Part shown: piece after piece, positions 1 to 33,848 of the stretch | How positions within the stretch are numbered: position 1 is the stretch's first letter | How the letters are laid out: every line of letters begins with the position of its first letter | Source: a virus | Reading direction: 5' to 3' (one strand) | DNA: 33,848 bases | Virus record (IMG/VR): IMGVR_UViG_3300025096_002359 | Span: 1 to 33,848 of that record | Notes under the pieces: generated by a model | What the model was told of the DNA's origin: nothing | What the model saw: the letters and a program-made list of their open reading frames with translations, nothing else | Databases searched by the model: none | Made by a program: the position numbers and the translations under genes

Positions 1-75
1 CCTGACCTAGCCTATACCCCGTTTGGGTTCATCGAAAGCGGGCGTTAAACGTCAACTACCGGCGACTCGCGGATA
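1..75. other. Non-coding left end of the window
   Basis: No convincing gene lies here. Read leftward, the stretch follows the last early-left gene and, if the molecule is circular, continues through 33848-33801 to the ParB-methyltransferase gene. It would therefore be the leader of the late operon. The first seven bases (CCTGACC) are the reverse complement of the last seven of the window (GGTCAGG). On the minus strand there is a TTGACG hexamer and a TATAGG hexamer, but their spacing (about 33 bases) is wrong for a sigma70 promoter. Confidence 0.5.
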
Positions 76-135
76 TCAGGCCTTCGAGGCGCCATATTCG
101 GATCGAGGTGGGCGCTCCGGCTCATCGTCACTCAT
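76..135 (-). CDS. Possible 19-aa acidic peptide at the end of the early-left operon
   Basis: A 19-codon frame (starts MSDDEPERPP) begins with ATG overlapping the stop of the winged-helix gene by four bases (ATGA). It is preceded by a strong GGAGG Shine-Dalgarno five bases away. The overlap matches the coupling used by its neighbours, which is the main argument that it is translated. The peptide is acidic, has no membrane segment and matches no family I recognise. It could equally be a chance frame behind the upstream stop codon. Confidence 0.4.
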   Translation of the reverse strand: MSDDEPERPPRSEYGASKA

Positions 136-558
136 GCTGGCCTCCTGACCCGCGTCTCACCATCGACCCGCAGCCAGATCCTGTTCGCCGGAGCGATCCG
201 GTCCTCTCCTCGGAGCCTGGTCAGCGCCTGATAGATCTTGTGCCTGTGCCCTTTGCCGCCACCGATCTCGTATCCGATCGGTCCCAGCGCAGCGCAGAGC
301 TCCGCGGGCGTCTTTGGCTGTGCCCTGACTGCACGCAACACACGTGCGTCTTCCGGCAGATTCGGTGCTCGCCATGGCTCATGATACGCGACAGCGCTCG
401 ACATGTGCCAGGCAAGGCCAGCCGCCACCAACTCACGACAGGTGCAGCGGATCTCCTGACTCGAGACATGGCAAGCGCGCGACAGGTCCTCGACCTTACA
501 GCCGTTGCGGCCAGTCCGGAGCATCGTCAAGACAAGGGCTGTGTGCCGATGCGACCAA

Positions 559-575
<17 letters not shown>
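132..575 (-). CDS. Winged-helix DNA-binding protein (147 aa)
   Basis: The protein appears to hold two winged-helix-like segments. Roughly residues 8-55 (TALVLTMLR...VEDLSRACHVSSQEIRCTCREL) form a classic helix-turn-helix with a recognition helix. Residues 75-140 contain a second helical region followed by a basic strand-loop-strand (KIYQALTRLR...NRIWLRV). The chosen ATG at 575 lies 17 bases inside the end of ssb, behind a GGGCGGGG sequence. A longer reading would only translate the ssb repeat region out of frame. Its position downstream of SSB suggests a regulator or DNA-binding accessory of replication. The target is unknown. Confidence 0.7.
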
Positions 576-1031
<456 letters not shown>

Positions 1032-1035
<4 letters not shown>

Positions 1036-1556
1036 CCTACCTCCGAATCCCACCATGCTGGGATGATTGCTGGCTCTGCATATGAGGCCAGACCAGGGAA
1101 GCACGCCCGGATACCAGCCATCATCTTCCTGGACTCCGCACGATCGAGGGCGGCAGTGAGTAGTACGGCTACTGCGTCCTCGCGCGACCTCACCCGGTGA
1201 CCTGTGGCAGTAGCCTCACCATCCAGGTGGGGTGCGACTTGATCGATCCGCGCGCACAGGCCCTTCGGGATCTGGACCTCCGCGCCCTCCTGCGAGTCGT
1301 TGATCTCGCGAAGAACCCCAGGTTGCTCGGGATAAGGAATCCATATCCAGCCGTCAGGCCAACGCTTCCACCGCGGCCAGTGGGTAGAGCCCCTCTCGAT
1401 ATCGACGTAACGACCCGGGAACCCGCGCGAATCGCGCTCAGAGCCAACCGCCCTCGCTTGGCAGATATCAGAGGGCACCCCATGACCAGTCAGTATGATG
1501 GTCATCTCCCCTGTGCAGGCGTCCCGAGGGTCGCCTGTCCTCCAGCGCTCACCCAA
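1032..1556 (-). CDS. Hypothetical protein with possible ribbon-helix-helix-like C-terminus (174 aa, TTG start)
   Basis: No known family is recognised. The N-terminal part (GERWRTGDPRDACTGEMTIIL, then RWPDGWIWIPYP) is clearly paralogous to the next gene upstream (1549-1770), with a Trp-rich 'WPDGW.W.P' motif. The C-terminal third (VQIPKGLCARIDQVAP...SREDAVAVLLTAALDRA) has the strand-helix-helix look of a ribbon-helix-helix DNA-binding domain, which is inference only. The TTG start at 1556 has GGGAGGTG five bases upstream, and this exact arrangement is repeated at the neighbouring gene. An ATG at 1595 is the alternative start. The stop overlaps the ssb start. Confidence 0.7.
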
Positions 1557-1770
1557 GCTCCACCTCCCCCGGCCACGGAACCCACCGCCAGCCATCAGGC
1601 CAGGCATCGTCGGCACTCACGAGCTTGGCAGGGCTGGCGACGTACCACCCATCAGTGTACACGCCTCCCTCGACCAGCTGCGTTCGGCTATCCACGACGC
1701 ATAGGATGATGATACGGCCCTGCTTGCCGTAGATCTCCCGAGGGTCGCATATCCTCCACCGCTCAGCCAA
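1549..1770 (-). CDS. Small Trp-rich hypothetical protein, paralogue of its neighbour (73 aa, TTG start)
   Basis: The sequence opens LAERWRICDPRE and closes with WPDGWRWVPWPGEVELG, matching the N-terminal portion of the 174-aa protein downstream. The pair probably arose by tandem duplication. The last residues (EVELG) are shared with the end of the upstream gene, because the DNA encoding them is the Shine-Dalgarno for the next gene. I prefer TTG at 1770 with an eight-base overlap. ATG at 1791 is possible and would add seven residues. Function is unknown. Membership in the replication operon is the only contextual clue. Confidence 0.65.
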   Translation of the reverse strand: MAERWRICDPREIYGKQGRIIILCVVDSRTQLVEGGVYTDGWYVASPAKLVSADDAWPDGWRWVPWPGEVELG

Positions 1771-2104
1771 GCTCCACCTCCCGCCCGTCACGGTCCACGG
1801 CTACGACCCGCCAGCCGCCCAGAGCGGCGCCGAGCTCATCCATGAGCTCCTTCATGAGCTTGACCACGGTGCTCAACCATTCCCAGCTCTCCGGGGTCGG
1901 CGGAAGGTCGAGCAACACCCGGCCCTGGGTACCTCGCCAGTCGTCGACCTCGACGACGTCTACCCAGCGCGGCCTTGCTGCTCGACGCTTCAGGCGGTCC
2001 ATCTGGCTACCGACGCTCATGGTGAGTTGCATCCGCTGGCAACCGACGAGCAGTCGGTGAGGGTCGCCCTCTTCGGTGGGCACGAGTAGCAGCCGATGGA
2101 TCAT
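1763..2104 (-). CDS. Hypothetical protein (113 aa)
   Basis: This small soluble protein has a basic middle (QMDRLKRRAARPRW), a strand-like segment (VDVVEVDDW) and a C-terminal helix (STVVKLMKELMDELGAAL). I do not recognise a family. Its ATG shares one base with the stop of the coiled-coil gene upstream. Its own end carries the EVELG-encoding GGGAGGTGGAGC sequence, which drives the downstream TTG start. Tight coupling on both sides makes it very likely to be expressed. Confidence 0.7.
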   Translation of the reverse strand: MIHRLLLVPTEEGDPHRLLVGCQRMQLTMSVGSQMDRLKRRAARPRWVDVVEVDDWRGTQGRVLLDLPPTPESWEWLSTVVKLMKELMDELGAALGGWRVVAVDRDGREVELG

Positions 2105-2697
2105 CAGAACCCCTCACCGAGTTCGAGTTCGTCGGCTTCAGGCTCCTTGCTCGTGGACTTCCCATCCAGCTGGGCCCTCTTCCTTTCAGAGCGGCGCAAT
2201 CGCTGCTCTCGGCACCAGTCGATCATGCTTGCAGCCGCCTCTTCGCCCGTCGCAGTCATCAGTTGCTCTCTGGCCCGAGCCATCAGCTCCACCTCTGCCT
2301 CGCGCATCATCGCGCGGAACGCGTCGCGCTCGGCTTCGATCTCCGCCCGCTCGGCGTGAAGCTTCCGGCGCTCGGCATCGAGCTTCTGGCGCTCGGCATC
2401 GAGCTTGTCGACGTCTGACTGGAGAGATGCCGCCTCTCCCCTCAGAGTCTCGACCTTAGCTTGGAGCGCTTGCTTCTCGCGATTGAGCTGGGCCTGAAGC
2501 ATGGCCATTGCGGTGATAAATCTAGCCCGCTCATCTGACGCCTCGTACCCTGCCTCCGCGATCAAGGCCTTGCGCTTCGCTGCATCGAAGCGCTCCTCCC
2601 ACCTTTGTATCTGGGCCCTGTGCTGTTTGCAGACGCCATCAAGGCCTACTGGCGCACGTCCGCAGATCTTACCTGCTGCTGTCCTCACGATGCACAT
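2104..2697 (-). CDS. Zinc-motif plus coiled-coil protein (197 aa)
   Basis: The N-terminus has a C-x9-C-x10-C-x2-H pattern (Cys2, Cys12, Cys23, His26). This resembles the small zinc-binding motif 'C...G..C....G..C..H' found at the start of many phage proteins. Residues 65-140 form a long charged coiled coil with repeated LDAERQK/LDAERRK units. A short conserved-looking WCREQ segment follows, which also occurs in the coiled-coil protein at 8568-9386. Its start is preceded by a run of ten Gs that would act as the ribosome-binding site. It lies just after dnaB, so a helicase- or replisome-associated role is possible but unproven. Confidence 0.75.
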   Translation of the reverse strand: MCIVRTAAGKICGRAPVGLDGVCKQHRAQIQRWEERFDAAKRKALIAEAGYEASDERARFITAMAMLQAQLNREKQALQAKVETLRGEAASLQSDVDKLDAERQKLDAERRKLHAERAEIEAERDAFRAMMREAEVELMARAREQLMTATGEEAAASMIDWCREQRLRRSERKRAQLDGKSTSKEPEADELELGEGF

Positions 2698-2700
2698 CTA

Positions 2701-2710
2701 CCCCCCCCCC
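2701..2710. repeat. G10 homopolymer in the ribosome-binding position
   Basis: Ten consecutive Cs on the plus strand (Gs on the coding strand) lie three bases upstream of the ATG at 2697. They form the only Shine-Dalgarno-like sequence for that gene. Length changes in such a tract would alter the spacing to the start. A 16-codon frame beginning MMQTILCRWGGG runs across the tract, so slippage would also shift that frame. Confidence 0.85.
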
Positions 2711-2772
2711 ATCGACAAAGTATCGTCTGCATCATCTCGACCGCCTCGGCGGTGACGCCTCGTGACGTCTCG

Positions 2773-4104
2773 TTACACGTACCCCAGGGCCTCGTCATCT
2801 CGGCACCAAACGCGCTGATGTGGGCCGCTGAATCGGAGATGGGCTGTACCCGTCCGCCCGTCTCGCTGTTTGGTGATGATGACCTCGAGGTCTCCTGCGT
2901 CGGCTTCGGAGTCGTAGACGTGCTCGCGGAAAACAAACATAATAACGTCAGCGTCCTGCTCGATCGAGCCTGAATCGCGCAAGTCCGAGTTCTGCGGGCA
3001 TTTATTAGGCCGTTTCTCGACATCCCGGTTCAGTTGACAGAGCAAGAGCACCGCGACCGAGAGCTCCTTTGACAGCGCCTTGAGTCGGCCTGTCACCTTG
3101 CCGATCGCAGTCGCGCTACTGTCCCCTCGGCCGACGTCGAACGACATCAGGGTTAGATAGTCGATACTCAGCAAGCGCAGCGGCTGACCGGCCCGTAGGC
3201 ACTGGGCGTGCAGTTGTCTTGCACCGGCCTCGATCTGCTCGATGGTCAGTGCTCCGCGGTCGTCGATCCAGATCGGCAGGCTCGACAGATCGCCAGCCGC
3301 ACGATCGATCGCAGCCTGGATCGAGCTGTCGATATCTCCGCGCCGCAGTCGCTCGTTGTCGATCCGCCCGCAATTGACCAGGCCACGTTCGGCGAGCTCG
3401 GCGCCAGGCATCTCAAGACTGTACATGCCTACTGACCCACCTTGCCGAGCCACTGCCCACATCAACTCCAGAGCCAACGCGGTCTTGCCCATCGCTGGCC
3501 TGCCTCCCAGGACGTACAGCTTCGCCGGCTTCAAGCCGACCAAGTAGGCGTCGAGTGATGCCATCCCGGTCGGCAAGCCGCGGCTCTGACCTCCCGCTAC
3601 CCGTTCGTCGATGTCGTCCATCGCCTCGATCAGCACATCTGCCAGTGGACGCCAGTAGCCCGTGCGTACTGACTGGTTCAACGCGATAGCCTCCTGCAAC
3701 TCGGCTACCGCAGCTTCCGGCTCATCAGCGCTGTAGAGAGCCTCCTCGGCTGCTCGAGCGGCGAGGATGAGATTCCTGCGCCGAGCAGCCCCAGCTATCA
3801 GCCGAGCGTAGTACGTCGGATTCGAGGTGCTCGGCACGAGGTCAGGCAGCCGAATGACGTAGGGCACACCGCCGAATCGATCCGGCTTGGCGTCTCGCCC
3901 GACCCGCTCGACGACGGTGATCGAGTCGACGACTGCGCCAGTGCGGATCATCTGCCTGAGCAGTGCGTACAGGTTGCAATGGTCGTCTCGGTAGAACGCC
4001 TTCGGGTCAAGAATAGCTTCGACCTTGGCGATAGCGTCTGGCGCTTCGATGAGCTGGCCGAGCAAGGCGCGCTCGGCTTCGATCGATTGTGGCAAGGCCC
4101 TCAT
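2773..4104 (-). CDS. dnaB: Replicative DNA helicase, DnaB family (443 aa)
   Basis: The protein is full length for phage DnaB helicases. The N-terminal helical domain (SIEAERALLGQLIEAPDAI) is followed by a linker and a RecA-like motor. Walker A is GGRPAMGKT at about residues 200-208, Walker B is LLSIDYLTLM at 311-320, QLNRDVEKR is at 357-365, and DLRDSGSIEQDADVIMF lies near 384-400. The last two are characteristic of DnaB. It unwinds DNA at the fork as a hexameric ATPase. The start overlaps the stop of the initiator gene by four bases, as expected for an initiator-helicase pair. There is no primase domain, so host DnaG is probably recruited. Confidence 0.96.
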   Translation of the reverse strand: MRALPQSIEAERALLGQLIEAPDAIAKVEAILDPKAFYRDDHCNLYALLRQMIRTGAVVDSITVVERVGRDAKPDRFGGVPYVIRLPDLVPSTSNPTYYARLIAGAARRRNLILAARAAEEALYSADEPEAAVAELQEAIALNQSVRTGYWRPLADVLIEAMDDIDERVAGGQSRGLPTGMASLDAYLVGLKPAKLYVLGGRPAMGKTALALELMWAVARQGGSVGMYSLEMPGAELAERGLVNCGRIDNERLRRGDIDSSIQAAIDRAAGDLSSLPIWIDDRGALTIEQIEAGARQLHAQCLRAGQPLRLLSIDYLTLMSFDVGRGDSSATAIGKVTGRLKALSKELSVAVLLLCQLNRDVEKRPNKCPQNSDLRDSGSIEQDADVIMFVFREHVYDSEADAGDLEVIITKQRDGRTGTAHLRFSGPHQRVWCRDDEALGYV

Positions 4105-5090
4105 GCTGTGCTCCTTGGGAATGCTCGCAAGAACTGGCGCTTCATGAATCTCTCGTCGCTATTGCAGAAGCCCGACCAGCTCCCGAAGGCACTCTTGACC
4201 GCTTTACGAATCGCCGCATCAAGGGCTGGATCGTCCTCGGCATAGGTCCAGCTCGGCCGGTACTGCGACGCTGGCGGGTCCATCCGGTTGTGCCTCTTCA
4301 CCCTATTGAGCGCGATCCCCCAAGCCGCCTCAGCATCCATCTTGGGGCTGGCCGCTGATGTCCCGACTGGTGATCCAGTGTCCCGCCAGCACTTCGCCTG
4401 GTGGATCTTGTCATCGAGCTTGGTGGGTCGGTAGAGCGACCGCGCCGAGAGATAGCAATTCTGCGTCTGGCCTGGGTTGTCGCCTCGGAGTAGCGCAGCG
4501 TGATAGCCAGGCGCAGTGAATGCCCAGCGAGCCACGAGGATGAGGTCTTCGACGGTGTACTGCTTCAGCGCTTTGTCGATAGCCTGCCTGCACGCCTTGG
4601 TGAGCGCCTCGCCCTGGGGGGCTCCAGCGGGATGGGTCGCCTTTCGGGTCGACCAGAGGTCCCAAATACACTGAGTGATCTTCTTCCTTATACCTTCTTC
4701 CTTCTTCTCTTGTATACACGCGCGTGTGTCGACTTCCTGTCGACTTCCTGTCGACTTCCTGTCGGATTTCTCGGCATTGTGTAGTTTCGCTGTATCCGTT
4801 CCTGTCGACTTCCTGTCGACTTCCTGTCGACTTCCTGTCGGATCCAACTGTCTGAGGGCCCGGCCGGCTCTCCATGCCTTCCATCCCCACCGCTCGGCAC
4901 ACCAGGCGCGCGACAACCTGCGCACACCGTGGATCGTGGGCAAAGCGCTCGAAATGCCCATCTCCAACCGGCGGAACTCATTCGCCCAGTAGGCACAATC
5001 GAGCTCGACCCACTCCTCGAGCCAGGGCTGCGGCAAGGCCTCGACGATGGCAGGCCAGGCCTCACGCGGTGCTCGGAAGTAGCCGCTCAT
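4101..5090 (-). CDS. Replication initiator / helicase-loader-like protein containing the origin (329 aa)
   Basis: Residues 1-80 look like a winged-helix origin-binding domain (LPTIHGVRRLSRAWCAERWGW as helix-turn-helix). Residues 84-121 are low-complexity and contain two copies of an SRQEVD/DRKSTG sequence, because the DNA there is two iteron arrays. The rest is helical (LTKACRQAIDKALKQYTVEDLILVARWAF) and resembles DnaD-like or replisome-organiser C-terminal domains. The lambda-O-like design of initiator gene, internal iterons and adjacent helicase gene supports origin recognition and DnaB loading. I chose ATG 5090 because it overlaps the small upstream gene by ATGA. ATG 5147 would add 19 residues. 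Confidence 0.8.
   Translation of the reverse strand: MSGYFRAPREAWPAIVEALPQPWLEEWVELDCAYWANEFRRLEMGISSALPTIHGVRRLSRAWCAERWGWKAWRAGRALRQLDPTGSRQEVDRKSTGTDTAKLHNAEKSDRKSTGSRQEVDTRACIQEKKEEGIRKKITQCIWDLWSTRKATHPAGAPQGEALTKACRQAIDKALKQYTVEDLILVARWAFTAPGYHAALLRGDNPGQTQNCYLSARSLYRPTKLDDKIHQAKCWRDTGSPVGTSAASPKMDAEAAWGIALNRVKRHNRMDPPASQYRPSWTYAEDDPALDAAIRKAVKSAFGSWSGFCNSDERFMKRQFLRAFPRSTA
4672..4720. other. Asymmetric purine/pyrimidine, AT-richer tract beside the iterons (candidate unwinding element)
   Basis: The plus strand is a run of CTTCTTCC-type pyrimidines with a TATA and a TGTATACA palindrome. It is far poorer in G and C than its surroundings. On the coding strand it follows the second iteron array directly. 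In lambda-type origins the AT-rich, purine-biased segment next to the iterons is where the duplex opens for DnaB loading. It is still protein-coding (QEKKEEGIRKKI). Confidence 0.6.
4728..4843. repeat. Two iteron arrays (11-bp direct repeats) forming a candidate replication origin
   Basis: The unit GTCGACTTCCT is repeated three times without spacing at 4728-4760, followed by GTCGGAT (4761-4767). An identical array sits at 4804-4836 followed by GTCGGAT (4837-4843). The period of 11 is close to one helical turn, so all units face the same side of the DNA. Each unit contains the GTCGAC dyad. The period is not a multiple of three, although the array lies in coding sequence, so the DNA pattern rather than the peptide seems to be what is conserved. 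Confidence 0.85.
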
Positions 5091-5203
5091 GCTCGACGCC
5101 AGTCGGTCTCGTCGAGTGCGTAGACCGACTGGATCCGCGGTCGCCATTCCCAGCCTTCTAACTGGATGACTGCTTTGCCAAGCTCGTATAGTTCGTGCGT
5201 CAT
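5087..5203 (-). CDS. Short hypothetical protein coupled to the initiator (38 aa)
   Basis: This 38-codon frame starts MTHELYELGKAVIQ and ends DETDWRRA. Its ATG overlaps the upstream zinc-ribbon stop as ATGA, and its stop overlaps the initiator ATG as ATGA. Such a perfect double coupling in a compact operon argues strongly that it is a real gene. It has a short Trp-rich centre (GWEWRPRIQSVY). Function is unknown. It could act with the initiator or simply maintain translational coupling. Confidence 0.65.
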   Translation of the reverse strand: MTHELYELGKAVIQLEGWEWRPRIQSVYALDETDWRRA

Positions 5204-5466
5204 TCGTCCCGTTCTCCCTTGGTTCGACTCGCCAGATCAGCAGTCAACTCGACGAGTCGGTGCTCAGACGTATCGTCGTGTCTGCGCCTTCGGTCCACGA
5301 CCGCATAGCGGAACGGGGTGCCCCAGAATGACCCGTCGTAGCAGTCGTGGACCATCCGCAGCTTGGCCCCGCACTTGCACTCCACGGACTTCACCGCGTC
5401 GTCGCAGGGGATATCCGCCTCGCAAGCTGGACACTCTACTTCTCTCGGATAGATCAGGTTTGACAT
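5200..5466 (-). CDS. Small zinc-ribbon protein (88 aa)
   Basis: Two Cys pairs near the N-terminus (VECPACEADIPC...VECKCGAKL) form a typical zinc-ribbon or knuckle. They are followed by a short strand-rich region (GSFWGTPFRYAVVDRRRR) and a charged helix. I chose ATG 5466 because it has a GGAGA Shine-Dalgarno six bases upstream. An in-frame start at 5490 is less well placed. Such proteins commonly bind nucleic acid or a protein partner. The gene overlaps the 38-aa gene ahead of the initiator. Confidence 0.7.
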   Translation of the reverse strand: MSNLIYPREVECPACEADIPCDDAVKSVECKCGAKLRMVHDCYDGSFWGTPFRYAVVDRRRRHDDTSEHRLVELTADLASRTKGERDE

Positions 5467-5615
5467 CTCGATCTCCGGTGTGCGATCCACTCGTCGTCAT
5501 CTGCCACGCGACGCGCGTCGCGGAGTCTAGCCAGCGCTACCCTCAGCCTGGACTGGCGGATCGGGTCAGTCTCTACGGTGAGCTGAGCCTCAGCCAGACG
5601 TATGGCGTGTGTCAG
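5454..5615 (-). CDS. Possible 53-aa helical protein with a CTG start
   Basis: The space between two coupled genes would be about 145 bases, which is unusual here. One frame stays open through it and reads as a charged amphipathic helix (THAIRLAEAQLTVETDPIRQ, then RLRVALARLRDARR). Its only plausible start is CTG, overlapping the upstream stop as CTGA, with AGGAG ten bases upstream. The junction resembles the recurring GGAGGCGACGATGGC cassette junction with the ATG changed to ATC. The gene may therefore be a decayed member or use a rare start. Confidence 0.4.
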   Translation of the reverse strand: MTHAIRLAEAQLTVETDPIRQSRLRVALARLRDARRVADDDEWIAHRRSRCQT

Positions 5616-5887
5616 CGATCGTTGTCTCCTTCGGCCTCATCACTGTCCCCCCCCTGTCTACCCTCGTGGACCCAACCGCCGACATTACCCTCGTACGCGC
5701 CGCCGACGAAAACTCTGCACTCCTCCGAGCCAATCGCGCCGCAGGTCGGGCACGAGTTGTCGGTCCAGTCGATGTCGGCGTCGTCGCCGCGGACGAAGTG
5801 GCCATCCGAGGCTGCGGCGAGAGTACCGCCAACATGCACGCCACGCACATCGATGGGGCGGAGGTACAGTCTAGTCGTTTCAGCCAT
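5612..5887 (-). CDS. Hypothetical protein with a CPTC zinc knuckle (91 aa)
   Basis: This small acidic protein has strand-like segments (TRLYLRPIDVRGVHVGGTL) and a single CPTCG knuckle at about residues 47-51. A Gly/Asp/Glu-rich tail is encoded partly by a run of eight Gs. I chose ATG 5887 (MAETTRLYL), which overlaps the upstream stop by eight bases inside a GGGGGCGACGATGGCTGA junction. No family is recognised. It belongs to the array of small coupled genes between the nuclease and the initiator. Confidence 0.65.
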   Translation of the reverse strand: MAETTRLYLRPIDVRGVHVGGTLAAASDGHFVRGDDADIDWTDNSCPTCGAIGSEECRVFVGGAYEGNVGGWVHEGRQGGDSDEAEGDNDR

Positions 5888-6155
5888 CGTCGCCCCCAAT
5901 CTCGTCGGCCAGCTGCATCAGCTCCGCAGAAAATGGTGGTCGGTCCGAGAACATTCCGGCCAGTGCGCGGATTGCTGCGGCGGCTCGCCGGCTAAAGTCC
6001 CCACGCTGCCCGTCCCGACCGATATACACGAACTCGGCCTCATTGTCTGGCGGCCACCTGACTAGCCGGCCGACATACCCCGTAGGGTGGCAGACTCGAG
6101 TGCCCTCGCGGAAGTGGTTCCCGGCGGCATCGAAGTACGTGTGGTCCTTACTCAT
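5880..6155 (-). CDS. Hypothetical protein, duplicated family member A (91 aa)
   Basis: The N-terminal third (MSKDHTYFDAAGNHFREGTR...GYVGRLVRW) reads like a small beta-rich domain. The rest, from WPPDNEAEFVYIGRDGQRGD to the C-terminus, is identical to the gene at 6606-6875 because of a 180-bp duplication. The start is ATG 6155 with an AAAGGAG sequence upstream. The pair shares its C-terminal helical domain (RRAAAAIRALAGMFSDRPPF) but has unrelated N-termini, so the duplicated part behaves like a swappable module. Function is unknown. Confidence 0.75.
   Translation of the reverse strand: MSKDHTYFDAAGNHFREGTRVCHPTGYVGRLVRWPPDNEAEFVYIGRDGQRGDFSRRAAAAIRALAGMFSDRPPFSAELMQLADEIGGDDG
5883..6062. repeat. 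180-bp direct repeat, copy 1 (copy 2 at 6612-6791)
   Basis: Positions 5883-6062 and 6612-6791 match at 179 of 180 bases. The single difference is at 5895/6624. The offset is 729 bp, and the same reading frame (about 60 codons) is used in both copies. Recombination between the copies would delete the 729-bp unit carrying two small genes and fuse the two host genes. Confidence 0.95.
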
Positions 6156-6405
6156 GTTGCTTTACTCCTTTGGTGCCATCTTCGCCTCCGTCCCCCCCTG
6201 GGGTGATGTCGGCCTCCGAGGCGACGCAGTAGATCCTCGCATCACTCCATCTCCGGTGGCGTCGCCGCATGCCAAGCGCGATCTGTGCACCGCGCTCGGT
6301 GCGGTAGAGCTTGGCGTTGCGTACTACAAGCGTCCGCCCATCCGCGCTGGCCCAGCACGGATACTCGGACAGCTGGATCACCCAGCCCTTGTCAATCGGT
6401 GCCAT
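6148..6405 (-). CDS. Hypothetical protein (85 aa)
   Basis: The start MAPIDKGWVIQ is generated by the recurring junction sequence and overlaps the upstream gene's GDDGTD stop. The body contains a strand-turn pattern (WASADGRTLVVRNAKLYRTE) and a basic RRRHRRW patch. The tail is glycine/acid-rich. It looks like a small domain of the kind phages encode in early arrays. No family or function is assigned. Confidence 0.65.
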   Translation of the reverse strand: MAPIDKGWVIQLSEYPCWASADGRTLVVRNAKLYRTERGAQIALGMRRRHRRWSDARIYCVASEADITPGGDGGEDGTKGVKQHE

Positions 6406-6616
6406 CGTCGCCTCGACCCGCTGGGCGGTGACGCGCCCTCACAACCTCCAGCACGTCGGCATCCGGATAGTCGCTCCGGAGGTCCTTCATCGAGCAGTAA
6501 ACGAACAAGAGCCCGACGGCGGGATCGCACTCGATCTTGACCTCGTGACCTAAAACTGGATGCGTGCACCTCGGGCGAATCACCCTCAGAGGTACATAGT
6601 ATGTGTCACTCGCCAT
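6392..6616 (-). CDS. Hypothetical protein, paralogue of 7549-7878 (74 aa)
   Basis: The segment VKIECDPAVGLLFVY plus SM..LR.DYPDA is shared with the 109-aa protein at 7549-7878. A 45-bp stretch is identical at the DNA level (6497-6541 and 7741-7785). Both also begin with a TYYVP motif. The ATG at 6616 overlaps the preceding stop within GGAGGCGACGATGGCGAGTGA. The protein is soluble and mixed alpha/beta. Function is unknown. Confidence 0.7.
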   Translation of the reverse strand: MASDTYYVPLRVIRPRCTHPVLGHEVKIECDPAVGLLFVYCSMKDLRSDYPDADVLEVVRARHRPAGRGDDGTD

Positions 6617-6875
6617 CGTCGCCTCCAATCTCGTCGGCCAGCTGCATCAGCTCCGCAGAAAATGGTGGTCGGTCCGAGAACATTCCGGCCAGTGCGCGGA
6701 TTGCTGCGGCGGCTCGCCGGCTAAAGTCCCCACGCTGCCCGTCCCGACCGATATACACGAACTCGGCCTCATTGTCTGGCGGCCACCTGACGGTCACAGT
6801 ACATCGGAGCGTCGTTGTCGGTCTCGTCGAGTGCCTGCCTGGTCCGTGCAGAATTGCGTATTCGTCAGTCGACAT
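6606..6875 (-). CDS. Hypothetical protein, duplicated family member B (89 aa)
   Basis: The start is ATG 6875, preceded by a near-perfect AAAGGAGGCGACG ribosome-binding site. The first 29 residues (MSTDEYAILHGPGRHSTRPT) are unique. The remainder is identical to the C-terminal part of the protein at 5880-6155. It is therefore a module fusion produced by a recent duplication. The C-terminus (ELMQLADEIGGDDGE) is part of the recurring junction sequence. Confidence 0.75.
   Translation of the reverse strand: MSTDEYAILHGPGRHSTRPTTTLRCTVTVRWPPDNEAEFVYIGRDGQRGDFSRRAAAAIRALAGMFSDRPPFSAELMQLADEIGGDDGE
6612..6791. repeat. 180-bp direct repeat, copy 2 (copy 1 at 5883-6062)
   Basis: This is the partner of the copy at 5883-6062, with one mismatch. 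Its upstream edge on the coding strand falls exactly where the two proteins become identical (the VRWPPDNEAE segment). Its downstream edge falls in the shared gene-junction sequence, which suggests the junction served as one recombination end. Confidence 0.95.
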
Positions 6876-6889
6876 CGTCGCCTCCTTTG

Positions 6890-7234
6890 TCAATCGGTGC
6901 CATCGTCTCCCTGATCGGAGGGGGTGACGCCCTCGCAAGCCTCGCACATCACCCGCGTCCACCCGTAGCAGATGCTACAGCCGGCACCGTCACCACAGCC
7001 CTTGCCGTACGGACCAGGGCATGGGACGTCCCCTTGGTCGGCGCAGGCCGAGCAGGAGATCGAGTTGATGATGGTCAGCTCGATCTGTCCACCGAAGTGG
7101 CTCGCGTTCATCGAGCGGTCGATCTCCTCGACGAGTTCCTGGACGGTAGAGGGCTCGCAGCGGGAATGCCCTCCGGTGAGGGCCGACTCGCAGTAGCGGA
7201 GCCGAACTGTCGTCTCCTTCCACTCATTCGCCAT
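6890..7234 (-). CDS. Cysteine-rich, DnaJ-zinc-finger-like protein (114 aa)
   Basis: After a helical N-terminal half comes a dense cysteine region, CSACADQGDVPCPGPYG and then CSICYG...CEACEG. Its CxxC pairs separated by glycines resemble the zinc-binding repeats of DnaJ-type proteins. The chosen start is ATG 7234 (MANEWKETT), whose ATG and the upstream stop are fused in GGAGACGACGATGGCGAATGA. The zinc fold is well supported. Its partner is unknown. Confidence 0.7.
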   Translation of the reverse strand: MANEWKETTVRLRYCESALTGGHSRCEPSTVQELVEEIDRSMNASHFGGQIELTIINSISCSACADQGDVPCPGPYGKGCGDGAGCSICYGWTRVMCEACEGVTPSDQGDDGTD

Positions 7235-7562
7235 CGTCGTCTCCTTCTCGCAACTCCTCATCAGCCTCCTCGACGGTAGGCAGATCGATACCGGTCGTGT
7301 GATCCCACTGGGCCACGATCCCCAAGCCAGCCAGCCAGCCGTGCAGCTGCGCCAGCTCCATCATGACGTCCGTCACAGCCGTCACCAGGTCGTAGTTGAC
7401 CCCGATGCCCTCGCGTACGTTTTCGGTCAGGGTGGCAGTTGCCGCGCGGGACTTTTCCAGCGCACATTTGACACGGCGCCCCAGGAACCACAAGTCAATC
7501 TCGTAGCGCTCGGGATCGTAGGTCATGTCAGCTGGCGTCCAGCCTGATTCAATCGGTGCCAT
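7224..7562 (-). CDS. Hypothetical helical protein (112 aa)
   Basis: The start MAPIESGW at 7562 arises from the recurring junction. The N-terminal part has a strand-like segment (ERYEIDLWFLGRRVKCALE). The C-terminal half is helical (YDLVTAVTDVMMELAQLHGWLAGLG), followed by an acidic tail (EEADEELREGDDDGE). No homologue is recognised. Overlaps of 11-14 bases at both ends show it is part of the coupled array. Confidence 0.65.
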   Translation of the reverse strand: MAPIESGWTPADMTYDPERYEIDLWFLGRRVKCALEKSRAATATLTENVREGIGVNYDLVTAVTDVMMELAQLHGWLAGLGIVAQWDHTTGIDLPTVEEADEELREGDDDGE

Positions 7563-7878
7563 CGTCGCCTCCACGGTGACGCGCCCTTTCGTCCACCGTC
7601 GGCTCGTGCCAGTAGACGCCCTCGCGGATCGTCACCTCCCTCCTGAACCCACCGTCGATCGCGATGACCTTGATGGCAAGCTCCATCACGTCGTCGATTT
7701 TAGCGTCCGGGTAGTCAGCCCGAAGTGCCGACATCGAAGCGTAAACGAACAAGAGCCCGACGGCGGGATCGCACTCGATCTTGACGCTGCCCTGGCCAAG
7801 GGCCACCGTTGACTGCACAGGGATCAGACAAGGTTCTTTTATAGGTACGTAGTACGTCTTGTCGTCATTCGGTGCCAT
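7549..7878 (-). CDS. Hypothetical protein, paralogue of 6392-6616 (109 aa)
   Basis: It carries the same VKIECDPAVGLLFVY core as the 74-aa protein. It has an additional C-terminal domain (VMELAIKVIAIDGGFRREVTIREGVYWHE) that the smaller copy lacks or has lost. It begins MAPNDDKTYYVP, again from the conserved junction, and ends GGDDGTD. Two related genes about 1.2 kb apart inside one operon suggest duplication followed by divergence. Confidence 0.7.
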   Translation of the reverse strand: MAPNDDKTYYVPIKEPCLIPVQSTVALGQGSVKIECDPAVGLLFVYASMSALRADYPDAKIDDVMELAIKVIAIDGGFRREVTIREGVYWHEPTVDERARHRGGDDGTD

Positions 7879-8578
7879 CGTCGTCTCCTCCGCAAGCCTC
7901 GCACACTTCGTCGCCTCCTTTCACAACCTCCCGCCACTGCACCTCAAGCCATGAGCCAGATAGACCCTCGTCGGTGGGGACATCGTCGCCATCGTCAGCA
8001 CCCCCCCCGTCTCCCCCCTTCGCCAGCCACTGCCACCGCTGGATGTCCTGCGCGGTCTGTTCGGCTACCTCTGCCGACGTCATCTGCCCGTAGAGGTAGA
8101 GCCCGACCTCTACCAGCCCGACCGGCGGCACCTCCAAGAGATGCCTCCACAGCACCGCCGCCACAGCATCACCCTCGATCTTCGAGGCCATGACTGGCCC
8201 GGCGACCCGGAGCACTCGCCTGCACCCCGTCGGCATCACTGCGAGCACCGGATGGCCGTGCTCCTTTGGCTTGAGCACCAGCAACGGCTCGAGCTCGACT
8301 GCATCAGCCTGGCTCCGAGTCTGTCGCCAGGCCCTGGCGAGCGCTGCGGAGCCCTTCCAGAGATGCGTGCTATTGATCTCCTTCCGATCCTTACACTCGA
8401 CGGCGAACGGGAACCGGAACGGCCCCCCACCGACGAGGATGTCGCCAGCCCGACCACGCGAGCCGCTCTGGTCGTCGTCTAGATTGCGCTGCACTCGCCA
8501 TTCATCGCCAAGCCAGGTACGCAAATCTTCGCATACGCGGCGTTCAAAGACTTTTCCTTTCCTTTGGCTATTCGCCAT
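7865..8578 (-). CDS. PD-(D/E)XK nuclease, Holliday-junction-resolvase-like (237 aa)
   Basis: The N-terminal domain has the expected order of catalytic residues. Glu12 is in KGKVFERRV, Asp46 in RGRAGDILV, and Glu61-Cys-Lys63 in FPFAVECKDRK. This is the E...D...ExK signature of Hjc-like and related phage resolvases or nucleases. A second half (ASKIEGDAVAAVLWRHLLEVPP...) and a Gly/Asp-rich tail, encoded partly by a G8 run, are not recognised. The start is ATG 8578, overlapping the upstream stop. It probably processes branched recombination or replication DNA before packaging, working with Erf and SSB. Other phage VRR-NUC-type nucleases are possible. Confidence 0.75.
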   Translation of the reverse strand: MANSQRKGKVFERRVCEDLRTWLGDEWRVQRNLDDDQSGSRGRAGDILVGGGPFRFPFAVECKDRKEINSTHLWKGSAALARAWRQTRSQADAVELEPLLVLKPKEHGHPVLAVMPTGCRRVLRVAGPVMASKIEGDAVAAVLWRHLLEVPPVGLVEVGLYLYGQMTSAEVAEQTAQDIQRWQWLAKGGDGGGADDGDDVPTDEGLSGSWLEVQWREVVKGGDEVCEACGGDDDGTE

Positions 8579-9386
8579 CTGGCACCTCATCCCCACTCTT
8601 GATCCAGTGCAGTACCTGCCGGAGGTCGGTTACGCCCTCCTCGCGACACCACTGGACCACTTCGACGCAGCGCCGACGCTCAGCGGTGACTCTACGGGCT
8701 GGAAGAGGATGGAGATGTGTGCGCATCTGGGCGCGCAGCTCATCCCGCTCTATTCCGAGCTTGGCGAGCTTGTCGCGCAGGAGGCCCTCAGTGTGAATCG
8801 CCGGCTGACCGGCCTCCACGCTGAGAATAGCCAGCCGCGTCAGGACCTTAGAGACGAGCGACTGGGAGACGCCGACGCGGGCAGCAATCTCCACCTGGGT
8901 ATGCCTATCCCGCCGGAGCGACACGATCAGAGCATCCCTCTCGGCAGTAGTGGCCCACCCATCGGACGCCACGGCCTGCTCGGCCTCCAGATCGGCGACC
9001 TGGGCGCGCAGTGCATCCCGCTCGGCTTCGAGCTTGGCGACCTTGTCGCGCAGGCAGAGGACCTCGGTGAGCATATGGCTGAGGGCATCGGTGAGGGCCG
9101 TGTGCCTCTGGTCGCTGATGTGCCCGTCCTCCAGCGCTGCATCGATGATGCAGATCGCCTGGTAGACCTGCGCGGGCTTGGCTGGCCCATCGTTCTTGGC
9201 GCTGCACAGCGCCTCGAGCTCCGCTTTCTCCAGGTCCCCAAAGGGCTCGGCCGCGACGCCGCCATCGTTCTTGGCGCTGCACAGCGCCTTCAGCTCCTCG
9301 ACCTCGTCGCGCAGCTCGTCCACCCTCGCCACCACCTCTGACATCAAGCCGATCACGGCCTGGATGCAGTCGTCCAGCCTACTCAT
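8568..9386 (-). CDS. Coiled-coil protein with helix-turn-helix (272 aa)
   Basis: Residues 15-70 and 105-140 are heptad-rich coiled coil. Residues 165-190 (TQVEIAARVGVSQSLVSKVLT) are a clear helix-turn-helix of the resolvase/MarR-like type. Two internal duplications are visible. ALCSAKNDG occurs at 44-52 and 69-77, from a 28-bp DNA repeat 75 bp apart, and a [CL]LRDK[VL]AKL segment recurs at about 111 and 202. The ATG at 9386 has GGGGGTG upstream. It is probably an operon regulator or DNA-organising protein, second gene of the leftward operon. Confidence 0.75.
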   Translation of the reverse strand: MSRLDDCIQAVIGLMSEVVARVDELRDEVEELKALCSAKNDGGVAAEPFGDLEKAELEALCSAKNDGPAKPAQVYQAICIIDAALEDGHISDQRHTALTDALSHMLTEVLCLRDKVAKLEAERDALRAQVADLEAEQAVASDGWATTAERDALIVSLRRDRHTQVEIAARVGVSQSLVSKVLTRLAILSVEAGQPAIHTEGLLRDKLAKLGIERDELRAQMRTHLHPLPARRVTAERRRCVEVVQWCREEGVTDLRQVLHWIKSGDEVPDGE

Positions 9387-9669
9387 GCGGCACCCCCGGC
9401 TCGATCGGAGTAAACTGCGGCGGGTGGTCCTCAGGAAGGGCCACGTCTGGGATCCCTCTCTGGCCCCGCAGGCGCAGCCACCTCCCTGCGGCCTCATCAG
9501 ACAGCTCATAGGCAGCCGGCACCCTCTCCATCAGCTGGCAGGCAACTGCCTCGCCCCGCTCAAGCCGCCACACTGTTGGCGTGGTGCAACTGAGCCGCTC
9601 CGCAATGTCTGAGGCACTCAGCTCGAGACCAACGCGCGCCAGCAGCAGTATCCTCTTCGACTCTCCCAT
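9379..9669 (-). CDS. Cro/CI-like helix-turn-helix regulator (96 aa)
   Basis: Residues 15-42 (ELSASDIAERLSCTTPTVWRLERGEAV) form a HTH of the Xre/LuxR-like kind. The remainder is a short, Pro-rich C-terminal part without a recognisable peptidase domain, so it is not a LexA-type CI. It is the first leftward gene, with a strong GGAGG site before ATG 9669, and faces the rightward operon across a 120-bp control region containing dyad repeats. It likely sets the balance of the divergent early promoters. Whether this supports lysogeny is doubtful without an integrase. Confidence 0.75.
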   Translation of the reverse strand: MGESKRILLLARVGLELSASDIAERLSCTTPTVWRLERGEAVACQLMERVPAAYELSDEAAGRWLRLRGQRGIPDVALPEDHPPQFTPIEPGVPHE

Positions 9670-9789
9670 CGTTCCTCCAGGGTGTGTATCTATACTATGT
9701 CAGTTGCGTCAGCCGGTAACTTTGTTACATTCCGTGACAACTGTAGCGGGCAATAGGCGATACAATACAGACATCAAAGGAGCGAACCA
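9670..9789. promoter_or_regulatory. Divergent early control region
   Basis: This is the only place where transcription starts in both directions. Rightward, TACAAT (9761-9766) is a good -10 candidate, with AAAGGAG at 9776-9782 as the ribosome-binding site. GTGACA at 9734 is a possible -35, but the spacing of 21 is long. Leftward, TATAGAT near 9690 is a -10 candidate, followed by GGAGG. Half-sites between them look like operators. Promoter assignments are by eye. Confidence 0.6.
9716..9739. promoter_or_regulatory. Candidate operator: three GTNAC-type half-sites
   Basis: GTAAC-TTT-GTTAC (9716-9728) is a perfect inverted repeat. The GTTAC half continues into TGTTAC-ATTCC-GTGACA (9723-9739), a second dyad with one mismatch. 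Overlapping dyads between divergent promoters are a natural binding site for the HTH regulator at 9379-9669. Confidence 0.55.
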
Positions 9790-10041
9790 ATGACATGCGC
9801 GCTGTACACTGACACCCATACACCCTACGCGAGGATCCCCGGAGCGCTCGTGAAAGAGCTTGAGGCGCTCCCTGTCATCGACCACAAGGTGACCCTGGAG
9901 GCAGTATCGCACCCGTCGAGCCGGGACTGGGCCACCGCCACCGGCAAGTCGATGCGCTCGTACCTGCACCGCGCAGGCTTCGACCACGTCGGGGACGAAG
10001 ACTGCTCGAAGCGGGTGGTCTGGGTGCCGAGGACAAGCTGA
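9790..10041 (+). CDS. Small hypothetical protein, first rightward early gene (83 aa)
   Basis: ATG 9790 is preceded by AAAGGAG at good spacing. The protein is soluble with an alpha/beta pattern (IPGALVKELEALPVIDHKVTLEAV, then WATATGKSMRSYLHRAGF) and a basic C-terminus. No family is recognised. As the first gene behind the rightward promoter it should be expressed early and strongly, the usual place for host-takeover or regulatory proteins. Confidence 0.75.
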   Translation: MTCALYTDTHTPYARIPGALVKELEALPVIDHKVTLEAVSHPSSRDWATATGKSMRSYLHRAGFDHVGDEDCSKRVVWVPRTS

Positions 10042-10042
10042 G

Positions 10043-10126
10043 ATGCAGGCCCTGGCCTTCGTGCTCGCCAAGAAAGCCGAGCGCCACTTCCTTCTCGAAT
10101 TCATCGCCACGAGAGATGACGCATGA
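10043..10126 (+). CDS. Possible 27-aa peptide
   Basis: A 27-codon frame (MQALAFVLAKKAERHFLLEF...) begins two bases after the preceding stop. It fills the gap to the next gene and ends inside it. It forms a plausible amphipathic helix. No clear Shine-Dalgarno is present apart from coupling to the upstream gene. The tight packing is the main support. Confidence 0.4.
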   Translation: MQALAFVLAKKAERHFLLEFIATRDDA

Positions 10127-10595
10127 TGACCATTCAGATGCCCGCACCGGGCGACGAGCACTGAGCTACCTGCTCGCCAGCTGTGGCAGGCTGCTCGAAC
10201 TGCTGGAGACCCAGCGCGAGCGGGACCAGCTGCACGCTGACTGCGTGCTCGACCCGGTGCCCTGCGCACCGACACCAACCAACTGCCACTGCACCGCCTG
10301 CCACTACGGCGCCGGTGACTGCGAGGGAAGAATGAAGATACCCGACGGCGGCAAGACCCGCCCCGCCGCCACCATCGGCGAGGTGGCAGAGAAGCTCTTC
10401 GCCAGCCCGCTCGGTGACGAGCTGTGCGATGCTGCTGAGAGGGCTGCCACCTACCACGTCAGCGTCGTGCTCGGTGCTGCAGTGGGCGACATCCACCCGG
10501 CAGCCCTGAGCCTGTACCCCGAACTGGGTGACCTCGCCGTGCGTGTCACTGCGGCGGAAGAGCGGGCGGTGCTCGTCGTGAGGAAGCTATGGTGA
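10116..10595 (+). CDS. Hypothetical protein with Cys/His cluster (159 aa)
   Basis: The N-terminal region is helical (RRALSYLLASCGRLLELLETQRERDQLHADC). A CHCTACHYGAGDC cluster near residues 58-70 follows and could bind zinc. The C-terminal part is helical (TIGEVAEKLFASPLGDELCDAAERAA). The ATG at 10116 has only a weak GAGAG before it. A second ATG at 10123 in another frame gives a 12-13 residue peptide, so the exact start is uncertain. The stop overlaps the erf start. Confidence 0.65.
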   Translation: MTHDDHSDARTGRRALSYLLASCGRLLELLETQRERDQLHADCVLDPVPCAPTPTNCHCTACHYGAGDCEGRMKIPDGGKTRPAATIGEVAEKLFASPLGDELCDAAERAATYHVSVVLGAAVGDIHPAALSLYPELGDLAVRVTAAEERAVLVVRKLW

Positions 10596-11452
10596 GCGAC
10601 GACATGCCCTACGTCTGCAAGACGCCAGACCAGTCCGCAGACATCGGGAAGCTGGTCGCAGCCATCTGCGAGGTGATGCTCGAGGTGCCCGCGGTCGGCG
10701 CCAGCAGCAGAGCACACCAGGGATACGCATACACGTCGGATGCGGAGCTCCTTTGCAGCTTGCAGCCATCGATGGCGCGTCATGGGGTGGCCGTGATCCC
10801 CATGCGCTCGGTGCCCAATGTGGTCGCGCGGACGACAGAGCGAGGCAAGGAGGCTGTGCGGGTGGACCTTGTGCAGGCCTACCGGATCTGCCACTCTTCG
10901 GGCCAGTGGATGACTGCCGAGGTCATGGGGTGCGGTGTCGACACCCAGGACAAGGCCGCATACAAGGCGATGACTGGGAGCCTCAAGTACGTGCTGCGGC
11001 AAGTCTTCGCGGTCCCGACCGGAGATGACGCGGAGCGCACTGTGGCCCGCCGAGAAAGGGAGCAGTCGGCGATGCCTGCACCGCAGGACGTCGACAGGCA
11101 GGCTGAGAAGATCAGCAAGCGCCTCAAAGATGTCAAGGTCGCCGCGGAGCTCAGCGATCTGTTCGCCGCAGCGGCGGGCCTTGTCTACGACGCGCACACC
11201 AGCAACCCAGGCTCGAGTGCCGCCAGGACACTCGTACAACTGGCGTCCAGCCTGACTCCAGACCACACCCGGAAGCAGTTTTTGGCGGCGGCTTGGGATC
11301 TTGTCGTACCTGCTCGACTGACAGCAACCCAGTCTGCGCGGGCGGTCGAGCTGTACTCTGGAGAGGGGCAGACGAAGCTACGACAGAAGATACACAAGCT
11401 ACTTCCGCAGATCGTCCGCCGAATGCAAGAGCCAGCCGAGGATAGACCATGA
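10589..11452 (+). CDS. erf: Erf-family single-strand annealing recombinase (287 aa)
   Basis: The N-terminal core carries the ERF signature. GYAYTS lies near residues 45-50, followed by a region on old/new antigenic strands (HGVAVIPMRS), and DKAAYKAMTGSLKYVLRQVF plus AVPTGDDAE at 121-149. Erf proteins such as P22 Erf form rings that anneal complementary single strands and promote genome circularisation and recombination. The C-terminal half is helical and unique to this phage. ATG 10589 overlaps the upstream stop, and its own stop overlaps the next ATG. With SSB and the nuclease it makes a recombination toolkit. Confidence 0.92.
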   Translation: MVSDDMPYVCKTPDQSADIGKLVAAICEVMLEVPAVGASSRAHQGYAYTSDAELLCSLQPSMARHGVAVIPMRSVPNVVARTTERGKEAVRVDLVQAYRICHSSGQWMTAEVMGCGVDTQDKAAYKAMTGSLKYVLRQVFAVPTGDDAERTVARREREQSAMPAPQDVDRQAEKISKRLKDVKVAAELSDLFAAAAGLVYDAHTSNPGSSAARTLVQLASSLTPDHTRKQFLAAAWDLVVPARLTATQSARAVELYSGEGQTKLRQKIHKLLPQIVRRMQEPAEDRP

Positions 11453-11676
11453 GATCAGTCGTCATCATCATCGCAATCATCAGCGCCTGCAAGCCTGGGC
11501 CCGGCGCCTTCGAGCTGGCAGACACCGCAGACACTGGCGTCGAGCTGGCAGACACCGCAGAGGAAGAGCGGCGCCCGCTCCCGCAAAAGTACCCGTACTT
11601 CCGTTCCGGGACGCGGCAAGGGGCGATCCCCGACGTCCCCTACCCGCCACCTCGGGATTGGGGAGGGGCACCATGA
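11449..11676 (+). CDS. Small predicted lipoprotein (75 aa)
   Basis: A short hydrophobic N-terminus (RSVVIIIAIISAC) ends in a lipobox-like ISAC with Cys14, followed by a hydrophilic Pro-rich mature part. A 30-bp tandem duplication (22 identical bases at 11510-11531 and 11540-11561) encodes ELADTADTGV/ELADTAEEER. Lipoproteins in phage early regions can block superinfection or change the envelope, but nothing here proves that. The start overlaps the erf stop as ATGA. Confidence 0.6.
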   Translation: MRSVVIIIAIISACKPGPGAFELADTADTGVELADTAEEERRPLPQKYPYFRSGTRQGAIPDVPYPPPRDWGGAP

Positions 11677-12356
11677 AGCACACAGGGCACGCCACTGCCA
11701 AGGCTGGGCAAGTGATCCGAGCCCAAGAGGGCTACGCAGTACTTGAGTCGATGCGGTATCGCACCCCCGCCGCATTGGTCGAAGCGGCGGCGCGCAATTG
11801 CATCTCGGCGGTGAGCCTTCAGTTCGATCTGGACGCGTGTGCTGAGGACAGCTCCCACCACGGTAAGCTCGGATGCTACTCCGCAGAGCGGTCCTGCCTT
11901 TTGTCCGATTGGGGCAAAGACTTCCCGGGCGCCGGCACCGTGTGGATGAATCCGCCATTCGGTGGAGCTTGCGTGCCTCGGCGTGCTCTCGAGCGCGCAG
12001 GCCTCGATCCGGACGACTACAGCGCCTTCCCTGGCGTCGATGCCTACATCCGCAAGGCTCGCGACTGGGCCTGGTCGAGTGATCCACGAAGTCGCCACCA
12101 GAGAATCGCTTGCGTTCTGGTTCCCGCGACATTCGACGCTGGCCGCTTCGAGCTGATCCGAGGCGCCGCGGAGATCATCTTCGTTGGACGGGTCCGATTC
12201 ACCGACGTCCACGGAGTGAGACAGAATAGCCCGCCGTCGGCACACATGCTGCTCATCTACTACCGGACCCTGGAGCCAACCCAAGTCACCTTCGGCCTAC
12301 CCGGCTGGACTAAATTGGAGAGCCGATGCATGACAGAGACTTCATCCGAGAGGTAA
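11673..12356 (+). CDS. Phage-type DNA N6-adenine methyltransferase, Dam-like (227 aa)
   Basis: The order of motifs matches the phage Dam family. RTPAALVEA at 30-38 is followed by FDLDACAEDSSHHGKLGCYS (51-70), SDWGKDFPGAGTVWMNPPFG with the catalytic NPPF at 93-96, and IACVLVPATFDAGRFEL. The usual W...KA segment is present (YIRKARDWAWSS). It transfers a methyl group from AdoMet to adenine, most likely protecting phage DNA from host restriction. The ATG at 11673 overlaps the preceding stop. A 22-aa insertion after NPPFGG (CVPRRALERAGLDPDDYSAF) looks unusual for the family. Confidence 0.9.
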   Translation: MKHTGHATAKAGQVIRAQEGYAVLESMRYRTPAALVEAAARNCISAVSLQFDLDACAEDSSHHGKLGCYSAERSCLLSDWGKDFPGAGTVWMNPPFGGACVPRRALERAGLDPDDYSAFPGVDAYIRKARDWAWSSDPRSRHQRIACVLVPATFDAGRFELIRGAAEIIFVGRVRFTDVHGVRQNSPPSAHMLLIYYRTLEPTQVTFGLPGWTKLESRCMTETSSER

Positions 12357-12544
12357 TCGATGAGATGGTCAAAGAAGAAGCGAGACTACGGCGACAGAAG
12401 CTCGTCAGCGTCGTTGGCTGGGCGATCGTCGCCCTGTGTATCGGCGTCGGGCTGGCCTGGATGAGGGCAGCAGGCTGGGCGGAGATCCCAGTACCTGTCG
12501 TCGTCCTGTGCATCGGCGTCGGGCTGGCCTGGGTGGCATCGTGA
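12326..12544 (+). CDS. Small membrane protein with duplicated hydrophobic segment (72 aa)
   Basis: A charged N-terminal helix (RDFIREVIDEMVKEEARLRRQK) is followed by two hydrophobic stretches. Both end in LCIGVGLAW, encoded by DNA copies at 12428-12460 and 12500-12532 that differ at only a few positions. This predicts a two-pass hairpin with the N-terminus inside. GGAGAGCCG lies before ATG 12326. The frame overlaps the end of the methyltransferase gene by 31 bases. Function is unknown. An early inner-membrane protein might act in superinfection exclusion. Confidence 0.65.
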   Translation: MHDRDFIREVIDEMVKEEARLRRQKLVSVVGWAIVALCIGVGLAWMRAAGWAEIPVPVVVLCIGVGLAWVAS

Positions 12545-13068
12545 CGCGACCGGTGTCAAACCCTGAAGACAGACTTCCGATGCCTCCCGACGAGGATGAG
12601 CCCACAACGACCCTCGATAACGAGTGGGATCGACTCACGCCCAACGGCACCGTTCGGTGGCAGAAGGGGATGACTGCGCGCAACGACTGGGACTCAGGCG
12701 TCGTCACGAATGTCTGGTTCGACGGCTGCCCCATCGGAGCGCCGGTTAGCGTGTGGGTGCAGTGCGACGAAGAGTTACCGGCCGTCGACATCCTGGCGCC
12801 GGGTGCTGCGTCTTGGTGGCCTGCCTGGAACGACGACGCCACCAAGGGCTGTCTGTTGGGTCAGGCTAGACGGGCGTGGAAAGACGAGCACCTGCACGTG
12901 TCGTATGTACGACCCGGCAGCAATCCACACCCAGCATCACCCTATCATCCCTGTTGGATGGCCTGGTACCACGTGCCATATGGAGGGCAGCGGAGAGTGG
13001 GGCGCGGCGAGACCGAAGCCGAAGCACTCATCGCTGCGATCGAGGCCGCCGCCAAGGAGGCACCATGA
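12541..13068 (+). CDS. ABA-sandwich-like hypothetical protein, paralogue A (175 aa, GTG start)
   Basis: The C-terminal half (ATKGCLLGQARRAWKDEHLHV...WMAWYHVPYGG...RGETEAEALIAAIEAAA) matches the 122-aa protein at 13436-13804 in order and spacing. It has the strand-helix-strand-helix look of the phage ABA-sandwich domain, ending in a TEAEAL helix. The N-terminal 60 residues are Pro/Asp-rich. The GTG at 12541 overlaps the upstream stop as GTGA. These domains are common in phage early genes, with no assigned biochemical role. Confidence 0.7.
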   Translation: MTRPVSNPEDRLPMPPDEDEPTTTLDNEWDRLTPNGTVRWQKGMTARNDWDSGVVTNVWFDGCPIGAPVSVWVQCDEELPAVDILAPGAASWWPAWNDDATKGCLLGQARRAWKDEHLHVSYVRPGSNPHPASPYHPCWMAWYHVPYGGQRRVGRGETEAEALIAAIEAAAKEAP

Positions 13069-13445
13069 ATCTATGCACCCGATGCAGCGCCGATGCCATC
13101 GCCAAGCTCGGCCACCACGGTCCAGAGGGGCTGGGCGATCACCAGGTCGAGTGGGTGTGCGAGTGGCACCGAGACCGCATGGCGGAGTGGCACCGGTGCT
13201 ACCACGCTGGCGGGTCTGTCACTGACGCCATCCTTCAGGTGCTCGCCGGTCGAGAGCTGACATCTCGACAGGTCTGCGATGATCTCGCCGATCGCGGGAG
13301 GGTGGTCACCATCGGCACCGTATCCGCTCGGCTGGCCCGGATGTGGGTGCAAGAGCGGGTGGACCGTCAGCCACTGGTGCAGCCGAGACGCTCGGTGTGG
13401 CTCTACCGGGGAGTCAAAGCAGACGAAAGTGACGTATGCTCCTAG
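13065..13445 (+). CDS. Zinc-motif winged-helix protein (126 aa)
   Basis: The N-terminus (MNLCTRCSADAIAKLG...VCEWHRDRM) holds a C-x2-C...C-x2-H zinc knuckle. Residues 60-120 (ELTSRQVCDDLADRGRVVTI...VSARLARMWVQERV...SVWLYRG) form a winged helix with a clear HTH and wing. It is probably a transcriptional regulator of this operon. GGAGG lies just upstream of ATG 13065, which overlaps the previous stop. The last codons (DVCS) fall in a 15-bp sequence repeated exactly 550 bp downstream. Confidence 0.75.
   Translation: MNLCTRCSADAIAKLGHHGPEGLGDHQVEWVCEWHRDRMAEWHRCYHAGGSVTDAILQVLAGRELTSRQVCDDLADRGRVVTIGTVSARLARMWVQERVDRQPLVQPRRSVWLYRGVKADESDVCS
13431..13445. repeat. 15-bp direct repeat, copy 1 (copy 2 at 13981-13995)
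   Basis: GACGTATGCTCCTAG occurs at 13431-13445 and 13981-13995, each time ending a gene with the residues DVCS. The 550-bp segment between them holds the second ABA-like paralogue and the terminase-derived minigene. The repeats look like the scar of a recombination event that placed that segment here. Confidence 0.85.
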
Positions 13446-13804
13446 CGAGGCGAGCGGTCGCCTCACCGGATTGGCGGTGGATGCCGGGGATGCTGGCGCT
13501 TCATTTCCCGGGCATGGCGCGGCGAGTGGCGCGGATCGACGGCCACGTCGCGGCCCTGCTGTACTGCGGCGATGCAGTGCCCGACCTCACCGACGCTGCC
13601 ACCCTGGGGTGCCTGCTCGCGCTGGTACGGGAGGCGTGGGGCGAGCCGACCCTCCACGTCTGGTACAGCTCCCAACTTGGGCTGTGGGTCGTATCAGCCG
13701 ACGGGCAGGAGATCGGCGTACAGGGGGTGACCGAAGCTGAAGCCCTCGTAGCTGCCCTGGAGGAAGTCGGCAGGAAGTCGATAGCTGCCCTGGAGGCACC
13801 ATGA
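13436..13804 (+). CDS. ABA-sandwich-like hypothetical protein, paralogue B (122 aa)
   Basis: It shares TLGCLLALVREAWGEPTLHVWY and GVTEAEALVAALEEV with the 175-aa protein at 12541-13068. The N-terminus (SPDWRWMPGMLALHF) resembles the opening strand of phage ABA-sandwich domains. ATG 13436 lies inside the 15-bp repeat and overlaps the upstream gene by ten bases without a strong Shine-Dalgarno. A near-tandem AGCTGCCCTGGAGG duplication near the end supplies the ribosome-binding site of the next gene. Confidence 0.7.
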   Translation: MLLARRAVASPDWRWMPGMLALHFPGMARRVARIDGHVAALLYCGDAVPDLTDAATLGCLLALVREAWGEPTLHVWYSSQLGLWVVSADGQEIGVQGVTEAEALVAALEEVGRKSIAALEAP

Positions 13805-13995
13805 GTGATCTAGCAAGACGCGCGAACCTCTGGGTGATGGATGAGCCGCCGTCACACTACACGGAGAATGTCGCCCGCATCATCGACCGGCCCGGCCAAC
13901 TCGTCATCGCCGCAACGGTCAATCGCCGCGTCGAGTGGCTTCGTAAGATGGTCGAAGGAGATACCAGACCTTCTGAAAAGGACGTATGCTCCTAG
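13801..13995 (+). CDS. Minigene carrying a fragment of the phage's own large terminase (64 aa)
   Basis: Residues 12-57 (VMDEPPSHYTENVARIID...GQLVIAAT...VEWLRKMVEGDT) are a close copy of residues 135-173 or so of the large terminase at 30404-31783. That part spans its Walker B (VMDEPP) and motif C (VIAAT). At the DNA level 13834-13967 aligns to 31351-31203 with long identical blocks. The four length differences remove 2, 1, 1 and 1 codons, so the frame is always kept. ATG 13801 has GGAGGCACC upstream and overlaps the previous stop. There is no Walker A, so it cannot be an ATPase alone. It may interfere with or regulate packaging, or be a captured fragment. Confidence 0.75.
   Translation: MSDLARRANLWVMDEPPSHYTENVARIIDRPGQLVIAATVNRRVEWLRKMVEGDTRPSEKDVCS
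13981..13995. repeat. 15-bp direct repeat, copy 2
   Basis: The same GACGTATGCTCCTAG sequence as at 13431-13445. Directly after it the DNA reads TGGCTCTATAAGGGGATGG, resembling the TGGCTCTACCGGGGAGTC near the end of the winged-helix gene. A remnant of that gene's C-terminus (WLYKG in another frame) may therefore lie here. Confidence 0.8.
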
Positions 13996-14024
13996 GACAT
14001 GGCTCTATAAGGGGATGGGATGAC

Positions 14025-14510
14025 ATGGCACTTTCTCGGCGAGAACTCCGAGTCATCGAGCTATTCGCCGGTGCCGGCGGGGGAATCCTCGGACACCACC
14101 TGCTCGGCCACCGTACCGTTTGCGCTGTCGAGGCTGCTGCCTACCCTCGGCGGGTCTTGCTCGCCCGACAACGAGACGGGATGCTACCAAGATTCCCGAT
14201 CTGGGATGACGTCTGCACATTCGACGGGCGACCATGGCGAGGGGGGGCAGATGTCGTATCTGGTGGCTACCCGTGCCAGCCGCACTCAACAGCGAGTAGA
14301 GGTAGGAGGACGGCAGTTGACCTTTGGCCCGAAATGCTGCGGATCGTTCGAGAGGTTGGGCCCCAGTATGTCTTCGCTGAAAATGTCAGCAGGGCCACGA
14401 TCGTCAATGCAGCTGGCCAACTCCGAAGCCTGGGATATCCCCGTGTATCGGTTGCCCAAAGTTCCAGCGGTGGCTGCGGCTGCATGGCGCTTGCTTGCAA
14501 GTGCTCATGA
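14025..14510 (+). CDS. C5-cytosine DNA methyltransferase, C-terminally truncated (161 aa)
   Basis: Motif I (ELFAGAGGG, residues 12-20) binds AdoMet. GGYPCQPHS (80-88) is motif IV with catalytic Cys84, and FAENV (117-121) is motif VI. After LGYPRVSVAQSS the protein ends within a palindrome. Motif VIII, the target-recognition domain and motifs IX-X of a normal enzyme of more than 300 residues are missing. It is therefore either a broken gene or a two-subunit arrangement whose other half is absent here. ATG 14025 was chosen. It is the last rightward gene, at the convergent boundary with the late operon. Confidence 0.85.
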   Translation: MALSRRELRVIELFAGAGGGILGHHLLGHRTVCAVEAAAYPRRVLLARQRDGMLPRFPIWDDVCTFDGRPWRGGADVVSGGYPCQPHSTASRGRRTAVDLWPEMLRIVREVGPQYVFAENVSRATIVNAAGQLRSLGYPRVSVAQSSSGGCGCMALACKCS

Positions 14511-14532
14511 GCACTTGCAAGCAAGCGCCATG
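14483..14532. repeat. Perfect 50-bp palindrome at the convergent transcription boundary
   Basis: The 50 bases starting CATGGCGCTTGCTTGC are their own exact reverse complement: two 25-base arms without a loop. The left arm encodes the final residues of the truncated methyltransferase. No T-run follows on either strand, so it is not a classical intrinsic terminator. It could stop convergent transcripts through RNA hairpins on both sides, be an extrusion or resolution site, or be a fold-back artefact of assembly. Confidence 0.95.
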
Positions 14533-14543
14533 ATACAATCACC

Positions 14544-14607
14544 AGACCGCCCAGTCGTACCCGACGATCACCCTCGCGCGCTCGGGAGCGCTTCGACTGG
14601 GCGGTCT
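14544..14607. terminator. Long hairpin between convergent operons (14-bp stem)
   Basis: AGACCGCCCAGTCG (14544-14557) pairs perfectly with 14594-14607. Inside the 36-base loop CCCGA (14560-14564) can pair with TCGGG (14582-14586). The last late gene ends within the loop (stop at 14568). The position at the end of the leftward late operon suggests a transcript end or a stabilising 3' structure. The lack of a following T-run makes intrinsic termination uncertain. Confidence 0.5.
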
Positions 14608-14753
14608 CCCACTGGCGGCTCTTCCGGCGGGTCGTCTTCCGGCGGGTCGTCTTCCGGCGGTAGAGGGTCCGGAGGGTCCGGAGGGTCCGGAGGGTCAGGG
14701 AGGTCTGGCGGTACAGGCGGGTCTGGTGGCGTCGGCCGGTCGGGCCTGCTCAC
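14568..14753 (-). CDS. Proline/aspartate-rich repeat protein, last late gene (61 aa, GTG start)
   Basis: The sequence is almost entirely PPD/DPP and EDDPP repeats (DPPDPPDPP, then EDDPPEDDPPEEPP), encoded by 9-bp and 15-bp tandem DNA repeats at about 14621-14700. The GTG start overlaps the stop of the upstream membrane-protein gene as GTGA, which supports translation. The opposite strand would encode a Gly/Ser-rich frame that I take to be its shadow. It could be an extended periplasm-spanning or linker peptide in lysis, but the composition alone does not show this. Confidence 0.5.
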   Translation of the reverse strand: MSRPDRPTPPDPPVPPDLPDPPDPPDPPDPLPPEDDPPEDDPPEEPPVGDRPVEALPSARG

Positions 14754-15013
14754 TGGCCTACCCCGTAGTCCTCAAGAGCTCGAGCGCACGTCGTAGGTTG
14801 CCCAGAGCACACGATAGCTCCGTCTGGGTAGCGGGTGACCTTGCTCGCCTGGGTTGTCTCGACCTCGCCGACTGGAGTGGGCAGCCGCACCGCCACGCCG
14901 ACCTGTCCAGCGACGATGACCAACAGAGCGACGATGGTGATCGAGTCGACCCAGGCGCGTCGCTTGCGGTCAGCCATCAGGTGCTCAAGTAGGCTGGCGG
15001 TCACATCGTCCAC
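14750..15013 (-). CDS. Single-pass membrane protein near the lysis genes (87 aa, GTG start)
   Basis: A charged N-terminus (LLEHLMADRKRRAW) is followed by one strong membrane segment (VDSITIVALLVIVAGQVGVAV). The roughly 40-residue outer part has two cysteines (VCSGQPTTCARAL) that may form a disulfide. Size and topology suit a holin, antiholin or spanin component. The start is uncertain: GTG 15013 has GAAGAGG five bases upstream, while GTG 15019 would add two residues. It lies two genes downstream of the lipoprotein and three downstream of the amidase. Confidence 0.65.
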   Translation of the reverse strand: MDDVTASLLEHLMADRKRRAWVDSITIVALLVIVAGQVGVAVRLPTPVGEVETTQASKVTRYPDGAIVCSGQPTTCARALEDYGVGQ

Positions 15014-15096
15014 GGGCACCTCTTCGGTACCCGCATTCTAGCGCGTTTTCGCTGCTGTGGTCGGCCAGATGGTAGCGGGGCTGGCGTTCGGTCCTG

Positions 15097-15375
15097 TCAC
15101 TCGCGCTCGTCGAGGGCTCGCACCACCTCGGCCAGCAGGTGCGCTACCTCGCTGTCAGTGTCTCGCAGGTCATCGACCTGACTGGCGAGAGTCTCCACCT
15201 GATCGGCAAGTGTCTCAACCTGGATCGCTAGCCGGTCATACTCGGACGTCGCGAATACGGCAGATGCGGCCCCATCGACCGGACCGAAAAAAGCGATCGC
15301 GGCGAGGACCAGCCAACTCGGGACGGGCAGGTGCTGCTGGTGCCAGCTCGGGATAGGCGCGGGCGTCACAGACAT
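15097..15375 (-). CDS. Membrane protein with coiled coil, holin/spanin candidate (92 aa)
   Basis: A short N-terminus leads into one hydrophobic segment (VPSWLVLAAIAFFGPVDGAASAVF). A coiled coil follows with near-heptad repeats (IQVETLADQVETLASQVDDL). One membrane helix plus a coiled coil is the layout of i-spanins (Rz-like), and an o-spanin candidate lipoprotein is the next gene upstream. ATG 15375 overlaps the lipoprotein stop with GAAGAGG upstream. A GTG one codon earlier is possible. A holin role cannot be excluded. Confidence 0.65.
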   Translation of the reverse strand: MSVTPAPIPSWHQQHLPVPSWLVLAAIAFFGPVDGAASAVFATSEYDRLAIQVETLADQVETLASQVDDLRDTDSEVAHLLAEVVRALDERE

Positions 15376-15869
15376 CACGGCACCTCTTCGACGAGGGGCT
15401 CGTCAGGCGCCTCTTCGATCAGTGCCTCATCAGGCGCCTCTTCGACGGGGGGCTCGTCGCATCCGGGCAGCGCGAAGCCTCCCAGCGTCGCCGACTCGCC
15501 ACGGAGGCCTTGGACCACCGCCTGCGGCAATTGAGCCGCGTAGGCTGTCGCCAGGGTCAGCGCTCGGTGGGTGCCGCAGGGTAGCGTCGGCGCCTCGTCA
15601 GCACCGAGCAGGCACACGCCGAAGCTGACGCCGATGAGCGGGCTGGCCTCGTCGTCGGAGTCGTGCCGAATGGCGCTCGCCGCCCCCTCGAGCGTGTCAG
15701 CACCGAGTCGGCCAAGCACGCACTCGATAGGCTTGTCGCTCGTCGGCGTCACGAGGCGGACGGCTGAGGCGGTGCGGTCGAGGGTCACTGGCAAGTCATC
15801 GAGATCCACGAAGGCGCCAAGGTCGACGCCAGCGCAGCCAGTGAGCAGTAGCAGGGGGAGTAGTCTCAT
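15375..15869 (-). CDS. Predicted lipoprotein in the lysis region (164 aa)
   Basis: A typical lipoprotein signal (MRLLPLLLLTGCAG, lipobox LTGC, Cys12) precedes a mature domain of about 120 residues with several cysteines. The tail contains acidic-proline repeats (EEAPDEALIEEAPDEPLVEEVP). An outer-membrane spanin or an envelope protein in virions or cells is possible. It is long for an o-spanin. The ATG overlaps the amidase stop, so the two are co-translated. The C-terminal repeat DNA also carries the downstream ribosome-binding site. Confidence 0.7.
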   Translation of the reverse strand: MRLLPLLLLTGCAGVDLGAFVDLDDLPVTLDRTASAVRLVTPTSDKPIECVLGRLGADTLEGAASAIRHDSDDEASPLIGVSFGVCLLGADEAPTLPCGTHRALTLATAYAAQLPQAVVQGLRGESATLGGFALPGCDEPPVEEAPDEALIEEAPDEPLVEEVP

Positions 15870-16462
15870 GATGTAGGCTCACTCTGGAGGTGGGCGGCGA
15901 TGCCAGCGCCGAGATCTGCGCCAAGTCGCCGCAGGATCCCATATCCCAGTGGCTCCCGATCAAGAGAGGCAGGCTCCACGAGCAGGGCACAGCAGTTGAT
16001 TGGGGTATCGGCATAGATCGAACCGATGCAGGCGTAGGCACGCTCCGGTGAGTCGTTCGGGGTGCCAGGTCGAGCGGGGCGGATCACCGAAGGCCAGCCA
16101 ACTCGGTTCGTCATCTCCCGCGCGATGACCTGCGCCGCCTTGCGACCCAGCGATGAGCGGTGGTCCGGGAAGAGCACCGAGCGCTGGTAGTCGACCCCGC
16201 CTGCATTCAGGTGGCAGCTCACGTAGATGCACGGCGCTCCGGGGTACACTTGCCGATGAGCCTCGATCGCAGCGACGCCTCGAGACTGGCGGTCGGCGAG
16301 GGTGCCGAGCTCGAGCCTGATGACATCGACGCCCTCGGCACGCAGCCGCAGTTCGGCTGCTATCATGTATTCGGGCAAGGTGGCATACTCGGACCACTTG
16401 CCGTGGGTTGCTCCGGTGCCAGGCGAGTGGCCCCGGACAAGTATGGCGAGCGGGCGGATCAC
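15866..16462 (-). CDS. N-acetylmuramoyl-L-alanine amidase endolysin, Amidase_3-like (198 aa, GTG start)
   Basis: The fold signature is visible: RGHSPG with His12, SEY with Glu25, the SCHLNAGG motif with His84 as the zinc ligands, and LLVEPASLD with Glu163 as the likely catalytic acid. The enzyme would cleave the bond between N-acetylmuramic acid and L-alanine in peptidoglycan during lysis. There is no signal peptide and no separate wall-binding domain, so it is a compact single-domain endolysin needing a holin. GTG 16462 overlaps the tail-hub stop as GTGA. Confidence 0.82.
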   Translation of the reverse strand: MIRPLAILVRGHSPGTGATHGKWSEYATLPEYMIAAELRLRAEGVDVIRLELGTLADRQSRGVAAIEAHRQVYPGAPCIYVSCHLNAGGVDYQRSVLFPDHRSSLGRKAAQVIAREMTNRVGWPSVIRPARPGTPNDSPERAYACIGSIYADTPINCCALLVEPASLDREPLGYGILRRLGADLGAGIAAHLQSEPTS

Positions 16463-18348
16463 CTCTGCCTCAATTGCTGGTCGACGCGCAGTCGCAGTGT
16501 GATTGCGTGATCTCCGATCCACTCGATAGCCTCGACTCGCGCCACCTCGGATGTCAGGCCGATCTCGGCATCGGTCACGGTGACGATATTGCCTGGCTCC
16601 AGCCAGCCCCACACAGTACGAGTCTGGTAGCTGATCTCCAGATGCGGCATGGCGCGATCGTCCACGATATCCGCAGCGACAACCTCGGCTGTAGCGCGAT
16701 CGTGGATCCAGTCAGTCGCGACAACGTGTGACTGGCGACGATACCGAGCGTGAGACAGTCGAGCCTGCAATGTGACACTTTGGCCGCCGAATCCTGGGTT
16801 GATGGCGTTGTCGGCGATGGCAAGGCGGTCAGGGTTGCCGTGGGCGATGACGCTTCCGCGGTGCTCGTCACTCGTCGGGTCGAGGAGGTACTGCACAGTT
16901 ACATCGTTGATGGGGCGGCTGAGTAGCGCCAGCAGGTCAGCTCGTTCGATGCCCTCGTCTGCGGCGTCGAGGTGGGCCACTGCATCTCGGCTACTCGGCG
17001 CTGGGTCGAGGTAGACAGGGTACAGTCCGCTCGGGCCTTGGCGCAGTGCGATCGGAAGGATGGGCACCAGCTCCCGCGTGATGAAGTCCACCACGGTTTG
17101 CTCGGTGTCGACGGTGTAGCCAGCCAGTTTGTAGCCGTTCAGCCGGTTGATGACTGCGACTGCGCGCCCTCGATCAACGCCAAGGCTGGTCTCGTCGAGG
17201 AGGCGCAGGAGGATGTCGCCGGCGCCGGTGATAGCGTTGTCGCCCAGGTCGTCGAGCTCGCCACCATCGGTCAGCCACCCGACCCAGTAGTCGCCGTCGA
17301 GGTCGAAGTCAGTGGCACCGTCGGTTGGGTCAGCCACCCAAGTCGACGCGCTCGAGGTGTTGCCGATGCGAGCCGCCGATACCACAGTCCCGAGGCCGTC
17401 GGTGAGCTGGACAACGGCAGTTGCCTGCCATGTCGACGTCGGATCCGCCATATTCCGGATGTAGGCTGTCGTCGCCTTGATCGGCCTGTCTGCGACGATG
17501 ACGTAGTAGCGCACCCAATCTCTGAAAGTAAGCGTAGAACCTACCTCGTTTGCATAGTAGCGCGGGCTTGCATCGCTCGGCAGGTACGCAACCGCAGGCG
17601 CAGGCGATCCTGGAATGAAGATACTTCCGAGCCCGACGATGAGGCTCGAAGATGTCGTCGAGCCGACAGCTGCCACTGCCGCGTTGCTCGTTGTGAGCAC
17701 CGAGTCGACCGCAGCCTCGTACAGCCGAGCGCCAGGGACGCCGAATACTCGTGGGTATTGCCCAGCCTGCCAGCCCGTCGTATCGATGGGGTAGGTGGCC
17801 GTACCAGTCGCGGTGACGTCCGAGCCTCCCACCAGCTTCTGGGACTGCCAATCGACGGTGATGTGCCCATCACCGAGGATAGGCCAGGTCGTGCCATTCG
17901 TCTGTCGGTCAGGGTCGCACACGAGCGCGGTGTCTTCGACTGCATCGAGCACAATGGAGAATGCGAGCGCCTCGCCGATGGCCCCAAAAACAGGCTCGTC
18001 GAGTTGACCGGAGACGAGAAGCCGACGCTGACCAAGGGTCAGTCCCGCGCGCCACTGCGACAGGGTCGCGGTCGCGGTCGTGATGTCGTGGCCATCGCCG
18101 AGTATGACCTGCGCCCAGTTGGTTGACGGATCGATGATGCGAATGCTGACCGAGGGCTCGCGTCGGTGTAGTTCCTCGGCGAACCGAGGCGAGTCGAGGC
18201 CTGCGGTGTAGTGGGTCGCCACCCCGTCGGCATCGTCGATGTCCAGGGCCTCGGTGGCGAATCGATACACCCGCCCACCCAGCTCGAGATCGAGCAGGTG
18301 ATACACCCGATAGCCGACGAGGTCGGAGCGTGACCATCGGTCGATCAA
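16459..18348 (-). CDS. Tail-tip / baseplate hub-like protein (629 aa)
   Basis: The large size, strand-rich composition and position after the tape measure and large tail protein fit a siphophage tail-hub or tip protein. Segments such as IIDPSTNWAQVILGDGHDITTATATLSQWRAG early on and RPINDVTVQYLLDP, LEISYQTRTVWGWLEPGNIVTV late resemble hub proteins that end in a gp27-like or phage_tail_3 barrel. No catalytic motif is visible. It overlaps the upstream gene by four bases and the amidase downstream. Confidence 0.7.
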   Translation of the reverse strand: MIDRWSRSDLVGYRVYHLLDLELGGRVYRFATEALDIDDADGVATHYTAGLDSPRFAEELHRREPSVSIRIIDPSTNWAQVILGDGHDITTATATLSQWRAGLTLGQRRLLVSGQLDEPVFGAIGEALAFSIVLDAVEDTALVCDPDRQTNGTTWPILGDGHITVDWQSQKLVGGSDVTATGTATYPIDTTGWQAGQYPRVFGVPGARLYEAAVDSVLTTSNAAVAAVGSTTSSSLIVGLGSIFIPGSPAPAVAYLPSDASPRYYANEVGSTLTFRDWVRYYVIVADRPIKATTAYIRNMADPTSTWQATAVVQLTDGLGTVVSAARIGNTSSASTWVADPTDGATDFDLDGDYWVGWLTDGGELDDLGDNAITGAGDILLRLLDETSLGVDRGRAVAVINRLNGYKLAGYTVDTEQTVVDFITRELVPILPIALRQGPSGLYPVYLDPAPSSRDAVAHLDAADEGIERADLLALLSRPINDVTVQYLLDPTSDEHRGSVIAHGNPDRLAIADNAINPGFGGQSVTLQARLSHARYRRQSHVVATDWIHDRATAEVVAADIVDDRAMPHLEISYQTRTVWGWLEPGNIVTVTDAEIGLTSEVARVEAIEWIGDHAITLRLRVDQQLRQR

Positions 18349-21300
18349 ATCTCCTCCTCGATGCTGAGCGACATCACCCGTTGCAGCTCGTCAGACGCCT
18401 CGTCACCGAGGACAGCAGTGCGGCGCACCGACGACGACACGATGCGGCCGTACAGCGACTCACCGAGGGCTGGCAGGCTCGTGCCGACCTCGGACACCAC
18501 AAGCCGAGGGCAGTATACCACCGGCCGGGCTGGCCCATCGAGCTGGCGGAAGAGCCCGTCTATCATCAGCGGTGCAGCCTGGGTGATGGCTGCGGGGTCA
18601 TCCGATGCGTGGAACTTCCCGTAGTCCGCACCGACTGCGAATAGCTGCGAGGTATCGACACCTTCGGCCCACGAGAAGCTGACCGAGCGGCGAGTCGGGC
18701 CAGCCACCCGAGCCGAGCGGCCACCCGTCGCCGAGGTGGCGAGGTCCGTGTTGTGCATCGTCTCGAGCTCGCGACCTCGGCTGTACTGCGTACCGAAGAC
18801 GTAGATGGGGCCAGGTATGGCGACACCGGCGCGGATTTTTCCGTCTGCCGTGGTCTGGGCTGGAATGGTGAGGCGGAGCTTGCTGATGCGGACAGAGTGC
18901 CGCCAGGGCACAAGAACCGACGGCATGGCTATCTGGCCAGCGGTGCCCGATGTAGCGCCCGCGGCGCCGGTCTCGAGGTAGATCAGCGGCCGACGAGTCG
19001 CGCCAGCCTTCCATATGCCGTCGGTGTTGCCCCTGATGCGCCAGACGTTGCCTGTCGTGGTGTCTCGGAAGCTGCCCCCGGCGAGGTCACTGGGGGCAAG
19101 GTACCGAGCGACATCATCAGAGCCGCTGGTGGTCACTTCAATGGTATTGCCGTACCGGGTCCACTCCAGGGCAGTGAGCACACCCACAGGGTCGACGGTG
19201 GCGAGCGTCACCCAGGCCGAGCCGTTGTAGCCGGCGAGGGTGGCCGTGAACCAGTTGATGCCGCCCAGGTAGATGCCGCAGACGGGCGAGCCGAGACTGG
19301 ATGGTGTGCCCTCGATGGTCCAGGCGATGACCTGATCTGTGTCGTCGTTTAGGCTGCGCCACTGCTCCCGCGGGCTCGGACTATTGGCTGGGTCGACCAG
19401 TTCGACGCCGTAGTCGTGTCGGGCCACCACAGACCACGTGTCACCTGACCCGCCACCGATAGCAGGACCGTCGATCGCTGCGATGCGTACACCGTCATGT
19501 ACGTAGACCGGCGCGCGCGAAAAAGGCCTGGCGAAGAGATCACTCGGCGACGAGAATGTCGGCATGCCACCCATCAAGGCCTGGGTCTGATGTGCCTCTG
19601 CCCACACCGACGCTGATGAGATGGTCCCGTCGGTCTCAAGATGACCCCACTTCGTGAAGTGGCTCCCAGCGCCACTGCCACTGGTGAGGCTGGTCGAGGC
19701 TGGCCCGGCCGACCACTCACGGACTGATGATGTCGACGTGCGGTACCAGCACGCGAAGTCGTCGCCGTAGATGGCCACGAGGAATTCGATTCCGTCGGTC
19801 GTATCGACTGCGACCGTGCCCAGCACACTTGAGGCGTTGGCGTCGATCACGCGGAAGCCATTCTCGCTGATGCAAACGCTCGCAGTGTAGTAGTCAGCCG
19901 AATTGTCACCGACTTGGACCGAGATCCCGATCTTTGGGGTGCTGACGTACCCAGTTCGTCCGTCCACGCTGATCAGCCGGAATCGCGCGACGAGACCAAT
20001 AGCCAGGCTGGTGGCGATGCCTGTCTTGCTCCACGTCTGGGCCTGTGCTGAGGTCGTCGCAATGGAATAGTAGCCCGCTGTCGTTGTCGTCAGGGTCGGC
20101 GCCCCAGTCGCAGTAGATGCGTATCCAGCCTCCCCCGGCCCCTCGAACGGCGTCCAGGTTTGATCCCAGCCGTGCTGGTAGATGTCGGCGGTCGTTGCCG
20201 CAGCCATTGGCATAGTGATCGTCGTGTACCCGCCCAAGTATGCCAAGCCGATCGCGTACTGATGGACGTTGTCATCGCGCAAGACATCGAAGGCCAGCAG
20301 AGACCGGCCGTGCGCTTCGAGCGCCGCGAAGTTGTCGAACTTGCCTCGAGCGCTGGACGTGCCAGCAGTGCCCAGCACGAGCGGGTAGTCGACGTGCACC
20401 AACCAAGACAGGCCTGCGTCAGTCGATCGGCTGATGCTGATCGTTCCTTCGTTCGTGTCGTCAACTCTGGCGCTGTACAGGGTGCCGTCATCGCTCTGCC
20501 AGAGGCAGTGCGGCTGTGAGGCTGACGACGAGGCGAGCGTCACCGCCGAGGCAGTCGAGAGCAGCGAGTATGCCGACCCCAGGCGCTTGACCCTGATGTG
20601 GTGCTGGGTGCTGGTGTTCAGCTCGGCGTACTGCACCAAGAAGCCACCCGAGGCGAGGGCCACCACGTCGGGGAAGATGAGCCCGGCCGTGGTGGCAACC
20701 TGCCGAAACGAGGTGCCGAGGTCGCTCGATGCGAGGTGATACAGCGTCGAGTCGTCGGAGCCATCGCGGACGTCAGCGAGCATCAGGATCTGGCCGCGGG
20801 AGTAGGCTGCCCGCATCCGCTTCGGCGTCAAGCTCGACGTCGAGATCGCTGACCGGAGGCAGAATCTGGAGCCAACAGCCCACGTGGCACCGTCGTTGTC
20901 GGAGTACCACATGCGGACATTGGCCGAAGAGATCGTCGAAGCGACGATCCATGCGAACAGGATGACCCGCCCAGTCGGGAGGACCACCAGACACGGGTAC
21001 GGGTTGTCGTTCGCGCTCGCGAAGCCAGCAGCGCCAACGGTGACGACCGCTCGTGCCACCCATACGCCATCCACCAGCGCCCGGATCCGGATCTCGTCGA
21101 CGCTCCCGGTGTCGTGACGGCTGGCCTGGAGTACCGTCTCGTCGGCGAGCTTCGCCAAGCAGGGCTGGTCGTTCTTCGAGCTCGAGCTCGAGCTATACGG
21201 ATTCCACTCGCAGCTCGACGCCGAGCCTGGCGTATCCCAGCCGACGTACGCGGTCTTCGCGGCGCCTGCATCGAGCCATGCAAACCCACCGCCTCGCTCC

Positions 21301-21533
21301 TGGCGACCTGGGTACCCGCCACGAATCGCCATGATGGTGAGATCTCCACCGCTCGATTGCGAGCCAGAGGCCTCGAGCACCATGTCGCTACGGATAATCG
21401 AATCGTCTGCGGGTACCCCAGGTCGCGGGGAGGCCTGCGTATACGACGAGTCAGCCGCGCTGATGTTTGCATGCTTGATGCGCTCGTCGGGCACCAAGAG
21501 GCCCTGGTAGACTGTGCGGCTGGCTTCACTCAT
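18345..21533 (-). CDS. Large tail protein with sialidase-like Asp-box propeller (1062 aa)
   Basis: This is the largest gene in the window. Three Asp-box motifs (S-x-D-x-G-x-[ST]-[WF]) appear near residues 211-218 (SDNDGATW), 269-277 (SSDLGTSF) and 370-377 (STDAGLSW). They lie at propeller-like spacing, as in neuraminidases and BNR-repeat proteins. A serine homopolymer (SSSSSS) lies near residue 114. The C-terminal half is a string of beta-sandwich-like regions. It is probably the receptor-binding or host-surface-degrading tail protein. Whether it keeps glycosidase activity cannot be judged, because the catalytic Arg triad and Tyr/Glu pair are not identifiable by eye. Confidence 0.75.
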   Translation of the reverse strand: MSEASRTVYQGLLVPDERIKHANISAADSSYTQASPRPGVPADDSIIRSDMVLEASGSQSSGGDLTIMAIRGGYPGRQERGGGFAWLDAGAAKTAYVGWDTPGSASSCEWNPYSSSSSSKNDQPCLAKLADETVLQASRHDTGSVDEIRIRALVDGVWVARAVVTVGAAGFASANDNPYPCLVVLPTGRVILFAWIVASTISSANVRMWYSDNDGATWAVGSRFCLRSAISTSSLTPKRMRAAYSRGQILMLADVRDGSDDSTLYHLASSDLGTSFRQVATTAGLIFPDVVALASGGFLVQYAELNTSTQHHIRVKRLGSAYSLLSTASAVTLASSSASQPHCLWQSDDGTLYSARVDDTNEGTISISRSTDAGLSWLVHVDYPLVLGTAGTSSARGKFDNFAALEAHGRSLLAFDVLRDDNVHQYAIGLAYLGGYTTITMPMAAATTADIYQHGWDQTWTPFEGPGEAGYASTATGAPTLTTTTAGYYSIATTSAQAQTWSKTGIATSLAIGLVARFRLISVDGRTGYVSTPKIGISVQVGDNSADYYTASVCISENGFRVIDANASSVLGTVAVDTTDGIEFLVAIYGDDFACWYRTSTSSVREWSAGPASTSLTSGSGAGSHFTKWGHLETDGTISSASVWAEAHQTQALMGGMPTFSSPSDLFARPFSRAPVYVHDGVRIAAIDGPAIGGGSGDTWSVVARHDYGVELVDPANSPSPREQWRSLNDDTDQVIAWTIEGTPSSLGSPVCGIYLGGINWFTATLAGYNGSAWVTLATVDPVGVLTALEWTRYGNTIEVTTSGSDDVARYLAPSDLAGGSFRDTTTGNVWRIRGNTDGIWKAGATRRPLIYLETGAAGATSGTAGQIAMPSVLVPWRHSVRISKLRLTIPAQTTADGKIRAGVAIPGPIYVFGTQYSRGRELETMHNTDLATSATGGRSARVAGPTRRSVSFSWAEGVDTSQLFAVGADYGKFHASDDPAAITQAAPLMIDGLFRQLDGPARPVVYCPRLVVSEVGTSLPALGESLYGRIVSSSVRRTAVLGDEASDELQRVMSLSIEEEI

Positions 21534-23218
21534 CGGCGCCTCTTACGCTTGCGTCGGCTGCCCTGTATCGCGCTCGCCAGCGGCGAATCGGAGCGGCGTA
21601 GGTTGTCCGCGACGAAGCGGTCGAAGATGCGGTGCCGGTAGACCATCGCCACCTCCATCCCAGCAGGCGCGGATGTAGCTCGATTCATCGCGCCGATCTG
21701 CTCTTCACCCGCGGCACGCACTGCTGCGGTCGAGAGCACTGCCTCACCAGGCTGGGCGCTGATGAGTCGATGATCAGGCGGTATCACACCACCGATCGGA
21801 AACGAGGGAGGCTGGACAGACCCGACTGCTATGGCGTTGGCGGCACCAGTGACGCCAGCCTGAATCACTGCTGGGATATTGGCTGGCCAGGGCAGCGTCG
21901 CTGCGTTCTGAAGTGCAACGACAGCAGCGATAGCCACCTCTGCGATACCCAGCGCCTTGCGGGTTTGGAACAATGCGCGAGCCGCCTTCCGGCCCTCCGC
22001 TGTCTCAGTGTCGAGGTTTTGCTGCTGGGCAGCCAGCACCGCATCAGCCAAGCTGACCGCAGAGTACGCAGCCTCTTCTCGGTATCGCCTCGCCAGACTG
22101 ATGGCGTCTTCGTAGGCCGCGGCTTCAGCTGCCGCCGCACGCTCAACTGCCTCCATCTCCGTCAGCCTGGCTCGCTCGTTTGCGGTAGCGAGATCGTCAT
22201 TGCCACCCTTGCCAGCCTTGACCTCACCCTCGATCCGGTCGAGGTTGGCGCGCATCGCGGCATCGCGCTCTGCGTTGAGCTGCTCTAGCAGCTCCTGCTC
22301 TGCCTTGAGTGCGGCGTCGCGCGCCCTCTGCTCTTCGCGGGCTCGACGTTCCCTGCGCCGTCGATCCTCGGCATCCAGGCGCTCGCGCTCGCGGTCGCCG
22401 AGAAGCATGAAATCCCGCTCAGCACTGTACGTCTCGTTGGCCTGATCGATGTACTCGGCAAGGACATCTGAAGCGTCACTGATCGCTTCTGCCTGAGCCT
22501 TCAGGGCCTCAACGTCCGCCTCGTAGGCGTCGGTAAGGTATCCGACGGCTTCAGCAGCGCGACTCCAAGCTCCTACGACGATCAAGCCCAGCGGAGTAGT
22601 GTTCTCTGCTAGCCACTTGGTGTTGTCGGCGAGGTTCCTGAGGGTGAGGCCCCAGCCGCTCGCAGTCGATGCGGCGTCTTCGAACGCGAGACTCAGCGCC
22701 AGGATGCTGTCGACCGTCTCGGTCACTGCTGGGCTCATCCCCGCAGCGAAGAGGACTTGGAGGCGCTGACCTGCGAAAACGAGATCGTCAAGAGCCTGGT
22801 TCGCGTCGCTGATTGCGTCGGCCTGGTCGGCGAAGATCTCGGGATGGTCCCACTCATCGAGTAGCTCGGCGGCTGCTCTGGTGGCTTCGATGGTGGCCTC
22901 GGTGAATTTCGCCACCGCGAACGCGCCAGCCACCAGCGCAGCGACGCCAGCAGCAGCCGCGAAGCCAGCCGGCCCGAGCTTCCCGAAGGCATCGGCGAGG
23001 TCCTCGAGCGGCCCGATGTCGCCACCCACAGATCGCAGAGCCGCCCCGAAGCCATTCAGCTGCTGCTCTGCATCATCGAAGTCGAGAGCCGCTTGCTTTG
23101 TGGACCGAGCTGAGTGCTTGACCTCGGAGCGGTAGTCACGGAGCTCTGCCTGAGCAGCCTTCAGGCGCTGCGTCATGGTGCGCAGCTCTGCATTGAGCTG
23201 GTCGAGGGTCTTTCCCAT
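21530..23218 (-). CDS. Tail tape measure protein (562 aa)
   Basis: It follows the frameshifted chaperones, as tape measures do. The composition is helical and Ala-rich throughout. It has an early membrane-like segment (GPAGFAAAAGVAALVAGAFAV) and a long coiled coil with RRRRERRAREEQRARD. Its end is typical of the family: IAEVAIAAVVALQNAATLPW...PPSFPIGGVIPP. The C-terminus is a basic GSRRKRKRRR. By the usual 0.15 nm per residue rule the tail would be about 85 nm. It also assists DNA entry. ATG 23218 overlaps the chaperone fusion stop. Confidence 0.88.
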   Translation of the reverse strand: MGKTLDQLNAELRTMTQRLKAAQAELRDYRSEVKHSARSTKQAALDFDDAEQQLNGFGAALRSVGGDIGPLEDLADAFGKLGPAGFAAAAGVAALVAGAFAVAKFTEATIEATRAAAELLDEWDHPEIFADQADAISDANQALDDLVFAGQRLQVLFAAGMSPAVTETVDSILALSLAFEDAASTASGWGLTLRNLADNTKWLAENTTPLGLIVVGAWSRAAEAVGYLTDAYEADVEALKAQAEAISDASDVLAEYIDQANETYSAERDFMLLGDRERERLDAEDRRRRERRAREEQRARDAALKAEQELLEQLNAERDAAMRANLDRIEGEVKAGKGGNDDLATANERARLTEMEAVERAAAAEAAAYEDAISLARRYREEAAYSAVSLADAVLAAQQQNLDTETAEGRKAARALFQTRKALGIAEVAIAAVVALQNAATLPWPANIPAVIQAGVTGAANAIAVGSVQPPSFPIGGVIPPDHRLISAQPGEAVLSTAAVRAAGEEQIGAMNRATSAPAGMEVAMVYRHRIFDRFVADNLRRSDSPLASAIQGSRRKRKRRR

Positions 23219-23999
23219 CAGGCCTCCGGATCCATCGCCCAGGCGATAGCAGCAGGGTCAGAGCCTGTACGGTTCGCCCATCGCGCTGCTGTGGCTTGTG
23301 GGCTTGGCTTGGCTTGGCGCCTCCCTGGCGAAGCACCTCGCGACACTGACAGCGCTCTCAGCATGTCGTGGTAGGTCGCTGGCGTCGATAGTGCTGGCCT
23401 GTCCTGACTCATCTGCACCATCCAATGCGCCACGAGGTCGACTTGCGTGGCTGGGGTCAGGTCTCGGATGCACCGTTGACTGTGGGCCCCGAGTCGGAGG
23501 TTGAGGTCGACTTCTCGGAGTTCTGCGAAGCCTTCGTCTGTCCGAAAAAATCAGCACGCTCCAATGCTGCCGCCCCGGCTGCATTGCGCTCCGACCAGTG
23601 CCCGACGAGCGCCGCGCCCATCGTGACCACCTGCTCGATGGTGTACCCGCCGTCTTCTAGTTCGACGAGGACATCGCGCCCGATGGTGATGGTGTCGCGT
23701 CGGGTGCTAGTGTCGGTGTCGAGGTCGAGGTGAGGGTGCCGCCAGGCCACGCCGATGAGGTAGCACAGTGCGCCGAGTACCTCGGGGCCTGTCTGCTCCA
23801 ACAGCGCCAGCACCATCGAAGGCACCGAGCGGTCGAGGCTGCCCAGCATCGCCAGGCGCCGCGAGCCGATGCCACGCAAGGCAGACAGCCCCGCGATGGC
23901 GTCGGGTATCCGCATAGGGTGAGGCTGCCCGTCGACGTCTAGGGTGACGTAGTTAGACAACTCGGGCACGATGCGCTCGGTGGCTCTGCGCTTCATCAA
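23218..23999 (-). CDS. Tail assembly chaperone fusion made by -1 frameshifting (G-T type, 260 aa)
   Basis: Ribosomes that slip by -1 at 23544-23550 continue past the zero-frame stop at 23457. They read RTDEGFAELREVDLNLRLG... and on through HWMVQMSQD...AAIAWAMDPEA to the stop at 23218. There are 152 codons before the slip and 108 residues after. The downstream frame has no good start of its own at its beginning, which supports the fusion. As in lambda gpGT, the minor long form probably recruits tail tube protein to the tape measure. Confidence 0.8.
23457..23999 (-). CDS. Tail assembly chaperone, zero-frame product (G type, 180 aa)
   Basis: It lies between the tail tube and tape measure genes, the position of lambda gpG. 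The protein has a helical centre (SVPSMVLALLEQTGPEVLGALCYLIGVAW) and ends in a Ser/Thr-rich tail after the slippery codons (ADFFGQTKASQNSEKSTSTS). It is the abundant form of the chaperone that coats the tape measure during tail assembly. ATG 23999 overlaps the tail-tube stop as ATGA. Confidence 0.82.
   Translation of the reverse strand: MMKRRATERIVPELSNYVTLDVDGQPHPMRIPDAIAGLSALRGIGSRRLAMLGSLDRSVPSMVLALLEQTGPEVLGALCYLIGVAWRHPHLDLDTDTSTRRDTITIGRDVLVELEDGGYTIEQVVTMGAALVGHWSERNAAGAAALERADFFGQTKASQNSEKSTSTSDSGPTVNGASET
23544..23550 (-). promoter_or_regulatory. Programmed -1 ribosomal frameshift site (TTTTTTC)
   Basis: On the coding strand the codons GAT TTT TTC contain the heptamer T-TTT-TTC in the exact X-XXY-YYZ phase. 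The -1 frame after it is open for 108 codons, up to the tape measure start. A GC-rich sequence follows that could form a stimulatory structure. Confidence 0.85.
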
Positions 24000-24484
24000 G
24001 TCACCGTCGGGTAGAGGTCGTACGCGGTTCCGGTGATGCTGATGGTGCTCGGGTCTCCCTCTGAGAAGCTACCGGTGACCACGCAGTGATTCAGCGTCAG
24101 CGTATGGTCAGTGCCACCGAGGGCCGCACCGGCGATAGACCACTGGAGCGTCAGCGCGAAGACGTCGGCGGTGGCGCCTTGCGTCGATACCCAGTCGGCG
24201 GCCTTCCCGTTCCGCCCGCTGATGAGGTCCTCAAGCGTGGCCTCTGCGGCGTCTGACAGATCACGAAGGTAGGCCGTGAAGCTGAATGTGCAGGCCTGAT
24301 CATCGCCCGCCCGCAGACTCGGGGTTGCACCGAACCGGCCGCGGTCCAGGGTGCTTACGATCGTTGTGCCAGGTATGCCGATGTTCAGGTCACCCTGCTC
24401 GAAGGCCACAACTAGGGTGTTTGCCCCTCCGTTATCCTTCAGGACAATCTGGCCGTCCCGCTTGGTCTTGATGATGGTTTCCAT
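23996..24484 (-). CDS. Major tail tube protein (162 aa)
   Basis: Size, position directly ahead of the chaperones and beta-rich sequence identify it as the tail tube (major tail) protein. Characteristic segments are IVLKDNGGANTLVVAFEQGD, FGATPSLRAGDDQACTFSFTAYL, and the terminal SISITGTAYDLYP. It polymerises as hexameric rings around the tape measure. The start is ATG 24484. A nine-base gap separates it from the upstream gene. Confidence 0.85.
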   Translation of the reverse strand: METIIKTKRDGQIVLKDNGGANTLVVAFEQGDLNIGIPGTTIVSTLDRGRFGATPSLRAGDDQACTFSFTAYLRDLSDAAEATLEDLISGRNGKAADWVSTQGATADVFALTLQWSIAGAALGGTDHTLTLNHCVVTGSFSEGDPSTISITGTAYDLYPTVT

Positions 24485-24493
24485 GTGCCTCTC

Positions 24494-24757
24494 TCACAGT
24501 GATTCGGTTGCCCGCTCAACGAGCGCGACAGTGTCAGCCTCGAAGGCCGGGATGACGTCGGCGATGGAGTCTTCGACAACTCGAGCGGCTTGGGTGGCCA
24601 TCACGAAGGGCATGTACGGCGCTGACGACGAGAACCCCTCTGAGGTCAGCGCCCACGACCGCGAGAGCTTGCCAGTGTCGACGGGTGACGCTCGCCTGAG
24701 CGCGGGTAGCGCCACATCAGCGAGACGGTCGACGACATCTGGCAGGGCGGCAGTCAT
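24494..24757 (-). CDS. Head-tail joining / tail completion protein, HK97 gp10-like (87 aa)
   Basis: The PVDTGKLSRSW motif (residues 25-35) with a preceding helix (VVDRLADVALPALRRA) is the hallmark of the HK97 gp10 / minor tail completion family. A segment (APYMPFVMA) corresponds to the family's later part. It is somewhat shorter than usual. It probably acts in joining head and tail between the connectors and the tail tube. Confidence 0.75.
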   Translation of the reverse strand: MTAALPDVVDRLADVALPALRRASPVDTGKLSRSWALTSEGFSSSAPYMPFVMATQAARVVEDSIADVIPAFEADTVALVERATESL

Positions 24758-25065
24758 TCGACTGCCAGGTACGCCGTCGGGGTACCCGTCGACGCTTGAA
24801 GATAGATGGACTTGCCGCCAAGCGCGCGAGATCCGCCGGGCGGATCCGCAGGCGCCCCCTCGTAGCTCTGCGAGGCGGCCAGAAAGTACCCGACGCCTGA
24901 CCCGAGCGCGACTCCATCAGTGCCGGCGTAGGCCATGAGCATCGATCCACTTCCGGAGATGGATACTTTTCTCGCGTTAGGCGGCAAAACGACCGCTGTC
25001 GCCGTCGTCGCGATCGCAAAATTCCGCGTAAAGGGCGGCCGGATGGCCGAGAAGTCCTGGGCCAT
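24754..25065 (-). CDS. Small virion structural protein (103 aa)
   Basis: A beta-rich, glycine/serine-rich protein (RKVSISGSGSMLMAYAGTDGVALGSGVGYFLAA...) lies between two head-tail joining candidates. The tail reads KSIYLQASTGTPTAYLAVE. It has the look of small decoration or beta-sandwich virion proteins. I cannot assign it to a named family. It overlaps both neighbours by one to four bases. Confidence 0.6.
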   Translation of the reverse strand: MAQDFSAIRPPFTRNFAIATTATAVVLPPNARKVSISGSGSMLMAYAGTDGVALGSGVGYFLAASQSYEGAPADPPGGSRALGGKSIYLQASTGTPTAYLAVE

Positions 25066-25499
25066 TATCCGGCTCCTACCTGCTGATCGCGGGTGATCGC
25101 GATGGTGATGGTGATGGTCTGCCAGCCTCCGCCTGACTTGGCGGGGTCAGGCTGCACATCCACGAATCGTGGATGGTATGCCACCAGCTCTGGACCAGTG
25201 AGCCGGTTGATGATGGCTTCTTCCTTGCTCCCCGCAGCGATGTCCGAATCACCCTGGTCTTTCGGTGCGAGACGCCACTTCAGATCGACTGCGATGGCAT
25301 CTTCGACTCGAGCTCTGGTCTTGTCGCGGTAGAGGTCAAGATTCGCGGTGGCTGCACGCCGTACAGAGACGCTGTTGTGCGACCTGGTCGCCGACGTGAT
25401 GCCCTGGCGACTGTCGATCAGAGTCAGCCCAAGCGATGGAGAGGCAACAAGCGCCGCCTCAACTGCGCTGATGACCTGAGCGATTGTCTTCGCGGCCAT
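25065..25499 (-). CDS. Tail terminator / minor tail protein candidate (144 aa)
   Basis: The alpha/beta arrangement fits phage tail terminators or neck proteins (gpU/gp9-like). An N-terminal helix (QVISAVEAALVASPSLGLTLI) leads to paired strands (SVSVRRAATANLDLYRDKTRARVEDAIAVDLKWRL) and a C-terminal strand (QTITITIAITRDQQ). Its place three genes ahead of the tail tube agrees. The assignment is by position and pattern only. Confidence 0.6.
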   Translation of the reverse strand: MAAKTIAQVISAVEAALVASPSLGLTLIDSRQGITSATRSHNSVSVRRAATANLDLYRDKTRARVEDAIAVDLKWRLAPKDQGDSDIAAGSKEEAIINRLTGPELVAYHPRFVDVQPDPAKSGGGWQTITITIAITRDQQVGAG

Positions 25500-26218
25500 C
25501 AGTAGCCCCAGGGCTGTGAGAGGAAGGTCACAGGCTCGGCCGCGGCTCGATCGCCATCGTCCTCAGTGCCACCCTCGTCAGCGTCGTAGCGCAGCGGCAA
25601 CTCGTCGAACTCAGCCTTCGCAGCGTCACGGTATTCTGCTGACATCTGCGAATAGCGCGCGTCGCCCGTGGATAGCGCGAAGTCGGCAAAGATGATCTGC
25701 AATGTCAAGAGAAGATGATACTCGGCGAGGGCCCAAGAGTTCAGCACAAGCTCTGGGCGACGACCTGCCTTGATGAGACGTCGCTGCACCCTGGTCCAGG
25801 CTGCCTCGCGCTGTGTCTGGTAGCTCGACTGGTCCGAGTCACGGAGCGCGGCGAGGTCGCTATGTAGCCCGATGAGGTCGGTGTCGGTGATGCTCGGATA
25901 CAGCACATGCCGCACGAGGTAGGCGTCTCGGCGGAAGGTGTACACCGTGCCGCCGATGGTCAGCGACCACACCTCGAGCCACGAGTCGGAGAGGCCCTCG
26001 CCGGTGGTCGAGCCAGCCGCCAGGGTGTGACTCGTCGGAGATCCTGCCGAGGTCACAGCTACCCCATCGAGGATCAGCTTGGATCCGGCGTAGAGGGTCA
26101 GCGTGCCAGCCGAGGCAGTCTGCTGAGATCCAGCCGCGTCGTAGACGTCGGCGGTCAGGGTATTGGCCACCCCGCGCTCAATGCTGCGGGGCAAGGCATG
26201 GCGTAGGACCAGCGACAT
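25499..26218 (-). CDS. Head-tail connector / neck protein candidate (239 aa)
   Basis: The N-terminal 100 residues are an Ig-like beta domain (NTLTADVYDAAGSQQTASAGTLTLYAGSKLIL...). The C-terminal half is helical (LHSDLAALRDSDQSSYQTQREAAWTRVQRRLIKAG, LLLTLQIIFADFAL), which is similar in layout to gp6-like connector proteins. It sits between the capsid genes and the tail genes, where connectors and stoppers are normally encoded. It ends in a Trp-Gly-Tyr. Confidence 0.6.
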   Translation of the reverse strand: MSLVLRHALPRSIERGVANTLTADVYDAAGSQQTASAGTLTLYAGSKLILDGVAVTSAGSPTSHTLAAGSTTGEGLSDSWLEVWSLTIGGTVYTFRRDAYLVRHVLYPSITDTDLIGLHSDLAALRDSDQSSYQTQREAAWTRVQRRLIKAGRRPELVLNSWALAEYHLLLTLQIIFADFALSTGDARYSQMSAEYRDAAKAEFDELPLRYDADEGGTEDDGDRAAAEPVTFLSQPWGY

Positions 26219-26472
26219 CAGCTGCCCGTCATCGCAGTCCAGGTTGCCGCAGCTGTCTTGGCGTACAGCGTCGAGCCAGCTCCACCCAGTTGCCGCAGGT
26301 ATAGCGAGCCGATCGGGTTGCCATCGTCATCGTCAGGATCGCCTGACCCGGTGATGATGACTGGGTCAGAGGTCACTGCGGTCCGAGCCGAGGTGCGGAC
26401 CACAAACCCAACAGCCGCTATCGGCTTGCGGAAAACGCTGCTGAGTGACCCGAGTCGAGAGATGAGTGCCAT
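26218..26472 (-). CDS. Small virion-associated hypothetical protein (84 aa)
   Basis: A short helix (LSSVFRKPIAAVGFVV) leads to an Asp-rich turn (SGDPDDDDGNPIGSLYLRQLGG) and a strand segment ending TWTAMTG. This resembles small domains that appear in tail or collagen-like head proteins ('GSLYLR...TLYAKT..TWTA', a pattern common in fibre proteins). GTAGGAG lies before ATG 26472. Its role is unknown. It could be an attachment or decoration protein. Confidence 0.6.
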   Translation of the reverse strand: MALISRLGSLSSVFRKPIAAVGFVVRTSARTAVTSDPVIITGSGDPDDDDGNPIGSLYLRQLGGAGSTLYAKTAAATWTAMTGS

Positions 26473-26520
26473 AGGAGTCTCCTACAGGGCCAACGTCGGC
26501 CCCAGCACCGGCGATGTCAG

Positions 26521-26667
26521 CTATCCGCTATTCCGCCGGTCGTGTCTGATTGCAGTTTGACGCGCACGCTCACGAGCCTGATCGAAGGTCGTCCGACCTC
26601 CAGACGCGTCCTTCATTCTCTTTGCCAGCCGATCAATGGCTGCGCGAGATTCTTTTTCGGTCGGCAT
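26521..26667 (-). CDS. Small basic helical protein (48 aa)
   Basis: ATG 26667 follows directly on the stop of the upstream gene, with GGGGGTG as Shine-Dalgarno. The peptide (MPTEKESRAAIDRLAKRMKD...FDQARERARQTAIRHDRRN) is a strongly charged helix-turn-helix-like hairpin. Similar short basic proteins occur among phage head genes. I cannot name a function. About 50 bases of untranslated spacer separate it from the next gene. Confidence 0.65.
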   Translation of the reverse strand: MPTEKESRAAIDRLAKRMKDASGGRTTFDQARERARQTAIRHDRRNSG

Positions 26668-27384
26668 CTACACCCCCGTAGGCGTTGGCCGCTTGGCGGA
26701 TCGCTTGCGGCGCTTTGGTTTCGGTGGCGCGAGTGCCGCAGCCGATGCCTCCATCTCCGTCAGCCTGGCCTGATGGGCCTCGACTTTCGCCTGGATGTGA
26801 GGCGCCCCATCGTGAGCGCCAGCGATCTGGCGCTCTGATCTCTTGCGCTGCGTGGCGATCTTGATGCCGACATCAGCGGGGCGAGGGGCTGGGATCTTGC
26901 CAGACCCAACCAATTGCGCTCGCCAGGCGTTCCAGCCCGCTCGGTCGAAGTGCCAACTCACACTCGCTCGCTCCCCCCTACCGAGGACCGTGGGTGTGGA
27001 CCACACGTCGGAGTAGTACGTGCCCTTCATACGCCCCCGTTGGCAAGGCCAGGGGATGAGGTAGCCATCGGCCGCCTCGATCTGTCCGTCGTCGTCGGCG
27101 ACGAGCACGCCGCCAGCTGGAAGCGGGTCGATAATGGTCCACCCATCTCGCACCAGTCGGCCGAAGTAGTTGGCGTGGCCACCTTTCTCCGGCTCGACAA
27201 CGCCATTGACGCCAGGCCGAAGCACCAGATGCTTCAAAACCGGCAACCACTGCCCAGCGACGAACTCGTATTGCCCAGGAGGATGAGCAAGAACGAACTT
27301 CGAATTGGGCTTCTCGGGGAGTCGCTCCTCGGAGAGTCCGATAGGCGCGAGCCCTGTTGGCGATGGCTGGCGGATGGCCTGCAT
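26668..27384 (-). CDS. Hypothetical structural-region protein (238 aa)
   Basis: The gene starts eight bases after the major capsid stop (ATG 27384 with AGGAG). The middle portion (FVLAHPPGQYEFVAGQWLPVLKHLVLRPGVNGV) and TYYSDVWSTPTVLGRG...VSWHFDRAGWNAWRAQLV suggest a folded alpha/beta domain. The C-terminus is a basic, Lys/Arg/Pro-rich tail (PPKPKRRKRSAKRP). It could be a head decoration or head-completion protein. A DNA- or scaffold-contact role for the basic tail is speculation. Confidence 0.65.
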   Translation of the reverse strand: MQAIRQPSPTGLAPIGLSEERLPEKPNSKFVLAHPPGQYEFVAGQWLPVLKHLVLRPGVNGVVEPEKGGHANYFGRLVRDGWTIIDPLPAGGVLVADDDGQIEAADGYLIPWPCQRGRMKGTYYSDVWSTPTVLGRGERASVSWHFDRAGWNAWRAQLVGSGKIPAPRPADVGIKIATQRKRSERQIAGAHDGAPHIQAKVEAHQARLTEMEASAAALAPPKPKRRKRSAKRPTPTGV

Positions 27385-27391
27385 GATGCTC

Positions 27392-28315
27392 CTATGCGTC
27401 GGTGACGAACCCGACGATTCGTGCGTCTTCGATGATCCCGACGCCGACATACGCGTTGCCAGCGATCTCGGTCTGGCCCTTTGAGGCGTCCCGAGTAATT
27501 TCGACGATGAGCTCATCCATCCTGACAGCAAGCGACGTACCCGCGCCGATCGCCGGAGTGGGAACCATCCGCTTCATGCCGATGGCGCCGTATCCGAACA
27601 TGGCGCCGTGCCGATTCCCGCCGGACGATGTGACGTCCGAAGACTTCACGAAGACAACGCCCATGAACTCACCAGCGATACCCTGGCCGGCGATCTTGAG
27701 CATTTCCAGGGTGGCAGGCGCAAACTGCGCTGCTCCACCCTCGGCACGCAGGCTCTCCTGAAAGTCGGCGAACTGGCGCCCATGGCCAAGCCAGAAATAC
27801 GGGCCGGTGACGCCGCCGATTTCGAGCGTGTACACACCGTCGTAGAAGTCGTCGACCGAAGCGTCTACACCCGAAGTGCCGACGTCCGTACTGGCGCCCG
27901 CGATGGCAGTACACACCAGCGAATTGTAGTATCCCCGGTAGCCGGCGACCATGTCGGCCGCGAGCTTCTCGGGATCGAGGTCACCCGAAGTGCCAGTGCC
28001 CTGGGCAATGTCGCCGAGGTTCCGGGCCAGCGCGCCACGAGCTACCGCGATGTCGGCGATGGCCATTCCGACCGCAGTATCGGTAGACTCTGATCCTTCT
28101 GCCACCGACGCGAAGTGGTCCGCGCCACCGAGGCCAGCCAGCCGGATACGACCAGTATCGGAGCCAGTGCCGTTGACCAGGCCACCGTCGACGATGGCGC
28201 CGAGCTCGGGAGAGCCCAACCAAGCCATGTCAGTGAGCGACGTGAGCAGGCCTTGGTCGAGGCCCGCTGCGATTCGGTGATTCCCGGTTTCGAGGCCGGA
28301 GTACAGGATAGCCAT
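27392..28315 (-). CDS. Major capsid protein (307 aa)
   Basis: It directly follows the scaffold gene and precedes the connectors. The length and composition (Gly/Ala-rich, few charges) fit an HK97-fold capsid protein. Parts resembling the family are the N-terminal GSPELGAIVDGGLVNGTGS loop, the central spine-helix region (DFQESLRAEGGAAQFAPATLEMLKIAG), and a C-terminal strand stretch (MDELIVEITRDASKGQTEIAGNAYVGVGIIED). I did not recognise a specific subfamily, so the call rests on synteny and size. A hairpin lies immediately upstream of the ATG. Confidence 0.8.
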   Translation of the reverse strand: MAILYSGLETGNHRIAAGLDQGLLTSLTDMAWLGSPELGAIVDGGLVNGTGSDTGRIRLAGLGGADHFASVAEGSESTDTAVGMAIADIAVARGALARNLGDIAQGTGTSGDLDPEKLAADMVAGYRGYYNSLVCTAIAGASTDVGTSGVDASVDDFYDGVYTLEIGGVTGPYFWLGHGRQFADFQESLRAEGGAAQFAPATLEMLKIAGQGIAGEFMGVVFVKSSDVTSSGGNRHGAMFGYGAIGMKRMVPTPAIGAGTSLAVRMDELIVEITRDASKGQTEIAGNAYVGVGIIEDARIVGFVTDA

Positions 28316-28350
28316 GCGTAGAGTTCCCGGTTTGGGGGTGGCCTCTACGC
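28316..28350 (-). promoter_or_regulatory. Leader hairpin directly before the major capsid start
   Basis: GCGTAGAG (28343-28350 on the minus strand) and CTCTACGC (28316-28323) are perfectly complementary, with a 19-base loop. The 3' arm touches the ATG at 28315. The GGGAA in the loop is the only Shine-Dalgarno candidate. The structure may stabilise the mRNA 5' end or tune capsid translation. Confidence 0.6.
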
Positions 28351-28419
28351 AGGTTTACGATCCTGGAACGATCAGCCGTTGGATGTACTAGAAGCACTAC
28401 CACGATCAGGCGTAGTCCG
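28351..28419. promoter_or_regulatory. Leader of the capsid gene with repeated GATCGT elements
   Basis: This is one of the few untranslated stretches in the late operon. It contains ACGATCAG twice (28368-28375, 28402-28409) and ACGATCCT (28357-28364). The 9-mer TTTACGATC (28354-28362) also occurs upstream of the ParB-methyltransferase gene (33825-33833). It may be a late promoter or processing site giving extra capsid mRNA. No clear -35/-10 pair is visible. Confidence 0.4.
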
Positions 28420-28965
28420 TCAACTGTCGTTGATAGCGGCCCACTCCTCGCGACCTTCCTCTGAGACCCGATAGCTGGCCGGCTTGGCCATGAAGACGGC
28501 TAGCCGGTCACCGGTGCCGGCTGCGGGGCTGGAGCGGGTGATTGCCCCGTTGGCTGTGACCCTTCGCGTTTCAGGCGCCCCTGCCCAGGTCAGGCGCGAA
28601 AGGATGGCGTCGGAACGGCCAGCACCATCCTTGGCGAGGTAGTCAGCCAGCACAGGGCGGCCATCTGCCTCAAGCCGGCCATATCGGTACAGGACCAGAT
28701 CCTGTTCGTCGGGATCGGTGATGCCGGCACCGGTGAGCGTCTGCGTGCGCTCGGTAAGGCTGCGGAACTCGCTGAATTCGCCGGTGATGCGCTCCACATC
28801 CGCCTCGAAACGCTCGGCTCGGCGGGTGGCCTTTTTCAGCTCGGACTCAAGCTTGGCGGTGTCAGCGCTGGCCAGTTGGGTCTCGAGATCCTTGATCCGA
28901 TCTTGCTTCTGCGCCAGCCTGCGCAGGTGCTCGGCCTTGCTGATGGTCTCCTCGCCGTCACTCAT
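28420..28965 (-). CDS. Capsid scaffolding protein (181 aa)
   Basis: The first 85 residues are a long charged coiled coil (HLRRLAQKQDRIKDLETQLASA...AERFEADVERITGEFSEFR). A helical region (DEQDLVLYRYGRLEADGRP) and a disordered, Ala/Ser-rich linker follow. Then comes a short C-terminal element (RLAVFMAKPASYRVSEEGREEW). Coiled coil plus C-terminal capsid-binding segment, between portal and capsid genes, is the standard scaffold layout. It would be expelled after prohead assembly. It overlaps the portal gene by eight bases. Confidence 0.75.
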   Translation of the reverse strand: MSDGEETISKAEHLRRLAQKQDRIKDLETQLASADTAKLESELKKATRRAERFEADVERITGEFSEFRSLTERTQTLTGAGITDPDEQDLVLYRYGRLEADGRPVLADYLAKDGAGRSDAILSRLTWAGAPETRRVTANGAITRSSPAAGTGDRLAVFMAKPASYRVSEEGREEWAAINDS

Positions 28966-30367
28966 TCAGTCCTCCGAACTCTGCGTTATCACTGGCATAT
29001 TCGCGTAGCAGGTTGCGTGCCTGGTCGACAGTTATGCCGTCCAGCTTGGCGAGAAGAGCGGGCTTGCTGGTGACTCCGAGCTCTGCCCTCATGCCGTGCT
29101 CGTCGGCGAGCAGACGACGCTCCTCCATCGACAGCGGGATCCCGGCATACTCGACCGACCAGCCCGTCTCAGGCAGGGTGTCGCCGGTGTGGCGATTCCA
29201 CAACACCGCGATGACCCGAAGCGTCTGCGCATCGGAGCGCGAGAAGCTGGGAGCGAATCGGGCCTGCGCCTTGCGTCGACCGTCGCGGGTCACGCTGATG
29301 GCGTAGCCCGAGCGGGCGCTGGTGTGGCTGCGCTGGATGTCAGCCGGGTCGAGGTCGAACTCAGATGCGAGGTCTGCGGCGTAGTCCCTGATGGCGTTGC
29401 CCAGGCTCTCGGGGTCACCGCCTGGCGACCACTGCGCGATACTCGGGGTGCCTGCGCCAGGCGTCAGCGACTCGACCATGAGCACCGAGTTCGGGGCGGT
29501 GGTCACATAAGCGTCACCGTCTGCGGTGACTGTGGCGCCCTGGAGGCGCCCGTTCAGGAGCACCCGCTGCGGCCAGCCAGCGTCCTTGACTACCGAGCCC
29601 CACTGGGTCCACATACCTGCGACCTTGAGCGAGCCGTCGAACAGCTCGATACCTCGGTACGTATCCCACAGTCGACCCGTATCGAGCGCGTGGTACAGCA
29701 CGTAGGGCAGCACCGGCGCTCCCCCAGCATCGGCGTACGGGTATGCCTTGCCGCTCGCCACGCCGTCGAAGGCTAGCGAGAGGTCGTATCCGTCGAGTTG
29801 TTCGATGCGGTACGCTCCGACGCTGCCCTCGATGGACACTACGTCACGGGTCCAGATTTCTTTCCCATCGACCTCGCGCGGTCGGTACTCGTCGACCCGG
29901 TAGGGTACGTCTGGCGTGTCACCGTGAGAGAACGCCTCGGTGAGGTCAGCAGGGACAACCCGCACCTGTAGCGCAGCTGCATCGGGATCGCCGTAGACAT
30001 GCAGCCGCAAGAAGCACTCACGACAGCCGACGGTCAGCATCGCGAGATGCTGGGCCTTCTGCCACAATCCGGCCTCGGTGATGATGGCGACCATCCTGTC
30101 GACAGCTGCGGCGTCGGCGTGGTGGACGATAGGCGGGTCATCATATAGCGTCGCAAGCTGGCTGACAGTCGAGCGTGCCAGGTTCTTGGTTGTGTCTCGG
30201 CGACCGAGCGACCGCACCCGAGCGGGGCCGTATTCGCGTTCGAGGTGCCTCTTCAGGTCCTCATCCCACATCCCCTCGAGCATGCGTCGACGACGTTGTT
30301 GCTCTCGCCAGCGCAGTACAGTCTCATCAGATACGCTAGTGGTCGGAGGGCCGTGGTAGATAGACAT
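28958..30367 (-). CDS. Portal protein (469 aa)
   Basis: Size and gene order (terminase, portal, scaffold, capsid) match. Sequence features agree with SPP1/phage_portal-type proteins: a mixed N-terminal wing (NLARSTVSQLATLYDDPPIVH), a central stem region (DVVSIEGSVGAYRIEQLDGYDLSLAFDGVA), and a long C-terminal helical clip/crown (IAVLWNRHTGDTLPETGWSVEYAGIPLSMEERRLLADEHGMRAELG). Twelve copies would form the DNA channel and the docking site for terminase. It starts at ATG 30367, 36 bases after the terminase stop. Confidence 0.85.
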   Translation of the reverse strand: MSIYHGPPTTSVSDETVLRWREQQRRRRMLEGMWDEDLKRHLEREYGPARVRSLGRRDTTKNLARSTVSQLATLYDDPPIVHHADAAAVDRMVAIITEAGLWQKAQHLAMLTVGCRECFLRLHVYGDPDAAALQVRVVPADLTEAFSHGDTPDVPYRVDEYRPREVDGKEIWTRDVVSIEGSVGAYRIEQLDGYDLSLAFDGVASGKAYPYADAGGAPVLPYVLYHALDTGRLWDTYRGIELFDGSLKVAGMWTQWGSVVKDAGWPQRVLLNGRLQGATVTADGDAYVTTAPNSVLMVESLTPGAGTPSIAQWSPGGDPESLGNAIRDYAADLASEFDLDPADIQRSHTSARSGYAISVTRDGRRKAQARFAPSFSRSDAQTLRVIAVLWNRHTGDTLPETGWSVEYAGIPLSMEERRLLADEHGMRAELGVTSKPALLAKLDGITVDQARNLLREYASDNAEFGGLNE

Positions 30368-30403
30368 GGAGTGATTCTATCGGTGCGACCTGCCCAAGGC
30401 AAC

Positions 30404-31783
30404 TCACCTGATCCGAAGTCGCGCGTACACTGGCACCTTGCCCAGGGAGGCGGTGATGCCGTATCGCACCATGTCGGCCGCGTGGGCCATCTCTCCCATC
30501 TCGGATCCGAGCGTGCGCTTGCCGTTCCAGTGGCGCATCATCTGCAATATCCGCCGGCACCGTGGGTGTACAGTCAGATGTCCGCGACGGCTGGCGTAGT
30601 TGACCATCCGCTGGCCCCAATCGACTGACCCAGGCGTCTTGTCTGGACCGACAATCCTGAACGGCGCAGTCTGTCGACCGAGGATCTCGGCCATCGCTTT
30701 CATGATGAGCTCATTCACCCGCAGTCCTGACGCGCCCTTGCCTGCTGTGTTGATGTCGCCCACTGCGACGTCGACGTTGGTGGGATCGATGCCATGTCGG
30801 CGGAGCAGTGCCAAGTAGCGGTGCGCGTCTTCGGTTGGGTCGGTCGGATGGTTCGGGCAGTCTTCATCGATCATCCACCCGCGAGATCCTCGATAGAGCA
30901 GGAGGCCGCCGATCTGTCGGCCAGCAACCTCGCCGTGGTCCATCATCAGGCAGATACCGAGCTTTCCGGACGGAAGGACATCGCTGACATTGTCCTCGGT
31001 GAAGGCGGAGAAGCGCCGCTCGTCGCTGACCCCTCCATCCCAGGTCGCCTCGACCCGCTGGGCCTTCTGCCATGGCGAGGCGTCCATCGTCGCCAACCAG
31101 AATTCTACCTGCTCCTCGTCCATCCAAGGCACGTACTCGCGCCGGAATTGGGCGACGTACTGCACCCAGCCTGTCTCATGGACTGTCCTGCCATCGGTGG
31201 GACTGGTATCCCCTCCTTCGACCATCTTACGAAGCCACTCGACGCGCTGATTGACCATCGTCGCAGCGATGACAAGCTGCCCGTCAGGCTGGTCGATGAT
31301 GCGGGCGACATTCTCGGTGTAGTGTGTCTGTGTCGGCGGTTCATCCATCACAATCAGAGAGCGACTAGATCCTGAGTGAGCAAGGACCTTGTCCTCGAGC
31401 GAGAAGTGTTCGATGTACGACCCGTTGGCCAGCCTCGCCGTCTTCTCTCGACCACCGTTCCACCCTTCACCCTCGATGTGGTACGAGCGTGGGTCCAGGT
31501 ACGGCCGCACGAACTCAGCGATGTACCCACCGAGGACGGTCTGCGCGTGCTTGTTCGTGGGTCCGATGACGCGGACAGCCGAGCCTGGCCGCCTGACTGC
31601 CCGCCTTGCAGCGACGTAGGCACAGTGGCGCGTCTTTCCGGCTCGGTTGGCGGCGCGAAGCAAGACGAGCCGATGTGGGTCGTCCACGAACTCCACGAAC
31701 GGCAGCGACGGCTGGAAGCGGAGCAACTGCCCGACCGAACGAAGGCGACGAATGCCCGTGCGGGATCGGGGATCAAGGCTCAC
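30404..31783 (-). CDS. terL: Terminase large subunit (459 aa, GTG start)
   Basis: The ATPase half has a Walker A-like RAANRAGKT at residues 43-51, Walker B SLIVMDEPP at 132-140, and coupling motif VIAATMVN at 151-158. The nuclease half shows acidic residues in ICLMMDHGEVAG and VAVGDINTAGKG, followed by RRILQMMRHWNGKR. It packages DNA through the portal and cuts concatemers. GTG 31783 follows AGGAG. A copy of residues 135-173 or so is found in the early gene at 13801-13995, which is highly unusual. Confidence 0.93.
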   Translation of the reverse strand: MSLDPRSRTGIRRLRSVGQLLRFQPSLPFVEFVDDPHRLVLLRAANRAGKTRHCAYVAARRAVRRPGSAVRVIGPTNKHAQTVLGGYIAEFVRPYLDPRSYHIEGEGWNGGREKTARLANGSYIEHFSLEDKVLAHSGSSRSLIVMDEPPTQTHYTENVARIIDQPDGQLVIAATMVNQRVEWLRKMVEGGDTSPTDGRTVHETGWVQYVAQFRREYVPWMDEEQVEFWLATMDASPWQKAQRVEATWDGGVSDERRFSAFTEDNVSDVLPSGKLGICLMMDHGEVAGRQIGGLLLYRGSRGWMIDEDCPNHPTDPTEDAHRYLALLRRHGIDPTNVDVAVGDINTAGKGASGLRVNELIMKAMAEILGRQTAPFRIVGPDKTPGSVDWGQRMVNYASRRGHLTVHPRCRRILQMMRHWNGKRTLGSEMGEMAHAADMVRYGITASLGKVPVYARLRIR

Positions 31784-31790
31784 TGGTCTC

Positions 31791-31826
31791 CTATGGGCAC
31801 CAGGTCTTCCAGCGCACCACCCACAT
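31791..31826 (-). CDS. Possible 11-residue leader peptide between small and large terminase
   Basis: A tiny frame (MWVVRWKTWCP) has GGGGG upstream of its ATG. Its stop sits within the AGGAG of the large-terminase GTG start. Translation of it could place ribosomes for the terminase start. Three of eleven residues are tryptophan, as in attenuator leaders, though no attenuator structure is seen. Confidence 0.25.
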   Translation of the reverse strand: MWVVRWKTWCP

Positions 31827-31834
31827 GATACCCC

Positions 31835-32449
31835 CTAGTCGCGATCTCGGTTGAACTGGGCCGCAATCGCTGGAATGGCGAGCAACTCGCGTATCTCGTC
31901 GGCGACTGCCTTGGCGTCATCTACCGCGAAGTCTGCGGCCTCGGAGGCGCGCACGGCGTCGAGCTTCTCGCGAAGTGCGATGGCCATCCTCTGGCCATTG
32001 ACCGCAGCCTGGTAGCTACCCTCTGCTCGGGCGTCGGCGACAGCCTTCTCAGCGTCGGCGAGCTGGCGAGCGTAGTACTGCTCGGGTGACTCGTCGGCGG
32101 GTGACTCGATGACCTTCGGAGGGGGCGGCTCGACATGGAACGTGGCGTCTCGGCGGTACCCGTGGCGACGCTCGAGTAGCCAGGCTGCGGCCTGCCATGT
32201 GCCGTCCTTGGCTGCTGCCTGGATGACTTGCAGCCCGCCCACAGCGCTCACCGCCTCGGCGTGTTTTACCTCGTCGTGAAAGTCGCGATACTCCCCGGAC
32301 TTTGCTTGGCTGCCCTTGGCTGCCCAACGGTGCGCTGTGCTGCGGTGCACCTTGGCGAGGCGGCAGGCGATGTCCCAAGTGGCACCGGCCCGGAGTGCGC
32401 CGACGATGGTGCGGCGCCGCTCCTCGGTGAGCTTCGAGGGTCTACCCAT
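31835..32449 (-). CDS. terS: Terminase small subunit (204 aa)
   Basis: An N-terminal helix-turn-helix (TIVGALRAGATWDIACRLAKVHRSTAHRW) for DNA recognition is followed by KSGEYRDFHDEVKHAEA, a phrase typical of phage small terminases. A helical oligomerisation region (QLADAEKAVADARAEGSYQAAVNGQRMAIALREKL) comes next. ATG 32449 (MGRPSKLT) has GGAG six bases upstream, so I use it instead of a longer frame. The product marks the packaging start site for the large subunit. Confidence 0.88.
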   Translation of the reverse strand: MGRPSKLTEERRRTIVGALRAGATWDIACRLAKVHRSTAHRWAAKGSQAKSGEYRDFHDEVKHAEAVSAVGGLQVIQAAAKDGTWQAAAWLLERRHGYRRDATFHVEPPPPKVIESPADESPEQYYARQLADAEKAVADARAEGSYQAAVNGQRMAIALREKLDAVRASEAADFAVDDAKAVADEIRELLAIPAIAAQFNRDRD

Positions 32450-33800
32450 CGAGCGCTCCTGGGCCTGGGTCGATGCTGTGCTCGGTGGCGTATCGGGTCC
32501 AGCGGCGTCGGATGACATCGCAGTACCCAGGCGACAACTCCGCACCGTACCCTATCCGGCCATGCTGGGCGGCTGCGATGAGCGTGGTACCACTGCCGAG
32601 GAACGGGTCGAAGATGACATCACCGGGGTCGGAGAATGCCTTGATGAAGAATGTTGGCAGACCCAGCGGGAAGGTTGCACCATGCCCTTCCGTGCCTTGC
32701 CTTGATGCTGGCGTGTTGGGCATTCTCAACACGTTCGATGGGAGTGCTAGCCCCGCCTCACGGTCGACGTCATTACCTGACCATCCAATCTTACCGTCTA
32801 CCTTGCCATGTGCGCCCACCCGCTTGCCTTCCTTGTTCCCATGAAAGCAGGCATCGGATGAGTGTGCGACCTTTGATGGATTAAACACAATTCCGGCACA
32901 TCGGGAAAAATGCAAGATCGGCTCAAACGCATTTTTGAACCGGTTAGGCCACGCACCGGGCAGCCCGCCATGAGCCCACACCAACTCATCAACGAACCGC
33001 CATGCCCACCGCCTAACGTGCGCGATAGTCAGGTCCTTCACGTACAGCGACCGCTGCCCGTCTTCGCAGTGTTCCTTGATGTTGACGAACCACGAGCCAT
33101 CATCGGCCAGATGCTGGCGCACGTTGGCCTGTACGGCCTCGAACCAGTCGACGTATTCGTCGGGCGGGATGGGCTTGAACCCGCTGCTCTCGTCATACTT
33201 ACGCTGACTCGCATAGGGTGGCGATGTGAACGCCACATTCACCGAGGCACCATCGAGCAACCTGGCGACATCCTCGGCACTGCGGCAGTCGCCACAGATG
33301 AGCCGATGCGGCCCGAGTTCGTATACCTCGCCTGGCTTGCTGTGGACCTCGGCCTGCACCTCGGGCGCTTCGTCGTCGGCGGGTGGGGCTGGCTCATCGC
33401 CCAGCGCTTCGGCGAGCGCCTCGTCGTCCCAGCCCAGATCACCAAGGTCGCCACCGTCAGCCTGGATGGACCGCATCACCTCGGCGAGGCCATCGTCATC
33501 CCAGTCGGCCAGTTCACCGAGTCGGTTGTCGGCGATGGCGAGCGCTCGGGCCTCGGTGTCGGTCAGGTCGAGGTATCGCACGGGCACCTCCTCGAGCCCA
33601 AGCTGTTGGGCCGCCTTCAGCCGGGTGTGGCCGGCGATGACCTCGCCACCAGGTCGGGCGATGATGGGCGATGCGAAGCCGAAGCGCTCGATGGAGGCGG
33701 CGACCTGCTCCACGGCGTGGTCGTTGCGGCGAGGGTTCGACTCCCACGGGATCAGGCGATCGGTGGCTACCCACTCTGCGGCTGGCTCCGGCTGGCCCAT
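32442..33800 (-). CDS. ParB-domain / DNA methyltransferase fusion (452 aa)
   Basis: Residues 10-95 form a ParB-like nuclease domain with the box GGEVIAGHTRLKAAQQLG (60-77). From about 165 a beta-class (N4-cytosine or N6-adenine) methyltransferase follows, with motif IV SPPY at 193-196 and the AdoMet-binding DPFLGSGTT at about 398-406. The order SPPY before FxGxG defines the beta class. Such fusions are common next to phage terminase genes and probably modify phage DNA against restriction. An insertion (SKVAHSSDACFHGNKEGKRV) in the centre may be the target-recognition part. It is the first gene of the late operon. Confidence 0.9.
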   Translation of the reverse strand: MGQPEPAAEWVATDRLIPWESNPRRNDHAVEQVAASIERFGFASPIIARPGGEVIAGHTRLKAAQQLGLEEVPVRYLDLTDTEARALAIADNRLGELADWDDDGLAEVMRSIQADGGDLGDLGWDDEALAEALGDEPAPPADDEAPEVQAEVHSKPGEVYELGPHRLICGDCRSAEDVARLLDGASVNVAFTSPPYASQRKYDESSGFKPIPPDEYVDWFEAVQANVRQHLADDGSWFVNIKEHCEDGQRSLYVKDLTIAHVRRWAWRFVDELVWAHGGLPGAWPNRFKNAFEPILHFSRCAGIVFNPSKVAHSSDACFHGNKEGKRVGAHGKVDGKIGWSGNDVDREAGLALPSNVLRMPNTPASRQGTEGHGATFPLGLPTFFIKAFSDPGDVIFDPFLGSGTTLIAAAQHGRIGYGAELSPGYCDVIRRRWTRYATEHSIDPGPGALDG

Positions 33801-33848
33801 GCTGACTCCGAGGCTGAAAAAAATTTTACGATCATGTGCACGGTCAGG
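33801..33848 (-). promoter_or_regulatory. Leader of the late operon with TAAAAT box
   Basis: This is the untranslated stretch before ATG 33800. On the coding strand it contains GATCGTAAAATTTTTTT, in which TAAAAT is a plausible -10 element. A -35 would fall across the window end. No strong Shine-Dalgarno is present apart from GGAG. The final seven bases (GGTCAGG) mirror the window start. The shared TTTACGATC with the capsid leader is noted under findings. Confidence 0.4.

Follow-up and report, generated by a model that had tools for sequence, protein, structure and literature searches.

A perfect 50-bp palindrome at or near the 3′ end of a cytosine-5 DNA methyltransferase gene, in an uncultivated phage, is probably the scar of one short-range replication template switch within that gene. 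The window analysed was one whole IMG/VR virus record from a virus of bacteria (IMGVR_UViG_3300025096_002359; 33,848 bases). The palindrome and the break in the gene are separate lesions, which corrects the initial annotation's reading of the two as one. The palindrome is thus a natural example of how one template switch may turn coding sequence into a perfect hairpin at a convergent gene junction, and such events offer a possible route to the birth of terminators or RNA hairpins. Most likely it belongs to an ordinary, known kind of mutation and does not point to a new system.

A spacerless palindrome with 25-nt arms

Positions 14483–14532 (unstranded) of the assembled contig are identical to their own reverse complement and form two 25-nt arms with no spacer, as the initial annotation had described. 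The palindrome has the structure CATG-X(19)-CATG-X′(19)-CATG, in which X (19 nt) is GCGCTTGCTTGCAAGTGCT and the three CATG copies start at 14483, 14506 and 14529, so that the outer tetramer is the same as the central one. From the base composition, 1.8e-10 such arms would be expected in the window, which bears out the earlier statement that they are extremely rare by chance, and the runner-up palindrome in the window (spacer ≤ 8 nt) has arms of only 9 nt. Across 163 fetched loci (1.24 Mb), the longest arms of any other spacerless palindrome were 20 nt, followed by 11 nt; the 20-nt case is a perfect palindrome at positions 2654–2693 of a Saprospiraceae MAG (L123). The palindrome is therefore rare, yet long perfect palindromes are occasionally present in natural sequence, and it is unusual but not unheard of. 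The additional claim that such arms are unstable in many hosts was overstated for arms of 25 bp, since strong instability is a matter of much longer palindromes.

The methyltransferase remnant and its internal deletion

The 5′ part of a cytosine-5 DNA methyltransferase gene, with motifs I, IV and VI intact, lies at 14025–14458 on the plus strand. This remnant matched positions 1–113 of the 324 positions of PF00145 (E 3e-14) as well as phrog_363 (E 4.9e-35), and it compares most closely with the orphan cytosine-5 DNA methyltransferases of phages. Its N-terminal part carries FAGAGGG, PCQ and ENV and is matched by many phage relatives, the nearest of which (L005 and L008) are about 68–70% identical to it over that part. 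In relatives, the C-terminus reads GNGQVPxVAAxAWRLL, and the gene stops after a further short tail; the conserved C-terminal tail VPAVAA-AWRLL, which is the tail of motif X, is present in 75 of them. The window also contains this tail (VPAVAAAAWRLLAS). It begins at ~14461 in another frame than the remnant, spans about 14459–14497 and reaches into the left arm of the palindrome. Furthermore, BLASTN of 14459–14495 against two relatives (L078 and L082) gave 92% DNA identity. In the window, VIELFAG and motif X are 135 codons apart, compared to 203 codons in L005 and L008, and none of the 75 relatives that carry the motif has fewer than 184; thus, about 200 nt have been lost. By this comparison with relatives, the lesion of the gene is an internal deletion that is out of frame and removes about 200 nt relative to L005 and L008; its junction is placed within 14452–14464 on the plus strand (near 14458/14459), and the palindrome starts about 24 nt further downstream. 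Motifs VIII and IX and the GNGQ half of motif X are missing. A functional C5 DNA methyltransferase has motifs I, IV, VI, VIII, IX and X in one frame, which the remnant does not, and it is presumably dead.

The coding sequence of the motif-X tail continues past the break proposed in the initial annotation and into the left arm; hence, by alignment, the palindrome is located at or near the 3′ end of the methyltransferase gene and is not the gene break. The annotation had put the palindrome at the broken end of the gene and had proposed a comparison with relatives having a complete methyltransferase; in that comparison, C-terminal homology crossed the proposed break to at least 14495. Likewise, its statement that the gene loses motifs VIII–X holds for VIII, IX and the GNGQ half of X but not for the VPAVAA-AWRLL tail, which is still present.

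One template switch as the probable source of the palindrome

The left arm together with the central CATG (14483–14509, plus strand) is native methyltransferase C-terminal coding sequence (AWRLLASAH), as indicated by the identity to L078 and L082 and by the AWRLL-type tail that follows GNGQVP in relatives. No relative has palindrome arms longer than 7 nt at the gene end. With the left arm conserved as part of the gene and long arms lacking at this place in the relatives, the right arm can be read from the alignments as the newer, inverted copy. The palindrome is equivalent to ...GCTCATG|ATACAATC... plus a single insertion of 23 nt, and the switch points fall at CATG, as a four-point template switch predicts. 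Any position within the CATG overlap would serve as the insertion point; the inserted segment is here assigned to 14510–14532 (unstranded), a putative templated insertion consisting of an inverted left-arm copy that ends in CATG. Removing the 23 nt gives the predicted empty site ...GCAAGTGCTCATGATACAATC... (empty-site string CAAGTGCTCATGATACAATCACC). IMG/VR searches found no relative with an empty site, so the ancestral state is a predicted one. The C-terminal frame of the predicted empty site stays open for > 40 codons beyond AWRLLASAH, exceeding the tails of the relatives shown, and the ancestral gene end is therefore not fully recovered. The frame of the remnant stops at the TGA at 14508–14510 with or without the inserted 23 nt, so the insert changes nothing for the remnant. 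The palindrome, its right-edge junction and the right flank had no match in IMG/VR; the palindrome had none in phage and plasmid records, and the right flank had no distant DNA match in phages.

We infer both the switch and its direction as follows. A growing strand ending in ...GCTCATG would have switched to the like-sense strand, priming at the self-complementary tetramer CATG, and would have copied 19 nt of C-terminal codons backwards as far as the next CATG (14483). It would then have returned via the same tetramer to the proper template and continued with ATACAATC, the net result being an inverted duplication of 23 nt and with it the perfect palindrome without a spacer. The gene would have been killed, before or since, by the separate out-of-frame loss of about 200 nt, so that the scar would carry no coding cost. 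The resulting strong hairpin, now between converging transcripts, may incidentally be a barrier to transcription or RNA processing.

Several features argue for this mechanism. CATG occurs at both ends and at the centre of the palindrome, a microhomology that is supportive although not strictly required. CATG makes up 0.29% of the genome's tetramers, and a match between the outer and central tetramers would arise by chance in about 0.3% of cases, an argument that was spotted post hoc. In addition, the reverse-complement copy of the nearby sequence is perfect (25/25), and one copy, the conserved C-terminus in the left arm, is ancestral. That the arms still pair at every position, free of drift, suggests that a single event made them recently. 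Further rearrangements lie nearby, namely the internal deletion, a partial terminase gene copy in inverted orientation and short tandem arrays, and these were counted in favour of a template switch. Template switching is an established source of perfect inverted repeats and hairpins (PMC7954356, PMC8794818). As in the short-range mutations of the four-point model described there, the palindrome can be read as a one-event reverse-complement copy of adjacent sequence that gave a perfect inverted repeat or hairpin; unlike those cases, the arms here touch and leave no loop, the context is a phage rather than primate or rRNA sequence, and the empty sequence is a predicted one. Template switching also yields perfect palindromes in E. 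coli and, as cited there, in phage T4 (PMC7202029). The present palindrome shares with those quasipalindrome-associated mutations a perfect palindrome from a switch of the replicative polymerase, whereas a strong quasipalindrome is missing from its predicted empty site, where the best arms measure 5 nt, and the switch apparently went via a 4-nt microhomology.

Other readings of the palindrome

The rightward genes give way to leftward ones around the palindrome, which lies at the one convergent early/late junction; gene directions confirmed the earlier statement that rightward early and leftward late transcription meet there. A 23-bp stem is predicted for the RNA of either strand (z −7.5 and −8.3), and a second stem-loop with perfect 14-bp arms and a 36-nt loop, found by inverted-repeat search and folds, adjoins the palindrome at the end of the leftward genes (14544–14607, unstranded). 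These features would suit a selected bidirectional transcription stop, or a hairpin processed by RNase III, where the rightward early operon meets the leftward late one; convergent genes are known to have overlapping bidirectional terminators, which form a constrained class (PMC5381666). The palindrome resembles these terminators in offering a hairpin common to converging transcripts, but a U-tract after the stem is absent on both strands (0 to 2 T in 8), and thus it is not a canonical intrinsic terminator. The bidirectional stop proposed in the initial annotation accordingly kept its position and its predicted hairpin but not the U-tract. Moreover, the arms contain methyltransferase coding sequence, their perfect identity suggests youth, and there are no relatives to display conservation or compensatory changes. 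A selected stop or processing hairpin is possible but unlikely, although the same mutation could have supplied a selected terminator, a point that was counted against the template-switch reading. As judged from the predicted folds, the palindrome may possibly be a barrier to converging transcription. Rfam gave no match in the window.

Template switching happens in vitro too, and only a single record spans the palindrome (two further contigs cover 22706–33848 and 16992–29769; L083 and L084, respectively). The palindrome might accordingly be an amplification or assembly artefact, in which the methyltransferase end folded back in vitro and was assembled into the contig. However, the inverted copy is merely 23 nt long and is followed by an exact return to unique sequence of the same phage, while a plain fold-back would prolong the inverted copy. 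The two sides of the palindrome have a tetranucleotide correlation of r 0.73, compared to ≤ 0.59 with any unrelated contig, a terminase excerpt to the left of the palindrome matches the terminase to its right, and L083 and L084 together reproduce 16992–33848 at 100% identity, ending short of the palindrome. We consider such an artefact quite unlikely. A chimeric contig joined at the palindrome was rejected on the tetranucleotide likeness and the shared terminase excerpt. Searches with proteins of both flanks found no sister contigs across the palindrome, and no literature turned up on the samples behind L083 and L084; searches with a 629-aa late protein found no host or prophage relative, and the terminase and this late protein had no phage relatives.

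The initial annotation had also suggested a recombination scar that truncated the gene. A replication or recombination scar is indeed the best reading, but the truncation does not stand, since the deletion is a separate upstream junction and the TGA at 14508–14510 is unaffected by the insert. The palindrome and the deletion are 25 to 50 nt apart and could stem from one complex event; nevertheless, with gene homology crossing the proposed break and the deletion junction near 14458/14459, the palindrome is very unlikely to be the mark of a recombination that cut the methyltransferase short. In N15-like phages, the protelomerase target is a perfect mid-genome palindrome some 50 bp long. The present palindrome is alike in perfection, size and position, and the end base that L083 and the window share near the terminase genes is compatible with a genuine virion end on the right and, with it, a mid-genome position of the palindrome. 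In contrast to those targets, no protelomerase was detected here and one arm is native gene sequence: a six-frame search of this possibly incomplete record turned up neither a PF16684 protelomerase nor a PF00589 tyrosine integrase, no large unassigned ORF adjoins the palindrome, methyltransferase coding sequence makes up half of it, and the GC skew does not change there. A resolution, telomere or replication site, such as the protelomerase target of an N15-like linear plasmid-prophage, is thus highly improbable, and a resolution or telomere site for an undescribed phage-encoded enzyme, between the structural and replication modules, is more improbable still.

Neighbouring ORFs and repeats

The 64-aa ORF adjoining the methyltransferase remnant (13801–13995, plus strand) is an in-frame excerpt of the phage's own large terminase (31213–31351, minus strand), with the peptide VMDEPP..HYTENVARIID..GQLVIAAT..VEWLRKMVEG. 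Excerpt and gene share 84% DNA identity over 139 bp, and all four indels are multiples of three; from this pattern, the ORF is possibly a maintained mini-gene. A 15-bp repeat, GACGTATGCTCCTAG, occurs at 13432–13446 and 13981–13995, where it covers the end of one ORF and the start codon of the next, for two ORFs in succession. A repeat-rich region holds a 180-bp direct repeat (5883–6062 and 6612–6791; 99.4% identity), with more repeats at 4727–4843, 6459–6541/7703–7785 and 8727–9297. L083 and the window end at the identical base (33848), near the terminase genes and just upstream of a ParB/methyltransferase ORF. This shared end suggests a true genome end. The nearest leftward late ORF to the palindrome with a clear coding composition (14750–15019, minus strand) is short and unassigned; its end is overlapped by a 61-aa proline-rich ORF at 14568–14753. 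Just to the right of the palindrome, tandem arrays of 15-bp and 9-bp units (14620–14705) would encode Gly/Ser-rich sequence in one direction and Pro-rich sequence in the other.
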